DNA of 64,000 nt from Actinomycetes bacterium. GTDB taxonomy: Bacteria; Actinomycetota; Acidimicrobiia; Acidimicrobiales; JAMCPL01. Position 1 is the stretch's first letter. Every line of letters starts with the position of its first letter. Positions 1 through 64,000 of the stretch are shown here, piece by piece. The notes beneath the pieces were generated by a model, which did no database searches, had not been told where the DNA came from, and worked only from the letters and a program-made list of their open reading frames with translations. Made by a program: the position numbers and the translations under genes. The DNA is taken from positions 83,588 through 147,587 of the forward strand of contig JAKAWR010000003.1 of assembly GCA_021816935.1 (NCBI GenBank). The letters are read 5' to 3'.

Positions 1-391
1 GCCGACACGCTACCGGAGCCCCCACCACCCGGAAGTGAGGGTGAGCCTGCCGGCGGGGTGAAGGTCTGGCAGCCACTGGAGGGAGGCGGTCCCGACGGAG
101 GCGAGGGAAGCCCCGACGGGGGAGAGGAGGACGGGGCAGAGTAGCAGAACTTGCCGCCGCTGGAGCCGCCCGACACCGATATACTGCCGCCACCGCCTGA
201 GGCCGACACGCTACCGGAGCCCCCACCACCCGGAAGTGAGGGTGAGCCTGCCGGCGGGGTGAAGGTCTGGCAGCCACTGGAGGGAGGCGGTCCCGACGGA
301 GGCGAGGGAAGCCCCGACGGGGGAGAGGGAAGCCCCGATGGCGGAGAAGGCACTCCCGATGGGGGAGAGGGAAGCCCCGACGGAGCCGTGT
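1..391. repeat. Nested tandem repeats: 201-bp period plus 21-bp units
   Basis: About 127 bp beginning at position 1 recur identically beginning at 202, giving a 201-bp period. Inside each copy is a 21-bp unit (gaagccccgacgggggagagg and variants), seen about four times in the copy at ~287-390. All repeats keep the minus-strand reading frame, so copy-number change would alter protein length without frameshift. Confidence 0.9.
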
Positions 392-653
392 AGCAGATCG
401 AGCCGCCGCTGGGTCCACCTGACAACGTGACGCTGCCGAAGCTGGCCCCGCCTGGCGGGAGCGTCACGCTGTACGGCCCGGTGCTGTTGCTATTCGGGTA
501 GCCGTGGCACGTGGGCGCCGAACCGCTTCCCGCGGTGAGGCCGGCACTCGGCGCTGGCCCAAGCGTTGTGCCCGCTGATAGCGCTCCACCAAGCGCTATC
601 GATCCCAAGCCGACCATGAGCTTCAGGCTCGGCCTACTTCGTAGCTTGATCAT
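1..653 (-). CDS. Secreted Pro/Ser/Gly-rich tandem-repeat protein (3' end outside window)
   Basis: The reading frame is open from an ATG at 653 through the left window edge, so the C-terminus is missing. An AAAAGGAG ribosome site lies 7 nt before the ATG. The first ~40 residues look like a signal peptide (basic MIKLRSR start, then a hydrophobic Gly/Ala/Leu stretch). The exported part is built of 7-residue units of the type SGLPSPP alternating with modules containing GGGGSGSVS and single cysteines in the contexts GSICY, SGCQTF and GKFCY. It is probably a wall-associated or extracellular structural protein. No enzymatic domain is visible and I do not recognise a family. It is separated from the mce operon by a MITE. 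Confidence 0.7.
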   Translation of the reverse strand, partial: MIKLRSRPSLKLMVGLGSIALGGALSAGTTLGPAPSAGLTAGSGSAPTCHGYPNSNSTGPYSVTLPPGGASFGSVTLSGGPSGGSICYTAPSGLPSPPSGVPSPPSGLPSPPSGLPSPPSGPPPSSGCQTFTPPAGSPSLPGGGGSGSVSASGGGGSISVSGGSSGGKFCYSAPSSSPPSGLPSPPSGPPPSSGCQTFTPPAGSPSLPGGGGSGSVS

Positions 654-829
654 CTGATTGCTCCTTTTCGATACCGACGAGAACCAATTGGTCCTTGTTG
701 ATCTTGTAAGCGGTAGTCCGCAGGGCCGAAACCCCCCTTCCTACCTTCCTCTCTGGTTACTTGTCCCACCATTTAGTAACGGTCCACGAGCTGCAATATT
801 GCGGCCTGCAGCAGTGGTTCTCACCGTAA

Positions 830-1034
830 GGGCCCGTGTCATAATTAGTGGGATGATATCCGGCGAGTCAGGGGCGTCATCTGGCAAGGATGCGCAACAG
901 TCCGGTGGACTGTTGCGGGACAGGCATGGCGAAGCACATTGTATGCATGTACCAGGGAGTACATCGAGGACGAGGACACAGCCAGGGGCGTCATCTGGCC
1001 GTCGGGATCGCTCAATTAATTATGACACGGGCCC
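830..1034. mobile_element. MITE-like element, copy 1 (205 bp, TAA target duplication)
   Basis: The element starts GGGCCCGTGTCATAATTA and ends with the reverse complement, giving 18-bp terminal inverted repeats. It is flanked on both sides by TAA (827-829 and 1035-1037). It has no coding capacity. Inside are two direct copies of caggggcgtcatctggc and a perfect 10-bp hairpin with a 3-nt loop (894-916). The second copy at 39755-39914 shares the ends and most of the interior. It sits in the 603-bp gap between the secreted repeat protein and the mas gene; I see nothing else in that gap (654-829, 1035-1256). A 3-bp target duplication fits some IS5-type (IS1031 subgroup) transposases, but no parent transposase is in the window. 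Confidence 0.85.
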
Positions 1035-1256
1035 TAACGGTCACTGCAACGTCGTAGAGTTCTTTCCTGACGGTGTGGCCGGGAGATACCACCCCGATAC
1101 CAGCGGCGTTGGGCTACTACGGATAAGAGGGTCAGACCGGACGGCTACCTGCTGGAAGTTCGTGGGGGCGGCACTCGTGACCTCCCGGCACTTTCCACCT
1201 TTGGGGCAAGGGCTGAGAACCGGGCCCCAGCGACGCCGGCTGCGTGGGAACTCGTC

Positions 1257-2261
1257 TCAGGGCGTAGCGAAGCCTGCAGGCGACTGCAGGAGGGTCACCT
1301 TCCCCACCTTCCATCCATGGCTCGTGTCCGCCAGGCCCAGCACGAGCATAAGCTCGTCGGATACCGGGGATCGCACGTGCGAGTTGACGTAGGTCTGGTT
1401 CACGACGGCGTACACGCTCGCAGCTGAACCGGTCATGGATTGGATGTAAAGATGCTTGACCTGGCCTCTCGACGAGGCAGCGGCCGACTCCAGCTGGCCC
1501 CGGATAGCAGAGCCGAAGAACTGGTGAGCCTGCGTTCCGAACTGTCCGGTAGCGTAGCTCTCGATCCTCGAAAATGCCGTGCCGACTGTGTGCGAGTTGA
1601 AGTTCGTGAGCGCCAGTAGGAAGTTCCTGGAGACGGTCCTCACCTGAGACTCGCCGGTCGAGTTGGCCCGAGCGCCGGACCATGCCGCTCCGAACACTGC
1701 GGCAAGCAGAAGGCTGGCAACCGTGACCACGGCCAGCATGACCGTGGCCGGAAACGGGAGCCGTGACCCGGCAACCCGCTTCAGGAGACTTCGTAGGCCG
1801 AACTGACCTGAGCGGACCTCATCACCGCCTGTTGCTCCCGCGGCACCGGCACTGGCTCCCGCATCAACATCACCGTCGTGCCCACCGGGACGAACTTCGC
1901 CATCGCCGAGGTCGCCGTTCCCGCCTGTTGGGCGAGCTGCGGCGTTCCCGGCATCACGGTTCCGGTTCGCAGCACCGACTTCGCCGTCCTTGCAATTGAT
2001 TTCCGCGTCGCCGGCACCGTTCTCGGCGCGCTCGGGCAATGTCGCAATACCCACAGCCGATACTGCCCCATCCGTTCCCATGACATTGCCTCCTTTGCCG
2101 CCAATGTCATCCTCGCTTCTGCCCATAGCATTGTCTCCTCTCTTGCCCATAACGTCCTCTCCTCCTCTGCCCATAGCATTGTCTCCTCTCTTGCCCATAA
2201 CGTCCTCTCCTCCTCTGCCCATAGCATTGTCTCCTTCTCTGGCGACCCTTTCCGGTCCCAC
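1257..2261 (-). CDS. Mce-associated membrane protein (Mas/Mam type)
   Basis: Last gene of the mce operon, 334 residues from GTG at 2261. Residues ~1-155 are Gly/Asp-rich and low complexity. One transmembrane segment follows (FPATVMLAVVTVASLLLAAV, ~170-190), then an exported ~140-residue domain of the type that follows mceF in actinobacterial mce operons; such proteins are thought to stabilise the Mce complex. Start uncertain: the only start coupled to the mceF stop (ATGA, ATG at 2323) is in another frame, which runs open to 1781. A frameshift inside the 48-bp repeats at 2121-2240, or a start after them such as at MGTDGAVSAVG, are alternatives. Family membership is judged from position and architecture. 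Confidence 0.65.
   Translation of the reverse strand: MGPERVAREGDNAMGRGGEDVMGKRGDNAMGRGGEDVMGKRGDNAMGRSEDDIGGKGGNVMGTDGAVSAVGIATLPERAENGAGDAEINCKDGEVGAANRNRDAGNAAARPTGGNGDLGDGEVRPGGHDGDVDAGASAGAAGATGGDEVRSGQFGLRSLLKRVAGSRLPFPATVMLAVVTVASLLLAAVFGAAWSGARANSTGESQVRTVSRNFLLALTNFNSHTVGTAFSRIESYATGQFGTQAHQFFGSAIRGQLESAAASSRGQVKHLYIQSMTGSAASVYAVVNQTYVNSHVRSPVSDELMLVLGLADTSHGWKVGKVTLLQSPAGFATP
2121..2240. repeat. 48-bp tandem repeat in the 5' part of the mas gene
   Basis: Units starting at 2121, 2169 and 2217 (about 2.5 copies) are near identical. Each is made of two 24-bp half units beginning gcccata. The period is a multiple of three, so two overlapping minus-strand frames stay open through it: one reads GDNAMGRGGEDVMGKR, the other ETMLWAEEERTLWARE. 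Confidence 0.9.
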
Positions 2262-2319
2262 CCAGCTGAGCTCTCGCGCACCCGCGGCTCCTTGCTCACG
2301 GCCGCTTCCTGACCCTTCT

Positions 2320-3693
2320 TCATGTCCGCTCCCGGCGGACCCGGCCGCCTCGCGGCGCCTGCCTTCTCGACTTCCCGAAGGTGAAGAATCCGGCGAGTAG
2401 GATGTTCGAGATCCCGACCGCCAGCATCAGTCCGGTAAGGCCGGGTGGCACACCCTGGCCGTTACGGCTTGCGTATGCCGACAGCGTCCCTGATCCGGGT
2501 GGATCGTTCCCGGTGCCGGGCACGTTCGATTCCGAGGCAGGCGCCGGCTCCACCTTTGAGTACTGCCCGTAGGGCGCAAACCCGGCCTGGGTGGCGGGCC
2601 CGACTCCTGCTCCCAGTGCGGTCAGGCATCCGGCGCCAGGCTCCACCGGAGGTAGGTGTTTCTCCTGGACGTAAGGTTCGCCCTGCGGAAAGCCCTCGGG
2701 CAGGACCAGCCGGGTCCTCGCCCACCACTGCTCGGGTTTCGCCGGCGCGTTGCCCGCCAGGGCAATAGCCGGTCCCTGCCTCGTATCGACCTTGATGGCG
2801 CCAAAGAACCACTGGTTGAGAACCAGCGCGCCATTCAGGTTGGCGAAGTTCGCAGGCTGCGACAGGTTCGAGTTCAAGGCAGCGAAGTCGTGGATAACGC
2901 AGGCGAGATCCGGACCCTGAGAAGCGAAAAGGCTCCCTGCCGCGGATGCCGCCTGAGAGCCAGCGTTCAGGAGGTTGACAAGCTGGTACCGCTTGCTCGA
3001 CAGCACCTGGAGGAGGGCCGCTGTGTTGACAAGCGCCTGGCGCAGCTCCGACCCCTGGGAGTTGATGGCATCCAGAACCGGCGGGGAGTTGGCGAGCAGA
3101 GCCTTGAAGGCTGCCTCGTACTGGAGCGCTTCATCGGCGTAGACCTGTCCGGCATCGACTATTGTCCGCATATCCGCGGCACGCCCGGCCAGGGCCGTGT
3201 ACAACTCGTTTACCAGCTGGTTAAGAGATCCTGTCGGTATGGCCCTAGTAAGCCGCGTTGCGAGGTTGAGCACGTTGCCGATATCGGCGGGCGTCGAGTT
3301 CGGCCCGGCCGCTACACGGCTTCCGTTGCGAAGCGGCGGATCAGGCCGCCCAGGCGTGCTCGGTGCCGTCAACTCCACCTGCTGCTCACCGAGGTTGTTG
3401 GCTATGTCGACGGTCGCGGTCACGTCTGCAGGAATCGTCACATCGTGGTCGAGTGTCATGCCCACCCGAACCCCTCGTTTCACGAGCCGAACCGAGGTGA
3501 TCGAGCCTACGTCAATGCCGTTCCAACTCACAGGGAAGCCCGTAGTAAGGCCGGATACGTCGGGGAAGACAGTATAAACCGTCGGTCGCGAGCCGAAGGG
3601 GTTGCCAAGTAGATCCACCAGCCCGTAAACGAGCAGGAGCACGACCACCGCTGCGAAAGCCACCATGTTGATCACTACGCGCCTTGTGATCAT
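2320..3693 (-). CDS. mceF: Mce family protein, sixth Mce gene of the operon (MceF position)
   Basis: 457 residues. An N-terminal membrane anchor (~11-30) precedes the MCE/MlaD domain (~37-115; the segment FPDVSGLTTGFPVSW, then GIDVGSITSV and NNLGEQQVEL). A long helical region follows (~130-300), expected to form the lipid-conducting tube. The tail is Pro/Gly-rich and ends in a second hydrophobic segment (GLTGLMLAVGISNILLAGF) with a basic end. MceF-position proteins often have such a C-terminal extension. The start overlaps the mceE stop by 4 bp (ATGA), implying translational coupling. The substrate, sterol, fatty acid or phospholipid, cannot be told from sequence. Confidence 0.85.
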   Translation of the reverse strand: MITRRVVINMVAFAAVVVLLLVYGLVDLLGNPFGSRPTVYTVFPDVSGLTTGFPVSWNGIDVGSITSVRLVKRGVRVGMTLDHDVTIPADVTATVDIANNLGEQQVELTAPSTPGRPDPPLRNGSRVAAGPNSTPADIGNVLNLATRLTRAIPTGSLNQLVNELYTALAGRAADMRTIVDAGQVYADEALQYEAAFKALLANSPPVLDAINSQGSELRQALVNTAALLQVLSSKRYQLVNLLNAGSQAASAAGSLFASQGPDLACVIHDFAALNSNLSQPANFANLNGALVLNQWFFGAIKVDTRQGPAIALAGNAPAKPEQWWARTRLVLPEGFPQGEPYVQEKHLPPVEPGAGCLTALGAGVGPATQAGFAPYGQYSKVEPAPASESNVPGTGNDPPGSGTLSAYASRNGQGVPPGLTGLMLAVGISNILLAGFFTFGKSRRQAPRGGRVRRERT

Positions 3694-4817
3694 GGTGCCT
3701 TCCCTCCTCCGGCGCAGCTGAAGGCCGGATTGCTCGCGCTACTTCCCCCGTTCGGCACGCCACAGAGGACGATCGCGTCCAGGAGATCGAGGAAATGGTG
3801 GTCGACCACGGACGGTAGCGCTTTGTCGAAGGCAGGAAGCGCCTGGATCAACTCGGCAACCTGCTGTTGCTTCGATGCCAGCGTGGTGGCCGTCGCATCG
3901 AGGGCCTCCAACTGGGTCGTTATGTCTCCCGAATAGTTGCTGAGGATCGAGTGACCCTGTTTGGCAAGGTTGTCGAGACTTGCAAGCAGCGCCTCGAAGT
4001 GCTGCGACTCGCGTGCAAGGACAGCGGTCGCCTGCGCAAGGTTCACGAGCGCATCGGCATTCACCTTGGACGACGGTGCAAGCTGGGACGCCAGCTGCTC
4101 CATGGATATAACGAGAGACGATATAGCACTGGACTGCCCGGCATATCCATGCACGACATTAGAGAACCCGTCGAGCAACTGGTGCAGCGTGGCCCCCTGC
4201 CCACCGAATCCCTGAGCCCCCTCTGCAACGAGCGACGAGAGCTCGGAGTCGTTGATGGCACCGAACACCTGGGCCCCGGCCTGAAGCAGCTCCTGTATCC
4301 CCGGAACTACCTCAGTGCGGGCAATGCGTGCCCCGTTCTCCAGCAAGCCGGCTGGCGTTCCAGGGCCGGCGCCACTCGCGCCGGCCTGCCGCACGAGCGA
4401 GATCACCCTTTGACCCAGAACAGTCTGCCTTACGAGCTCTGCCGTAACCCCGGACGGGACTCTTGCGTTCCGGTCAACAGACATCGTGACCAGTGCCTCG
4501 TCCCCGTCCAGCCGGATCGAGGTCACGTTGCCGACCGTGATTCCCGCATACTGCACCGCAGCGCCGTTCACCAGATCACCCACATCGGTAAAGACCGCCG
4601 AAGCCGTCAGCGTGCCCCCGGGGCCTCCTCCGCATCCGGCGAGCACGCTCCCTGCAAGAACGCCCGCGACACCCACAGCAGCCAACCGCCCCGACCACAC
4701 CACCCGCCCCGAAACCGCCGGGTGGGTAGCCCTCGCCATCCTGCTGGAAACCGCCATCCGGCCGGCCCTCGCCAAGAAGTGCCGCCAGGGTTGCACAGCC
4801 CAGGCGCCCATTCTCAT
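3690..4817 (-). CDS. mceE: Mce family lipoprotein (MceE position)
   Basis: I chose ATG at 4817: GGGGGG lies 6 nt upstream and the start overlaps the mceD stop (ATGA). A TTG at 4823 is also in frame. After an unusually long basic leader comes a lipobox, LAGSVLAGC, consistent with the MceE/LprK lipoproteins of mycobacteria. The MCE domain follows (~75-155; VFTDVGDLVNGAAVQYAG, TVLGQRVISL), then a helical segment rich in Leu, Ala and Ser and a short tail with two cysteines (IVLCGVPNGG, FSCAGGG). The long leader suggests that a later Met (MAVSS or MARAT) could be the real start. Confidence 0.82.
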   Translation of the reverse strand: MRMGAWAVQPWRHFLARAGRMAVSSRMARATHPAVSGRVVWSGRLAAVGVAGVLAGSVLAGCGGGPGGTLTASAVFTDVGDLVNGAAVQYAGITVGNVTSIRLDGDEALVTMSVDRNARVPSGVTAELVRQTVLGQRVISLVRQAGASGAGPGTPAGLLENGARIARTEVVPGIQELLQAGAQVFGAINDSELSSLVAEGAQGFGGQGATLHQLLDGFSNVVHGYAGQSSAISSLVISMEQLASQLAPSSKVNADALVNLAQATAVLARESQHFEALLASLDNLAKQGHSILSNYSGDITTQLEALDATATTLASKQQQVAELIQALPAFDKALPSVVDHHFLDLLDAIVLCGVPNGGSSASNPAFSCAGGGKAP

Positions 4818-6370
4818 AGCCAACCCCCCAACAGGTGGAACACCGCGCTGAACCCGCCTCCAACCTCCTGGAAGAACCCCTTGCTGCCAGGCCTGTCGAA
4901 GGTGAGCTTCGGCATGGGCGGTAGCGCTGCCTGCCCTCCACCAGACCGTGCCGAACCGCTCCCACCGGCCGCTCCGGAGCCCCCGCCGCCTGATGCGACC
5001 ACGCGGGACCCTGAAAGGAGCAGGGCAGCTCTCTGGCCGGCGGCCAAGCCCGGGATCTTGGACAATCCGGCTGAGAACACTCCATCAACCGTGTTCGGCT
5101 GCGCCGCCCCCGGGACAACCTGTCCTCCGACAACGCCCGAATCGAATCCGGCGGGCCTCGCGGAACCACCTGCCCCGGCCTGGCTGCCGCCCGCAGCCTG
5201 TGCACTCGTAGCCGCCGGCTGCCCTCCCGCTCCAGATCCACCCGTGCTACCGTCGCTGGGAGGTATCACGCCGTTCAGGATCTGGGGTACCAGCCGAAGG
5301 ACCGGGTTGAAGTACCCCGATGCCGGATTACCGCACTCCCCGAGCGTTGCCTTGGCCTGCTCGGAAAGCCCGGCCGAGTGGTGAACGAGAACACGCCTGC
5401 AGATCCCCGCAAGCCTGTCCGCCAACATGGCCTCGAAGGTCTGCACCTGCGTGGGAGACGAGAGCTGAAGGTTCTCAGGCAGCCATCCGTGGTTGAAGTC
5501 GTTGGTCCGCTGGGCGCCCGAGAAGAGTTTCACGGTGTACTTCAACCCGGCATCGATCGTCGACAGGTTCCTGTCGATGGTCCTGCCGGTAGTGGCAAGC
5601 ACGGAGACGTCCTGCTTCAAGGGGCCAAGGTTGGGCGTAAGGAGGGCGGCGAGCTGGTTGCTCATGTTATCGAGGGCCGTCACGGCCTGGCCGAGCTGCT
5701 GCTCGCTCTGGGCAATGACGCCTGATACCTGATCGTAGGAGGATATAAGCGCTGCGAGCTCGGTATCGTGCGACCGCAGTACCCCGGTAACTTGTGCCAG
5801 GCTCTGCATGAGCTGTCCCAGCGTGTTGCCCTTCGCTGCCAGTAGCTGGATCGTGCCGGCGGCATCGTGGATCAGGCTGTTGAGCTGGAGGCTCTTGCCG
5901 GACAGATCCTGCGCGAGGTTGTCGATAAGGCTCCCGACCGCATGAGGATCTATCGCCTGAAGATAATTCTGCAGCTCCTTGAGCAGCTGGTTGGTCGTAA
6001 TCGGCACGTAGGCTCTCGACTCCGGGATCATGCCGCCCGCCGGCATTGCCTGACCACCCGTGTAACCGGGAGACAGCTCGACAGACGGCTCTCCCAGGAG
6101 CTCGGGCGTCACGAGCGAAGCTGTGACGCCCGCAGGGAGTTTCACACCGTTCTGCACCGACATAGTCGTAAGGACGCCGCCTGCGGTGTCCTGAATCGAA
6201 GTAACACTGCCGACCCGCACGCCGAGCAATTCGACAGCGTTACCGGTGAACAGCCCCTGTGCGCTCGGGAACTCCACCCGCACGGCGTATCCCGGATCCG
6301 AACCGAAGCATCCTGAGAGCCCCACCGCGGTCAGCGCAATTGCGGCCAGCACGGCAAGGTAACGCCTCAC
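4814..6370 (-). CDS. mceD: Mce family lipoprotein (MceD position)
   Basis: 518 residues from GTG at 6370, overlapping the mceC stop by 4 bp. The N-terminus is a lipoprotein signal (MRRYLAVLAAIALTAVGLSGC). The MCE domain follows at ~28-110 (FPSAQGLFTGNAVELLG, TPELLGEPSVEL). Residues ~120-330 are predicted helical. The last ~150 residues are Gly/Ala/Ser-rich low complexity (GGSGAGGQP, GGGGSGAAGG). Two consecutive lipobox-bearing Mce proteins (this and the next gene) is a little unusual, since textbook operons have one lipoprotein at the E position. Function: periplasmic or wall-space part of the lipid transporter. Confidence 0.82.
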   Translation of the reverse strand: MRRYLAVLAAIALTAVGLSGCFGSDPGYAVRVEFPSAQGLFTGNAVELLGVRVGSVTSIQDTAGGVLTTMSVQNGVKLPAGVTASLVTPELLGEPSVELSPGYTGGQAMPAGGMIPESRAYVPITTNQLLKELQNYLQAIDPHAVGSLIDNLAQDLSGKSLQLNSLIHDAAGTIQLLAAKGNTLGQLMQSLAQVTGVLRSHDTELAALISSYDQVSGVIAQSEQQLGQAVTALDNMSNQLAALLTPNLGPLKQDVSVLATTGRTIDRNLSTIDAGLKYTVKLFSGAQRTNDFNHGWLPENLQLSSPTQVQTFEAMLADRLAGICRRVLVHHSAGLSEQAKATLGECGNPASGYFNPVLRLVPQILNGVIPPSDGSTGGSGAGGQPAATSAQAAGGSQAGAGGSARPAGFDSGVVGGQVVPGAAQPNTVDGVFSAGLSKIPGLAAGQRAALLLSGSRVVASGGGGSGAAGGSGSARSGGGQAALPPMPKLTFDRPGSKGFFQEVGGGFSAVFHLLGGWL

Positions 6371-7662
6371 GACCCGGCCCCCACCAACACGTCCCCGAAA
6401 ACTACACCGAGAAGACCCCCCGCATTGCCCGCCCCTTCCCTGCCTGGCCGCAGGTCGCCACCCTTTGCTCCTCCGGCCTGCCCGGGGCTTGCCGCGCTGG
6501 GACCGCCCGAGTTGCCCGAAGCCTCAGCGACCCCAGGAGAACCGGCCGCGACGGCACCACTGCTGCTCCCCACGCCCCCACCGGCCCATCCGGACGGCGG
6601 CAACGGCCCGCTGCGCTCGCTGCAAGGCACCGGATCCGGTCCCAGCACCGCATTCATGGCGATGTCGATGGCGCCGCAGTTCCCGAAGACTGCCACGATC
6701 GGCCCGGCCGACCCGGCCGCGTTCTCGAACGCATTGGCCCAGCCGAGAAGAGTGCTACCGGACTCGCCAATGTCGGCAAAACCGTGGATCCCCGCTGCCA
6801 TGTACGACAGGGCCTCAGCAAGGTCCAGCTGGTGCGCCGAGACCACGGAGAGCACGGAGTGAAGGTGGTCCAGGAGCTGCTGGAGCTGCGGCTCATTGTT
6901 CGCTGCCGCCGCCGCCACCTGCGTTGCCATCGCTTCGGTGTTCAGGATCAGAGACCGCACCGTAGACGATTCCGCCGCAAGCCCCTTCATCACGATGTCG
7001 AGGTTGTCGACAAGCGAGGCGAGCTGGTGATCCCCACTCGCCACAGCAGAGGACAGCGTGTTGGCGGCGTCCAGCAGGGAGCTCACCTGCCCGCTGCGCT
7101 GGTCCACCACGGCCGTGATCCGATCGAGCCCCGAGATGATCTGCGACACCTCCTGCTGCTTGCCTTTAGTGAGATCCGAGAGCTGCCCGATCAGCTGATT
7201 CAACGACTTTGCGTCGCTTTGCGACACCAGCGTCCCCGCCGCATCCTGGAGCTGGTAGAGCTCCACGGGCACCGAAGTATCGGTTATCAGTGCCCCTTGA
7301 TGGAGCGGATGCGCCCAGCCACTCCCCGGTATCAAGGCGACCTGCAGAACCCCGAGCAGCGTCTCGACCTGAATGCTCGCACTCGTGTGGGCCGGCAGGA
7401 CCGTACCACCGTTTATTGCGAGGTCGGCCACAACGCTGTTGCCCCGGATGTGGAGTCCCGACACCGACCCCACATTGACGCCCGCGAGGACAACCGCATC
7501 ACCGTCTCCGATCCCCGCCGCTGACGAGAACCTTGCCTGAACCGTGTAAGAGCTCTGGAAGATCGACCGGTTAAGCAAGAGCGCCCCGGCCCCAAGGGCA
7601 AGGATCACGGCAACGGAAAGGAGACCCACCCGCTTCTTGTTGAATTCGGTAAAACTCTTCAT
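6367..7662 (-). CDS. mceC: Mce family protein (MceC position)
   Basis: I place the start at ATG 7662 (MKSFTEFNKKRVG), 26 bp after the mceB stop. GTG at 7671 has a GGAG at 10 nt and is equally possible. The frame extends much further upstream, but that part overlaps mceB and is Arg-rich with no family features. One membrane anchor (LLSVAVILALGAGALLL) precedes the MCE domain (~35-115; FSSAAGIGDGDAVVLAGV, ETLLGVLQVALIPG) and a helical stretch to ~330. The tail is Pro/Gly-rich. A pair of cysteines flanks IDIAMNAVLGPDPVP. Confidence 0.83.
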   Translation of the reverse strand: MKSFTEFNKKRVGLLSVAVILALGAGALLLNRSIFQSSYTVQARFSSAAGIGDGDAVVLAGVNVGSVSGLHIRGNSVVADLAINGGTVLPAHTSASIQVETLLGVLQVALIPGSGWAHPLHQGALITDTSVPVELYQLQDAAGTLVSQSDAKSLNQLIGQLSDLTKGKQQEVSQIISGLDRITAVVDQRSGQVSSLLDAANTLSSAVASGDHQLASLVDNLDIVMKGLAAESSTVRSLILNTEAMATQVAAAAANNEPQLQQLLDHLHSVLSVVSAHQLDLAEALSYMAAGIHGFADIGESGSTLLGWANAFENAAGSAGPIVAVFGNCGAIDIAMNAVLGPDPVPCSERSGPLPPSGWAGGGVGSSSGAVAAGSPGVAEASGNSGGPSAASPGQAGGAKGGDLRPGREGAGNAGGLLGVVFGDVLVGAGS

Positions 7663-7688
7663 CCCGCGCACGCCCGGCCTGCTCCGCC

Positions 7689-8918
7689 TCACTTCGCTCC
7701 ACCTCCGCCACCACCGCCTGTAGCCAATCCCTCGAGTATCTTCGATAGCGCTCCCGTACCCGTCAGATCCCCTCCTGCGGCCCGCGCGACCGGCTGCCCG
7801 GGCACCTGAGGAAGACCCGGCGTTGCCGGAGCCTGCGGGCCCGATCCCGGCGGGGCGCCGAAAGGGCCCGATCCGGGTGGCGTATTGAGCGGCGAGTAAT
7901 AGCTGCACAACTGCTGGCCTGCAATGCACGTGTAAACGGTGTTGAGCTCGAACCACTGCCCGAGCGCCGAGATTTGCCTGTAGGCGCCAGCCGCAGGCCC
8001 AAGCTTGCGGAGTCCCTGCGCAAGTGGGACATCGTTCCTCTCCACCTGCCCCGTGACGGTATCGAGGCCGTCAACGGCGCCGCTGATATTGTGCTGGTTG
8101 GTCGCAAGCAAGGTGGCAAGGTCTGCAGATACCTGCGAGAGGTCGGCGACCGAGCTGTCGAGCAGGATGTTCCTGGATGAGAGACTGCTGACCACCTGGT
8201 TCAAGTTCGATATCACTTCGGTGAGGCTGGACGAGTGAGCGGCCAGCGCGGGCAGGATCTGCGAGAAGTTCCCTATGAGGCTCCCCGCGGTGCCGGAAAG
8301 AGAACCGAGAGTGGACGACAACGAGGCGGCGCTCGAAACGAGCTGGTTGATCTGGGCCGTATTGCCCTGCACGGCATCGAGGACCGCCACCACGAATGCG
8401 TTGACCTCCTGGGGGTTGATCGCCTGCAAGAAGGGGCCGAGGCTGTTAAGGAGCGCTCCGACACTCGCGCTGGAGACGTCGTGACTCGACGGGATGGTAG
8501 CGCCAGCGGCAAGTTGCTTACCCGTCGTACCTGGGTAAAGGTACAGGTACTGCTCGCCGATAACGTTGTGCCACCTGAGACCGGCGTCGGTAGATGACCT
8601 GAGGTGGATGTCGCTGTTGACGCCGAACGTGACGAACGCAAGGCCGTGTCTCACCGTGACCCCGTCCACCGCGCCAACCGCAACCCCGGCTATCTTGACC
8701 TGATCCGACGGGACCAATCCGGTTGCATCCGCCAGCAGTACATGGTAGGTCGTACGGCTCTGGAAGAACGAGATGCTCCCCACCTTCGCTACCAGATAGC
8801 CCAGGAGCGCGATTCCCACAGCCACGAAGATCCCGAGTTTCACCGAGCGGGCGGCAAGAGCCGAAGACATATGAGCTCGCTGCAGGTGAAAGCGGTGCGT
8901 ATGCCTAAGGGTTGCCAT
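7689..8918 (-). CDS. mceB: Mce family protein (MceB position)
   Basis: 409 residues from ATG at 8918, with GGGGG 7 nt upstream; ATG at 8870 is a weaker alternative. Membrane anchor at ~27-47 (LGIFVAVGIALLGYLVAKVG), MCE domain at ~55-145 (LLADATGLVPSDQVKIAGV, HNVIGEQYLYLYPG), then a helical tube region rich in Ser/Leu/Val to ~330. Two cysteines (TCIAGQQLC) precede a Pro/Gly tail. The 47-bp gap to mceA is the largest inside the mceA-F stretch but holds no obvious terminator. Confidence 0.85.
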   Translation of the reverse strand: MATLRHTHRFHLQRAHMSSALAARSVKLGIFVAVGIALLGYLVAKVGSISFFQSRTTYHVLLADATGLVPSDQVKIAGVAVGAVDGVTVRHGLAFVTFGVNSDIHLRSSTDAGLRWHNVIGEQYLYLYPGTTGKQLAAGATIPSSHDVSSASVGALLNSLGPFLQAINPQEVNAFVVAVLDAVQGNTAQINQLVSSAASLSSTLGSLSGTAGSLIGNFSQILPALAAHSSSLTEVISNLNQVVSSLSSRNILLDSSVADLSQVSADLATLLATNQHNISGAVDGLDTVTGQVERNDVPLAQGLRKLGPAAGAYRQISALGQWFELNTVYTCIAGQQLCSYYSPLNTPPGSGPFGAPPGSGPQAPATPGLPQVPGQPVARAAGGDLTGTGALSKILEGLATGGGGGGGAK

Positions 8919-8965
8919 CAGGATGCCCCCACGCTTTGCGGTGCGCGGAACGCAAGGGGAGCCAC

Positions 8966-10291
8966 TTACAACACCCCTCCCATGATCGTGCTGAGTGCCC
9001 TGCCGCCCGGGAGGTCAACCGGCACCTGCGGGTTCGACAGCGTCTGGTAAAGGTTCTGAGCGAGCCCCTGCAGCGCTTTCCCTATCGGCTGGGGCAGTTG
9101 AGCGGGAAGCGACGATGGTTGCTGTGTTCCCCCGCCGACCGGGTTGGAAGGACCGGCCACTTGCGAGGCACCGTAAGGGGCGGGCAGGCTCGGTGCAGGA
9201 GAAGGGATACTGCAGCCGAGCTGGTTGCCCGCCCCTTCCAATGCCTGCTGGAGCCCAGGTAACACGGCTCCTCCGCCCGGGCTGCCTGCTGCGCCAATGA
9301 GCTCGCACAACAGGTTCTTCAGATCACTGAACTCGACGAATGTGGCCAGGTAGGTGTAGTGGTTGCCGTTCGGGAGCACTCCTGTGCTCGCGCTGGCCTG
9401 CCTCGTTATGAATACCAGGAGACCGTCCACAACATGGCCTATGTTCTGCTGGCGCACGAGGAGCAGCCGGGATACGTTGGCGCCCTGCACCATGAGGGTG
9501 GCAATGTCCGGGCGGTACTCCAGCAGTAGTGCCGAGATGGAGTCGGACATCGAGGTCAGCGTCGTGAGAAGCCGATCATAGGCAGCCTGCTCGTTGTCGA
9601 AGAGCGGCAGAAGCTTGTTCTCGGACACAGCCATGGAGTTGAAGCTGGGCCCGGTCGGCGCCAGGTACCCTGAGAACGTGGCGAGCGAGTCGAGCGCTGC
9701 AAGCTGGGCCGGCAGGGTGGCGGAAAGGAGCGAAGCCAGCTTGTTGGTGGCCTGGATCGACGCGACGATCCGGGGACCCTCGCCGGCGCTCGCCTGGTAA
9801 AGCTCGGAGATCACGCCCGACAGCTTCGTCGCGTCGATCTTTGCGAGCAACGGATCCGCAGCCTGGAACAGCCGGCCCAATTGATCGGAGACCGATGTAT
9901 TCCGTATTGCCTGTCCGGCTGCCAGATACGGCGGGCGGCGTCCAGAGGGCATCTCAAGGGATATCCGCTCGGCTCCGAACAGGTTCAGCGGCTCGATAAT
10001 CGCGGACGCATCGGCGGGAACCTTGAACCCGGGATCCATGCTGAGGACTACTCGAGCCATACCGCTCCGGAGGCCGGCACTCAGGACCCGGCCAACCTGC
10101 ACCCCCCTGTAGTCGACTTCGGTGCCCGCCTGCATGCCCGCGCCTGCGCGGCTGAAATATCCCGTGATCTCGTAATTGCCCGAATAGTCGCCGTTGACGG
10201 CTTTGACGGAGACAGTAATCACGGCAGCGAGTACCGCCACGATCACGACGCCCGTCAGAATCTTGGCAAACCGGCGGCTCTTGTGGCTCAC
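8966..10291 (-). CDS. mceA: Mce family protein (MceA position)
   Basis: I chose GTG at 10291 (VSHKSRRFAK), which has GAGAGG 8 nt upstream; an in-frame GTG at 10321 lies nearer the yrbEB stop. One membrane anchor (ILTGVVIVAVLAAVITVSV) precedes the MCE domain (~40-120; FSRAGAGMQAGTEVDYRGV, NLFGAERISLEMPSG). A long helical part runs to ~330, then a Pro/Gln/Gly tail. MceA-type proteins start the six-protein set that assembles with the YrbE permeases. Two cysteines (LLCELIG and LGCSIPS) could be disulphide linked outside the membrane. Confidence 0.85.
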   Translation of the reverse strand: MSHKSRRFAKILTGVVIVAVLAAVITVSVKAVNGDYSGNYEITGYFSRAGAGMQAGTEVDYRGVQVGRVLSAGLRSGMARVVLSMDPGFKVPADASAIIEPLNLFGAERISLEMPSGRRPPYLAAGQAIRNTSVSDQLGRLFQAADPLLAKIDATKLSGVISELYQASAGEGPRIVASIQATNKLASLLSATLPAQLAALDSLATFSGYLAPTGPSFNSMAVSENKLLPLFDNEQAAYDRLLTTLTSMSDSISALLLEYRPDIATLMVQGANVSRLLLVRQQNIGHVVDGLLVFITRQASASTGVLPNGNHYTYLATFVEFSDLKNLLCELIGAAGSPGGGAVLPGLQQALEGAGNQLGCSIPSPAPSLPAPYGASQVAGPSNPVGGGTQQPSSLPAQLPQPIGKALQGLAQNLYQTLSNPQVPVDLPGGRALSTIMGGVL

Positions 10292-10328
10292 GGGATCCGC
10301 CTCTCGCTCGCCGGGCGGCACTGCCCGC

Positions 10329-11273
10329 TCATCCGACCAACCTCGCCGATGAGGTGTTCAGGCCTCCGAACATGACCATCGACAGGAACAGGGAGATGAT
10401 CACCACTCCTATGACGGAGATCCGGATTGCCCGTCCCGTAGCCTCACCCACCTCCGCTGGCCCGCCCTTCACGTGGTAGCCGTAGTAGCAGTGGACAAGG
10501 GTGATGAAGACGACGAAGACTATAGCCTTGATATAGGAGTCGAATACATCGAGCGGCGACAGGAACAGCTGGAAGTAGTGCTTGTACACTCCACTCGAAA
10601 GGGAGAAGAACTTGGTCGCCATCACCTCGGATGCGAGGTAGCTGGCGAACAGCGACGCCGTGTAGAGCGGGATCATCGTTATGAGAGACGCTATGACTCT
10701 CGTGCCAACGAGGTACGGGAGCGGGTCTACGCCCATGACCTCGAGGGCGTCGATCTCCTCCGATATCCTCATGGCGCCTAGTTGCGCCGTGAAACTGGCC
10801 CCTACTTGCGCGGCAAAAACGTCGCCGGCGACGAGGGGCGTGATCTCCCTCGTGTTGCCGAGCGAAGCTATGACGCCGGTGAGCGAGCCCGCTCCGATGA
10901 GGTGAAGTCCCGAGTACCCCTCCAGGCCCACGAGCGAGCCCGTGAAGAAGGTAATGCTCATCACGACGAGGAACGTGCCGCCCCCGACGACGAGTGCGCC
11001 GGCGCCCATCGTGATGTCCGACACGAGCAACGTGATCTCCCGCCTGTACCGGATCGCCCTGGGCAGCCCGGCAAACACCCTCACGCCGAAGGCTAGCTGA
11101 TCGTAGGTGGCCTCGAAGAAGAAGAGGATGAACCGGGCGGGCGGCCGGAGGCTGCGCCTGATTCTCCGAATGGTGCCTGCGCCCGCCCTCGCCCCCCCCT
11201 GGTACGGCTGGGGACGGCCCGTTCGGCTTGCCAGGGGGATTTCCCGCCGGTCCGGAGGTGCCTGGATTGCCAT
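10329..11273 (-). CDS. yrbEB: MlaE/YrbE-family permease B of the mce transporter
   Basis: 314 residues. Multi-spanning permease of the MlaE family that carries lipid through the cytoplasmic membrane with an Mkl/MceG-type ATPase. Family hallmarks are visible: an amphipathic N-terminal helix, SITFFTGSLVGLEGY, the conserved coupling-helix region with EEIDALEVMGVDPLPYLVGTR (split here around the E-x-D-A-L-x-V-M-G core) and a C-terminal helix pair. The ATG is 1 bp after the yrbEA stop, so the two permeases are coupled. The ATPase gene is not in the window, as is usual for actinobacteria where it sits elsewhere. Confidence 0.92.
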   Translation of the reverse strand: MAIQAPPDRREIPLASRTGRPQPYQGGARAGAGTIRRIRRSLRPPARFILFFFEATYDQLAFGVRVFAGLPRAIRYRREITLLVSDITMGAGALVVGGGTFLVVMSITFFTGSLVGLEGYSGLHLIGAGSLTGVIASLGNTREITPLVAGDVFAAQVGASFTAQLGAMRISEEIDALEVMGVDPLPYLVGTRVIASLITMIPLYTASLFASYLASEVMATKFFSLSSGVYKHYFQLFLSPLDVFDSYIKAIVFVVFITLVHCYYGYHVKGGPAEVGEATGRAIRISVIGVVIISLFLSMVMFGGLNTSSARLVG

Positions 11274-11274
11274 C

Positions 11275-12228
11275 TCAGATCACCTTCTGCGGGATGAAGT
11301 TGAAGTAGAACGAGGTGAGAACGAAATCGACGGCGAAGGCGAGAACGAAGGAAATAACGACCGCCTGGTTGACCGCGTCGCCCACCCCCTTCGAGCCGCC
11401 CTTCGCGTTGAGTCCCTTGTAGCAGGCGACCATGGCCGTGAGCAGCCCAAAGATTGCCGCCTTGACCAGCGACATCACCAGGTCGGCGATCTGCGAAAGA
11501 TCGCTGAAGGTGGCAAAGAAGCTCGCCGAGCTTATACCGAGAGAATGCTCAGCGAAGAAGAGTCCTCCGAGAATACCCGAGATAGCGACAACACCGTCCA
11601 GGATGACCGCCATGACGGACGCGGCGGCAAGCCGGGGAAGGACAAGCCGCTGGAGCGGGTTGATACCCATGACCTGCATCGCGGAAATCTCGTCGCGGAT
11701 AACCCTGGAACCCAGGTCTGCCGTCATTGCCGAACCGCCCGCTCCGGCTATGAGAAGGGCCGTCGCTAGAGGCGCCTGCTCCCTCACCGTTGCCAATACC
11801 ATGATGGCCCCGAGCTGAGCTTGCGCCCCGACCTGCAAGAGAAGCGAACCCACCTCGAGGGCGATGATCATCCCGAAAGGCACCGATATGAGGATGCAGC
11901 CGAGCGTCGTAACCCTGGCAAGGAACCAGGACTGGTCGACGAACTCGCCCACGGGAAAACCCTCCCTGAATCCCAGCCGCATTGCCTCCAGGCCCATGGA
12001 GAAGATTGCCCCCACCTCCCCCACCAGCCACGCGACTTTCCCCCCTGCGCTCACAATGGGCTTAGCCCCCAGCCCAACCGGTCGCGCACCGAGGGATGGA
12101 TCCTCTGGGGGCTGCCCCGTTCCGTTGCGCCCGCCGGCTACGGCTACCGACTGTCCTGACGCACCCACATCGCTCATGCCCTTGATAACGCATGAAAACC
12201 CCCCATGTTGCGGATTCCGGTTCGTCAT
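11275..12228 (-). CDS. yrbEA: MlaE/YrbE-family permease A of the mce transporter
   Basis: 317 residues from ATG at 12228; ATG at 12177 (MSDVGASG, AAGG 3-6 nt upstream) is a plausible shorter start because the first ~55 residues are Gly-rich and not conserved-looking. The MlaE domain begins near residue 65. Hallmarks: VPFGMIIALEVGSLLLQ, GGSAMTADLGSRV and the E-I-S-A-M-x-V-M-G-I-N-P coupling segment. Five or so hydrophobic helices follow. First gene of the mce operon proper, 64 bp downstream of the diguanylate cyclase gene with no hairpin seen between, so co-transcription with the sigma/cyclase pair is possible. Confidence 0.9.
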   Translation of the reverse strand: MTNRNPQHGGFSCVIKGMSDVGASGQSVAVAGGRNGTGQPPEDPSLGARPVGLGAKPIVSAGGKVAWLVGEVGAIFSMGLEAMRLGFREGFPVGEFVDQSWFLARVTTLGCILISVPFGMIIALEVGSLLLQVGAQAQLGAIMVLATVREQAPLATALLIAGAGGSAMTADLGSRVIRDEISAMQVMGINPLQRLVLPRLAAASVMAVILDGVVAISGILGGLFFAEHSLGISSASFFATFSDLSQIADLVMSLVKAAIFGLLTAMVACYKGLNAKGGSKGVGDAVNQAVVISFVLAFAVDFVLTSFYFNFIPQKVI

Positions 12229-12292
12229 CGATGCCGGGGGGTCCGACCTCCATGGCCCGCGTCATAACGGGCCTCAGGAGACCCGGCGGCGA

Positions 12293-14515
12293 TCAGCCGA
12301 TTATGCCGGCGATCAGGCTTGTAACCGAACCCAGGCCTGACGCTCCCCGACAGGATGCGCACTTTCCGTGGCCCGGATGAGCGTGCGCCGAAGCGGACCG
12401 ACCCGCGCCATACGACGAGCTCTCTGTCGATGAAGACGAAATGGCCAGTAGCGTCGGGACCGACGCCACTGGCGGCAGCCCTGATGTCCTCGTGACCTGT
12501 TTCAACACTTGACTCACCAGGTCGGTAGCGCTTGGTGGCGTCGGCGCGGGCGACCCGCCGGGGCGCGAGCCCTTCGGTTTGATCCCACTCGCCGGACCGC
12601 TCCCGCTTCCCGAAGGGGAGGTCTGTGATCGGCCACCGTCCGGAGAAATCCGTTCGGCAACCTCTGAGGCCGCTCCGGCGACACCAACGCTGCCCGAGCC
12701 CTCGGGATTCCCCGAGGGCGTACCGGACCCGGCGCCTCTGCCGGTGCCTGCAAGCGACCCCGACCCGTGCCCACTCACGCTGGGAGAGGCACCTCTAGGC
12801 CGCCCGCCCGCTTGATAGGTGGACCCGCCGAGTCCGGGGCCGCTGGTAACCGGAGGCGACTTCTCCGCTGGATTCGACGGCACCTGGCCGCCGCCGGAAC
12901 CCAGAAAGGCGCCAATAGCCACTACTCCCGCCACCGCGGCCACGACGGCTGCAGTTGACACGAGTCGCGGTCCGCCTGAGCGCATCCAGGTCGCCGCGCC
13001 CGCAAGGACCTTCCCCACCCGCCCCGTACCGTTCTCTTCGCCGGACTCCGGGCCAGCCAGCGGACCGAGGGATTGACCGGACTTCTCGCCCGTGCCGGCA
13101 CCGGGATCGGGCGCGTTCGCCACCACATCAGAATTCGCCGCCATATCCACAGGCGTCAGTCCTACGCCTGCGTCCGCGCCGGACAGGGTAGCAGGGTCTC
13201 GTTCCACCGCCCTAACCACGCGATCCGCTCCGGGTTCGACCGCTGCAACCACGCTATCCGCTCCAGCCTTGACAGGAGAAGGGGGCGCGGCAGTAGCAGG
13301 AAGGCGCGGCGCTATGCTCACCACCTTTCGCCTCTGCGAGCGACCAAGGTAAAGGCTCTCGTCGGCCTTGGCAAAAAGCCCGTCGAAGCTCTCCCCGTCG
13401 CCCGGGTAGGTCGCAACTCCCCAACTGAAGCGTGGAGCACCGATCCGGGTGGCACGATCCATCATGGAGGTAGCCTGGCGGCCAGCAGCCATGGGAAGGA
13501 GCACGACGAACTCGTCGCCGCCGATCCGGTAGACCGAGTCTGCCCCCCGAACCGCTCCCCGGAGGGCGCCCGCGAGGGCCTTCAGCGCCTGATCTCCGGC
13601 CGCGTGCCCCTGCAGGTCGTTGATCTGCTTGAGCCCGTCCAGGTCGACGACAACAACCGACAGGCTTGTGCCCAGCCTTTCCGCCCGGGCCAGCTCGTGA
13701 GCGGCCACCTCGTCGAGAAGCCTCCGGTTGCCGCAGCCAGTGAGCGGATCCTCGACAGCTGCTCCTGCCAAGTCCGATACGATCGCCCCCGAGGAGCACG
13801 TCATAGTGAAGTCGATCAGGTCGTGGAAACTTCCCACCCCCCCGGTATCGACAACGCCGCTCCAGTGGCCAAGCACCTCACGTAACCACGACAACCTGGT
13901 CATGGCCGTCTCCAGGTCTGGGTTGGCTCTTACCCACTGAACTGAGGCGTCACGCAGGACATCGATATTCCCGCTGCCGAGAGCCAGGCCGTGAAGGCGG
14001 CCTGAGCGAGGCGACCCCGCCTGCTCCGGGTTCCACGAGCCGCTTTCCGCACCGCGCTGCCACGGTATCGCGGTACTCGGGGGCTGGGATGTTAGGCACT
14101 GTGGCAACTCCCGGCCTTTGGGACGAAGGCGTCCGGTGCGAGGACGTCCGGTGGACGTCCGAGAGGAAGGGAGGCTGAGATGGCGAAGCGCGACCGAGGT
14201 CGGCGCCGGCTCCCCACTGGTGGCATAACCCACAATCGTCTCTACCAGCGCAAGCGCCGGGCGGGTGGACCATTGCAAGGGCGTACCCCGGTAATACTCC
14301 CGTTCGCGCTCGTCGCAAAGCAGGGCCCACTCATCGTAAATCTCACGGGCCACGCTAGTCGAGTTCACGGACCCGGCTCCTGCCGCATCGGCACCGCCAG
14401 CCACCGCACCGCTTCCGGCCCGAGGGACGCTGCCCCGGGTTCCCGCCAAAGCGCCGCCTGCCCGAGCAGTACTATCATCCCGGCGATCTGCTCGTTTCCC
14501 TGCGGAAGCAGTCAC
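12293..14515 (-). CDS. Membrane-anchored GGDEF diguanylate cyclase with exported tail
   Basis: 740 residues. A GGDEF domain at ~255-415 contains the intact GGDEF motif (~331-335), the DxD-type metal region (VVVDLDGLKQIND) and an RxxD inhibitory site (RGAD) exactly 5 residues before GGDEF, so it should make c-di-GMP and be product-inhibited. No receiver, PAS or GAF domain is seen before it; residues 1-250 are partly low complexity. One transmembrane segment (~515-540) is followed by ~200 residues of Gly/Ser/Pro-rich sequence ending with a CASC motif near residue 720 and a hydrophobic C-terminus. The topology cytoplasmic GGDEF, membrane, exported tail is inferred. The start overlaps the sigma factor stop by 4 bp (ATGA). 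Confidence 0.85.
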   Translation of the reverse strand: MTASAGKRADRRDDSTARAGGALAGTRGSVPRAGSGAVAGGADAAGAGSVNSTSVAREIYDEWALLCDEREREYYRGTPLQWSTRPALALVETIVGYATSGEPAPTSVALRHLSLPSSRTSTGRPRTGRLRPKGRELPQCLTSQPPSTAIPWQRGAESGSWNPEQAGSPRSGRLHGLALGSGNIDVLRDASVQWVRANPDLETAMTRLSWLREVLGHWSGVVDTGGVGSFHDLIDFTMTCSSGAIVSDLAGAAVEDPLTGCGNRRLLDEVAAHELARAERLGTSLSVVVVDLDGLKQINDLQGHAAGDQALKALAGALRGAVRGADSVYRIGGDEFVVLLPMAAGRQATSMMDRATRIGAPRFSWGVATYPGDGESFDGLFAKADESLYLGRSQRRKVVSIAPRLPATAAPPSPVKAGADSVVAAVEPGADRVVRAVERDPATLSGADAGVGLTPVDMAANSDVVANAPDPGAGTGEKSGQSLGPLAGPESGEENGTGRVGKVLAGAATWMRSGGPRLVSTAAVVAAVAGVVAIGAFLGSGGGQVPSNPAEKSPPVTSGPGLGGSTYQAGGRPRGASPSVSGHGSGSLAGTGRGAGSGTPSGNPEGSGSVGVAGAASEVAERISPDGGRSQTSPSGSGSGPASGIKPKGSRPGGSPAPTPPSATDLVSQVLKQVTRTSGLPPVASVPTLLAISSSSTESSSYGAGRSASAHAHPGHGKCASCRGASGLGSVTSLIAGIIG

Positions 14516-16809
14516 AAGCCGGCACCTCCATCAACAACACTGCCGAGGCTCGGTACCGATACTGCCGTGCCGGTGCTCCCGGTGCTCCCGGTGCTCGAAG
14601 TACTACCACTGGTTACCGACCCGCTAGATACCGTAGGCGTCCCCGAGAGGATCCCGCCCGAACCCGATGAGGACGAAGTGGAGGTCGGAGAGGTCGAGGA
14701 GGATCCCGAGGCCGGAGACGAGGTAGAGGTTGAGCCACCTGACGGCAGGGACGATCTCGACGCCGAACCGGATGTCGAGGTCGGCACGGTCGGGATAGCC
14801 GAGCTCGATACGGGTGTCGACGAGGTTGGGAGCGAGTTGGAAAGGGTCGAGGTGGACGATGGGACAGAGCCCGCGCCCGGAAGAGTCGACCCGGCGACCG
14901 ATCCGGCGGATGGCAGGCTCCCTACCGGGAGCGCACCGGACACGAGATTGCCGGCACCACTCAGGACTCCGCCGGCCTGCTGAAGCAACCCGGATCCACC
15001 AGAGGTCACCGTCTGGTACAGGCCGGACAACGCCGAAGATCCGATGAGGTCCTGCACCGCTCCCTTGGCACCGCCAAGCGGCCCACCACCGACCCCGGTT
15101 CCCGGAGGCAACAACCCGGACACGGTACCTACCGCCCCGTTCAAGAGGGTGGAAGCAGGCGATCCGCCAGAGCCACCCGAACCGGCAGCACCTCCCGTAA
15201 CGCCGTACAGGATCTGCAGCAACCTGCCAATTTCCTGCTGAATAGCCGGGTTGCCCGATCCCTCGCCCGTGCCCGCCGCTCCCCGGAATCGCAGCGATGC
15301 CCCAGTCGCCGGGTTCGAGGGAGCCAGACCTGAACCTACCGTACGACCGGCACTCTGGCCGGCTCCCTGTCGCACCGCCAGTAATGATCCGGGCAGCGGC
15401 GACCGGATCCCTCCGGCCGCATCGTGGGCCGGTCCCCCGGCAAAGTGCCCGGCGGCAATCGACGCGACCACCGCCACACCTGCCACCGCAACGGCTGCCG
15501 TCCCGGCAGAGACCGCCTTGACATGGGCGGCGAGCCGCACCGAGCCGTGCACCAAGCGCCGAGGTATGCCTCGTAGAGCGATCAGCATGGCGCCGAGAGC
15601 GCCCACCTTTGCCCGGCGGCCTTCCCGCTCGTTGCCTTCGAGCTCGCAGAACTCGCGCTTGAGAGCCTGACGCGCCCGCCAGAGGAGCGTCTGCACGGCC
15701 TCGATACCGATCCGCTCGTGATCTGCTATTTCCTGGTAGGACCACCCCCACTGCTCCCGCATCTCGAGAATGCGCCTGTGCCTCTCACGAAGCCTGGAGA
15801 ACGCCTGCGCCGCAACGGCCGCGTCCGCTCCGGCCATGACAACCTCTTCGAGATCCTCTCCGGGCACCTGCTGCCTCGTCGCTACGAGCTCTATCTCGCC
15901 GCTCGGAGTAGACCGGGATCTCTTCCGCAGATGCCCGATACACAGGTTCGACGCAATCACCGAAAGCCACGGGAAGAACCGCTTGTCGCCGGCGAATCCG
16001 GGAAGAGCTTTGTACGCACGCTCGAATGACTCCTGGGCCACGTCCTCCGCGTCGCACCTGTCTCCCAGCCTCTTGAGGCACATTAGGTAGATCCGCCGGT
16101 AGTAGTGAGAATAGAGCAACCCGAACGCCCCCGTGTCGCCTCCCTGCGATCTTTCCACAAGCTCTCTGTCGCGATCCAGGTCCACGACGCCCTCCGGCAG
16201 TGGAACCGTCCTCAGCTCCGCTATGTCGCTCGCAAAGAGCGTCCCGCCGGCTCCGTCGCCTCCGTACTCACCGCGACCCGCAAGCGCATGGTCAGCGCTT
16301 TCGGCTGCGGATACGGGAAGAACCGTCACCTCCGCGAAACGCTCGGCGCGCTCTCCCTCCTTCCGGGCAGCACCTTCGGGTCGCATGCCGGCGCCTGTGG
16401 CGTCACGGGTACCGGCGCCTACGAGATCGTCGGTGATCATGAGGTCCCCGGACGGCCCGTTCTCGTTGGCTGACCTGCGATCGCCGGCTATCCTACGATC
16501 GTCGCGCAACCTCCGATCAACGACCCCGTACGCGCGGGATCCCGGGTCCTGGTGGCGCGCGCGCCGATCGTCGCGCTCACGGCGATCCGTAACGCTTCGC
16601 ACGTCCGCAAGAAGTCGTCCCCCGTCACGCTTGCGCCCTTCCCCGAGGCAGCCCCTACTCGCTTGGGCATGCCCCGTTACCGGGATGCGCAGGTTCCGCC
16701 TGCGCTTCGCGGTGCCCGCCATATCTCCGGAGGCAGGCGCCATAGTAGATTCCTCGCCTGCAACGTCGAAATCAGTGTCGACCGCTGTCGAGTCGTGAAG
16801 AGGTCCCAT
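14512..16809 (-). CDS. ECF-type sigma factor fused to a membrane anchor and long exported tail
   Basis: 765 residues from ATG at 16809, which has AAAGGGG 7 nt upstream; GTG at 16830 is in frame. Residues 1-210 are disordered and Arg/Asp-rich. Sigma region 2 lies at ~215-290 (DAEDVAQESFERAYKALPG, then FFPWLSVIASNLCIGHLRK), region 4 at ~345-395 (LRERHRRILEMREQWGWSY, QEIADHERIGIEAVQTLLW). A transmembrane segment follows (~430-455; AVSAGTAAVAVAGVAVVASIA), then ~300 residues of Gly/Ser/Thr-rich tail. Sigma factors are normally soluble and held by a separate anti-sigma factor. Here the tether is built in, so release by proteolysis or conformational control from outside is a reasonable idea. No separate anti-sigma gene is adjacent. 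Confidence 0.88.
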   Translation of the reverse strand: MGPLHDSTAVDTDFDVAGEESTMAPASGDMAGTAKRRRNLRIPVTGHAQASRGCLGEGRKRDGGRLLADVRSVTDRRERDDRRARHQDPGSRAYGVVDRRLRDDRRIAGDRRSANENGPSGDLMITDDLVGAGTRDATGAGMRPEGAARKEGERAERFAEVTVLPVSAAESADHALAGRGEYGGDGAGGTLFASDIAELRTVPLPEGVVDLDRDRELVERSQGGDTGAFGLLYSHYYRRIYLMCLKRLGDRCDAEDVAQESFERAYKALPGFAGDKRFFPWLSVIASNLCIGHLRKRSRSTPSGEIELVATRQQVPGEDLEEVVMAGADAAVAAQAFSRLRERHRRILEMREQWGWSYQEIADHERIGIEAVQTLLWRARQALKREFCELEGNEREGRRAKVGALGAMLIALRGIPRRLVHGSVRLAAHVKAVSAGTAAVAVAGVAVVASIAAGHFAGGPAHDAAGGIRSPLPGSLLAVRQGAGQSAGRTVGSGLAPSNPATGASLRFRGAAGTGEGSGNPAIQQEIGRLLQILYGVTGGAAGSGGSGGSPASTLLNGAVGTVSGLLPPGTGVGGGPLGGAKGAVQDLIGSSALSGLYQTVTSGGSGLLQQAGGVLSGAGNLVSGALPVGSLPSAGSVAGSTLPGAGSVPSSTSTLSNSLPTSSTPVSSSAIPTVPTSTSGSASRSSLPSGGSTSTSSPASGSSSTSPTSTSSSSGSGGILSGTPTVSSGSVTSGSTSSTGSTGSTGTAVSVPSLGSVVDGGAGL

Positions 16810-17052
16810 CGTAACGCCCCTTTGTTTCACTCATCGTGTTTCCGTTCCAAACAACCCCCGCCGTGTCCGCCAACACGCCTGCCTGCCGGGCGAAGCCTGT
16901 ACCACTGATCTTAGTGATACCGCCGACCCGATAAACCGTCACCCGAGCGGTTGAGATCCTCCCAAGAGACCCGCGCCGCTGTCCCTTGACTAGGAGATCG
17001 GCAGGATACGCCCTGACCTGTAGGGCCAACCCCTCGAGCCTCAATCCCCTGT

Positions 17053-17865
17053 TCACAACCCCGCCGTTCCCGTTTTCTCGCTGCCCGTCGCCGGGGCGAG
17101 TGCGCCAGTGGCAGGCCCCACGGGCAGGTCGCCGGTGGTGCCTTCCGTACCGCCCGTTCCGGTACCGCCCGTTCCGGTACCGCCCGTTCCGGTGCCAGTA
17201 CCCCCCTCGGTGCCCGTCATGGGAGCAAGCGCACCTGTTAGCGGAGCAAGCGCACCTGTTAGCGACCCCAAGGGTGACTCGCCGCCTGTACCGCTCCCGG
17301 TCCCGCCTGTACCGCTCCCGGTCCCGCCTGTTCCGTTGCCTGGGCCGCCTATTGTGGATTCGCTCCCGGTCCCGGTCCCGGTGCCCGACACCCCCTTCCC
17401 GATGCCTGCGACCTGCGCACCGCCAGGTTGTCCCGGGGAACCCGGCAATGCCTGCACCCCTCCCGCAAACGAACCTGGCACCGGCGACTTCAGTCCGGAT
17501 CCACCCGGCGCGCCGGATCCTGTGCCATTCTCGGCAGCGGCTGCCGCGCCAACAGCCGGGCCCGCCCCTTGCGCCCCGTGTCCCCCGGCTCCCGGTGGTA
17601 CGGCTGCATTCACGTACCCGGTGCGATCCGCAGCAATCGCCCCGCCGGTCAACCCCTTGCCTCTCCCCTGCCCAGCCCCTGAAGCGGCCGCCCCACCTCC
17701 ACCGGCGCGGAAACCGGGAACGTGGTAGGAAGGTGCCGAACCGCCCTGCAGGATCGCGGGAAGGGACACCGGTAGCGAGGCACCGAGGCCGCCCATGACT
17801 GCCCCCACGGAGAACGCTACCAACGCGCCTCCCGCCACCACAAGAGAGCCGCGGAACCTCATCAC
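17053..17865 (-). CDS. Secreted glycine/threonine-rich repeat protein
   Basis: Up to 270 residues. GTG at 17865 overlaps the sortase stop (GTGA); the next codon, ATG at 17862, has GAGGAGG at 5 nt and is probably used. A signal peptide or anchor (SLVVAGGALVAFSVGAVMGGLG) is followed by low-complexity exported sequence: GTGGTGSGTGG and GTGTGG runs and a duplicated GALAPLTGALAP element that comes from a repeated 21-bp DNA unit (ggagcaagcgcacctgttagc, 17223-17264). No domain recognised. Coupling with the sortase suggests an envelope role. A 222-bp gap with no detected gene separates it from the sigma factor. Confidence 0.7.
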   Translation of the reverse strand: MMRFRGSLVVAGGALVAFSVGAVMGGLGASLPVSLPAILQGGSAPSYHVPGFRAGGGGAAASGAGQGRGKGLTGGAIAADRTGYVNAAVPPGAGGHGAQGAGPAVGAAAAAENGTGSGAPGGSGLKSPVPGSFAGGVQALPGSPGQPGGAQVAGIGKGVSGTGTGTGSESTIGGPGNGTGGTGSGTGGTGSGTGGESPLGSLTGALAPLTGALAPMTGTEGGTGTGTGGTGTGGTGTGGTEGTTGDLPVGPATGALAPATGSEKTGTAGL

Positions 17866-18986
17866 GCCCTCCTCAAGGTCCAGGAGCTGATCGTGAGCTC
17901 CGATCCGTTGACTGCTTCGGTCACCGTCTCGTAGTAGCTACCGGGTTCGGATCCGCCTGGCAAGGACACCGCCGTGGAGAGGGTCACCGACACCGGGGTA
18001 TCCCCCTGGGCGTCAATCGCCACATTAAGCGGATCCAGCGCCTGCGGCCTGCCCGCTCCAACCAGCGCGCCCGGCGCTGCCACCCCCGGAGCGAGTCCCT
18101 GCCACCATGACGTCTCGTTTCCTGCCAGAGCGTGCAGCCCGCCGAAGTAGGCCTCCAGAGCTGCCGCCTCTACGGCAAGGGGGCCAGGCGACTGCGCCCA
18201 TGCCCCGGACGACGAGCCGGATATCTCCATCCGCCCCATCGGAACCTCGTTAGCCTGCAGCGTAAGCCCCTGGGCTTGGAGCTGTACCGGGGCGGGCACC
18301 CCGGGCTCACGAGCGAAACCTTCCGCCTGCGAGACCAGTACCGCGCTCTCGGCCGGAGAGACGATCCTCGAAACGCCGATCTCCCGCGCCATCACCACGT
18401 AACGATTCGGTGTAAACCAGAGGGCATTGGTCGGCCAGCACGTGTCGAGCGCCAGGCTCGCAAAAGGTTCGCCGGGCAGCGCGGATCCCGCGTCAACCAC
18501 CGCCTGCCGGTAGACCTGGAACCTGTAAACGGTGCAGTCCTGGCTGAAGGTCATCACATCGCCTGCGCGCAACACGTTCAGGCGCCCGAAATAGCTCACG
18601 TCATGGGCCAGCAGCACCGAGGTGCCCCCGGCCCCGGGCATCACTGTCGCCGGGTAATGCCCGACGGCCACGGAAAGAACGGAATCGGAGACACCCTGCT
18701 CGACCGGAGCTGTGACACCGAGCGCCGGGATCGAAAGAACCCCGAGGATGCTACCGGCGTCGGCGGGAGCGGCGATGCATGCATTCGCCCGGGTGCGGCG
18801 GACCTGGGCTGAAGCATCCGGCGAAGTGCGCTCCGGTCCCGATCCGCGCCTGGCCGCCTTCACAAGCTCCTTACCTGCCGTCTGCTGGTGTACCGTCCAA
18901 CCGGTCACATAGCCCATCGCACCCAGGCCGCACCAGACGAGCAGGGTGCCCACGGTGCTCCTGATCCTCGCTGCATTCGCAATCAT
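17862..18986 (-). CDS. Sortase family transpeptidase (class E/F-like) with C-terminal extension
   Basis: 374 residues from ATG at 18986, chosen because AGGTGG sits 5-6 nt upstream and the ATG follows the upstream stop by 7 bp. One N-terminal membrane segment (VGTLLVWCGLGAMGYVTGW) precedes the sortase barrel (~65-230). The catalytic triad is visible: His in LLAHDVSYFGRL, Cys in LALDTCWP and Arg in TPNRYVVMAR. Residues after ~235 form an extra ~140-residue domain not part of the core fold. Sortases cleave a sorting motif in exported proteins and join them to the wall or to other subunits. Likely substrate: the upstream neighbour, whose C-terminus has a candidate motif. Confidence 0.85.
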   Translation of the reverse strand: MIANAARIRSTVGTLLVWCGLGAMGYVTGWTVHQQTAGKELVKAARRGSGPERTSPDASAQVRRTRANACIAAPADAGSILGVLSIPALGVTAPVEQGVSDSVLSVAVGHYPATVMPGAGGTSVLLAHDVSYFGRLNVLRAGDVMTFSQDCTVYRFQVYRQAVVDAGSALPGEPFASLALDTCWPTNALWFTPNRYVVMAREIGVSRIVSPAESAVLVSQAEGFAREPGVPAPVQLQAQGLTLQANEVPMGRMEISGSSSGAWAQSPGPLAVEAAALEAYFGGLHALAGNETSWWQGLAPGVAAPGALVGAGRPQALDPLNVAIDAQGDTPVSVTLSTAVSLPGGSEPGSYYETVTEAVNGSELTISSWTLRRA

Positions 18987-18993
18987 TTCCCAC

Positions 18994-20649
18994 CTACCGC
19001 GAACCGCTGCCTGCCCAGCGCCCGGTACCCGTTGCCCGTCCGCCCGCCGGAGGAGGCAACCGCCTGCAGAGCACCGCAGCGAGCCTCGATATGCGCCTCC
19101 ACTCGAGGAGGACAAGACCTGCGAGCACCATCCCCACCAGGTAGGGCATCGAGCCCGACCAAGGCTCACCGGTGTGAACGCTGGTTGCACCGGTTATCGG
19201 TGCGGCTGTCGCGCCGACCGCTGCCGGCGGGGTTGAAGCCGATACGGTCTTAGCGAGAGTGCTCGACGAAGGGGCAGCCGCGCCTGCCAAAGTGGCGTCA
19301 GCCGTGGCAAGTGACAGGCGCAAGCCGCCTCCATACGGATCTGACGCAGGAGCTCCCGCTCCCTCCGCCAGATCGACCGACAACCCCGACGATGATGCCA
19401 GGGCACCCGAGCCCGAGGCGCTGTGGCTGCCACTCGCCACCGTCACGGTGGATTGCAGCGGCGTGCCCGGGAGAACCGTTATCGACTGACCGGAAGCGAC
19501 CTGCTCCGTCTTGGCGCCCGACGCCGGAGTGGACACTGTCACAGTCGCTATGGCCGGTGAGTCGCTCGAGGAGAACGTGCCGTTGACAGCATCGTACGAT
19601 GCCGTTGCGCCAGCCACTCCGAGAGACACGCTGAGGAGTGGCAAGCCGTTCTGACCGGCTCCCGGCAGCAGGTCCAACCGGACCGCGTTAGCGAGAGCCG
19701 TGGACTTCATGCTGCCGTTGCCGCCTACGCTTTCCACAGTCGACGTGGCCGGCCCGCTCTGAATAGAGAGGATCTCCGACGACACCGGTATATGAAGAAG
19801 CGTGCCCAGGATCGAGGCGAGGGGTGCTCCGGTGAGCGGCAGGGATGGCAGCGTGCCGGCTGTACCGCCTCCTGCGGTCCCTATGCCGGGCAGTGAACCG
19901 CCGTTTGAGCCGTCGCCGGGAAGCCCCGCGAGGCGCTGCCGTGTAGCCGCCGGCAAAGCAGCACTCGGCAAAGGAATCGAAGGTATACCTCCGCCGGGCT
20001 GCGATCCACCGGTTGCCGGAAGGCCGATACCCGGCAGCCCCGTCGTCGGCAGACCCGATCGCGCTAAACCCGTGACGGGACCAAGCAGGTTCAGGATGCC
20101 TGCGAGCGAGAGCTGAACGGATGCAACAGAACCGCTCCCGGTCGCAGACACGAGCCCGTTCTGCGTGATCGAAGTATCGGCTGACGCACAGGCAAGCCCG
20201 GCATCGAGAGCCTGGCCGATCTGCGGCAGGGACGGTAACGTAGGTGTGGCACACCGCTGAGGCTGATTGTCTGAAGTGCCCGGTCCGGCCGATTGCGTGT
20301 GAGCGCTGCCGGTCAGGATCGGAAGAAGTTCTCCCATCCCGGATGCCGCTGCCGACGGATCGACTCCTGTGGTCCCGCCTGCGGATCCGGCGGCCGTTCC
20401 CGATGCCTTGCTCGCCCCCACCACCAGGGTCCGTCCGGCGATCTGGATGCTCAGCTCCCGGACTGACGATCCGGCTCTGATCTGAGTGATCTGCGCAGCA
20501 GTAGGAGTGGCAGCCGCCGATTGCGTGACTGCGCCGTAGCCAACCGCCAGCACGGCCGCTGCCGCAGGCACCGCTGCAATCGCCGCTAGCTTGCTCCACT
20601 TGCGGGGATCGAACCCGTTTCCCGCTGACCAGCTGTACTGCCTATGCAC
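18994..20649 (-). CDS. Large secreted surface protein, candidate sortase substrate
   Basis: 551 residues from GTG at 20649 with GGGAGG 6 nt upstream. A signal peptide (LAAIAAVPAAAAVLAVGYGAV) is followed by Ser/Gly/Pro-rich sequence with regular hydrophobic repeats, suggesting beta-rich or extended surface structure (GLPTTGLPGIGLPATGG; TLPSLPLTGAPLASILG). Near the end is SVHTGEPWSGS, then a hydrophobic helix (PYLVGMVLAGLVLLEW) and a basic tail: the classic layout of a sorting signal, though the motif is not canonical LPxTG. The sortase gene starts 7 bp after its stop. Two cysteine-bearing segments (QRCATPT, GLACASA) occur near residue 135-155. Confidence 0.7.
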   Translation of the reverse strand: MHRQYSWSAGNGFDPRKWSKLAAIAAVPAAAAVLAVGYGAVTQSAAATPTAAQITQIRAGSSVRELSIQIAGRTLVVGASKASGTAAGSAGGTTGVDPSAAASGMGELLPILTGSAHTQSAGPGTSDNQPQRCATPTLPSLPQIGQALDAGLACASADTSITQNGLVSATGSGSVASVQLSLAGILNLLGPVTGLARSGLPTTGLPGIGLPATGGSQPGGGIPSIPLPSAALPAATRQRLAGLPGDGSNGGSLPGIGTAGGGTAGTLPSLPLTGAPLASILGTLLHIPVSSEILSIQSGPATSTVESVGGNGSMKSTALANAVRLDLLPGAGQNGLPLLSVSLGVAGATASYDAVNGTFSSSDSPAIATVTVSTPASGAKTEQVASGQSITVLPGTPLQSTVTVASGSHSASGSGALASSSGLSVDLAEGAGAPASDPYGGGLRLSLATADATLAGAAAPSSSTLAKTVSASTPPAAVGATAAPITGATSVHTGEPWSGSMPYLVGMVLAGLVLLEWRRISRLAAVLCRRLPPPAGGRATGTGRWAGSGSR

Positions 20650-21325
20650 GGCCGGCCTCCCTTCACTTTCCGGCGCCCTTGCTCTCGCTGCCTTTTCCGC
20701 AAGCCGGCCTACATGTAGACCGGCAGCACAGGAGCCATTCCTTCAACGAAAATGAGTCGCCTGCCCCGGGTGAAGTTCCCTCGGATGCTCGACGCCACTA
20801 ACAATTCAACGGCCCTGGCGGCAACTTCTTACGGTCTGGCGAAAACTTTTCGTAGTTTTTCTGCCACGCTCCGCTGCCCTCGGCGGCAGGCGTGCAGGCG
20901 GTCCTCGCAAGCAGGGATATCGGCGTGACCGATTATCTCGGATAGCAATAGCAGGGAGAAGGCAGCCATCCTCGAAGCGAGGCGATCGGCGTAGCCGATA
21001 TCTCGGATAGCAGAGGGGAAGGAAGCCCCGAAGGGCTAACCTTCCCCTGGCTCTGCTATGGGGTGCGCAGAGAGCTTGGTTTCGCATGGGTGCCCGCATT
21101 CCGCAAGTACCCATGCGACAGCCACTGCATTGATGGGACGCATGTACAACGACCAACACCTCCCCTTCTTACGGTTCCGCCTGCAAACCCGCTCCGACGT
21201 GCAGGCGGCCACGAGAACTTCCTGCCCGGGGCTCGGCCGGGGGGCTGGTGGGGCGGCGGGCCGGGCAAGATTCTCCCGCAACGAACCAGCGCCCCCGTGC
21301 TTGCCCCCAGGAAACGTCGGACGGC
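20650..21325. other. 676-bp gap without a convincing gene
   Basis: The region holds an imperfectly duplicated segment (ggcgt-accgat followed by tatctcggatagca, at ~20922-20946 and ~20985-21012) and a long hairpin at 21007-21059. Open frames here have atypical composition and no recognisable domains. It separates the 3' end of the aminotransferase gene from the 5' end of the surface-protein gene, so it should hold a terminator and a promoter; I could not identify a clear promoter. Confidence 0.5.
21007..21059 (-). terminator. Long two-level hairpin, possible terminator of the aminotransferase gene
   Basis: Outer arms atagcag...aggggaagg (5') and ccttcccc...ctgctat (3') pair with a small bulge; inside them agccc and gggct form a second stem with a cgaa loop. 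No T-run follows on either strand, so a simple intrinsic terminator is uncertain; an RNA-structural role is possible. Confidence 0.4.
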
Positions 21326-22744
21326 TCACCCGCGCGGGGAAGGGCCAGCGGACTTCGGGGTTGCCGGCCTGCTCGGGGTTGCGGCCCGGCTCGCCAGGGC
21401 CCAGCCGAAGCGCCATACCGGCCTGCTGCTCGCGTGGATCGAGTCCATCACCTCGCAGAACCCGTCCATGAACCACGATATATCTGAATCGGAGATGATA
21501 AGTGGAGGTAACAGCTTCAGCACGTCCATGTTGTCTGCGGCCGTCTGGGTCAGGATGCGGTGCTTGCGGAAAAGATCGACCACGATCATCTCGGTCACGA
21601 GGCCTCGCCTCACCCTGGTAAGCAGCTCCCAGCGCGCCCTCGGGCCCCGAGAGCGCGGCCGCCCCAGTTCGATCCCGACGAGAAGACCCCTCCCGCGCAC
21701 CTCCTTCACCATCTCGTAACGGGACGCCACAGACTTCAATTCCGCTGCAATTGCCTCCCCCCGCAATGCCGCGTTCTCGATCAGACCATCCTCCTCGAGC
21801 ACGGCCAGCGTTGCCAGCCCTGCCACCATCGCCATCAGATTGGTCCCGAAGGTAGTGTCATGTACGAGGACCCGGTCCATCGAGGAGTAGACCTTCTTGA
21901 AAACTCTATCCGTGCCGAGGGTCGCGGCCACCGGCACGAAGCCTCCCGAGAGGGTTTTTGCAACGGTGACGAGGTCCGGTTCGGCCCCGTCGTGTTCATA
22001 GCTGAAGAACCTGCCCGTGCGGCCAGCGCCGGCCTGAACCTCGTCGCAGATCAGGAGCGCCCCCCGGCGGTGCAGAAGCTGCGTCGCCGCCACAAGGAAA
22101 CCGTCCGGCACTACTCTTACACCCTTACCCTGAACCGGCTCGATGATCAACGCAGCCACGTCCCCCCGGGACAGCTCCCGTTGCAAGGCACCGAGATCGC
22201 CGAAGGGGACCTCCGTACCCGGCAGTAGCGGGCCGAAGCCCTTACGGAACTCCCTCCCGCCGTTGACCGATAGCGCTCCTGCCGTCAGCCCGTGAAACGC
22301 ATGATCGCAATAGAGGACGCGCGACCGGCCCGTGGAGTACCGGGCGAACTTCAGCGCCGCTTCCACCGCCTCACTGCCACTGTTGCACATGTAGACCCGG
22401 TCAAGATGTGGTGCGCGCTTCAGGAGCGCCTCCGCGAACAATCCCGCCACCAGCGGCGTGTCCATCTGGACAAGGTCGGCCAGCTCCGAGTCGAGCGCTT
22501 CGTGCAAGGCTCTCCGCACCGACGGGTGGCCCCTCCCGATACCGAACGCGCCAAACCCCGTCAGGAAATCGAGGTACCTGTCACCGGTGTCGTCGAATAG
22601 GTACGCACCCTCCGCCCTTGCCCATCGGCGATCCAGGCCGATCGTATGAACGACGCGGGCCATCTGAGGGTTGAGGTAGCGGCACCACAACTCGGCGCCT
22701 TCGCCGTCCCGCTCGCGGATCGCACGCCGAAGTTCGAATGGCAT
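21326..22744 (-). CDS. Class III PLP-dependent aminotransferase
   Basis: 472 residues from ATG at 22744 with GAGG 8 nt upstream. Fold-type I aminotransferase of the ornithine/acetylornithine/GABA class. Visible landmarks: FLTGFGAFGIGRGHP near residue 65, SGSEAVEAALK (cofactor phosphate loop), DHAFHGLTAGALS, LICDEVQAGAGRTG (Asp for the pyridine nitrogen) and the Schiff-base lysine in VAKTLSGG. The last ~35 residues are Arg/Pro-rich and unlike the family. The substrate cannot be set from sequence. No biosynthetic partner is adjacent; the next genes upstream encode membrane proteins. A 29-C run lies about 60-90 bp before the start. Confidence 0.88.
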   Translation of the reverse strand: MPFELRRAIRERDGEGAELWCRYLNPQMARVVHTIGLDRRWARAEGAYLFDDTGDRYLDFLTGFGAFGIGRGHPSVRRALHEALDSELADLVQMDTPLVAGLFAEALLKRAPHLDRVYMCNSGSEAVEAALKFARYSTGRSRVLYCDHAFHGLTAGALSVNGGREFRKGFGPLLPGTEVPFGDLGALQRELSRGDVAALIIEPVQGKGVRVVPDGFLVAATQLLHRRGALLICDEVQAGAGRTGRFFSYEHDGAEPDLVTVAKTLSGGFVPVAATLGTDRVFKKVYSSMDRVLVHDTTFGTNLMAMVAGLATLAVLEEDGLIENAALRGEAIAAELKSVASRYEMVKEVRGRGLLVGIELGRPRSRGPRARWELLTRVRRGLVTEMIVVDLFRKHRILTQTAADNMDVLKLLPPLIISDSDISWFMDGFCEVMDSIHASSRPVWRFGWALASRAATPSRPATPKSAGPSPRG

Positions 22745-22786
22745 TCACATATCCTCGCACGCGGGCACCCTCGCCTGCGCTGGCGA

Positions 22787-22833
<47 letters not shown>

Positions 22834-22915
22834 ACCAAGCCCGGCGCTGTACCATTCTCGGCTTCGAGTCCACGCTCGCGGACGCCGGGCGCCAGGGAAG
22901 GCCCGCAGCGTGCAA

Positions 22916-23596
22916 TCAACGAACGAGCGATACGGCGTCTACTACCACGAGCGAGACGACCATGACCATCACGGCCACGTAGACCGTTCCGACGGGCCAG
23001 CGCCACGGGTGGTTGACCTGCCAGAATCGCCGGATTCCCATTACGTCGAAGACGAGGGCAAGCAGGCCGACCGGAATGCCGATCGCGGGTCCTACACCCG
23101 ACGCCAGCCCTGCTGTAGGAAGAACCACCGGCAGCACCACGTAGCTGAGGAGGCACCGCAGCGCCGAAAGCGCCATCGACACGCCGAAAATGCGGTGGGC
23201 TCGTTCTTCCGCCGCACCCTGCCATGCCCGATCAATCGGCTGCCCTCCCGCTCCAATCGCTTCCCACCTCCCATCGCCGGCCTGCGGGGCCCCATTACCC
23301 GGCTCCAGTCCTCCGGCAGGCGGCCTATGCTCTCCCCTCACGCACAGGAGACGACATACGAACTTATCTGCACGCGATATGTATCCGCTCCCGCGATGCT
23401 CGCCGCTTCCCTCGTGTTCCGCACTTTCCAGTACCCTTACCGGCCCGCCGGTTGGGTGACTCTCCTGCCCGCCGGCGCGCACGGCGACCGGACCGTTCTC
23501 CCGGATATTCGCTCGCATACCGGTCGCACTGCCCTCACGGCCTCCCGATGCTCCCCCCGCTTGCCGGGGCTCGGCAACTTCCACGCCGGCGTTCAT
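22916..23596 (-). CDS. Hypothetical membrane protein
   Basis: 226 residues; the ATG overlaps the DUF3817 gene stop (ATGA). Residues 1-135 are polar, Gly/Arg-rich and probably disordered. The C-terminal ~90 residues hold three hydrophobic stretches (SALRCLLSYVVLPVVLPTAG, IGIPVGLLALVFDVMG, TVYVAVMVMVVSLVVVDA) separated by FWQVNHPWRW. I do not recognise the family; the compact C-terminal part looks conserved while the N-terminus looks like a lineage-specific extension. Third gene of a coupled three-gene set of small membrane proteins. Confidence 0.6.
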   Translation of the reverse strand: MNAGVEVAEPRQAGGASGGREGSATGMRANIRENGPVAVRAGGQESHPTGGPVRVLESAEHEGSGEHRGSGYISRADKFVCRLLCVRGEHRPPAGGLEPGNGAPQAGDGRWEAIGAGGQPIDRAWQGAAEERAHRIFGVSMALSALRCLLSYVVLPVVLPTAGLASGVGPAIGIPVGLLALVFDVMGIRRFWQVNHPWRWPVGTVYVAVMVMVVSLVVVDAVSLVR

Positions 23597-24006
23597 GGCT
23601 CTGTGGGTGCCATCGCCATATCGTCACCCGCCGGACCGGTAGGCCTTTGCGTGACGGCGGCAAGATCGCTAAGGGTTCGCCGGGTCACGTGCCGCTCGAC
23701 GGCGAATGCAAGAAACGGCAGGAACCCAGCCGCCACCACGCCCATGACCTGCCAAAGGGTCCAGCGTCCCCTCCTTGCCAGGTCGGCACCCGCTACCAGG
23801 TAGGCAATGTACAGGAAGCCGTGGACCGGTCCCACGATGCTCACCACCTCAGGCCGTCCGGCGGCGTATTGCAGCGGCATGCCCACGAAAACGAGGATGA
23901 TGAGACCCGTACCTACGACGTATGCCATGATCCTGTACCTACGCAGCGCAGCCCTCACCGCCACCGGCGACACCGAACCCCTCAGAACGGACACCGCACT
24001 ACCCAT
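23593..24006 (-). CDS. DUF3817 family integral membrane protein
   Basis: 137 residues from ATG at 24006, chosen because GGAG lies 7 nt upstream and the start overlaps the upstream stop by 8 bp; the frame extends further but overlaps that gene. Three hydrophobic helices with the family pattern: residues near RIMAYVVGTGLIILVF, GPVHGFLYIAYLVAGADLA and a Trp/Gly-rich third helix followed by FAVERHV. DUF3817 proteins are small actinobacterial membrane proteins of unknown role, usually next to a gene like the one at 23999-24574, as here. Confidence 0.8.
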   Translation of the reverse strand: MGSAVSVLRGSVSPVAVRAALRRYRIMAYVVGTGLIILVFVGMPLQYAAGRPEVVSIVGPVHGFLYIAYLVAGADLARRGRWTLWQVMGVVAAGFLPFLAFAVERHVTRRTLSDLAAVTQRPTGPAGDDMAMAPTEP

Positions 24007-24574
24007 TGGCCAACTCCGCCAGATACCTGTTGTACGCCTCCAGCTCCCCGTCGCTCTCGGAGCGTTGATCCAGCCCCTGCTCAACCCCGGGATCGCTCCC
24101 CATGGACACCGGACCGAGCGCGGCCGCGACGGCCGACGACGCAGGCCGCGGCGGCGCAGGCGCCACACTCCCAACATGAGCAGGCTCAGCCACTCCCGAT
24201 CCCGAAGAGGCGAGATCGGCCCCTGACATGCCCACGACATCCTGATCGCGAAGAAGCTTTGCCCACATGTAGACCGCGTACCCGGCGAACAGGGGCCACT
24301 CGAACGTGTATAGCCAGCTGAGCGTATTACCCGAGCGGGCTGCATCGAACTGCCACCACGCGGCCGCCAGGCAACCCGGGAAAACCACGAGAAGTGTGAC
24401 ATGGAGCCTGACCGCTCCCGGCGTCCGCCATCCGATCGCCGCGCCTCGATGCCGATCCTCGCCTCCCGGCTCATCATCGCCCGGCTGCATTGGCAGATCG
24501 TCACTCTGCCCGATACCAAACCGCCTCGGTTCCGCCCCGCCATCCCGACCAAAGTCGGCCTGCAGGCGTCTCAC
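23999..24574 (-). CDS. Conserved actinobacterial two-helix membrane protein (DUF3817 partner)
   Basis: 191 residues from GTG at 24574, with AAGGGGG about 6 nt upstream. Two hydrophobic segments (LHVTLLVVFPGCLAAAWWQF and WPLFAGYAVYMWAKLL) lie mid-protein and the C-terminus ends LEAYNRYLAELANG. This architecture is widespread in actinobacteria, sometimes mislabelled as a glucitol-operon regulator; no DNA-binding domain is visible. Function unknown. The 216-bp gap upstream (24575-24790) shows no gene. Confidence 0.7.
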   Translation of the reverse strand: MRRLQADFGRDGGAEPRRFGIGQSDDLPMQPGDDEPGGEDRHRGAAIGWRTPGAVRLHVTLLVVFPGCLAAAWWQFDAARSGNTLSWLYTFEWPLFAGYAVYMWAKLLRDQDVVGMSGADLASSGSGVAEPAHVGSVAPAPPRPASSAVAAALGPVSMGSDPGVEQGLDQRSESDGELEAYNRYLAELANG

Positions 24575-24790
24575 GTCGCCCCCTTCCGGCCCAGCGCAGC
24601 CCGCAGTGATACCGCTGGCTTATCCGCTCCCTTCTTGACAGTCATATCCAATGTCAAGGATACCGCACGCAGGAGCCGAAAACGGTCACGCGGAATTATT
24701 ATCCTCTCGCCGCTCGAACACACCTGGCGATGGCTCGCGCGATTGAAACGAATTTCCGCGGTGGTTCAGGGCCGGATCCCCGAAAATCGG

Positions 24791-25555
24791 CTATCCGGAC
24801 GCGCTGGTGATCCGGTCGACGAGGGCGGTAAGCCGGTTCCTCACCTCTGCCTCGCTCCCCTGCTCCGCTGCCTCGAGCAGTTCTTCATCACCCAGCAGGT
24901 CCTCGTCGATCATCCGGTGCCAATCGATTCCCTCCGTGCTGGCCTCCCTCTCGTGGATCATCCCGCGGGCCTCCCCGAGCAGCTTCGCCAGCACGTCGAC
25001 GTTTGGAGGTACGGAGCCTCCTCCCTGGATGCGGTTGCGGAGCCAGACGGCGAGCGCCGGACTGGCGCCGCCGGTCGAGACGGCGACCGACACCGTACCG
25101 CTACGATATACGGCAGGCAGGAGCACGCTCGAAAGTTCCGCTTTGTCGGCGACGTTTACGAGAACACCGGCCCTCCTTGCGTCCTCCGATACGACTCGGT
25201 CCACATCCTCCACGCCGGTCGCAGCTACGACAAAGAAATAGCCGCCCGCCTCTCCCTCCCGGTAGGCGCGCCGTTCTATATGCAGGTTCGCCTCAAGCCC
25301 CCCTGCACCGGAACCCATCGGACCGGCCAGCTTCTCGGCGTGCTCCATGCGCTTCATGTGCTCGGCCGGAATCGCCTGCTCGGCCAGCTCCTGCAACGCA
25401 GGCGAGATCACCGGAGCCACAACCGTAACCTCGGCCCCGCAAGGCGCCAGCACCGACACCTTTCTGGCTGCAACAGCGCCGCCGCCGACGACGAGGCACG
25501 GGGAACCGGCTAGCGACAGCGCAAGCGGGAGAAGGCGGTGAGGCTCTACGTCCAT
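24791..25555 (-). CDS. Precorrin-2 dehydrogenase / sirohydrochlorin ferrochelatase (Met8p type)
   Basis: 254 residues. The N-terminal Rossmann motif VVGGGAVAARKV binds NAD, and the conserved segments VVAATG, VNVADKAE and VAVSTGGASPALAVWLRN match the CysG N-terminal/Met8p family. It oxidises precorrin-2 and inserts iron to give siroheme, the cofactor of sulfite and nitrite reductases. There is no uroporphyrinogen methyltransferase domain, unlike full-length CysG. A ~30-residue insertion (EHMKRMEHAEKLAGPMGSGAGG region) is unusual. It overlaps cysN by 10 bp, tying siroheme supply to sulfate activation. No sulfite reductase gene is in the window. Confidence 0.88.
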   Translation of the reverse strand: MDVEPHRLLPLALSLAGSPCLVVGGGAVAARKVSVLAPCGAEVTVVAPVISPALQELAEQAIPAEHMKRMEHAEKLAGPMGSGAGGLEANLHIERRAYREGEAGGYFFVVAATGVEDVDRVVSEDARRAGVLVNVADKAELSSVLLPAVYRSGTVSVAVSTGGASPALAVWLRNRIQGGGSVPPNVDVLAKLLGEARGMIHEREASTEGIDWHRMIDEDLLGDEELLEAAEQGSEAEVRNRLTALVDRITSASG

Positions 25556-26910
25556 GAGCGGGCCGCCGGCCGCGATGCGGTGGGCACCTGCGAGCGGACC
25601 GTATCCCCCGAACCGGCAAGCTCTCCCGAACCGGCCGGCGTCAAAGAACCGGCCCCGCCGGCCACCGCGCCCCGCACCATCCCTGCTGCAACGGTCGCAT
25701 GCGTCACCTTGTCGATCAGGATGAAACTTCCGGTGTGGCGGCTGTCACCATATGCGTCTATCGCTACCGGCGTCGACGTCTCCAGGATGACCCTGCCAAT
25801 GCCGTTCTGTTCCAGCCCCGAGGCGGGCACCTCGGCCACCGCGTCGATATCGAGCGAGGTGACTACCGCCTCGATCCTCGCGGGCGTCGTCTGCGTGCCG
25901 ATTTTCACAAGGTACCCGCCTCCAGCAACCGCAGCCAACGAGTCAAACCAGCACAGCATCGATTCGAACCGCCGGGTTACATACGGTGCACCGGCACCAT
26001 CAGCAATGACATCGCCGCGCTGGACCCCGACGTCGCCCTCCAACTCCACAGAGACGGACACAAGGGGGTGCGCAACTTCCAATTCGCCTGCCGGTCCGAA
26101 AATTCTCACCACCCGTGTCTCCACTCCGGCCGGCAGCACAACGACATCCTGGCCGCGGCGCAGTATCCCACCGGTCACCATCCCTGCATAACGCCTGGCC
26201 GAGCCGGTCCGGCGGATCACGTACTGAACGGGTAGCCGGGCCGTCGCCGTGAAGTTGAACGATGTGGTTTCGGACGCAACGTTCTCCAGGGCCTCGAGCA
26301 GTGTCGGTCCTTCGTGCCAGGCAAGCGCGCCGGCCCTGCGCACAACATTCTCCCCCGTCAGCGCAGATACCGGCACGACGGTCAGGTCGGCTCCGGCTAT
26401 CCCCAATTTCACGCTGACGCTGTCGAGCTCCGTCCGGATTCGCTCGAACGCCTGCTCGCTGTAGCCCACTGCGTCCATCTTGTTGACGGCTACTATGAAC
26501 TGGGAGATGCCAAATAGGAATGCGATCGCCAGGTGCCTCTTGGTCTGATCGCGAATACCCCGCTCGGCATCCAGGACAGCGAGGGCGAGATCGGCGGTAG
26601 AGGACCCTGTCGCCATATTGCGCGTGTACTGGAGGTGGCCCGGGCAGTCCGCGAGTATGAGCTTGCGGCCCGGGATCGAGAAGTACCTGTAGGCCACGTC
26701 GATCGTGATCCCCTGCTCCCTCTCGGCCATGAGACCGTCCGTCAAGAGGGAAAGGTCGAGCTCATCGAAACCCCGCTTCCGGCTCGCGATCAACGTTGCC
26801 TCCAGGTGATCATCAGGTATCTGGCCGGTGTCGTGAAGAAGCCTACCGATCAGCGTCGACTTGCCGTCGTCGACCGCCCCCACTGCCGTGAGTCTCAGGA
26901 GATCGCTCAA
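25546..26910 (-). CDS. cysN: Sulfate adenylyltransferase subunit 1, GTPase subunit
   Basis: 454 residues from TTG at 26910, which has GGGAGGG 6 nt upstream and overlaps the cysD stop (TTGA). The frame is open further upstream but lies over cysD. EF-Tu-like GTPase: G1 GAVDDGKST, G2 region EREQGITIDVAYRYF, G3 DCPGH, G4 NKMD. Two beta-barrel domains follow to ~415; the last ~30 residues are low complexity. GTP hydrolysis drives CysD to make adenosine 5'-phosphosulfate (APS). There is no CysC APS-kinase domain at the C-terminus, consistent with direct APS reduction by the CysH encoded next door. Confidence 0.95.
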   Translation of the reverse strand: MSDLLRLTAVGAVDDGKSTLIGRLLHDTGQIPDDHLEATLIASRKRGFDELDLSLLTDGLMAEREQGITIDVAYRYFSIPGRKLILADCPGHLQYTRNMATGSSTADLALAVLDAERGIRDQTKRHLAIAFLFGISQFIVAVNKMDAVGYSEQAFERIRTELDSVSVKLGIAGADLTVVPVSALTGENVVRRAGALAWHEGPTLLEALENVASETTSFNFTATARLPVQYVIRRTGSARRYAGMVTGGILRRGQDVVVLPAGVETRVVRIFGPAGELEVAHPLVSVSVELEGDVGVQRGDVIADGAGAPYVTRRFESMLCWFDSLAAVAGGGYLVKIGTQTTPARIEAVVTSLDIDAVAEVPASGLEQNGIGRVILETSTPVAIDAYGDSRHTGSFILIDKVTHATVAAGMVRGAVAGGAGSLTPAGSGELAGSGDTVRSQVPTASRPAARSWT

Positions 26911-27911
26911 AAGTAACCCTCCCTCTTGCGCTCCTCCATAGCCGCCTCCGAGAACCTGTCGTCGGCCCGCGTGGCCCCTCTTTCGCTGAGACGCGCTCCC
27001 TTCAGCTCCTCTACGACCTCGCTGGGCGTCGTCGCCTGGGACCTCACAGCCCCGGTGCAGGTGGCGTCCCCGACAGTGCGGAACCTGACCATCTCCATCG
27101 TCACGGTCTCGCCTGGCCCCGGCTGCACCCACTTTCCCTGCATCAGGAGCATGCCATCCCTCTCGATCACGGGACGTATCGCGGCGTAATAGAGGTCCGG
27201 GATCTCGACTTCGTCCCTTTCGATGTAGGCCCACACGTCGGCCTCGGTCCAGTCCGACAGGGGGAAGGCCCTCAGGTGCTCACCGGGGCCGATGCGGAGG
27301 TTGTAGAGGCTCCACAGCTCCGGGCGCTGGTTTCGCGGGTCCCACTCGCCAAAGCTGTTGCGGAACGAGAGCACCCGCTCCTTCGCCCGCGCCTTGTCCT
27401 CGTCCCGTCTCGCTCCGCCGATCGCGGCATCGAATCCGTACTCTGCGATGCAGTCGAGCAGTGTGACGCTCTGGAGCCTGTTCCTCGAAACCCCGGGGCC
27501 CGGATCCGGCACCCTTCCGCGGTCGATCGACTCCTGCACCGAAGCAACGACCAGCTCGACTTCGAGCTGGCTCGCTACACGGTCCCTGAACGCGAGCACC
27601 TCGTCCACATTGTGGCCGGTGTCGACGTGCAGCAGGGTCAGCGGCAGTTTGGCGGGTTGGAAAGCTTTGGCAGCCAGGTGCAGAACAACGGCCGAGTCCT
27701 TTCCTCCGCTGAAAAGCAGCGCCGGCTTCCTGCATTCGGCAACCACCTCGCGAATAACATAGATCGCCTGAGACTCGAGCACATCGAGATCGCTGATCAC
27801 GTCCTGGCTCCTCGTGCGGCTCTTTCCCGCAGCGCGACCTGTCGAGAAGAGATCTCGCTCTTCGTCACCAGTAGCCGCCGACTGCTCCGCCGGGGCCATC
27901 ATTGCTACCAT
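26907..27911 (-). CDS. cysD: Sulfate adenylyltransferase subunit 2
   Basis: 334 residues from ATG at 27911 (GAGGAG 12 nt upstream); TTG at 27923 and ATGs at 27902/27899 are alternatives. PP-loop ATP pyrophosphatase family: SGGKDS P-loop, HVDTGHNVDEVLAFRD, GGARRDEDKARAKER and the C-terminal segment with GDATCTGAV that is typical of CysD. With CysN it forms ATP sulfurylase, converting sulfate and ATP to APS. First gene of the minus-strand cysDN-siroheme operon; the 261-bp gap to cysH is C-rich with imperfect ctctcccgccgctccctccc repeats (~28030-28110). Confidence 0.95.
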   Translation of the reverse strand: MVAMMAPAEQSAATGDEERDLFSTGRAAGKSRTRSQDVISDLDVLESQAIYVIREVVAECRKPALLFSGGKDSAVVLHLAAKAFQPAKLPLTLLHVDTGHNVDEVLAFRDRVASQLEVELVVASVQESIDRGRVPDPGPGVSRNRLQSVTLLDCIAEYGFDAAIGGARRDEDKARAKERVLSFRNSFGEWDPRNQRPELWSLYNLRIGPGEHLRAFPLSDWTEADVWAYIERDEVEIPDLYYAAIRPVIERDGMLLMQGKWVQPGPGETVTMEMVRFRTVGDATCTGAVRSQATTPSEVVEELKGARLSERGATRADDRFSEAAMEERKREGYF

Positions 27912-28135
27912 AACTGCCTTCAACTCCTCGCCGGTTACCCAACCCTCGCCGGGTCCGGCCCTTGCCGGCTACTACCCTCGTTGCACTTCTCACGCCGCCG
28001 CATTCCCTCCTCTCGCCACTCTCCCTCCCCCCAGCACCTCTCCCGCCGCTCCCTCCCCCCTGACCCTCTCCCGCCAGTACCTCTCCCGCCGCTCCCTCCC
28101 CCAGCGCCCTGAGCCGGATCGAAATACGCAAAACT

Positions 28136-28159
28136 TGACTGGTTTAGTCATATTATACT
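28136..28159 (+). promoter_or_regulatory. Palindromic operator candidate and -10 box before cysH
   Basis: TGACT-ggttt-AGTCA (28136-28150) is a perfect 5-bp inverted repeat. TATACT (28154-28159) matches a -10 box and lies 14 nt before the cysH ATG. The palindrome occupies the -35 to -10 spacer, a good place for a repressor. It lies between divergent cysH and cysDN, so a sulfur-responsive regulator is plausible; no regulator gene is adjacent. Confidence 0.5.
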
Positions 28160-28172
28160 AGGATCCGACGGT

Positions 28173-28976
28173 ATGCAAGCATGGAATGAGCGCACGGTGA
28201 ACCGGGCATCGCTAAGGGGCGAGCCAGCGGCAGAGGACGGGATGGGGCCGGTACGGAACGGGGTACCGACGGCAGAGGACGGGATGGGGCCGGAAGGGGG
28301 CCGGAAGGTGGTGGCCGAGACCGAGCTGGCCGCGCTGGACAGGCAGTTCGACAGTGAGGAGCCCGGCCCCGAATTGGCCCGGAGGGTAATCGAGTGGGCG
28401 ACCGGACGATTCGGCAGCGCAGTTGCACTCGCCTGCTCGTTCCAGGACTGCGTCATCGTGGACCTCGCCGCGGGGGTGGAACCGGGTATCGAAGTCATTT
28501 TTCTCGATACGGGATACCACTTCCCGGAAACCCTGCAGTTCGTCGACGAAGTGAAGAGGTTGTACAAGCTCAACCTCACGATCACCCGGCCGGGCGACTC
28601 CGCCATCGGTTGGCCCTGTGGAACTCAGCGGTGCTGCGAGGTCCGTAAGATCGAGCCCCTTATGCGGGCGATGGAGGGCAAGGCTGCCTGGATCACTGCT
28701 CTCAAGCGTTGCGATTCCCCTACGAGATCCGACATCCCGATCGTCTCCCTGGACGCCAAGTTCGCCAAGGTAAAGATAAACCCGCTTGCAAGTTGGTCGG
28801 ATAACGATATAGCTGCTTACATCGATCAGGCCGGCCTTCCGGTCCACCCGCTCACCGTCAGGGGATATCCCTCCATCGGGTGCGCCCCCGTTACTGCCGC
28901 CGTCGAAAAGGGAGCCCACCCGCGATCGGGACGCTGGGCCGGGACAGGCAAGACGGAGTGTGGCCTGCACGCATAG
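28173..28976 (+). CDS. cysH: Adenylyl-sulfate (APS) reductase, CysH family, atypical cluster ligands
   Basis: 267 residues from ATG at 28173. Residues ~60-260 match the PAPS/APS reductase family: SFQDCVIVDL (modified P-loop), FLDTGYHFPETL, the paired cysteines in RCCEVRKIEPL and the C-terminal KTECGLH with the catalytic Cys. The paired cysteines mark the APS-reducing, Fe-S type. Odd: the second pair, normally C-x-x-C in GYPSIGCAPCT, reads GCAPVT here, so one cluster ligand is Val. The N-terminal ~45 residues contain a duplicated AEDGMGP segment encoded by a 20-bp-plus direct repeat and are probably not part of the fold. Divergent from cysDN; a -10 box lies 14 nt upstream. Confidence 0.88.
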   Translation: MQAWNERTVNRASLRGEPAAEDGMGPVRNGVPTAEDGMGPEGGRKVVAETELAALDRQFDSEEPGPELARRVIEWATGRFGSAVALACSFQDCVIVDLAAGVEPGIEVIFLDTGYHFPETLQFVDEVKRLYKLNLTITRPGDSAIGWPCGTQRCCEVRKIEPLMRAMEGKAAWITALKRCDSPTRSDIPIVSLDAKFAKVKINPLASWSDNDIAAYIDQAGLPVHPLTVRGYPSIGCAPVTAAVEKGAHPRSGRWAGTGKTECGLHA

Positions 28977-29333
28977 CCGGGATATGCCAGCGGCTGGCAG
29001 CGGGGCAGCGACGGCGGGGCGGACAGGACGATCCCGGGTTCTCCCGTGCGTAGGCGAATCTCCTGCTGCAGAGCTTTTTCCCAGTTCGTTTGATGTATCG
29101 CACCCAACCGTGTAAACACGGAGTTCGTGCCGGCCAGTGCCGGGAGGAAGGCGGCCGGGTCGTCAGCCCGAATGGATTCACCGGTCAAAGTGCCGACCAT
29201 CCACCACTCGCGGCGGCGATTGTTATAGGTTTAGCCTAGTAAACTTGCAAGGATGTAATTCCCCTCCAGGTGATCGGAATAACTGCTTGCCGGGTTACCT
29301 GAAGGCGCTGGCAATGAAGGTAGGTCAGGAGAG
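28977..29333. other. 357-bp gap between cysH and the SepX-like gene
   Basis: No confident gene. A minus-strand frame from GTG at 29200 encodes ~65 residues that look protein-like (start of the frame: VGTLTGESIRADDPAAFLPA) but it runs over the 3' end of cysH, so it is either a remnant or chance. A perfect palindrome GTTTA-gcctag-TAAAC lies at 29229-29244, about 95-110 bp before the next start. Confidence 0.4.
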
Positions 29334-30500
29334 TTGGCTTTGGTAGTGCTCCTTTTGCTTGCACTCGTGTGGGCGGTAGTGCTTGGTCCTCAACTTTGGC
29401 GACGGTGGTCTGCAAGGCGGTCGACGAATTCGGTGTGGGCATTCCGGAGGCAGCTCGTCTCACTTAGGCGCCGCCACGACATCATGACCGCAGTCGAGGG
29501 CGACCGCTACCAGCGGGCCGAGCATCGAGCCGTATCGACCTACGAGACCGAGCAGGGCGAAGGCAGGGGGATAGCGTGGGAGCGGCACAGCCTCGCCATG
29601 GTGCGTGTGGTGGACACCGATCAGACCTCGTACCAGGGATCGTATCGGTCGTTGTCCCGCGACTCGACCGCCGGTAGCAGGGTCGATACGATTGCCTCGG
29701 CACACGAAAGCGAGTACATCCGCTCGGGAGGCAGCGGTGATAGCAACGCCATGTCTGGAGGCTACCATTCCGGAAGGGACGTGCGACGGGAATCCTCAGG
29801 CTGGCGCGGTGCCGGCCGGCCGGCCGCGGCGCTCTCCGCTTCGGGAGGTGCCGGCTATAGCAGGCTTTCGGCTTCCTCTCCTTCGCCAACTTCCCGCTCC
29901 TCCGGCAATACCGGATTACATGCTGGGCGCTCCTCCGGCGGTGCGAGCTCCGCACAGGGTCTACGAAGGCGCCGTGCGCTGGTTCTCCTCGGGACATCTG
30001 CACTTCTGGCGATGCTGCTCAGCCTCGTGCCCGGATTGGGTTTCATGCTTGTCCTCGGGCTCCTGTTCCTGGTTTTCGTGGTTGTGTACGTGGCCATGCT
30101 CGCTAGAGCCCGCCGGTCCGCTGCGGCCCGCAGACGAATGGCCTCAAGGGCTCGTCGGATGTCGGTTGGGTTGGGTCGGTACGGCTACGAGCGCTCTCAG
30201 GGAGTTGGTAACGTACCTGGAGAGTTCGGGAGTCCCGTGTACGGAGAATATCAAAGGCTCGTCGCGGCTAGGGAACGTTCCGCGTATAGGGTCGATCAAC
30301 CCGGAGGTCGGGCTGAGTTGCCCGCAGGAACCGAGCCGGATGGCATCGCTTACGGATCCGGATACGCTACCCGCCTTGATCGCGAGCCGGTGCCCTCTGG
30401 CGGTGAGTGCTACTCGAATGAGCGCTACAGCGGCGACCCTTACGCAACCGATCGCTATGGCGGCGACCGGCATGCCCCGCGACGTGTAGCGTCCCGCTGA
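29334..30500 (+). CDS. SepX/GlpR-type divisome membrane protein
   Basis: 388 residues from TTG at 29334; AGGAG placement favours TTG at 29340. N-terminal helix VVLLLLALVWAVVLGPQLW followed by a conserved-looking stretch (SVWAFRRQLVSLRRRH) matches the SepX/GlpR proteins of actinobacteria, shown in Streptomyces to act at the division site. Residues ~60-210 are Ser/Gly/Arg-rich and variable. Two adjacent hydrophobic helices (ALVLLGTSALLAMLLSLVPG, FMLVLGLLFLVFVVVYVAML) lie at ~216-258, then a basic, Tyr/Gly-rich cytoplasmic tail with repeats of the kind YSGDPYATDRYGGDR. Assignment rests on the N-terminal pattern and topology. Confidence 0.65.
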   Translation: MALVVLLLLALVWAVVLGPQLWRRWSARRSTNSVWAFRRQLVSLRRRHDIMTAVEGDRYQRAEHRAVSTYETEQGEGRGIAWERHSLAMVRVVDTDQTSYQGSYRSLSRDSTAGSRVDTIASAHESEYIRSGGSGDSNAMSGGYHSGRDVRRESSGWRGAGRPAAALSASGGAGYSRLSASSPSPTSRSSGNTGLHAGRSSGGASSAQGLRRRRALVLLGTSALLAMLLSLVPGLGFMLVLGLLFLVFVVVYVAMLARARRSAAARRRMASRARRMSVGLGRYGYERSQGVGNVPGEFGSPVYGEYQRLVAARERSAYRVDQPGGRAELPAGTEPDGIAYGSGYATRLDREPVPSGGECYSNERYSGDPYATDRYGGDRHAPRRVASR

Positions 30501-30609
30501 TCCCTCCCACTCTGGAGCTGGCATCTCAGCATGCCGTGGATACCATGGTCGGCACCTACGACCAGCCTCTGAGACCCCGATCGTCATCGGCGCGAGTTAG
30601 AGTTGAGCA

Positions 30610-31275
30610 GTGCCAGATCCTTCTGATGCCGGCAGGCCGCCCGTTACCGCCAGATCGCCCGAACTCGCCGGGATTGCATCTCACCTGCTCGATACGCTGG
30701 AGAGGCAGCATAGGGCAAGGGAGCTGGCCCTTGGTGAATGCCGGATGACCATCAGGTTGTCAAGTCTCGCGATACGGTCCATTCACAGACAGGAGGAAGG
30801 CATCGACCGGAAGCTCGCCGAAGCGGGGTCGCACTTGCGATCTGCCCAGGACGCTCTGCGGCCCTACGCCGCACTTGCGTCAGCCGGCTTCCTCCACGAT
30901 GCAGCCAAGGAGTACGTTGAAGCTTGCCTCACGTGGGCCCTCGTCCGCGGCTCCGCTCTCGACGGCCCGGAAGAACTGGACGTAGAGGTCGCCGCATGGC
31001 TATGCGGCCTGACCGAGGCGGCTTCCGAATTGAGGCGCTACTTGCTGGACCGGCTGCGTGAGGGGGATAGCCGCCAAGCCGAATCGCTGATGCGGGAAAT
31101 GGAGGATGTGTACGACCTCCTCGTGGCGATCGATTACCCCGACGCCATTACCGGTGGTCTGCGACGCCACGTTGACGCCCTCCGGGCGGTACTGGAACGC
31201 TCCCGAGCCGACGTCACCACGACGATGCTCCAGGAGGCACTCAAGCGTACCATCGAGAGTTCCGGCGTCACGTGA
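30610..31275 (+). CDS. Translin-family protein
   Basis: 221 residues from GTG at 30610. All-helical protein with the translin signature region: AAKEYVEACLTWAL (~95-110) and DYPDAITGGLRRHVDALRAV (~175-195) followed by LERSRADVTTTM. Translins bind RNA or single-stranded DNA as octamers in eukaryotes; bacterial and archaeal members are less studied. It sits 190 bp before tRNA-Ala. Function here unknown; nucleic-acid binding is inferred from the family only. Confidence 0.75.
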   Translation: MPDPSDAGRPPVTARSPELAGIASHLLDTLERQHRARELALGECRMTIRLSSLAIRSIHRQEEGIDRKLAEAGSHLRSAQDALRPYAALASAGFLHDAAKEYVEACLTWALVRGSALDGPEELDVEVAAWLCGLTEAASELRRYLLDRLREGDSRQAESLMREMEDVYDLLVAIDYPDAITGGLRRHVDALRAVLERSRADVTTTMLQEALKRTIESSGVT

Positions 31276-31464
31276 GATCTCGGGCGGAACAGGCGTAGTG
31301 GCTCCCGGTTGCCGCTGTCCGGCGTCCGGGCTCCGGCGAGCGGGATAGTATTGTCGCCAGGGTCTGCGCAATGCCTTGCGTCAGGCCGTTCTCCCGAAGG
31401 TGCGCTGGGGGGCGCTACCCGCAAAGGAGGCCGCCGGACAGAATTGCTCAGTCCAGGAATACTT

Positions 31465-31537
31465 GGGGGTGTAGCTCAGTTGGAAGAGCGCTACGTTCGC
31501 AACGTAGAGGCCGCCGGTTCGAGTCCGGTCACCTCCA
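31465..31537 (+). tRNA. tRNA-Ala (anticodon CGC)
   Basis: 73-nt cloverleaf: acceptor arms GGGGGTG/CACCTCC (one G-T pair), D arm GCTC/GAGC, anticodon stem CTACG/CGTAG with loop TTCGCAA, T arm GCCGG/CCGGT with TTCGAGT loop, discriminator A. CCA is not encoded (CCG follows). It marks the left edge of the remnant-rich region at 31.7-44 kb, but I found no repeated 3' tRNA end further along that would show an integrated island. Confidence 0.95.
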
Positions 31538-31687
31538 CCGCGAGGTCTTCAGCTCCCCGCTAGGATCCGAAGAGCCGCTTTTCTTCTCCGACGTGCGCGT
31601 CGTCGCGCTGCTCCTCGAGTTCGGCGCCGACTCGATGCCCAACACCGAGTCCGTCACGCGGGAGCGGCGAGGCGCTCCTTCATCACG

Positions 31688-32299
31688 TCAATTGCAATTC
31701 AGGAGGAGCTGACGGGCCGGGAAAATCTGGAAATCATCGGGCGGCTTCACCATCTCAGCCGGGCCGAATCGAGAAGGCAGGCCGCCGAGTTGCTCGAACG
31801 TTTCGATCTCACCGACGCTGCCGAGCGAAGGACCAAGACGTTCTCCGGGGGAATGCAGAGGCGCCTGGACCTCGCCGCAAGCCTGGTAGGCAATCCCTCG
31901 GTTCTTTTCCTGGACGAACCGACAACCGGTCTCGATCCACGCGGCCGGATGGAGACCTGGGAGCTGATCCGTAACTTGGTGGCCGAGGGCACCACCCTCC
32001 TCCTCACAACGCAGTACCTCGACGAGGCAGACGACGAGGAGTCGGTCCAGTCGTTCGGTCTGGTGTGGCTTTTCCCGCTGACGTTCGTCAGCTCCGCCTT
32101 CGTGCCGGTGCAGACGATGCCCGGATGGCTCCAGGCATTCACCAAGAACCAGCCTGCAACGCACGTAATCGATGCCCTACGCACCCTGGCGCTCGGTCAC
32201 AGCCCCCTGTAGACCAACATGTGGGTGAGTGCCGTCTGGATGGGAGGCATTCTGGTGATCTTCGTCCCGTTGGCAGTACGGGCATACCGGCGCGCCTGA
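31688..32299 (+). pseudogene. Gutted DrrAB-type ABC exporter: ATPase piece fused to permease C-terminus
   Basis: In one frame the DNA encodes the middle of a DrrA-like ATPase ([18 protein letters not shown], signature [14 protein letters not shown], Walker [14 protein letters not shown]-loop [11 protein letters not shown]) and, with no junction, the last part of an ABC-2 permease ([31 protein letters not shown]). Walker A and the N-terminus are missing, and the ATPase end plus most of the permease are deleted. A TAG at 32210-32212 interrupts the permease end, which continues in frame to 32299 (AVWMGGILVIFVPLAVRAYR). Clear decay product of a drug or lipid exporter. The following 224 bp (32300-32523) hold only a short minus-strand remnant, ADVLTDSAAMLTIDTSAVDF, of uncertain origin. 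Confidence 0.85.
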
Positions 32300-32523
32300 G
32301 CCGACCGGACCTTGCTTGTAGCCGATAAGTATCGGGGGGCTGTCGGAGGGATCAGCGAACATACCGCCCGTAGGCACCCTTGACGCTCTGTCTCCGGCCG
32401 TCGTCACGACTTCGGCGACCCACCAGGAAGTCGACTGCCGAGGTGTCGATGGTGAGCATTGCGGCGGAGTCCGTCAGGACGTCGGCCACCGGAGCGTCTT
32501 TCCCGCCGAAGGCGACTGGTCGG

Positions 32524-33720
32524 CTACCGGGACACGTGGTGCCCGCTTTCGTAGGCGGCCTCCTCGGCTCTTACGTCCGAGACGAGGTTGCCGAGGGCTA
32601 GGTTGATGTCGTCCAGGTGATAGCCCCATGCCGGGCTCGGCGCCTCCTGTACCCGTGGGCGCCGGTCGCCTGGTGCTGCCTTAGCGCTGACCTGCAGCCA
32701 GGTGGCACCTCCCGCGCTGCGGCACTCGGCCGTATAGAGATCCGGGTAGGTGACCCAGGGGGTCTTCACCGCAGGTCGAGGCGGTGCAGACATCCAGACG
32801 GGAAACTCGGGGTGGAGTGCGGCCGTTCCACCTCCGATAGCCGCCGGGTTCACACAGGCGACCTGGACCCCCGTCTTCGCCGTCTGGCCCAGTGGAATGC
32901 TCACTCCCTGGCCCGGGCGGCCGAAAATCGACCCTGCAGGCGGCTCCGACGGATAGCTTGAATAAGCGATCGCGCACCCGGATTCGAAGGCGCGGGTGCA
33001 AAGCGGTACGTGGTGGAACGCTGCACCAACGTCTCGACCAGGCGGAACGGTAAGGTTGCCGCCTGCGATGATGGCCACCACCAATCTTGAACGCACAGCC
33101 GGATCCGAATCGATTTGCCTGGCGATCAGCTCGATGAGGATCGCCGCTCCCTGAGAGTGTCCGATTAGGATAATCGGTCTGCCCTTGTTGTAGTGAGCAA
33201 GATAGTCGCGCCAGCCCGACAGCAGGCTCTCGTAGGCGATTGCGTCAGCCTGCAAGTCCTTGCCAAGCCCCTTGTCGAGCGAGGCCATCGTTCGCTGCCG
33301 GTACATCGGTGCCCACACCCGGCAGACTTGGGAGAACGGTGCCACCTGCATCGTGGCCGTCATTTTCTCAATCGCCTGTACCTGAAGATCCGAGTTGTTG
33401 GCGGGCTCCAGGCTGACGGTCGGGTAGACATAGAAGCAATCGAAGGGCGAGCTGGCCACGGCGTGCGGGTCAATGATGGACCGCGAGCCGGAGGCGGGGA
33501 CCACGGTGGTGGCAAGGCTGCTCGCGCACGGATCCTGCTTCAGATCGGGAGCGCAAAGCCAGACGGTGCCCGCTGGGTCCGGGCTGGAGGGTGGGGTAAC
33601 CGTAGTTGTGGTCGCCCCCGGAGGCGGCCGGTGTTGTTGAGTGGAGGGCGACTCGCATCCGGCAAGCGTCGCGAGTGCGGCCAGGCCTGCCGCGGGAACG
33701 GCGACCCGTAGCACCCACAC
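32524..33720 (-). CDS. DUF3089-family alpha/beta-hydrolase lipoprotein
   Basis: 398 residues if started at GTG 33720, directly before the signal peptide VLRVAVPAAGLAALATLAGC with a lipobox. The frame is open to TTG 33909/ATG 33903, but that extra part is Arg-rich and looks non-coding. The mature protein begins with a Pro/Thr linker; features of the family are FDCFYVYPTVS, QVCRVWAPMYRQ and the nucleophile elbow IGHSQGAAIL. DUF3089 proteins are predicted secreted or membrane-linked hydrolases, often lipase-like. The substrate is unknown. Confidence 0.78.
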   Translation of the reverse strand: MWVLRVAVPAAGLAALATLAGCESPSTQQHRPPPGATTTTVTPPSSPDPAGTVWLCAPDLKQDPCASSLATTVVPASGSRSIIDPHAVASSPFDCFYVYPTVSLEPANNSDLQVQAIEKMTATMQVAPFSQVCRVWAPMYRQRTMASLDKGLGKDLQADAIAYESLLSGWRDYLAHYNKGRPIILIGHSQGAAILIELIARQIDSDPAVRSRLVVAIIAGGNLTVPPGRDVGAAFHHVPLCTRAFESGCAIAYSSYPSEPPAGSIFGRPGQGVSIPLGQTAKTGVQVACVNPAAIGGGTAALHPEFPVWMSAPPRPAVKTPWVTYPDLYTAECRSAGGATWLQVSAKAAPGDRRPRVQEAPSPAWGYHLDDINLALGNLVSDVRAEEAAYESGHHVSR

Positions 33721-33941
33721 GAAGGGTATCCGACCCCGTGGGAGCCGACCGCGGTCAGGTAACCGGAGTAGGCCCGGGCGACGGAGTCGAAGAGTCGAGC
33801 GGGATCGGGCGGACCCGACGGTCTCTCCACAACGGAGAAACCGGGCGGCCCGGGCGGCCCCAGCAGGTCGGCAAGGCCCATTAAACGTATTGCGATATTG
33901 CATTACCAAACTCTTCTACAATTGCTATCAGCACGTCAACT

Positions 33942-33987
33942 GGGTCTTCCCCCCGCCGGGCGGGCGCATCATTGTGCGGCCTCCCAC
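33942..33987 (+). repeat. Dispersed ~45-bp repeat, copy A
   Basis: gggtcttccccccgccgggc, then gggcgcatcattgtgcggcc and tcccac. A short hairpin CGCA-tcattg-TGCG lies inside. Related copies are at 43952-43998 (minus) and 61069-61112 (plus). It lies in the 342-bp gap between the DUF3089 and TetR genes, which otherwise shows nothing certain. Confidence 0.7.
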
Positions 33988-34062
33988 AAGGCCACACCGA
34001 GACGGACACATCACGAACAGCGTGCAGATCGGACCGAAGAAGCGACGTGGAGGTGAAGCCCG

Positions 34063-34770
34063 TCACGTCGAGTCGTGGCAAGCACCCGTCACGACTCGTT
34101 GTCGGCGTCCTGGTGGAGCGGCTTGGCTGGCAGAGGTCGAGGACCCGAACCGGGCTGCGAGCAAACCCCGGGTGGCGGCTCTGGCAACGAAGCTGGCGCT
34201 TGCGAACGAGCTCTCCCGGCGGGATTGCACGCGGAGCAGTAAGAAGCTCGTGAGCGACCCGGCGACGTCTTCGACGTCGATGCCGGCGTCGAGTTCACCC
34301 CGCTGGCGGGCGGCACGCAGGATGGTGGCCAAGGGCCGCGAGAGCGGGAACAGCAGGCGAGGATCGTTGGCATCGGTTGGCGGTCCGTCGGTGCGGCTCA
34401 GAGCTTCGAACATCGCGTGACCCAATGGTCGATGGCGGTTGTACCCTTCGGCGAGGCGTTCGAGGTGGCACTGGAGGGCATCTTCGAGGACCATGGTCTC
34501 GGCGTCTCTGGCAGCAGGGGTGGAAAGATCGCCGAGCCTCTCCGAGAAGACAGCGGCTGCGAGCACCGCCTTGGAGCGGAAGCGCTGGTAAACGGTGGCC
34601 GGCCCGACGCCCGCCCGAACAGCGATCGCCTCGACGGTGACCTGGTGGTAGCCCATGTCCAAGAACAGGTCGCAAGCCGCGTCGAGGATTTGCCGCTCGC
34701 TGCGGGCCCGCCGGGTCGCCGCGCTCCGTTCGCGCCACGTCTCTTTCGACGCCGAAGCCATCCTGCTCAT
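34063..34770 (-). CDS. TetR-family transcriptional regulator
   Basis: 235 residues from ATG at 34770. N-terminal helix-turn-helix at ~25-72: ILDAACDLFLDMGYHQVTV, EAIAVRAGVGPATVYQRF, with the typical FRSKAVLAAAVF end. The C-terminal ligand domain is all-helical with the segment PRLLFPLSRPLATILRAARQ. Divergent from the glycosidase-like lipoprotein at 34926, with a perfect inverted repeat between them that is a good operator candidate. Actinobacterial KstR-like regulators share this layout, but the ligand cannot be called. Confidence 0.88.
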   Translation of the reverse strand: MSRMASASKETWRERSAATRRARSERQILDAACDLFLDMGYHQVTVEAIAVRAGVGPATVYQRFRSKAVLAAAVFSERLGDLSTPAARDAETMVLEDALQCHLERLAEGYNRHRPLGHAMFEALSRTDGPPTDANDPRLLFPLSRPLATILRAARQRGELDAGIDVEDVAGSLTSFLLLRVQSRRESSFASASFVARAATRGLLAARFGSSTSASQAAPPGRRQRVVTGACHDST

Positions 34771-34781
34771 AAGTTACCCTG

Positions 34782-34816
34782 GATCATATGCACTATGCTT
34801 CAGAGCGTATATGATC
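34782..34816. promoter_or_regulatory. Inverted repeat, candidate TetR operator
   Basis: GATCATAT (34782-34789) and ATATGATC (34809-34816) are perfect 8-bp arms separated by 19 bp, 12 bp upstream of the TetR ATG and 110 bp upstream of the divergent lipoprotein. Position fits autoregulation and control of the divergent gene. Confidence 0.55.
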
Positions 34817-34925
34817 TGGTCAGTGAGCAGCAAGGCAGCGGGCAGGGCAGGGGGCAACTTGGAAGCACCGCCTCGCATCGGCGCGTCCCGGCAACGGTCG
34901 GTCGGTCGGTGAGAGCGTCCCTTCG

Positions 34926-36173
34926 ATGAGACGGGCGTCTCTGCACGGACATCAACTGGTTGCCGCAGGCGTGAGTGCACTACTGCTCGCTGCTTGTGGC
35001 ACCACGGCCACCGCGCCTCGCAGGGGCGGACCCACGCCTGTCGCCTCACCGCCCGCCACGACCACCACGACCACCACGACCATAACGACTGGCCCGTCGT
35101 CTACGGCAATCGTCTACGGGGTCGACGTCAACCAGTTCGACAAGGACATCGGCGGAACACGAGTGCCGCGGGTGCTTTCCATGATCCACCGGGTCGGAGC
35201 CACCGCGGTGCGCATCGGGGGCGACTGGCCGGCCGTCGAGCCGGCTCGCCGACGCTACGACTTCTCGAGCGTCGACCGCCTCTTCTCGCTCGCGCATGCC
35301 GATGGGCTGACCGTGCTCTTCGAGTTGGGAGACGAGCCGGGGTGGGACGCCGTGGGCGGCAACGAGAACGCACCTCCGAGCGATTGCGACACGCGATACG
35401 CGTCGTGCGCCTCGGTGGCGAGCTACGTATCTGCGCTGGTGTCTCATGGCGCACCGGAAGGCCTGCGCTACCTGATCGTGCGCAATGAGCCACAGAACTT
35501 CAACAAGAACTGGGTCGGCGGGAGCGCGGCCAGCTATGCCCACTTCCAGCAGGTAGTCTACCAGGCAGCTCACCGCGCCGAGCCGGGGATCGAAGTGCTC
35601 AACGGCGGCACCGAGTCGATCTCGGCCTCCCTCGCCCTGCTAAGAAACAGGATCGAGCCCCTCACGCCCTACGAGCAGCAAGTCAGCGCCTTCTCGCAAA
35701 GCCTGTACGCCAACCCCGCCTGGTGCGACTCGCTCGATGTGTTGGACATCCATGCCGGCGACCACGGGCCGGTCTACTCGCCGCAGATCGTAGACAGCTC
35801 CGAGGCGGCGTTGCAGGCCTGCAACGGTGGCCGCCACGTTCCGGTGTGGGTGACGGAGATCGGCTACCCCTCGATCGCCACCCTGCAGTCTTCGCGGGTA
35901 TATCACGTCGAGCTGAACGGTGCCTATCAAGGTGGTGAGTCGGGCCAGGCACGCTTTCTTACGGACACCTTCGGCGCGCTGGCAAAGGACCCCAACGTTG
36001 TGGGCATCAACTGGACCTTCATGATCGACCCCAACACCACCGACACCGTCCCGCCTGGTGCGACCTACAACCGGGCGTTCAGCGCCGGCATGGGCGCAGG
36101 ACTGGCCTACGCTTCTTACCAGACCAAAGCTGCCTACCAGGCCTTTCAAGCGGTCACCGGTGCAGCATCGTGA
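34926..36173 (+). CDS. Secreted lipoprotein with clan GH-A glycoside-hydrolase-like barrel
   Basis: 415 residues. Lipoprotein signal (VAAGVSALLLAAC) and an 11-residue Thr-rich linker precede a predicted (beta/alpha)8 barrel. Landmarks of clan GH-A: YGVDVNQFDKD at strand 1, GGDWPAVEPARRRYDFS, acid/base Glu in LIVRNEPQNF (NEP motif) and probable nucleophile Glu in VPVWVTEIGYPS. Family number (GH39, GH5 or similar) cannot be settled by eye. Cysteines in PPSDCDTRYASCAS may form a disulphide. Likely acts on extracellular or envelope polysaccharide. Divergent from the TetR gene. Confidence 0.75.
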   Translation: MRRASLHGHQLVAAGVSALLLAACGTTATAPRRGGPTPVASPPATTTTTTTTITTGPSSTAIVYGVDVNQFDKDIGGTRVPRVLSMIHRVGATAVRIGGDWPAVEPARRRYDFSSVDRLFSLAHADGLTVLFELGDEPGWDAVGGNENAPPSDCDTRYASCASVASYVSALVSHGAPEGLRYLIVRNEPQNFNKNWVGGSAASYAHFQQVVYQAAHRAEPGIEVLNGGTESISASLALLRNRIEPLTPYEQQVSAFSQSLYANPAWCDSLDVLDIHAGDHGPVYSPQIVDSSEAALQACNGGRHVPVWVTEIGYPSIATLQSSRVYHVELNGAYQGGESGQARFLTDTFGALAKDPNVVGINWTFMIDPNTTDTVPPGATYNRAFSAGMGAGLAYASYQTKAAYQAFQAVTGAAS

Positions 36174-36631
36174 GATACCTCGTCCCCTGAGTGGCTGTTG
36201 CCGTGCTCGACGCGGGGATGGAAGACCATCTTCGACGAAATCGCCAGCGCCCAACCGGGCCGTGCTCCTACTCTCTGGCGCATATACTCCCGCCGGAGTG
36301 CCCGACGCGGGCGGCCCTGGCCGCTCGAAGCAAGACCGGGTGTGGCGGGTACCAGCAGCACCATGCCAACGACCACTTGGTCGGCTAACGAGGTCGGCGT
36401 CCTCGCCCAAGTCAGGGCTCAATTCGGCGGGAGCATGCCTTCGGCCCTGGCCGGCGTGGAGGCGGCAAACGAACCGACCATAGATGCCACCACCGTTCCG
36501 ATGCTCACCGGGCCATCGCAGGAGAGCGTCGCGCACACGTCCCGGCGTTGTCCGGTAGCGGTACGTCAGCCGAGAGCTAGCGAGGAACCAAACGTTTCCG
36601 CGGGAACGTCCCACGCCAGGGCAAGTCCGAG
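36174..36631. other. 458-bp gap with a possible glycosidase remnant
   Basis: No intact gene. A plus-strand frame reads GVLAQVRAQFGGSMPSALAG and then VEAANEPTID (~36395-36490), resembling the NEP segment of clan GH-A enzymes, so this may be a decayed second glycosidase. A near-perfect inverted repeat, cgtttccgcgggaacg, lies at ~36593-36608. Confidence 0.35.
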
Positions 36632-36883
36632 GTGTATCATGGTGTCTTGAGAAATTCAACGACGACCCCCAGAGAGCCAGAAGACGAGCCGTTCCAGGAG
36701 CTGTCCGAATTGCCCAACTACGAGGTTCGCATCGACGGGGTGAACGAACGCATCGACGGGCTACCTTCGTCGGAGCTGCGGTGTGTGGAAGTCCCTGTAC
36801 CTGGGGTGTACGATGTGATGGCGGTGCCGGCGTGGTTCGCGTCGAAGCCCTGCGATACCGAGACATCCGGCAGCGTACTCTAA
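36632..36883 (+). CDS. Possible small hypothetical protein
   Basis: 83 residues from GTG, acidic, with Pro/Glu-rich N-terminus (EPEDEPFQELSELPNYEVRI) and no domain. It ends 2 bp before the methyltransferase ATG. It may be a real leader gene, a frameshifted N-terminal extension of the methyltransferase, or chance. Confidence 0.3.
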   Translation: MYHGVLRNSTTTPREPEDEPFQELSELPNYEVRIDGVNERIDGLPSSELRCVEVPVPGVYDVMAVPAWFASKPCDTETSGSVL

Positions 36884-36885
36884 GT

Positions 36886-37698
36886 ATGCGGCAGGGTCCC
36901 GAAGGCTGGATCCCGGCGGTGCCGGTCGCATCTCTGCACGAACGGCTTGGCTTTCTCGAGCAGCTTTCGTATCCGGACGATTCCTTGAACCGGCCACTCA
37001 CGGAGTGGTACATGGAGCGGGATGACGCGCCTATACTGCGCTACCTCTACAGGAACTTCAAGCCCACACGACACCTCGAGTTCGGCACCTGGGAAGGTAC
37101 CGGAACGGTCTACTGCCTCCTCGAATGCGGAGCGACCGTCTGGACCGTCAATCTCCTTGCGGGCGAGCTGACCGCCGAAGGCGACCATGCTTACTACCAC
37201 CGGCAGCGTACCCGGAGATTCGACAGGAAGGATCTCTCAAAGCGCGAGAGCGAGAGAAGATTCCTGCAGGAATTGCCTGACGCCGTTGCCACCGGGCCCA
37301 GCGCAGATGTGGAGACCGTGGTGTCGGATTCAGTCGGGTCGATCGGCCGCTTCTACTTGGAGGCGGGCCTCGGCCACCGGGTATGCCAGATCTACTCCGA
37401 CAGCCGGGAATGGGATACATCTGCTTATCCTCATGGCTTTTTCGACAGCGCATTCATCGATGGCGGTCACGAAGCATCCGTAACCGAGAGCGATACGTTG
37501 AAGTCGCTTGAGTTGGTACGTACCGGCGGGCTCGTCATGTGGCACGACTACTGTCCAGACGCTTCCGTGCGTTCGGCTTGTGGATCGACGGTCGGGGTAG
37601 GCCGTGCTATCCGGCATCTTCAGAGGACTCTCGAGGGCGCGATGTCGGACTTGTTTTGGGTCGAGCCCAGCTGGTTATTGGTGGGGATCCGCGCCTGA
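36886..37698 (+). CDS. Class I SAM-dependent methyltransferase-like protein
   Basis: 270 residues from ATG at 36886; GTG at 36781 is in frame with GGAG 5 nt upstream but adds a Cys/Arg-rich stretch without family features. SAM-binding motif I is HLEFGTWEGTGTVYCLLE. The acidic strand FFDSAFIDGGHEASVTESD and the later GGLVMWHDY match small-molecule O-methyltransferases and the cephalosporin-hydroxylase-like branch (metal-binding Asp/His region). The substrate is unknown. Neighbours give little help: a glycosidase lipoprotein before and a transposase remnant after. Confidence 0.7.
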   Translation: MRQGPEGWIPAVPVASLHERLGFLEQLSYPDDSLNRPLTEWYMERDDAPILRYLYRNFKPTRHLEFGTWEGTGTVYCLLECGATVWTVNLLAGELTAEGDHAYYHRQRTRRFDRKDLSKRESERRFLQELPDAVATGPSADVETVVSDSVGSIGRFYLEAGLGHRVCQIYSDSREWDTSAYPHGFFDSAFIDGGHEASVTESDTLKSLELVRTGGLVMWHDYCPDASVRSACGSTVGVGRAIRHLQRTLEGAMSDLFWVEPSWLLVGIRA

Positions 37699-37800
37699 CG
37701 TTGGGTCCGGCAGGGCCGGTGGAGCCGGGGATAGCGTCCCATCAACGTCCCACCCCGTGGCAGCGCCCGGGCGCGCCAGCGCGATCCGGCCTAGCGCGAC

Positions 37801-37968
37801 GACTACCGGGCTACCGGGCCCAAGGTCGAACGCAAGATCGCCCACCTGATGCGGCGCAAGCATGGCGGCCGCAGGGCACGCGTGCGCGGGACCGAGAGGA
37901 TCGACAACGACTTCCGACTCCTCGCCGCCGCAGCAAACCTGGCGCGCCTTGCCCGTGCTCAGAGCGCG
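37801..37968 (+). pseudogene. Transposase C-terminal remnant (DDE type)
   Basis: One frame reads DYRATGPKVERKIAHLMRRK followed by HGGRRARVRGTERIDNDFRL and LAAAANLARLA, the C-terminal end of an IS1182/IS4-like transposase. No N-terminal part and no terminal repeats are found nearby, so this is a fragment. It lies in the 520-bp gap 37699-38218, in which I see nothing else. Confidence 0.7.
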
Positions 37969-38218
37969 CGAGGGTGCGATATGGGCGGTTGCCAGGGCCT
38001 GAAGGGCCTCCTGGAGGCTCCTCCGGCCCCGGCGTTACCACATAGGCAACGGCCTGATAATTGTCATCGGTGTCCACGGAGTCTCCATCGAACCCGGGAC
38101 GGTTCTGGTTGGCTACAGCAGGTGTCTCACCTCATGCCGACAGACAGGGGTCGCTGACGGTAACAGTGCGGATCTTCTGCTCGGCAGCAAACCAGTTCGC
38201 CGGTCCGCTTGCACCCGA

Positions 38219-39463
38219 TTAGGAGGCCGAGCTGAATGACTTGCGACGTGTTTGGCGGGGTACCGCCCGGCCGGGAACGCCGCCCACGAAGGCGAGGGAA
38301 GGGACATCTGGCGAGGAGATCCTGCCCGAGAGCCCCAACCGTCGCTGTATTAGTCTGGTGGCGGCCAAGTGCTCGCGCCCGATAAGGGAGACGACGATCC
38401 CGTCGGCGCCGGCCCGCCCAGTGCGGCCCGAGCGGTGAACATAGTCCGTGGGATCGGCTGGCGGGTCGAAGTGCAGGACGAGAGGTACTGCGTCGATGTG
38501 GATCCCGCGCGCTGCGACATCCGTAGCTACGAGTACGTCGAGCCGGCCAGCGCGAAAGGCAGCCAGAGCACGCTCTCGCTGGTTCTGGCTGCGGCTGCCA
38601 TGAATGGCAGCCGACTGGAGGCCGGACCGGCCGAGACGGTCGGAAAGACGGTCTGCCCCGCGCTTGGTCCGGCAGAAAACCACCGCCGGCCCCCGTGCCA
38701 TGATCGTCTCAGCGGTAACCGCCACCCGATCGAGGGGCTCGACCCGCCAGAAGTGGTGATGGACCGTTCCCTGATCGCCACTGGTGGGAGCGACATCGTG
38801 GCGCGCAGGCTGGTGCTGGTAGTCACGGATCAGCTTGTCGACGGGTCCATCCAGCGTCGCCGAGAAGAGCAAGGTCTGGCGCGATGGGCTCGTCAAGTCC
38901 ATGAGGCGCCGTACCACGGGGAGGAAACCCATGTCGGCCATCCGGTCGGCCTCGTCGATAACCGCGAGCTTCACGTGCGACAGATCGACCGCTCCCCGCT
39001 CGACAAGGTCGGCGAGTCGCCCGGGGCACGCAACGAGGATGTCGACGCCGTTGCGCAGGGCGGCGAGCTGCTTGGCATACCCGACACCACCGTAGATCGA
39101 CGCCACACGAACGTTGACCGCCCTGGCGAGGGGGACCACTGCCCCCTCGATCTGGGCCGCGAGCTCCCGGGTGGGGACCAAGACCAGAGCGGAGGGATGC
39201 CGGTGCCCTCGCCGCTTGGCCCCGGAGGTGGCCGCCAGCTGGGATAGGATGGCCAGCCCGAACGCCAGAGTCTTACCTGACCCGGTGGGCGCCCGGCCGC
39301 ATATGTCGCGGCCGGCGAGGCTGTCGGGCAGGGTCGCTGCCTGGATCGGGAACGGGGTGACGATACCTTGGCGCTCCAAGGCCGCCGACAACGCTCGGGG
39401 CACGCCGAGGTTCGAGAAGCAAACAGGCGCGGTAGAAGTGGATAATGTAGATAATGCGGTCAC
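38219..39463 (-). CDS. DEAD-box ATP-dependent RNA helicase
   Basis: 414 residues from GTG at 39463 with GGAG 4 nt upstream. All helicase motifs are present in order: Q motif (FSNLGVP...GIVTPFPIQ), I (APTGSGKT), Ia (PTRELAAQ), Ib, II (DEAD within AVIDEADRM), III (SAT in LLFSATLDG), IV (VVFCRTKRGAD), V (ATDVAARGIH) and VI (YVHRSGRTGRAG). It lacks the long RNA-binding C-terminal extension of DeaD and ends with a ~30-residue Arg/Ser tail. Likely RhlE-like role in RNA unwinding or ribosome assembly. Confidence 0.95.
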   Translation of the reverse strand: MTALSTLSTSTAPVCFSNLGVPRALSAALERQGIVTPFPIQAATLPDSLAGRDICGRAPTGSGKTLAFGLAILSQLAATSGAKRRGHRHPSALVLVPTRELAAQIEGAVVPLARAVNVRVASIYGGVGYAKQLAALRNGVDILVACPGRLADLVERGAVDLSHVKLAVIDEADRMADMGFLPVVRRLMDLTSPSRQTLLFSATLDGPVDKLIRDYQHQPARHDVAPTSGDQGTVHHHFWRVEPLDRVAVTAETIMARGPAVVFCRTKRGADRLSDRLGRSGLQSAAIHGSRSQNQRERALAAFRAGRLDVLVATDVAARGIHIDAVPLVLHFDPPADPTDYVHRSGRTGRAGADGIVVSLIGREHLAATRLIQRRLGLSGRISSPDVPSLAFVGGVPGRAVPRQTRRKSFSSAS

Positions 39464-39669
39464 TAGACTCCAGTCGGTTCGAGGGGGAAGACGGCCGACT
39501 CGATGCGATGTCTCGTGGGCCTGGCCGGCACCAATTCGCCGACCGCCGCGAGCCGAACTCGCGGTATCGGTATCAGTCTAGCGTGGAATCCCACGCGAGC
39601 GGGCCGAGATAGCGACTCGTTGGTTCCCCGCATCGCTATGAAGCATCCTCGGTTTGATGGAGGCTCTTT

Positions 39670-40046
39670 CTATTTGATTCCAACCAGTTCCTGGTCGGTC
39701 TGTTGAGCAGCGTATGCCGCCTCGAACTCTGTCGGTGGCACGTCATCCAGGTAAGGGCCCGTGTCATAATTAGTGGGATGATATCCGGCGAGTCAGGGGC
39801 GTCATCTGGCAAGGACGAGGACGCAGATGTACTAGGGAGTACATCGAGGACGAGGACACAGCCAGGGGCGTCATCTGGCCGTCGGGATCGCTCAATTAAT
39901 TATGACACGGGCCCTAATCGTGTAGGCGCTCTGTATCCCACCAGTGCGCCCACGATAGCGTCGCGAACTCGACGTCATCGATCGTCTTCCACGGTCCCTG
40001 ATCGGGACCTCGGATGCACTCGGTCTTGTACGCGCCGTTGACGGTT
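39670..40046 (-). pseudogene. IS3-family transposase C-terminal remnant, interrupted by the MITE
   Basis: On the minus strand the DNA before the MITE (40046 down to 39918) encodes TVNGAYKTECIRG, DQGPWKTIDDVEFATLSWAH and WWDTERLHD, and the DNA after it (39754 down to 39670) encodes LDDVPPTEFEAAYAAQQ and ends GIK-stop. This is the end of an IS3-type OrfB integrase domain. Excising 39755-39914 plus one TAA gives CAC GAT TAC CTG GAT GAC, a seamless frame reading HDYLDD. The N-terminal part is missing; VapB-like gene DNA begins about 20 bp upstream of the fragment. Confidence 0.85.
39755..39914. mobile_element. MITE-like element, copy 2 (160 bp, TAA target duplication)
   Basis: Same 18-bp terminal inverted repeats as copy 1 (GGGCCCGTGTCATAATTA), flanked by TAA at 39752-39754 and 39915-39917. 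It lacks 45 bp of the interior of copy 1, including the 10-bp hairpin, but keeps both internal caggggcgtcatctggc repeats. The interrupted transposase frame proves the insertion and the target duplication. Confidence 0.92.
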
Positions 40047-40064
40047 CAGTGGTAAGGTAATAGT

Positions 40065-40307
40065 ATGACCGTCACCAAGGTGACAGTGAGCCTCGATCCC
40101 CCCGTGGCGGAGCGGGCTCGCCGTGATGTTGCTGAAGGCAAGGCCAAGTCGCTGAGCGCTTGGCTCAACGAGGCCGGGCGGGCGCGGGTAGAAGGCCAGG
40201 ACCTCGCACAAGTCCTGGCCGAGTTGTTTGACGAGACCGGCGGGCCGCTGACAGAGCAGGAACTCGCCCAAGCCAGGAAGCGACTGGCGCTGGCTGAGCG
40301 ACATTGA
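40065..40307 (+). CDS. Antitoxin-like protein of a VapBC-type module
   Basis: 80 residues; TAAGG lies 7 nt before the ATG. Short beta-strand start (VTKVTVSLDPPVAERAR) typical of ribbon-helix-helix type antitoxins, followed by a helical, Glu/Ala-rich toxin-neutralising tail. It overlaps the PIN-domain gene by 4 bp (TTGA). The dimer should bind its own promoter. It lies immediately beside the IS3/MITE remnant, fitting horizontal gain. Confidence 0.78.
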   Translation: MTVTKVTVSLDPPVAERARRDVAEGKAKSLSAWLNEAGRARVEGQDLAQVLAELFDETGGPLTEQELAQARKRLALAERH

Positions 40308-40678
40308 GCCTGTTGCTGGACGCCGGAGCGCTCATCGCCGTCGAGCGAGGTGACCGTGACACGGCAGCGCTCATCGAGGTTGCGCGCCAGGAGCACCGAG
40401 CGGTGATCGTGCCAGCGGGTGTGGCGGGACAGGTGTGGAGAGGAGGCGGCCGCCAAGTAAGGCTGGCCCGGCTGCTCAACGCTCGAGACGTCCTCGTCGA
40501 ACCATTGACTGACGCTGGAGCACGGGCGGCTGGAGTGCTCTGTGGGGTGGCCGGAACGACCGACGTTATCGACGCGTCAGTCGTGCTCCTTGCACGTCGA
40601 CACACTGCCACCGTCATCAGCTCCGACCGAGCCGACCTCGAGACTCTTGACCCGACGATCACTATAGTGGATTGCTGA
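40304..40678 (+). CDS. vapC: PIN-domain ribonuclease toxin (VapC-type)
   Basis: 124 residues from TTG at 40304 overlapping the antitoxin stop. PIN-domain acidic residues are in place: Asp in LLLDAGALIAVERGD, Glu at LIEVARQ or nearby, Asp in TTDVIDASVVLLA and Asp in VISSDRADLETL. These coordinate the metal for RNA cleavage; VapC toxins cut tRNA or rRNA. In-frame and complete, so probably functional. 197 bp follow before the next gene, without other features. Confidence 0.85.
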   Translation: MSLLLDAGALIAVERGDRDTAALIEVARQEHRAVIVPAGVAGQVWRGGGRQVRLARLLNARDVLVEPLTDAGARAAGVLCGVAGTTDVIDASVVLLARRHTATVISSDRADLETLDPTITIVDC

Positions 40679-40875
40679 CCGACCACGGCCTGAGCCGGGT
40701 GCCGGCCCGCCGTACGCGCCGGCCCGCCGTGGTGGATAGCCCGTAGGTGGTTCCAACCAGCGCCGTTCGAGACAATAGGTAGTTATGGCAGCGGATAAGT
40801 CCTCCACGATCGTGGCGTTCGTCTCTGTAATCTCTCTTACGTACTCATGACAATAAGAGGAGAGGGGTAGAAGGG

Positions 40876-41946
40876 ATGACCACCTTGAGTGGAAGCATAT
40901 GTCCGAGCCTCCGGGTCGATTTGCCCGAAGTGTTGCCGGTGGAAGAAACGTTGGCCTCCGGACCGGTTGCCGGTGGGAGTAGGTACCTGCTCGCTCCTGC
41001 ACCGGCTATGGCGTCCGGCGGAGAGATGCCGGGAGCGGCCATCCGCACGGCCGCCACCGGCCACCCGGTCTCGTCGGCCACCGTCAACCTCCGGGCAGTT
41101 CTCGTCTTCGTCAAGCCGCATATCGCCTTCACGTTCGTGCTCGTTGCACTGACCGGCAGCCTGCTCGGTCGAGCCGGCCGTATTGCGGGACCGCTGCCCG
41201 TCTCGTCTATCCTGCTCCTGTCCTGCTCGGTGGCCCTGCTCAGCTTCGGAGCCGAATGCTGGACGAACCTTCGCGACCGGGACATCGACTCCGTGATGGC
41301 AAGGACGGCCAAGCGCCCGCTCGTGATCGGCACCATTTCCGTTCGGGAAGCGGTGTTGCTTGCCGGCGTGTTCTCGCTGGCCGGCCTCGTCCTGGCATGG
41401 GAAGCCGGACCGGTCCCCTTCGTGTTCTTGTCCATTGGGTTCGTCAACAACGTCGTCGTATACAGCATGGTAACCAAGCGGGCCACACCGTGGAGCGTCG
41501 TGCTGGGCTCGCTCGTAGCCCCTCTCACCCTCTGGGCCGGCTACGCGGCCGTGCAAGTCCCCGTATCGCCGGCTGCCTGGTTGCTCGGTGGGATGGTCGG
41601 CATCTGGGTTTTCGTACACATATGGGTCATCGCCGTTCGTCACAGGGACGATTACGCCAAGGCCGGCGTGCCCATGGCGCCGCTGGTCTGGACGCGCGCG
41701 CAGCTGGCTGCGGCTCTGGCAGCGTCGGGGCTGGTGATGGGTGCACTCGCAGTCGGGGCCATACTGGCGCTGGGAGGGCCGGTTGCGCCGGTCGCGGCGA
41801 TCGCCGTAGGCGTCGTCTCGGTGACGGTAACGGCCGTGGCTGCCGCCGTGCCCTGGAGGCGGAGCCTCGCCGGCCCGCTGATCCATGCGATCACGATCTA
41901 CCTGATTCTGGTTCTGGGAGTGGCGATCGGATGCGCGTTGCGATGA
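40876..41946 (+). CDS. UbiA-family prenyltransferase resembling heme O synthase (CtaB)
   Basis: 356 residues; GAGAGGGG sits 8 nt before ATG 40876. After a ~70-residue polar leader come about eight membrane helices. First Asp-rich motif NLRDRDIDSVMARTAKRPL matches the N-x-x-x-D-x-x-x-D of UbiA enzymes and especially CtaB. The middle VVYSMVTKRATPWSVVLGSL and VHIWVIAVRHRDDYAKAGVP (second motif) also align with CtaB, though PPHFW is replaced by FVHIW. CtaB farnesylates heme b to heme O for terminal oxidases. The next gene is a many-helix membrane protein, so an oxidase context is plausible but not proven. Confidence 0.75.
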   Translation: MTTLSGSICPSLRVDLPEVLPVEETLASGPVAGGSRYLLAPAPAMASGGEMPGAAIRTAATGHPVSSATVNLRAVLVFVKPHIAFTFVLVALTGSLLGRAGRIAGPLPVSSILLLSCSVALLSFGAECWTNLRDRDIDSVMARTAKRPLVIGTISVREAVLLAGVFSLAGLVLAWEAGPVPFVFLSIGFVNNVVVYSMVTKRATPWSVVLGSLVAPLTLWAGYAAVQVPVSPAAWLLGGMVGIWVFVHIWVIAVRHRDDYAKAGVPMAPLVWTRAQLAAALAASGLVMGALAVGAILALGGPVAPVAAIAVGVVSVTVTAVAAAVPWRRSLAGPLIHAITIYLILVLGVAIGCALR

Positions 41947-41992
41947 GCCGCGGACGGGACAGCGGCGCCCTCGTCGAGGTGCCAATCGGGAA

Positions 41993-42059
41993 AAGGCAGG
42001 GAGACATCCATCGGTGATACCGGGTAAGGCAGGGAGACATCCATCGGTGATACCGGGTA
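41993..42059. repeat. 33-bp tandem direct repeat between the ctaB-like and membrane-protein genes
   Basis: aaggcagggagacatccatc followed by ggtgataccgggt occurs twice in tandem (from 41993 and 42026), 68-135 bp before the ATG of the downstream gene. It may be a regulatory duplication in the leader; no known riboswitch is recognised. Confidence 0.85.
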
Positions 42060-42127
42060 ATGGCGTGGCAGCCCGCCACGTTGCGATACCGCCCGCACGA
42101 GAAGCAAGCAAGCAAAAGGAGTAACCC

Positions 42128-43693
42128 ATGACAGCAATCCCACCGGATCTCCAGGCTCCTGGAATTCGGAATGGCAACTGGCCGGAGGACAGCGGTCCCC
42201 GGCACAGTCTCGATTTCACGACGGTCATGGTCAGGCTGCTGATGGTCTGGATCGTCTTCGTGGCGGTGCAGACCTTCTTTACGGTCCCCTGGCTCAAAGC
42301 AGGCAACGGCGGTGATTTCACCACCTCTCAGATCTGGTTCTACCACGCCCTGATGATGCCAGCGGCCGTGCTGCTGCTGGTCCTGTGCACGAGGATCTTC
42401 CTGCTCCATTCATGGGTCAAGTATGTGGTCACGCACATTGCCCCGGTGGTGCTCTTCGAGGGAGCAGGGGAGCTGGTCCTGGGTTATGGTTCGGCGCACG
42501 GTGTGTCGTCGCTGACCAGCTTCGGATACTGGATCATCATGCCCTGCAGCCTGGTACTGCTCGGCGTTACCGCTCTCTTTTTCATCGACCTCGTCTGGGT
42601 TGCCGTCTCCGTCGCTTTCCGACCTGAGCGGCAAGCAGACCTGCCTCCGAGAAAGGCCGAGATCACGTGGGCGTTGTTCTTGGTAGGCATGTCGGTTCTC
42701 AGCTGGATCGTCTTCGGGATGGCCGCAGCGGCCAACGACGTAGGGGTCAGCTGGAAGTTCTGGGCTGGATGGCAGCACGAGTCCTACTCGACCCTCGTAG
42801 GCAACATCGTCACCGCACACTCTCATGGGATGCTGCCGAGCTTCATGGCCGGGATCGTGCTGGTCGCGGCCGAGGCTTTTGGCTACTCGAAAATGGTCGG
42901 TCCGAGGTCACAGGTGGCACGGGCGGGCGTGGGGATCATGCTGGGAGGCATCGCCCTCTTCTCCGGGGTCTACGCTGTAGCCGCGATCGGATCCTTCGCC
43001 ATCCCCGCCTGGTTCCCCTTCGGGAAGGGAGCGGCGAACGGGATCGCCATGGACGACACCTTCACCGGGCTCGTGGGGGTCGGGGCGCTGATCCTCATGG
43101 GCGCTATGCTACCGGAGGTACGGGGGATCTTCGGTCGGGTGGGCGCGAGAACGGGGCGTGCCCTGAAGCGCATCAACCCGCTCAGAGTCGGAGTGTACCT
43201 GACCTACGTGTCGGCTGCCGTCGTCATGTTCTTCTACGGCTACTACATCGAGCTGAACGAGGTGCAGTACGGCTTCGGTCAAAGTGGTGCCCACATGATG
43301 GGAGACCAGGTGTTCACGAGGTCCCATCTGCTGTTCACGTTCGGTTCGCTGCCTGTTATCGCGGTGTTCCTGGTGGCTGTGGAGCTTACGGCGAGCGCCT
43401 CGCCTCGCGGTATCGCCGTCAGGAAGGCGATGGGTGGAGTGGTGACGGCGGGCATGTTGGTCACGCTTATCGGCATGGGGGTGTGGGTGTTCACCACGTC
43501 CGGGCACAGCGCGACCTGGTCGGCCGGCAACGCCGGCGAGGTGCTCTACATCATCGGCCAGGCATTGATACTGGTGGGTGCCATCGTATCCCTCTTTGCC
43601 CCGAGGGCGATCGAGCCGGCGGAGGAACCGGAGTCGAAGAAGGGGGCCACACTTGCCGAGGCCGCAGAGGTGCTCGCGCCGACGACGGCCTGA
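42128..43693 (+). CDS. Polytopic membrane protein, distant heme-copper-oxidase-like (uncertain)
   Basis: 521 residues; strong AAAGGAG 6 nt before the ATG. Around 12-14 hydrophobic helices. Several His sit in or near helices: FYHALMMP, VVTHIAPVVLFEGAGEL, NIVTAHSHGMLPSFMAG, SGAHMMGDQVFTRSHLLFTF. The pattern AHSHGML and RSHLLF recalls cbb3- or NorB-like subunit I folds, but the canonical HPEVY and HHYFW motifs are absent, so I do not call it an oxidase. Following a CtaB-like gene, it may be a novel heme protein of a respiratory complex. The C-terminus is a soluble acidic tail. No subunit II or cytochrome c gene is nearby. Confidence 0.55.
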   Translation: MTAIPPDLQAPGIRNGNWPEDSGPRHSLDFTTVMVRLLMVWIVFVAVQTFFTVPWLKAGNGGDFTTSQIWFYHALMMPAAVLLLVLCTRIFLLHSWVKYVVTHIAPVVLFEGAGELVLGYGSAHGVSSLTSFGYWIIMPCSLVLLGVTALFFIDLVWVAVSVAFRPERQADLPPRKAEITWALFLVGMSVLSWIVFGMAAAANDVGVSWKFWAGWQHESYSTLVGNIVTAHSHGMLPSFMAGIVLVAAEAFGYSKMVGPRSQVARAGVGIMLGGIALFSGVYAVAAIGSFAIPAWFPFGKGAANGIAMDDTFTGLVGVGALILMGAMLPEVRGIFGRVGARTGRALKRINPLRVGVYLTYVSAAVVMFFYGYYIELNEVQYGFGQSGAHMMGDQVFTRSHLLFTFGSLPVIAVFLVAVELTASASPRGIAVRKAMGGVVTAGMLVTLIGMGVWVFTTSGHSATWSAGNAGEVLYIIGQALILVGAIVSLFAPRAIEPAEEPESKKGATLAEAAEVLAPTTA

Positions 43694-43951
43694 GTCGGGC
43701 GATCCCCCCTGGGTAGCGGAGCGCTGCAGGCGGCGAGCCTACTGCAGCAAGAGCCGAGACGGCGCGAAACCAGTGGTGCGCGGCAGTTAACAACTGGGGA
43801 GGTGTTCGGCCGCTGGGACGACGTCGAGCAGCTGGAGTTCGCCACGCTCGTGTAGGTGCAGTGGTTCAACCACGACCCCAAGAGAACAGGCTCCATTCGT
43901 CCCTCGGGTACGTATCCGGACGATCGAGTGGGAAATGAAGTACGCGTCGAT

Positions 43952-43998
43952 GTGGGAGGCCGCATAATGATAATGCGTCGGGCCGGCGGGGAAGACCC
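43952..43998 (-). repeat. Dispersed ~45-bp repeat, copy B
   Basis: On the minus strand: gggtcttccccgccggccc, gacgcattatcattatgcgg, cctcccac. Contains hairpin CGCAT-tatcatt-ATGCG. Abuts the truncated glycosyltransferase fragment. Confidence 0.7.
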
Positions 43999-44244
43999 GA
44001 TGACCTCGTCTCCTTCGCCGTCGAGCACCTCCGCAAGGGCGTTCAGGCTGATGGCCGCCCGCTTGGCCAGGTTGTACCCGTAGTTGTCGTTCCTCCCGTA
44101 TGTGATGACCGAGATCACCGCAAGAGTGCGCCAGTACCGCTCGCGTGGGCCGGCGAAAGCCGTGAGCAGGCGGTGGACGAGCCTCTTGCAGGGCTCCCTG
44201 TGCAATACGTGTTCCCAATGCCTCTGTTGCACCTGGCCCGTCAA
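43999..44244 (-). pseudogene. N-terminal fragment of a glycosyltransferase-like gene
   Basis: Minus-strand frame from the ATG at 44244 encodes TLAVISVITYGRNDNYGYNL and AKRAAISLNALAEVLDGEG, a beta-alpha nucleotide-binding start like GT2-type enzymes. It breaks off at 43999, exactly where dispersed repeat copy B begins; no matching continuation is seen in 43694-43951. The ATG lies only 48 bp from the start of the divergent intact GT2 gene. Confidence 0.55.
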
Positions 44245-44291
44245 CCCGACATCATCCTCGACCTACTCGGGATCCCTCGGGGACTTTGCAA

Positions 44292-45911
44292 ATGACCGTG
44301 CATCCGTACTACCATGACGCCGTGCGCACGGATGGTGGAGGTTCAGTACGCGGAAACCCCCGCCTGCTTGTTCTCGTAGTCGCGTACATGGCCGAGGCAG
44401 GCATCGAGTCCGTGCTGAGGCGGATCCCGAAGGACCTTGTCGATCGCTTGGAGACCGAGGTGCTCGTCATCGACGACGGCTCGCACGACGCAACCTTTGC
44501 CCGAGCAACCCGACTGAGCGAAGGTGGCGAGCTGCTTCCTACGACCGTCCTGCGTAACCCGGCCAATCAGGGATACGGCGGCAATCAGAAGGTCGGAATG
44601 CAGTATGCCATCGCGAATGGTTTCGACTTCCTCGTACTGCTTCACGGGGACGGTCAATATGCGCCAGAGGTCATGGGGGAACTGATAGAGCCTCTGGCTG
44701 CAGGCTCCGCCGATGCCGTCATAGGGTCCCGGATGATCGAGAAGGGTCGGGCGCGTGCAGGAGGGATGCCGCTCTACAAGCTCTTGGGCAACCGCGTCCT
44801 GACGCGATTCCAGAACCTCGTCCTCGGCACAAGGCTGAGCGAGTTCCACTCGGGGTACCGCGCCTACTCGGTGAAGGCGCTCTCCGAGATCCCGTTCTCG
44901 CTCGACACCAACGAGTTCCACTTCGACACCGAGATCCTGGTGCAGCTCTTCCTTGCCGGAAAGCGCGTTCACGAGGTGAGCATCCCTACTCACTACGGCG
45001 ACGAGATCTGCTACGTGAACGGGCTCGAGTATGCCAGGCACGTGGTGATATCGACCACCCAAGGTGCGCTCCAGCGTTTCGGGATCTACTACGATCCCAA
45101 GTACGACGTGACCGCCGGCGCCGGTGCACCGGTCTACGAGTCGAAGCTCGGCTTCGAGAGCCCCCAGAGCGTGGCAGCGTCGCTCGTCCGCCCCGGTGAT
45201 CGGGTTGCCGACCTCGGCTGCGGTCCTGGTGACTTCGCGAGCAGCTTGAGGGACCGCGGGTGCTACGTGGTCGGCGTGGACAGCGCCAATCAGAACCCGT
45301 CCCTTTTCGACCGGTTCGTCCTCGCCGACCTGGAACCGGATCTCGAAGGCGCGCTTCCTGTCGATCCCGCTGAGTTCGATACGGTGCTCCTGCTCGACAT
45401 CCTCGAGCACCTGTCTGCTCCGGAGAGCTTCCTTGCCAAGCTACGCAAGGCGATATGGGCCGGAACACCCCCCGGGCCGAGGATCGTTGCCTCGACTGGG
45501 AACGTGGCGTTCCTGCCGCTCCGGCTCTCGCTCCTGCTCGGTGAGTTCAACTACAGCCGCCGCGGGATTCTCGACCTCAGCCACAAGCGGCTGTTCACGA
45601 AGCGAACGTTCCTACGCCTCCTGGGTCAGGCCGGTTTCTACGTGGACGGCTTCGTTGGGATACCCCCTCCACTCCCTATGGTAGCGAGTCACGGGAAGGG
45701 GGCCCGGGCGGCCTTCCGGATCTCAGCCCTACTCGCCCACCGCCTGCCGTCGCTCTTCGCCTACCAGTTCCTCGTGACTGCCCGCGCCCTCCCCGATCTT
45801 GGCTGGCTCGTTGCGGACGCGAAGTCGGAAGCTGCGAGGATGATCGCAAACAACGGCAGCTACCTTCGGCTACCGGCCTGCCCACCTGTACCTGACGCGG
45901 CTGGGAGCTGA
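44292..45911 (+). CDS. Bifunctional family-2 glycosyltransferase / SAM methyltransferase
   Basis: 539 residues from ATG at 44292 (GGGGA 8 nt upstream). Residues ~25-255 form a DPM1/GT2-type domain: VLVIDDGSHDAT, NQGYGGNQKVGMQYAI, metal-binding HGDGQYAPEV and EFHSGYRAYS. Residues ~275-430 form a class I methyltransferase: motif I VADLGCGPGDFAS, VVGVD, LLLDILEHL. The tail has a conserved-looking region with LDLSHKRLFTKRTFLRLLGQ and hydrophobic helices. Such fusions occur in actinobacterial envelope-polysaccharide loci. It is followed after 26 bp by the large membrane glycosyltransferase, probably in one operon. Confidence 0.88.
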   Translation: MTVHPYYHDAVRTDGGGSVRGNPRLLVLVVAYMAEAGIESVLRRIPKDLVDRLETEVLVIDDGSHDATFARATRLSEGGELLPTTVLRNPANQGYGGNQKVGMQYAIANGFDFLVLLHGDGQYAPEVMGELIEPLAAGSADAVIGSRMIEKGRARAGGMPLYKLLGNRVLTRFQNLVLGTRLSEFHSGYRAYSVKALSEIPFSLDTNEFHFDTEILVQLFLAGKRVHEVSIPTHYGDEICYVNGLEYARHVVISTTQGALQRFGIYYDPKYDVTAGAGAPVYESKLGFESPQSVAASLVRPGDRVADLGCGPGDFASSLRDRGCYVVGVDSANQNPSLFDRFVLADLEPDLEGALPVDPAEFDTVLLLDILEHLSAPESFLAKLRKAIWAGTPPGPRIVASTGNVAFLPLRLSLLLGEFNYSRRGILDLSHKRLFTKRTFLRLLGQAGFYVDGFVGIPPPLPMVASHGKGARAAFRISALLAHRLPSLFAYQFLVTARALPDLGWLVADAKSEAARMIANNGSYLRLPACPPVPDAAGS

Positions 45912-45937
45912 TCATCCGGCGCAGGGGGATTCGACAG

Positions 45938-48900
45938 GTGGTGGCGTTGCGCGAAGCCAAGAGGATCGAACACAAGCCTGCTGTGCGGCCTGCCGGCCTG
46001 CTCGCGCTGGTGGCGGCCGTGGTGGCAGCGGCGTGCGCCGCGTCGTTGATCGGGGGGATCTCGGCGCACGTCGTAGGTGCTTCGAGCGCGGCGAACGCGC
46101 TGGCCACATGCGGCTGGGTCGTCGTCGTGACGGCAGCAGCTGGGCTCACGTCCAGATCCAGGCTCGGCGCCGCGGTCATGGGTATCGCTTCCCTCGGTGC
46201 GGCCCTGCTCGGGGTGGAGCAAAGACTGCCGTGGGTGTCACTGATCGCTCTCGGGATCTGCCTGCTGTTCGCCCTCCAGTCGGCTCTACTCGGGCGTGAG
46301 CGTCCGACCGATCGCCCGGGCAGGGACATCATGTCTCGCTACTCCCTGCCGAGCGCCGTCCCGACCACGCTTGGGGCGGGGCTGGCAGTGACCATGCTCG
46401 CGCTCCGTCCGGGGGACTCGGCGAGCGCACCTGCCGTTGCGCTCGTGGTGACCGTCAGCCTGCCGCTTGCCGACGCCGTGATTTGCTTGGCAGGGCGGGT
46501 ACTCCACCGGCAGCCTCTCCTCGCCGATGGAGCCGACCACATCGTGGATCGCCTGGCAAGGCTCGGCCTCCCGGCTCAGCTCGCGGGGGCTGGCTGGCTG
46601 GCGGCGGGCGTTGCAGCGACGATCGCGGGGTTCTGGTTTGCCGCCGTTCCCCCCGGCAGGGTGGCCATCCTGGCCGTCGCCGCCGTAGCGGCAGCAGTTT
46701 GGCTGCTACTGCTGGCGGTTCCGGTTTACGGCGACTCGCTCGACCGGCTCGTCGTGGAGCGCCTCGGCGGCAAAGCGCGCGGCCTTGCCTGTGCGGCCCG
46801 CCGCATTCTCCGGATCCCGCCTCTCGCTCGCGAGTCGACCGAGCAAGCCGACGCTGACCCGGTTGTCCGGGGTACCAGGCCACCGGGATTGCCCCGCCGC
46901 CTGTACCGGGATGTCGAGCGACGGGTCCGGCAGGCGGAGCCTGCCTTGCCGGTCGGTCCGCTTGCCTTCTGGGTTGGCGCCGCCGCCGCAACCGCGACGC
47001 TTTGCACAGCCTTCCTCACTCTCTGGTTCTTCGAGCGCAATCCTTGGGGATTTGACGACCTGGGCCTCTTCAATGCCGCCTACCTCTTCGCGCGCAGCGG
47101 CACGGTCGGCCTCCCCACCGCCCCTTACGGCGGGACTCTCCACTCCATGTACGCGCTGCCCCCCACCCACTACTTCATCCTGGGCCTCCTCATGCTCATG
47201 ACACGGCTGCCGGCCGAGGCGGCGGCCGTCATTCCCATAGTCTGCTGGATGGCCCTCGGCGCGCTGGCCGTCGTGGTCGCACGTTGGGAGCTCCCCTGGA
47301 AGCTCGGTGCCCTCGCCGGGCTGTACGCGGGGCTCGTGTACTGGGCGCCCCAGGCGTACATCCGCCCCGACGCGGACATGGCGGGCGCGCTGATCGCCGG
47401 GCTGCTCCTCCTCGAAGCCGGGAGGAGCCGCGACTTCGACTGGCGGCTGCTCTTGCTCGGCTCCTTCGCCCTCACCCTGGCGAGCAGCCTCCACTACGTA
47501 GCGACGCCGGCGTTCCTGGGCGTGGGCGTCTATGCCGCCTGGGCTTGGCTTCGCCTCGGACGAGGAGCGCTCCGGCCCCTCATGGCGATAGCCGCCGGAG
47601 CCCTTGTTGTCGGCCTGCCGTACCTTGTCTTGTTCGTTATCCCGGACATCCGCGACATATCAGCGATTATCCAGGCCGCGAACGGCGGGCTGAACCCGGT
47701 TGCGGCGCTCCGAGCTCACATCGCCTACTACCGCGCGGCGGGCGCGGCCGGCCAGGGCGGCACCTTGCTGCACTACTTGACGCTCCCGCTCACCTGGTCG
47801 GGGATACCCGCGGTGCTGCTCACCACCCCGCTGCTGTGGTGGAGGAAGGAGACGCGCGGCGTGGCGCTCGCGAGCCTGCCGTTCCTCCTATTCGTCCTTC
47901 TCGTCTTGAGGGTGCCCGTGGCGGAAGGCGAGATCCACATGACTCCAGAGATCACGCTCTACCTGATCTGCCTGTTCGCCGCCGCAGCACTGGGCATCGA
48001 CGCGCTCGCCAGGTGGGCGCTTTCCCGCCTCCGCCGTCCCAAGGTTGCCCGGGCCGCTGTGCGGCACCTGATGGTCGGGGTCGCAGGCATCGCCCTGATC
48101 TGGCCGGTGACCGCCGCCGGTAGGACGTACCTCGATGCTGCCTCCGGCACGCCGACGTGGCACCCGCTCCACGACGAGATGGGCCTCGCCAGGGCGGCCG
48201 GCTTCTCCATCGTCGGGCCGCGGGCGGTCGAGACCTCGTCGAACTACAGCCTCTGGTACATCTCCGGCGCGTCCGCGTGGTTCGACGGCATCGCGAACCT
48301 CGATGTCACCGATCCGAGCGCGCTGGACGTGCGAGCGTACGCCAGGCGGTTCACCGCCCTGCCCGAAGGCAACGTCGGCACCACCGCGGGGCTCGAGCTC
48401 GAGCAGGGCGTGCTCGGAGTGGCCGGCTTCTACCTGGACAGGAACGATCCGAGCATGGACTACGTCCTGGGCGAGGCGCGGGCACCCCGCGTGCCGGTCG
48501 GTTACATCCGCGATGGATTGTCGCTCCGCAAGGTACAGTTCGCGCCCCAGGGCGCATACCGCTTCGTCGTGGCCCGCTGCGCCGATGCCTCGGCGAAGTC
48601 CGTGTCGTCACGCACCTCGGTGGGCGCACAGGCCGAGTTCGTCACCTACCTTCCGGCCGAGCCTGGGGTGACCGGGTGGGGGCCGGTCAAGGGTGGCCGC
48701 GCCCTGGTCACCTTCGTGACCTCTAGCGGCCTGCTCCGGACGTGGCGTTCGGGCGGGGATCTGTCGGGCTGCAAGCTCCTCTACGACGTGCCTATGTCCG
48801 AAAGGAAGACCGACTCTGCCGCGCTGATCGCGCGTGAGCGACTGGCGGGATCGAGCCGGACCATACGGTTTCTCCAGGCTCCCCGCGCCCTCGATGCCCT

Positions 48901-49396
48901 CTACTCGCCCGGTGGGCCGCTACGCCCGGTCGGCGGCCTTGCCATCGGCCCCTCCGATGCCGTCGGGAACGGACGGGTCACACAAGCCCGCAAGAGTTGG
49001 CTTATCACGACTTCGGACGCCATGTGGTCGGAGGCGCTCCAGGCACCCATCCCCTCGCAGGACTTGCGGGCCCGGCCAGGCGGGCAAGACACCGGCAGCT
49101 CCGGTGCGTCCGGTGCGTCCCGCGTGTCGAGCGCAGCGCCATCCGCAACCGGTCCCGCGCCGCACTGGCTCGAGGTTTCGGGCACTGTGCGCTCCGGCAA
49201 CCCCGGGCTCTGCATACTGGACCTGAAGAACAAGACCTGCCTCATCCGGCGCCAGCTCGCGCGCTCCCTTCCCGGTCCCTACTACCTACCGATTCCACCG
49301 TCGCCCGACCCGGTGGCCCTCTACATCGACAACGAAGGCCGCGGGCCAGCCCGGCTCCTCATCCGTTCCATCCAGGTCCTCGCTGCGGTCGGGTAG
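45938..49396 (+). CDS. Giant membrane protein: WecA-like helices fused to a GT-C glycosyltransferase
   Basis: 1152 residues from GTG at 45938 (GGGGGA 8 nt upstream). Residues ~15-270 hold about eight helices; the segment LPLADAVICLAGRVLHRQ followed by DGADHIVDRLARLGL resembles the C-terminal half of WecA/TagO/MraY polyprenyl-phosphate sugar-phosphate transferases, without the catalytic N-terminal half. Residues ~340-720 form a GT-C fold: acidic first exported loop NPWGFDDLGLFNAAYLFA, then many helices and PPTHYFILGLLMLM. Residues ~725-1152 are exported, beta-rich and end in a sugar-binding-like region (WLEVSGTVRSGNPGLCILDL). Probably transfers a sugar from a lipid carrier to an envelope acceptor. 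Confidence 0.7.
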   Translation: MVALREAKRIEHKPAVRPAGLLALVAAVVAAACAASLIGGISAHVVGASSAANALATCGWVVVVTAAAGLTSRSRLGAAVMGIASLGAALLGVEQRLPWVSLIALGICLLFALQSALLGRERPTDRPGRDIMSRYSLPSAVPTTLGAGLAVTMLALRPGDSASAPAVALVVTVSLPLADAVICLAGRVLHRQPLLADGADHIVDRLARLGLPAQLAGAGWLAAGVAATIAGFWFAAVPPGRVAILAVAAVAAAVWLLLLAVPVYGDSLDRLVVERLGGKARGLACAARRILRIPPLARESTEQADADPVVRGTRPPGLPRRLYRDVERRVRQAEPALPVGPLAFWVGAAAATATLCTAFLTLWFFERNPWGFDDLGLFNAAYLFARSGTVGLPTAPYGGTLHSMYALPPTHYFILGLLMLMTRLPAEAAAVIPIVCWMALGALAVVVARWELPWKLGALAGLYAGLVYWAPQAYIRPDADMAGALIAGLLLLEAGRSRDFDWRLLLLGSFALTLASSLHYVATPAFLGVGVYAAWAWLRLGRGALRPLMAIAAGALVVGLPYLVLFVIPDIRDISAIIQAANGGLNPVAALRAHIAYYRAAGAAGQGGTLLHYLTLPLTWSGIPAVLLTTPLLWWRKETRGVALASLPFLLFVLLVLRVPVAEGEIHMTPEITLYLICLFAAAALGIDALARWALSRLRRPKVARAAVRHLMVGVAGIALIWPVTAAGRTYLDAASGTPTWHPLHDEMGLARAAGFSIVGPRAVETSSNYSLWYISGASAWFDGIANLDVTDPSALDVRAYARRFTALPEGNVGTTAGLELEQGVLGVAGFYLDRNDPSMDYVLGEARAPRVPVGYIRDGLSLRKVQFAPQGAYRFVVARCADASAKSVSSRTSVGAQAEFVTYLPAEPGVTGWGPVKGGRALVTFVTSSGLLRTWRSGGDLSGCKLLYDVPMSERKTDSAALIARERLAGSSRTIRFLQAPRALDALYSPGGPLRPVGGLAIGPSDAVGNGRVTQARKSWLITTSDAMWSEALQAPIPSQDLRARPGGQDTGSSGASGASRVSSAAPSATGPAPHWLEVSGTVRSGNPGLCILDLKNKTCLIRRQLARSLPGPYYLPIPPSPDPVALYIDNEGRGPARLLIRSIQVLAAVG

Positions 49397-49588
49397 AGCT
49401 AGCTACCGCCGGCAGTACCGGCCGGCAAACTCATGACCGAAAATGCGACCTGCAAGCCCCTGGGTCGCCATGGGGAGAAGGGACGCTGGTGGCGAAGCCG
49501 CCATGAGATCCCGTCTAGTGATACACCCTGGTCGTATGGTGCGAATGATGTCGAAGCCCCCTTTACCGATCAAGCAGGCATGCGGCTG

Positions 49589-52500
49589 CTAGACGAGCAT
49601 GTCTTGTCCTGAGACCATTAGCTCTCTCGCGCGGACAACGGCAAGGTCCAGATCGGGTAGGTGGCGCTCTACGGCTTGGCCGGGCGTAAGGAAGAGGAAC
49701 GTAACCCGGACAACACGCTCCCCCGTCGCTAGAGCTGCTGCGAGTGCATACGCGGCGCCCTGGTTCCGATAGGAATCGACCCGGCGGTCGAGGTCTGCAC
49801 TGGCGGGCGTCCCGGACGTCTTGTAATCGACGATCACGAGACCGTCGGGCGTGCGATAAAGGAGATCTATGTATCCTTCCAGCACACGCCCGGCAACCGG
49901 CACCCCAACGTACATTTCGCGCCAGTGGGGGCTTACAGCCGCCTCCCTCACCGACGGTGCTTCCAGCCCAAGTTCGACCAGTCGGCGCACATGCTCTTCG
50001 CAGCCGGCCGCGTCTTCGTTATCGCACTCCCGAGCAGCAAGCTCCTCCAGCCCTTCGCCGGTAGCGAGATCTATCTCATGGAGGATGCGATGCACAACCC
50101 TGCCTACCGCGCCGGCCAATCTGCCCTTCAGCGACGAATGAAACGAATCCCGGCCCGCATCGGATTCCGGGACGGAGGCGGGTTCCGGAGCAGATTCCGG
50201 TTGGTAGCTGACTGCAGTTTCCGGAGCAGATTCGGATTCTTTCCCGGGATCTGGGGTTCCCTCCTCCGTGAGATGGGTCGCGGAAACCGTGCGCCTCTTC
50301 GCCGCCCTTGCCAGAATTGCGGCACGCTCGTCCCTCCACTCGTCGAACGGCGGCAGCGGAGCCCCAGGAGACGGCGTGGAAGAGTTGGAAGGCGAGAACA
50401 AAGTATGTGAAGAAAGGGAGGAACGCCGCATTGCCGGGGTTGGGGTTGGGGTTGGGGTTGGAAGCGGGGTTGGGGTTGCTAGGGCATGGGAAGGCGGCTG
50501 GGCCGGCGGGACGGCAGGCTCCAGGGCAACCGGCGAAGCCGCGTCAGGCAGTCCTTGGAGAAGATCTCCCATTCCATCCACAAGAAGCTCGGCGTCGGTA
50601 CGCGCGGCCGCTTCAGGTATCGCCGTCCGCGCCTTCCTGTGGAGCGACACCACAAGATGGTCGCGTGAGCGGGTGCATGCCACGTAAAGAAGCCTGATCC
50701 GTTCCCGGTACTCCGCCTCGTTCTCGGCTGGTTCCGCTTGCGTGTACTCGACCGTCCTGACGCCTCCGCTCAGCTTGTACCCCACCCCGCCGCTCCATGG
50801 GAAGAGCACCTTCGCCGGAACGGGGCGCGACCTTGGACCAGCGGACATGCCCGATAGGATCGTGACCGGGAACTCGAGACCCTTGGCCGCATGTATCGTC
50901 ATGATCCGTATCGCGTCGTCGTCGGGCTCCGGAAGGAACGCTTCCTCCACGTGGGCATCTTCGGCTGCTTGAAGGCTCGTCCACGCGAGGTACTGGCGAA
51001 GGTTGCCGCCGGTGGCCTCATGCCATGCCCGCGCCTGGTCGATCACGAACCGGAGCCGCCTCCACGTATCCCGGGGCCGGCCGTCGACCATTCCGAGCTC
51101 GAAAGCCCGCCGGTCCTCAGCCACGAGAGCGGCCAGCTCGGGCGGTGCTGTCCACGCGCGGATCTCGTAGAGCGAGCGAAGGTAGGCGAGCCCGTCCCGC
51201 ACCGGGTCACCAGTCTGGGTCGGGTCGCCAGTATCGGCCGAGCTGGCCCGCTCCCCGTCGAGGATGCGTTCCAGGTCTGCCCGATACGCTGGACCTTCCT
51301 CGGGTTGTGCGCTCTCTGCGATACAACAACGTTCCGGGGTAGCACTTGAGGGGTTGACGGGGGGCAGGCCCGCTGCTGCGAGATAGTCCCAACTCCCATG
51401 CTGCTCGACGTGATAGCGGAACAGATCGTCGTCCCCGCAACCTAGAAGCGGCGTACGAAGCGCCGAGAAGACGTGGAGCTCGTTTGTCGGATCGTCTACA
51501 GCCCTGAGCACCATCAGGAGATCGCGCACCGCCCGAGCACGGTAGACGAGGGAGCTCGATTCAGCCCGAAACGCTATGCCTGCATCACCGAGAGCGTTTT
51601 CGAGTAATGGGAGAGACGTCCTGGCCGGCACCAGGACGGCGATATCGCCCAGCCTCGCAGGCCGCCAACCCTGACCGTCAACGCCCTCGCTCCCGCTGGC
51701 GCCTTCCCCGCTGTACACCGTCCATCCTTCATTTACGATCAGCCTTATGGCGGCAACCACCTCAGCAGCCTCCACGGCTCGCAGCTCGCTGGCCGGCATC
51801 TTCACGTCCGGATGAGCGCTGCGTCCCAGGACGGAAACGGCCGGGCCCTTGCCAACGCCTACCCGCATCGGTGCAAGAGCGGAATAACCGGCCTGCAGGC
51901 CACCATCCGCACCGGCGCGACTTCCCCATCCCGCTCCCGGGCCACCGCCCGTGTCACCGCTCGCCACGCCAGCGCCCATGAGAGTGGCAAACGTCGTATT
52001 GACCCAATTCACGATCGGCGCCACGGTACGGAAGTTGGCAGTCAACTCGACTCTCCTCCCGTCCTCGCCGTAGCGCTTCACGGCGGCACGGAACATGGCA
52101 ACGTCGGCGCGCCTGAAACGGTAGATCGACTGCTTCGGGTCGCCCACCATGAACAGCCGACCCAGAGCAACCTCCACCTCCTCCCAGGGCAGGCTGCCGC
52201 TCTCGCTCGCTCCGGGATCTGCAGCCGCTATCCGCACGGCGAGCTCGATCTGGATCGGGTCGGTATCCTGGAGCTCGTCGATCAGCAAGCGCTGGTACCT
52301 CTCGTGCAGGCGCGCCCGGACTTCTGGCCCGTGCTGGCGGTCGCGCAACAGCCTCCGGGCAAGGACCAGCAGATCGTGAAACTGGAGTTGCCCGGAGGCC
52401 TGGCGCTCGGAAGCGCCATCCAGCGTGAACTGCCGCATCCGGCTCCCGAGGCGCCGGACGCACGCAGCTCCTACGGTGTAGCGCGCATCCTCGATCTTCT

Positions 52501-53416
52501 CCCCAAGAGAGGCAAGGTGCTGCCTGGCGAGCGCGACATCCGGCCAAGCCTTGGCGCTGCCGATCCTGGCCGTGAAACGCGAGGGCGCCAGCGCTCGATC
52601 ACCATCCGGGCCTATGGCCTCCATGACCTCGACGTCGTCATCCATGGCCGAGACGGCCTCGAGACGGCGCGCTATCTCCCGGATCCGGAGAAAGAGCTTG
52701 TCGTCGGCGTCTCGGCACGCCTCGGTCTCGGCCACCAGCTCCACGACCGCCGACAACGCCGGCTCGAGGAGGTCAAGCACAGAGGGTGGATCCGGAGCAT
52801 GCTCCGGTACCCGCTCTTCCACGAGATCCCAGTTGTCCTCGAAAATCCTGGCGAGGTAGCGCAGCACCCCCGGCTTCGCCCCTGGGCCCAGCAGCAGGAG
52901 GGTCCGCTCGATTTCACGGTCGGCAAAGAGCTCGTCGCAGAAGGCTGACCAGCGCCGGTCGAATGCCACGCTGGCAGCTACCTCGTCGAGCACCTCGATC
53001 CTCAGGGGAAGACCCACCTCAATAGGGTGCTCCGAAAGGATGCGGCGGGCGAACGAATGGATCGTCCCGATAGCGGCCCCGTCGAGCTGCTCCAAGGCTA
53101 GGCGGCACCGGCCTACCTCCCAGCCGTCGCGGGGACGGCCTGCAATGAACGCATCGAGCTCGAGGCGTATCCTGGCGCGTAGCTCAACAGCGGCCTTGTC
53201 GGTAAACGTGATAGCCGCAATGCGCGACAGCTCGGCTGTACCGCTCGTCACGAGTGCGAGCACCCTCCCTACCAGTGCGGCGGTCTTTCCCGATCCGGCC
53301 CCCGCGTCAACGAAGAGCGTCTCGTCCAGCTCGGAGCCGATGCGATCTCGGGCCGGCTGATCGGCCGGCACCACCTCCCCGCTATTACCCGGCACAGCGT
53401 CACCGCGATCAGACAT
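49589..53416 (-). CDS. UvrD/AddA-like helicase-nuclease
   Basis: 1275 residues from ATG at 53416, overlapping the upstream gene by 8 bp; the frame continues upstream over that gene. Superfamily 1 helicase: Walker A DAGAGSGKTAALVGR at ~35, Ia TFTDKAAVELR, motif II LLIDELQDTDPIQ, III VGDPKQSIYRFRRAD, IV ANFRT, and a late VI-type region RIRLLYVACTRSRDHLVVS. A C-terminal PD-(D/E)xK nuclease (GYIDLLYRTPDGLVIVDYKT) gives the AddA layout. A Pro/Thr-rich linker with a PTPTPTPTPA run (~1035) lies between. With its partner it should process double-strand breaks for recombination. The 192-bp gap to the convergent gene at 49396 shows nothing. Confidence 0.9.
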   Translation of the reverse strand: MSDRGDAVPGNSGEVVPADQPARDRIGSELDETLFVDAGAGSGKTAALVGRVLALVTSGTAELSRIAAITFTDKAAVELRARIRLELDAFIAGRPRDGWEVGRCRLALEQLDGAAIGTIHSFARRILSEHPIEVGLPLRIEVLDEVAASVAFDRRWSAFCDELFADREIERTLLLLGPGAKPGVLRYLARIFEDNWDLVEERVPEHAPDPPSVLDLLEPALSAVVELVAETEACRDADDKLFLRIREIARRLEAVSAMDDDVEVMEAIGPDGDRALAPSRFTARIGSAKAWPDVALARQHLASLGEKIEDARYTVGAACVRRLGSRMRQFTLDGASERQASGQLQFHDLLVLARRLLRDRQHGPEVRARLHERYQRLLIDELQDTDPIQIELAVRIAAADPGASESGSLPWEEVEVALGRLFMVGDPKQSIYRFRRADVAMFRAAVKRYGEDGRRVELTANFRTVAPIVNWVNTTFATLMGAGVASGDTGGGPGAGWGSRAGADGGLQAGYSALAPMRVGVGKGPAVSVLGRSAHPDVKMPASELRAVEAAEVVAAIRLIVNEGWTVYSGEGASGSEGVDGQGWRPARLGDIAVLVPARTSLPLLENALGDAGIAFRAESSSLVYRARAVRDLLMVLRAVDDPTNELHVFSALRTPLLGCGDDDLFRYHVEQHGSWDYLAAAGLPPVNPSSATPERCCIAESAQPEEGPAYRADLERILDGERASSADTGDPTQTGDPVRDGLAYLRSLYEIRAWTAPPELAALVAEDRRAFELGMVDGRPRDTWRRLRFVIDQARAWHEATGGNLRQYLAWTSLQAAEDAHVEEAFLPEPDDDAIRIMTIHAAKGLEFPVTILSGMSAGPRSRPVPAKVLFPWSGGVGYKLSGGVRTVEYTQAEPAENEAEYRERIRLLYVACTRSRDHLVVSLHRKARTAIPEAAARTDAELLVDGMGDLLQGLPDAASPVALEPAVPPAQPPSHALATPTPLPTPTPTPTPAMRRSSLSSHTLFSPSNSSTPSPGAPLPPFDEWRDERAAILARAAKRRTVSATHLTEEGTPDPGKESESAPETAVSYQPESAPEPASVPESDAGRDSFHSSLKGRLAGAVGRVVHRILHEIDLATGEGLEELAARECDNEDAAGCEEHVRRLVELGLEAPSVREAAVSPHWREMYVGVPVAGRVLEGYIDLLYRTPDGLVIVDYKTSGTPASADLDRRVDSYRNQGAAYALAAALATGERVVRVTFLFLTPGQAVERHLPDLDLAVVRARELMVSGQDMLV

Positions 53417-56400
53417 CAGCCACCTCGCCAACTGGCCTGTCCGCCTCGCCGTCCGCACCTTCGGACAGTTCAAGGAAGGCCGCCAAGCCGGGATCCTCAC
53501 GCTTCCGCACCAGCTGCCTGCGTAGCTCGCCGGGACCCAGCGCGTCGGAAGCGCAATAGGGACAGCCGGCACCGGAAACGCCGGCACCGGAAACGGCGCC
53601 GGCGTCCTTCCTCTGGTACATGGGGAACACGCCTGCCTCGATGCCCGCGACCATCCGGCCTACTGTCCCGCCCACCCTCGACAGCACCTCGGAGGTGACC
53701 TCGTATCCCTGGTACCTGAAACCGCCCGACGAGGACACGAACCAGTAGTACGATCGCACAACGGCCTGCGGATTGCCCCCGTAGAGCCGAGCGGCAAGGG
53801 CATACACCGGAAGCTGGAGCTTGGTCCCTCGGCCGTCGGGATCCGTCTCGCTGAGACCCCGGTAGTCATCGTCCCTGCCAGTCTTGTAATCGATCACTTC
53901 CAGCTCGCCGTCCCCGGTAGCATCGAGACGATCAGCCACCCCGTGGAACATCACCCGGCGCCCGTCGGGCAGTGGAAGCTCTACAGCACCCACCTCGCCG
54001 CCTGGCAACCCGAAGGCCAGCTCTGCAGCGAGCGGCCGGGTGCAGTGAAGCGCCAACCGATCGCTATCCTCGCGAATGAAGCGCTCCATCACGGCCATCA
54101 CCCTCCGCCGGTCGCGATGCCAGAACGCTGGCCTCCCGGTTAGCCCGCGCCGGTCGTATGCTTCGCAGATGTCTTGTGCAATAGAGCGCAGGCGGGACGC
54201 GTCCTCGCCGGACCAGCGTTCTCCGGGTGCCGACGAGCCACATCCTCCCACCGGGGCCGGTGCCTCGCGGATGAAACGCTCCAGGATCTCGTGAACGAGA
54301 CGACCGAGATCGAGTGGAGACATCTCGACGCGGTCTTCGGGATTCTCCACAGGCTCGATACGCAGTATCTCCCTCGCGAAATAGGCGAACGGGCACACCG
54401 CCCACCTCGAGAGACGCGTAGCGGAGGTGACCACTCCCGTAGAGGTAGCCGTGCCAGTGGAGGAAGCCGCGACTGCGGACACAGCCTTTGTTGCGGGCGA
54501 GGGTACGGCCAACCCCGCGAGGTTGCCATCGAACCGGGTGAAGCGCTCGCTGCGGCGGGCAACCAGCATCGCGGCGCCGGCGGCGAGGACCGGGTCGGCG
54601 AGAGAACCACCAACCGCGGCGGCAACCTGCCGCGGCGATCCGGCATCAATCAGCGCGCGGAGCCGGTACTCCTGCGCTGTCGCCGGGTTGGCCGAATCCT
54701 GAAGTCCTGCACCAAAGGATGCCACGTGCCGGAGCCAGTGACCGCCTCCTGCCGGACCGCCGAGATCGACTTCCTCGCCTGCCGGCACAGCAGCGATCTC
54801 GGCAAGGAAGCGGGACGGATAGCGCTCGCCATTCCGGCGGAGGTCGCCGCGAGGAACGCACAGCAGGTGCGAACCCGCGCCTGCGAGCGTTGCCAGCAGG
54901 TCATGGTGCCGGCATTCGGTTGCTCCGGCGACGGACGCCAGCGCTCCCCCTGCCGCCTCCCGCTCGCCGTCAGACAACAGGTAGTCCTCCGGCTGAGTAG
55001 CCGGGAACGTTCCTTCGGCCAAGCCGAGAACGATCACCAGATCCACGTCAAGGCCGGCTCCGGTGTCTACGCGCCCACAAAGGATCCCCTTGCCGATACT
55101 ACCAACACGCATCTGCTTGGCTTCGAGTTCGAGTCGCAGCGACCCTGCGAAAACATCGAGAGCAACCGGGCCTTCAACCAGGTCGAGCCCGGCGAGCTGC
55201 TCGATAACACGTTCAACGCGTTCCGCGGCCAACCTCTCGACGTCCGGCCAGCCGGCCCTGTTGCCTTCGCCGCCGAGCAGGCCGGTAAGCAGGCTGAGAG
55301 CCCAGGATGAATGCTCGGACCAGCGCCTGACCCGGGCGGCCGCGCTGGCAAGACCGGCGGCCAGGCCCAGCACGAAAGAGCGCAAGGCGCGTGCATCCGC
55401 TGCGGCCCCCGGTCTTTCGCAATCCCTTGCGTAGCCCTCGAGCAGTTTGTCCCACTGGTCGAGGCCGGCCACCACTCCCGCATCCCGGGAGATCCTCTCC
55501 CATGCCTCCAAGGGAACAAGGCGCTCCTGATGGACGACCCGGCTGCCCGAAAGCCACGCGAAAAGATCCGATCGGTGCATGCCTGTCCCCACCATCGAAA
55601 GGAGCCCGAGAATAGTCCGGCCGGCCATGCCCGAGCTGAGCCGCAAGGGCCCGACGCCGTTGCGGATTATGCCTGCCGAATCCATCTGCGCATGAACTAT
55701 CCGCGCGTAGGGTTCCTCCGTTCCGTAGAGAACGGCAATCCGGTCCAATGGGACGCCGCTACGGGCGGCATCGATCACGGCCCTCACTGCGATGCGCACC
55801 TCCTCGTCGGCGTCGGATGCAGTTACGATCCCGGTATGTCCACTCGCCCCCCGAAGTCCCCACGAGCCGCCCTCCGGCGCGAGCGGATGATGATGGAGAG
55901 ATTGCAGTTCAGGGGGAGATGGTGCCGGCGGAGGAGGGGTTGGTGGTGGTGGTGTCGACGACGGTTGGAGCCCGGCTTCCACGTCTGCCGGCCAGCTCGG
56001 GCGGGCTGACGAGCCGGGGCCCTCTCCTGCCTCCCGCAGGCGCCGGACCGAAGCGGCAACATGCGCATCTGCTCTGACGATGCCCGTAGTCCCGGCGATC
56101 ACATGCAAATCCCCGTGACGGCCAATTGCAGAGAGCAGGGAAGCCTCATGAAGGGAGAGCAATTGCGGGAGGTACACGGCGACGGTACCGATCTCGGCCC
56201 TGGACTGTTCAGCCATCGACACTACTGCCTCGGCGGCAGCGTCGAGCAGGTCCTCGTCATCGTAGAAAGCAATCTTGAGTCTTTCACGGGCACCACGGCA
56301 CAGGCGAACAACGTCGCCGGCACGACGGCTCACCCCTGCCAGGAGGTCCAGTGCCTCACTCGGCAGGTCCCGAAGTTCCCTGTAGGCACCTGCGAGCGCC

Positions 56401-56834
56401 ACCTCCGTCGCCACGTGACCCCGGACCGGTGCAAAGATGCCAGGCTGGAGCGCCAGTGCGCCCCTCAGCGCAGCTGCGACGACCGACTCGGTTGCCGGTC
56501 GCCTGCCGGCGGCAAGCCGCCCGGCGCCCAGGCTCTCCGCCAGCTGGTGCAGCGTAAGAAACGAGACTGCGGCGATTCCCGTGCCCAGCGGTCCGTACCG
56601 GAAGAGCGCGTCCGAGGCAAGCAGCCGCCGGAGCGCGACACCCACTTCGTTCGAGGGTACGACCACAGTAACCGGCGATAGAGGATCGTCTGCCTTGGTC
56701 GCGGCTATGACCGCGCTCAGCGCACTGACTGCCGGGCGACCGTAGGGAACCCACTTCGCCACTAACGGCACGGGCCACCTCGCGATGGCGCCCACGTGCG
56801 GAAGGACTGCGAGCACATCATGGCTACCATACAT
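53409..56834 (-). CDS. AddB-like PD-(D/E)xK nuclease/helicase-fold partner
   Basis: 1141 residues from ATG at 56834; the open frame runs to 56930 but into the tRNA-Gly gene. The N-terminal inactive helicase-like region has VVVPSNEVGVALRRLLAS in place of Walker A, as in several actinobacterial AddB-like proteins. A Pro-rich insertion (PPPPTPPPPAPSPP) sits near residue 325. The C-terminal nuclease shows GVADRLDATGDGELEVIDYK and the QLPVYALAARLYG motif. Cysteines in WAVCPFAYFARE and CPYC would bind an Fe-S cluster, but the expected fourth Cys after CPYCASDAL is not seen. No clear ribosome site; GAGG lies 16 nt upstream. Confidence 0.85.
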   Translation of the reverse strand: MYGSHDVLAVLPHVGAIARWPVPLVAKWVPYGRPAVSALSAVIAATKADDPLSPVTVVVPSNEVGVALRRLLASDALFRYGPLGTGIAAVSFLTLHQLAESLGAGRLAAGRRPATESVVAAALRGALALQPGIFAPVRGHVATEVALAGAYRELRDLPSEALDLLAGVSRRAGDVVRLCRGARERLKIAFYDDEDLLDAAAEAVVSMAEQSRAEIGTVAVYLPQLLSLHEASLLSAIGRHGDLHVIAGTTGIVRADAHVAASVRRLREAGEGPGSSARPSWPADVEAGLQPSSTPPPPTPPPPAPSPPELQSLHHHPLAPEGGSWGLRGASGHTGIVTASDADEEVRIAVRAVIDAARSGVPLDRIAVLYGTEEPYARIVHAQMDSAGIIRNGVGPLRLSSGMAGRTILGLLSMVGTGMHRSDLFAWLSGSRVVHQERLVPLEAWERISRDAGVVAGLDQWDKLLEGYARDCERPGAAADARALRSFVLGLAAGLASAAARVRRWSEHSSWALSLLTGLLGGEGNRAGWPDVERLAAERVERVIEQLAGLDLVEGPVALDVFAGSLRLELEAKQMRVGSIGKGILCGRVDTGAGLDVDLVIVLGLAEGTFPATQPEDYLLSDGEREAAGGALASVAGATECRHHDLLATLAGAGSHLLCVPRGDLRRNGERYPSRFLAEIAAVPAGEEVDLGGPAGGGHWLRHVASFGAGLQDSANPATAQEYRLRALIDAGSPRQVAAAVGGSLADPVLAAGAAMLVARRSERFTRFDGNLAGLAVPSPATKAVSAVAASSTGTATSTGVVTSATRLSRWAVCPFAYFAREILRIEPVENPEDRVEMSPLDLGRLVHEILERFIREAPAPVGGCGSSAPGERWSGEDASRLRSIAQDICEAYDRRGLTGRPAFWHRDRRRVMAVMERFIREDSDRLALHCTRPLAAELAFGLPGGEVGAVELPLPDGRRVMFHGVADRLDATGDGELEVIDYKTGRDDDYRGLSETDPDGRGTKLQLPVYALAARLYGGNPQAVVRSYYWFVSSSGGFRYQGYEVTSEVLSRVGGTVGRMVAGIEAGVFPMYQRKDAGAVSGAGVSGAGCPYCASDALGPGELRRQLVRKREDPGLAAFLELSEGADGEADRPVGEVADV

Positions 56835-56915
56835 CGGGGGTGTTCCCGATCCTCGGACCGCAACGCAACGCTCCGGGATGTATGATGTCAGGTGCCGTAC
56901 CGCTGGCTTCCTACC

Positions 56916-56986
56916 GCGGGCGTAGCTCAATGGCAGAGTCCCAGCCTTCCAAGCTGGTCATGCGGGTTCGATTCCCGTCGCCCGCT
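56916..56986 (+). tRNA. tRNA-Gly (anticodon TCC)
   Basis: 71-nt cloverleaf: acceptor GCGGGCG/CGCCCGC, D arm GCTC/GAGT region, anticodon stem CCAGC/GCTGG with loop CTTCCAA, T arm GCGGG/CCCGT with TTCGATT, discriminator T. CCA is not encoded. Divergent from the AddB-like gene, 82 bp away. Confidence 0.95.
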
Positions 56987-57075
56987 CTCGCACGGCGCCA
57001 ACTCCCCTCGCCGACGTTGCTCACCTGTCCCGCCCTATCTCCTCCCCCTCTCTCCCCAGACGGCCCTGGCCGGCC

Positions 57076-57149
57076 GAGGAGGAGGAGGAGGAGGAGGGAG
57101 GCCGCCGAGGAGGAGGAGGAGGAGGCCGCCGAGGAGGAGGAGGAGGAGA
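57076..57149 (+). repeat. Purine tract of GGA repeats in three blocks
   Basis: Runs of gaggaggaggaggagg separated by gccgcc occur three times. The tract is almost pure purine on the plus strand and lies between tRNA-Gly and sqdB, in a 509-bp gap (56987-57495) with no convincing gene. Such mirror-symmetric purine tracts can form triplexes, and GGA runs can form quadruplex-like structures. Confidence 0.85.
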
Positions 57150-57447
57150 ACTCTCCTTCCCCGGCGGCCTGGGCGTGGCGAGGCTTCACAAAGCCTTAAC
57201 AGAATCCTCACAGAGAGTGAAGTTTCACCTGGCATAATCGAAAGCAGCGGTCAGTTCGGGTTGCCTGCAGCCTGGGTTTGCCGTTAAGGGTTCCCGGTCG
57301 CATACAAAATCCACGACCGGCAACAGTGGAACGGGTAAAATAGGTGGGTCGACCTGGGTCGGCGATGATCGGGATTGTGGTCGCCTATGCGTTGGGACCC
57401 GAGTACGTACGGAGCTGGCTGGCATGCCAGAGCGACATTTGTCTTGA

Positions 57448-58725
<1,278 letters not shown>

Positions 58726-58845
58726 CCGCGGCGGATCCCGGCTCGCTCCCGATCCTTATCCGGCTCCGTCCAGCGTCTATCGAAGCACGATATTCAGAGC
58801 TATTAGCGCGATAGTCTGCCCGCTCCTACGTGCTATCTTTTCTAC

Positions 58846-59757
58846 GTGGCTAACCAACCGAGTTCCAAAGCGGCCAAGCGAGCGCGTCAGAAGGAGGCGC
58901 GAGCTGCCCGGATAGAAGCGGAGCAACGAGCAGCAAAGAAGCACCGGCAGGTACGGGCAACGCTGTTCGTCGTCGTCATTGGGGCCATCGTCCTCGGGTC
59001 AGTGGCGCTCGCCGGCGGGTTCGGCTCCTCGAAACCTAGTGCTTCCAAGAAAACGCCTCCCACCAAGCCGCCGGTATCCCCCCCGACATCCACCAAACCG
59101 CCTTCGAGTTCCACCACGCCGCGACCGGCCTCCACTACCCCTTCTTCGACCAGTTTGCCCGCCACCTCCGCTGCTCAACAGGCCGCCGATGCCGCTTCGG
59201 TGAAGGCCGGCTGCCCCTCGAGCCCGACCCAGCCACTCTCCAAGCCCACGTGGTCGGCTCCACCCCCGATGACGATCGACACGTCGAAGACCTACACGGC
59301 AACCGTGGTCACCGATGTCGGGACATTCACGATCGCCCTGGACGCGAAGGCCGCACCGGAGACGGTGAACAGCTTCGTTTTCCTCGCCGAGCACCAGTTC
59401 TTCAACTGCATGGCATTCATGCGGGTCATCCCCGGGTTCATGAACCAGACCGGAAGCCCCAACCAGACAAACGGAGGCACGGACTCAGGACCCGGCTACC
59501 AGTTCAAGAACGAGAACGACTCTCCGCCTGGCGGCTACGTCGCCGGAGACGTGGCAATGGCCAACTCGGGACCGAACACCAACGGCAGCCAGTTCTTCGT
59601 GGTCGCGGGGCCGTACAACAGTTCCGGTTATAATCTGTTCGGCCACGTCACATCGGGCATGAACGTGGTCATGAAGATCAACCATGATGGCACTCCGGCA
59701 GGAGTGCCGCCAGCCGTCACCCACCGGATGCTGTCCGTTACGATCCAGACCTCCTGA
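58846..59757 (+). CDS. Membrane-anchored cyclophilin-type peptidyl-prolyl isomerase
   Basis: 303 residues from GTG at 58846. There is no ribosome site and a TATCTT box lies about 10 nt upstream, suggesting a leaderless message. A basic, helical cytoplasmic start (RQKEARAARIEAEQRAAKKH) precedes one transmembrane segment (ATLFVVVIGAIVLGSVALAG), a Pro/Ser/Thr linker and an exported cyclophilin domain at ~145-303: VVTDVGTFTIALDAKAAPET, MAFMRVIPGFMNQTG (catalytic Arg in FMRVIPGF), GDVAMANSGPNTNGSQFFV and YNLFGHVTSGM. It should speed proline isomerisation during folding of secreted proteins. Confidence 0.93.
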   Translation: MANQPSSKAAKRARQKEARAARIEAEQRAAKKHRQVRATLFVVVIGAIVLGSVALAGGFGSSKPSASKKTPPTKPPVSPPTSTKPPSSSTTPRPASTTPSSTSLPATSAAQQAADAASVKAGCPSSPTQPLSKPTWSAPPPMTIDTSKTYTATVVTDVGTFTIALDAKAAPETVNSFVFLAEHQFFNCMAFMRVIPGFMNQTGSPNQTNGGTDSGPGYQFKNENDSPPGGYVAGDVAMANSGPNTNGSQFFVVAGPYNSSGYNLFGHVTSGMNVVMKINHDGTPAGVPPAVTHRMLSVTIQTS

Positions 59758-59799
59758 TCCAATAGGGGGTCGTCGTCGCGGCATATCCGATCAGGTCTT

Positions 59800-59828
59800 G
59801 CTACGTCGCATTCCTGCCCCGACGTAGC
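59800..59828 (+). terminator. Perfect hairpin downstream of the cyclophilin gene
   Basis: GCTACGTCG (59800-59808) pairs with CGACGTAGC (59820-59828), a 9-bp stem with an 11-nt loop, 43 bp after the stop. No T-run follows, so termination is likely but unproven. The rest of the 370-bp gap to 60127 shows no gene. Confidence 0.5.
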
Positions 59829-60127
59829 AGCCGGGGTTGCTCTTCCATGATTGTTGCCATATCTATCTCCCATGCCAGGTGTCCGGTCAATTGGGGGATC
59901 CCCCGGGTGCTCCTGGCGGCGTCGTCTCCCCTGGGGTCCGCTTCGAAGGGCGACCTCGTGAGCCGGCACCGGTGCTGACCGGTTTACAGATGCTCGCCGC
60001 CGCGAACGTGTAGTATTTTTCGTACGGCAGTCTCTGCGGCGGCAGGGAACTTGACTGCTGATGCAGGCAGGCGAGGACGCGGGTTCCGAGAGGGGATCCG
60101 AATAGAGGAACGTCAAGGAGGAAGTCC

Positions 60128-60994
60128 ATGTTCGTATTCCCCGTAATGGCAAAACCGGCAAGAGGGAGGGCCGGACTTGCCGGAGTCACAGCTGGCGACC
60201 GACCGGATCGTTCCGGGCAGCGTGCCAGGAGATTGATGGCAGCATGCATTCCGGCTTTGGCGGCAGCCCTGGTGCTTGCCGGGTGCTCCTCGAGTCCCCA
60301 GGGCGCGCGCTCCACCACCTCGCCCGGGTCGTCGAGCCCGGACGGTTCGCAAGGCGGCACAAGCTCCGTCACGGCCTCCGGTGCCGGTACGGGTGGCGCC
60401 GGCGCATCGGCTCTTGCCTGTAGGGCCACGATTTCCTCGCAACTCGACGAGGTGGCATCGGGCGGTGCCACCTTCCTGGCGAGTTCGAAGGAGCCGGGGA
60501 GGCCGATCGTAGCGAGCGGTGGTAAGTTCACCGCTTCGGCGGTCGCTAAGGCGGTGGCAGGGGCCAATATCTTTGTGAACGGGCTGTCCAGCATCTGCAG
60601 CATCATCACGACCTCGTATACGGCCCGGATGTTAATGATCGGTGCAGCGTTCTTCAGCACGAACGGACAGGGGGGAGGACCGGCGGGCGGGTCCTCGGGT
60701 CCACAAGTCACGTCTCCCGCACAGGCCGAGGCCCGGATGGTCCAGGCGGTGAAGCACCTTACCCCTACGCAGCGCACCCTACTCATCAATAACATCATGA
60801 ACGGAGAGAAGACGCCGGGTACGGTTCGAGAGACTGTGACATCGGTCAACGTTCAGGTGCTCACATCGGCACCGGGCAAGGTGACGATGAACGTCACGAC
60901 CGATTTTGCCGAACAGGGCGGTACCGGTAACTCCTCGATGCAGGTGACCGCGTACCGATTCGGTGATCGCTGGTTCGCTACCTCGTTCCAGTAG
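60128..60994 (+). CDS. Hypothetical secreted lipoprotein
   Basis: 288 residues; excellent AAGGAGG 6 nt before the ATG. A basic leader of unusual length leads to the signal helix AACIPALAAALVLAGC with a lipobox, then a Ser/Gly-rich linker and a globular domain with ACRATISSQLDEVASGG, GANIFVNGLSSICSIITTSY and a C-terminal beta-rich part ending YRFGDRWFATSFQ, similar in shape to NTF2/SnoaL-like or Mce-associated exported domains. A second pair of cysteines could form a disulphide. I do not recognise a family. Confidence 0.7.
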   Translation: MFVFPVMAKPARGRAGLAGVTAGDRPDRSGQRARRLMAACIPALAAALVLAGCSSSPQGARSTTSPGSSSPDGSQGGTSSVTASGAGTGGAGASALACRATISSQLDEVASGGATFLASSKEPGRPIVASGGKFTASAVAKAVAGANIFVNGLSSICSIITTSYTARMLMIGAAFFSTNGQGGGPAGGSSGPQVTSPAQAEARMVQAVKHLTPTQRTLLINNIMNGEKTPGTVRETVTSVNVQVLTSAPGKVTMNVTTDFAEQGGTGNSSMQVTAYRFGDRWFATSFQ

Positions 60995-61068
60995 AGATTG
61001 GTCTCGTAAGAGGAAGATGTCCCCTCTGCCGTAGATTTTCGGATGATCCTCGGTGGTGATCATAGCTG

Positions 61069-61112
61069 GGGGTCTTCCCCCCGCGGGCCGGACACATCAT
61101 TATGCGGCCTCT
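61069..61112 (+). repeat. Dispersed ~45-bp repeat, copy C
   Basis: gggtcttccccccgcgggcc, ggacacatcattatgcggcc, tc. It lies 7 bp beyond the stop of the S51-peptidase gene (minus strand). Related copies at 33942-33987 and 43952-43998. Confidence 0.65.
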
Positions 61113-61119
61113 CGGACAG

Positions 61120-61809
61120 CTACGGGGCTTGGACGATCGAGAGAGCGTCGGGGTCGGTCGGCTGTCCGTCAAGGAAAAACCTGGCCTCGCCCTCTCCGGA
61201 AACTCTCCACCGTCCTTCCGGATCCCTGATGAGCGCCGTCCGCTCGTCGAGTCCGGCCACCACAACCTCTGGTCCGGCCAGGTGCAACACCCGGTGCATA
61301 CGCTCAGCAGACTCCGTACCGTAATGAGGCAGGATTGCCAGCCGGCGCACGAGACCCAGGCCCACTGTGAGCGCTCCCCCTCGCGGATCGATCATAGGAT
61401 CGCAGAGCACCATCGCACCTGCCGATGAACCGGCCACGACAGCACCATCCCGCCAAGCCGCAACGAGCGCGTCGAGGAGCTTCGACTCCTTGAGGACGGA
61501 GCGAAGGTGCAACGGGGAACCGCCACCCAGGTAGATGAACCGGGCAGCCCGGACCGCGTCGACGTTCCCGTCGGCCTGGGCATCCGAACGTGCAAGAACC
61601 ATGAGCCCGCGAACCCTCGCACCAAGCGGCTCCAGCCAAGCTGCCGCCGTCTCTACAGCGCTACCGGGACGCCCGTAAGCCGCTGCGGTGGGGAGTACCA
61701 GCACCTCTTTCGCATCCGCGGCCGAAAGCAGTTCCTCATCGAAACTGCACCCGGCTGTCCACTCCGCTCCTCCGACGAGCGCCAATGTCCCGCAGGCGGT
61801 ACCGGTCAC
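61120..61809 (-). CDS. Peptidase S51-family protein (cyanophycinase/dipeptidase E-like)
   Basis: 229 residues from GTG at 61809, overlapping the rpoC stop by 4 bp (GTGA). Class I glutaminase-like fold of the S51 family: LALVGGAEW start, [16 protein letters not shown] and the nucleophile segment [12 protein letters not shown] with the catalytic Ser, followed by [16 protein letters not shown]51 enzymes cleave Asp-containing dipeptides or cyanophycin. The family is usually ~230-270 residues, so this is complete. Coupling to rpoC is unusual; rpsL is the common downstream neighbour. Confidence 0.8.
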
Positions 61810-64000
61810 CCTGTCACCGTCGAGACGGCACCATCCTCATTGTCGCCAACGGCACTGCTATCCTCACCAGCGCCGGCCCCTGTGGCACCCTCGGCACCCT
61901 CCACGGCCTCCACGGCACCCTCGGCACCCTCAGTGCTCCCCTCCTCGCTCGCATTGGCGCTCCCCCCGCCAACCTCGCCGCCTTCGCCATCATTGCCACC
62001 CTCACCGGCGTCGCTCTCGTTGCCGCGGACCCCGACACCCTGCAACCACTCCATCGATGCCTCAGCGCTCGACACTCCAAAGCCGGAGATGCCTGCGACC
62101 GGTCCTTCCTGGATGAACACCTGCGCATTCGGCAGGCTTGGTGCGTACTTGCGGTACCTCTCCATCCCTGTACCGGCCGGGATGAGCTTGCCGATAATGA
62201 TGTTCTCCTTGAGGCCGTACAGATCGTCGGCACTGCCCTCGATCGCCGCTTCGGTGAGTACCCGCGTCGTCTCCTGGAACGAAGCAGCCGAGAGCCACGA
62301 ATCGGTGGCCAGCGACGCCTTGGTGATTCCCATGAGCTCGGGGCGGCCTTCCGCCGGCCTCTTGCCCGCGCTCACCAGCGCCCGGTTCTCCTCCGCGTAC
62401 AGCGCCGAATCGACCCGCTCGTCCGGCAAGAAGGGCGAGTCGCCCTGGTCGATGACGAGAACACGCTTAAGCATCTGCCTGACAATCAACTCGATGTGCT
62501 TGTCGTGGATCGACACACCCTGGTCCCTGTACACCGCCTGCACCTCGTCCACGAGGTACTGCTGGGTTTCGCGAATGCCCTTCACGGCAAGGAGCTCCTT
62601 GGGGTCCTTCGGGCCGTCGACTATCGGATCGCCGGCAGCGATCTCCTGCCCATCGGCCACTAGAAGGTGCGTTCGCGGGGCGATCACAAAAGGCTCCTCG
62701 GTGCCGTCATCCGCAATCACCGTCACCTTCCGCCCATCCCCGGCGTCCTCGATCCGGACCACGCCCGAGTGATGAGCGAGGATTGCGGCACCCTTGGGTG
62801 TGCGGGCTTCGAAAAGCTCCACCACCCTCGGCAGGCCATGGGTGATGTCCTCTCCGGCAATGCCGCCGGTATGGAACGTCCGCATCGTCAGCTGGGTTCC
62901 CGGCTCGCCAATCGACTGGGCCGCCATGACACCGACGGCCTCTCCCAGCTCGACGAGATGGTGCGCGGCGAGGGACTGTCCGTAGCACGACGCGCAGACC
63001 CCCTTGCGCGATTCGCACGTCAGCGGCGAGCGCACCCTGATCCGGGTCACGCTCGGGTCGTCCCGCAGCCTCGCAAGAAGGGCACTGTCGATCATGGTCC
63101 CGCCATCCACGGTCTCACCACCGATGAACGCCACAGGCTCGGCAAGGAGCCGGCCAATGGCTCTCGTCTCCAGATAAGACCGCCGGTGCGGCTCGTCCGG
63201 GCTAATGTGTTCGAGCCAGATGCCCCGCTCGGTCCCGCAGTCCACCTCCCTTACGATCAGCTCCTGCGACACGTCCACAAGCCTGCGGGTCAGGTAACCC
63301 GAGTCAGCGGTACGGAGCGCCGTGTCGGCAAGGCCCTTCCTTGCCCCGTGCGTAGAGATGAAATACTCGAGAACCGACAGACCTTCCCGGAACGACGACT
63401 TGATCGGCCTCGGTATCATCTCGCCTCGCGGGTTGGATACGAGTCCCTTCATGCCGGCGATCTGCCTGATCTGCTGCGGGTTGCCGCGAGCACCCGAAAC
63501 CACCATCATGTCCAGAGGGTTGAAGTCCATGGATGCAAGGCTCTTCTCCATTGCCCGCCCGACCTCGGAGGTGGCTGACGTCCAGATCTCCACTTCCTTC
63601 TGGCGCCGCTCGTCGTCGGTGATAACGCCCCGGCGGAACTGCATCTCGGCCTTGTCCGTCTCCCGCTCGTACCGGTCGAGGATGACCCTCTTTTCCGGCG
63701 GCGTCCGAACGTCATCAACCGAAATCGTCAGGCCCGACTGGGTTGCATGGCGGAAGCCCAGCCTCTTTACCGCATCCAGCGATTCCGCAACCTGGTACAT
63801 GTCGTACCGCGCCGTAAGCTGCTCCACGATCGACGATATCGGCGTGTTCTGCTTGCCCACGACAGTGTTGACAAAGGGGAACCCGGTGGGCAGTGCCTCG
63901 TTGAAAAGTACCCGCCCCGGCGTCGTCACAAGCGCCAACCTTCCGGTTCCCTCCGGATCCTCACCGAGAGCGCTCGCCACGGACCGGTAGAGAGCGGTCT
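61806..64000 (-). CDS. rpoC: RNA polymerase beta' subunit, C-terminal part (5' end outside window)
   Basis: The frame is open to the right edge, so ~730 residues are visible. Recognisable beta' features: [20 protein letters not shown] region, [19 protein letters not shown] (trigger-loop-side helix), [20 protein letters not shown] (bridge-helix neighbourhood), zinc site cysteines in VDCGTERG and [13 protein letters not shown], and [20 protein letters not shown]. After the normal end (near [13 protein letters not shown]) there is an extra ~75-residue acidic Gly/Glu/Ala tail with GAE and EGA repeats. The stop overlaps the next gene. Part of the core transcription machinery. Confidence 0.97.

Follow-up and report, generated by a model that had tools for sequence, protein, structure and literature searches.

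In the Acidimicrobiales, bacteria from soil and acid water about which little is known, a conserved family of ECF sigma factors is predicted to be anchored in the membrane by its own C-terminus, and we hold with moderate confidence that such a factor commands a regulon of its own, consisting of the yrbE-mce operon and MlaF ATPase of an Mce lipid transporter, a sortase and surface-protein cluster and, in several lineages, a tethered diguanylate cyclase. The window analyzed here, a stretch of 64,000 nucleotides from one member of this order, contains a locus of this type. Comparison between genomes demonstrates the sigma family, its predicted membrane segment, the genes that accompany it, the putative promoter and the genes behind that promoter. 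A first-pass annotation of the window had proposed the sigma factor and the cyclase as a module; the tie to mce and a recurrent link between the two genes stand, whereas the pair itself is not the conserved unit.

All features of the locus lie on the minus strand, in the order substrate-like protein, sortase, Gly-rich protein, ECF sigma factor, cyclase, yrbE1, yrbE2, six mce genes and an Rv0361-like gene, so that the pair does lie, as had been noted, upstream of a complete mce operon, which is on the same strand. The YrbE1 (11275..12228; PF02405, 3.4e-63) and YrbE2 (10329..11273; PF02405, 5.7e-61) permeases are followed by six MCE-family proteins (2320..10321), the first of which is identified by Pfam and NCBIfam (Mtu_fam_mce, 156 bits) and the others by position and blastp among loci. 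The Rv0361-like or Mce-associated protein (1257..2261) gives a weak NCBIfam match (E 0.012), and its homologs adjoin mce in loci L120 and L127. A MlaF-like ATPase sits just beyond the window on this same strand, at window-equivalent positions -481 to -1590, and is 67% identical to the protein of genome G097. Two PF02405 permeases, six MCE proteins and a MlaF/MceG ATPase together constitute an Mce transporter of the mycobacterial type. Between the mce operon and mlaF lies a gene for a secreted protein (1-740 and upstream); it encodes PSPPSG repeats, and some of its bases are unresolved (N).

The sigma factor gene spans 14512..16830, although a better start is the ATG at 16809, which has AAGGGG seven bases upstream. 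A CGTT ahead of this ATG was considered as a -10 element and rejected, because the ribosome site precedes it and the start codon follows it. The protein contains sigma2 (15913-16116, residues 239-306; Sigma70_r2, PF04542, 53.3 bits, 2.4e-14) and sigma4 (15661-15807, residues 342-390; Sigma70_r4_2, PF08281, 28.4 bits, 1.3e-6), both over the Pfam cut-off and together covering 15661..16116, and no sigma3, which is the arrangement of an ECF (group 4) factor; TIGR02937 matches with 87.3 bits against an NCBIfam cut-off of 42.9. An AlphaFold model contains two helical domains and is confident over sigma2 and sigma4. The N-terminal extension is unusually long (about 200 aa, 16430-16809) and carries DRR repeats, while homologs mostly have 20-60 residues there. 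Past sigma4, a single predicted transmembrane helix passes the threshold (residues 442-460, 15451..15507) and is followed by a low-complexity tail of 312 aa (14515..15450), of which 76% is G/S/T/P/A/N/Q. The cyclase likewise has one predicted transmembrane helix, its tail being about 204 aa long, and the shared plan of a domain, one membrane segment and a G/S-rich tail noticed earlier is thus borne out by prediction.

A hydrophobic segment follows sigma4 in 62/62 complete homologs at a lenient Kyte-Doolittle threshold, a regularity beyond chance, the topology being a predicted one. In several homologs there is a weaker hydrophobic stretch in addition to the first. Net charge around the segment is +4 in the 25 residues before it (median of the mce-linked clade) and +1 after it, a bias that favors an N-in/C-out orientation. 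The linker between sigma4 and the membrane is only about 40-50 aa, and the tails range from 39 to 371 aa across the 62 complete homologs with no conservation of sequence. The earlier remark had been that the sigma factor has no separate anti-sigma gene; in a scan of these C-terminal extensions, the HxxxCxxC anti-sigma zinc motif occurred in 0/62 of the predicted membrane-tethered proteins. Moreover, Pfam found no fused anti-sigma domain in the window protein, the stretch from sigma4 to the membrane helix contains no folded domain, anti-sigma-like or other, in the structure prediction, and the tail matches no Pfam family at E 0.1, carbohydrate-binding modules included. No conserved binding or cleavage site was seen among the tails of the homologs.

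Homologs were sought in 118 genomes from this order, with the trimmed sigma domain as the query, and also among 84,980 named genomes; close homologs came almost only from Acidimicrobiales. Two of the loci (L110 and L142) derive from records labelled Acidobacteria(-ota) that are possibly misbinned. When 395 genomes from across the class were surveyed, every strong match (E <1e-60) fell within the same order. This distribution marks the sigma factor as one of a family conserved in the Acidimicrobiales. In the tree, the window protein groups with L080 and L081 (support 100/99), and a larger set comprising all mce-, MlaF- and sortase-linked loci is split from a set that has no such links, with a support of 88/87 that is below the starred level. 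A second clade (L116, L122, L129, L130 and related loci) co-occurs with mce in the genome at distant positions, with no motif at yrbE. A shared motif was also sought for this clade and rejected, as its top dyads resemble conserved MlaF coding sequence or clade relatedness.

It is not the cyclase that constantly accompanies the sigma gene but the mce operon, the gene for the MlaF-like ATPase and those for a sortase and its substrate. A yrbE gene occurs in 22/25 genomes with a close sigma homolog versus 11/93 without one (118 genomes; Fisher p 7e-13, a test that is inflated by kinship). In the linked set, the mce operon, often with the substrate and sortase genes, usually occupies one strand and sigma-MlaF the other, and a sortase is present in 25 of the 72 named sigma loci. 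Judged from these neighborhoods, the conserved unit is the sigma factor together with mce, MlaF and the sortase and its substrate.

The window sortase (17862..19190; start probably near 18986; PF04203, 2.2e-18) scores 66.7 against a Pfam cut-off of 26.6 and is tentatively class D/E-like; its NCBIfam class scores stay below their cut-offs, at 72.8 versus 140 (SrtD), 65.2 versus 165 (class D) and 54.9 versus 160 (class E). The probable substrate (18994..20649) is a secreted protein that ends in SVHTGEPW, a hydrophobic segment and RR. A C-terminus of this form, [ST][VI]HTGEPW followed by a hydrophobic stretch and an Arg-rich end, was present in 14/25 sortase loci and in 0 loci without a sortase, and homologs of the window protein that carry it were found in L080, L084, L089, L093, L113 and L114. 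It looks like a dedicated sorting signal, unlike LPXTG. The third gene of this group encodes a Gly-rich secreted or anchored protein (17053..17865), and a similar protein lies behind an exact promoter site in L287.

The putative promoter was found by an unsupervised dyad search of the 500 bp upstream of sigma genes with no prior motif, which returned CGCAA-N17-CGTT in divergent orientation at 14 loci versus a shuffle maximum of 5-7. Among the 72 named sigma loci, 24 yrbE1-upstream regions (window included) and 25 MlaF-upstream regions could be tested, and the exact pattern is present upstream of yrbE1 in 19/24 and of mlaF in 16/25, while upstream of yrbE2 and mce1-6 it occurs in 0/109. The spacing is fixed: spacings from 10 to 25 were scanned, and all 35 matches have 17. 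The flanking bases are conserved as well, with G in 90% after CGCAA and CCC after CGTT, and many start codons lie 9-12 bases beyond CGTT, which is consistent with leaderless transcripts. From these properties, CGCAA-N17-CGTT is a predicted ECF-type promoter; Sigma-70-type promoters were sought in the window from 11.8 to 21.1 kb and none was found. The yrbE site is present in 8/10 genomes with a mce-type sigma factor versus 0/21 control genomes that have yrbE but no such factor (p 6e-6 in a Fisher test that kinship inflates), and in G033, G083 and G043 the yrbE motif and the sigma gene are on different contigs. At yrbE1, the exact site is missing from two of the ten mce-linked genomes, G097 and G109. 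Because the sigma factor and the motif co-occur, we infer that this sigma factor reads the motif.

The exact pattern occurs twice in the window. The site at 12187..12214 (TCCGCAAC-N15-GCGTT) is the predicted promoter of the mce operon, and because of its position the ATG at 12177, nine bases past it, is a more likely start for YrbE1 than 12228. The other site (778..805) precedes the gene for a secreted proline-rich protein leading to mlaF. A near-match at 20808..20835 (ACCGTAAG-N15-CCGTT, 12/13) is a further predicted promoter and would serve the run of substrate, sortase, Gly-rich protein, sigma factor and cyclase; there is a weaker second copy at 21175-21148. The cyclase gene contains, near its 3' end and ahead of the mce promoter, a strong 13-pair hairpin (12444-12473) that is possibly an attenuator or a terminator; its T-run is weak. 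Over the whole genome of the window organism, matches to the exact pattern are only modestly more numerous than those to its reversed control (16 versus 10). The cultured Aciditerrimonas ferrireducens MV1 has four strict matches genome-wide, of which one lies ahead of yrbE1, one ahead of mlaF and one ahead of a tailed cyclase. With the pattern reversed as a control, three matches are obtained in this genome too, so that positions rather than counts carry the argument.

The motif is found at other genes as well. In eight genomes it also precedes sortase-substrate genes, genes for Gly-rich secreted proteins and an Rv0361-like gene. In L270, L278 and L298 it stands ahead of genes for secreted hydrolase- or protease-like proteins and low-complexity anchored proteins, which suggests a wider envelope regulon. 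Some sigma homologs with no linked mce (L132, L141 and L143) have a site upstream of their own gene, suggesting autoregulation.

The cyclase gene (12293..14515) overlaps the sigma gene by 4 bp, its GTG start overlapping the sigma stop (GTGA) and a ribosome site (GGAGGT) lying eight bases upstream of the GTG; the overlap of an ECF sigma gene with a GGDEF gene had been described from the first reading and is confirmed with Pfam domains for both. The GGDEF domain (13328..13756; Pfam 1e-29, 103.8 bits) is intact, with an I-site RxxD (RGAD) five residues ahead of GGDEF, and both motifs are invariant in 14 homologs. The protein is thus predicted to be a diguanylate cyclase that synthesizes c-di-GMP, with an intact active-site motif and I-site; its transmembrane helix is placed at about residues 518-536 (12908..12964). 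The statement that it has no sensor domain was wrong as worded, as a conserved helical N-terminal domain is present, for which no Pfam family was found in 14 homologs and a fold search returned GGDEF matches only and no known sensor fold. An insertion of about 75 residues in this domain (13983-14209, residues ~103-178) is predicted to be disordered and is absent from the 48%-identical homolog of L081.

Regarding the link between the two genes, the neighborhood survey found direct adjacency in one further genome (L081, YP3.bin99), so that the tandem does exist elsewhere, but the window and L081 are the only cases among 72 sigma loci and the pair as a conserved unit is rejected. In two related genomes MlaF lies between the sigma gene and a tailed cyclase, namely in L126 and in the L128 genome, where the order is inferred across a contig break from a match at a contig end. 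Many other genomes have a tailed cyclase elsewhere, away from the sigma gene. The window genome encodes four GGDEF proteins. The exact motif is upstream of 4/17 GGDEF genes with a TM-tail plan versus 0/29 other GGDEF genes. As such, comparison of gene positions and promoters indicates that the sigma factor does have a link to c-di-GMP, but a patchy one: the two genes adjoin in two genomes, are separated by mlaF in two, and are unlinked in four, with the cyclase behind the same promoter.

It is possible to combine these elements in a single scheme. The C-terminal helix would keep the sigma2-sigma4 part at the inner membrane face, with the low-complexity tail predicted to be outside. The sigma domains would be freed once a signal from the envelope acts on the tail or the membrane segment, most simply by cleavage followed by intramembrane proteolysis, for which IutY and the mechanism proposed for ECF52 offer precedents. 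The freed factor would then steer RNA polymerase to gaCCGCAAG-N15-cCGTT promoters and thereby to mce, MlaF and the substrate-sortase-sigma-cyclase run; transcription of this run would amount to positive autoregulation and would include the cyclase. The tethered cyclase may make c-di-GMP at the membrane and couple envelope remodeling to surface behavior. In its full form, the scheme is a one-protein switch made of a sigma factor, an anchor and an unstructured tail with no anti-sigma domain, sensing the envelope and dedicating a regulon of Mce, ATPase, sortase with HTGEPW substrate and tethered c-di-GMP synthase to its remodeling. This full form we put forward only tentatively.

Other explanations were weighed against it. 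The motif may belong to another sigma factor or to an activator, the tethered protein being a conserved neighbor with a different regulon. The second sigma clade, which keeps company with mce but has no motif at yrbE, agrees with such a view, as does the rarity of the motif upstream of the sigma gene itself (4/71); however, the yrbE motif tracks the mce-type sigma factor even across contigs and is ECF-like with a fixed spacing, and we regard this explanation as unlikely. The tandem of sigma factor and cyclase could also be an accident of neighborhood with no functional link, given that adjacency is confined to few genomes and that no tailed cyclase was detected in the (incomplete) genome of L080, the closest sigma relative. 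Against this, linkage recurs in two lineages (window/L081 and L126/L128) and unlinked tailed cyclases carry the sigma-type promoter, which makes mere accident rather improbable.

The tether itself can be read differently. It may have no regulatory role, the sigma factor always working at the membrane or being merely localized there, with its output set by transcription of its own gene. The wide divergence of the tails in length and sequence, together with the absence of a conserved binding or cleavage site and of a recognizable anti-sigma domain, speaks for this; the membrane segment is nevertheless kept in all complete homologs, and the precedents of IutY and ECF52 favor control through the tether (PMC8999054, PMC5826349), so that we give a non-regulatory tether a low probability. 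A cytoplasmic tail on a two-pass anchor, or a tail that is surface filler reflecting a general habit of G/S-rich tails in these genomes, would fit the two hydrophobic stretches of several homologs and the G/S-rich composition that the MCE proteins, the substrate and the Gly-rich protein of the cluster also have. Only one segment passes the threshold in the window sigma factor, however, the charge bias favors a tail on the outside, and the tails contain no Cys-rich or enzymatic domain, all of which renders this option quite improbable. We thus retain the tethered sigma factor with its own envelope regulon as the preferred reading.

The analysis supplies a concrete promoter sequence, a regulon prediction and a cultured organism (Aciditerrimonas ferrireducens MV1), with which envelope control of Mce lipid transport, and the way it is coupled to c-di-GMP, can be tested directly. 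It also provides a tethered sigma factor with no recognized anti-sigma domain. No paper treating a sigma factor and mce together in Acidimicrobiia turned up in the open library that was searched.

Among known systems, the closest in plan are ECF52, ECF53 and ECF48 (SCO4117 of Streptomyces coelicolor), Actinomycetota ECF factors with a C-terminal transmembrane segment and a low-complexity extracytoplasmic extension, for which proteolytic release has been proposed (PMC8999054, PMC5826349). The present factor shares the C-terminal segment (a predicted hydrophobic stretch in 62/62) and the low-complexity extension, but lacks the zinc-finger anti-sigma (ZAS) motif in 62/62 homologs; unlike ECF52, it has no carbohydrate-binding domain by Pfam, and its neighbors are mce, MlaF and sortase. 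Membership in ECF52/53 was rejected because both the ZAS motif and the carbohydrate-binding module are absent, and by its sequence features the protein is an ECF52-like tethered ECF factor rather than an ECF52 member. In Pseudomonas putida, the sigma factor IutY (ECF243) is fused to its own membrane anchor and released through cleavage by Prc and RseP (PMC8999054). IutY contains a fused anti-sigma portion and serves siderophore signaling, whereas no anti-sigma domain was found in the factor described here. SigX (ECF102) of Pseudomonas aeruginosa is an envelope-stress ECF factor with the c-di-GMP enzymes adcA and PA1181 in its regulon (PMC4477172); it is soluble and has a putative soluble anti-sigma, CfrX (PMC8999054). 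The tie of an ECF factor to c-di-GMP enzymes is common to both, but the present factor is predicted to be tethered, and SigX has no link to mce or sortase.

With respect to the transporter, the locus resembles the lipid importers Mce1 and Mce4 with MceG of Mycobacterium in its two YrbE permeases, six MCE proteins and MlaF/MceG-type ATPase. The mycobacterial mce operons are regulated by Mce1R, Mce2R, Mce3R and KstR, and we know of no dedicated sigma factor for them or for Mce systems generally. In M. abscessus, deletion of sigH raises mce expression (PMC13340314). If the one-protein switch is correct, mce in the Acidimicrobiales would be under a sigma factor of its own.
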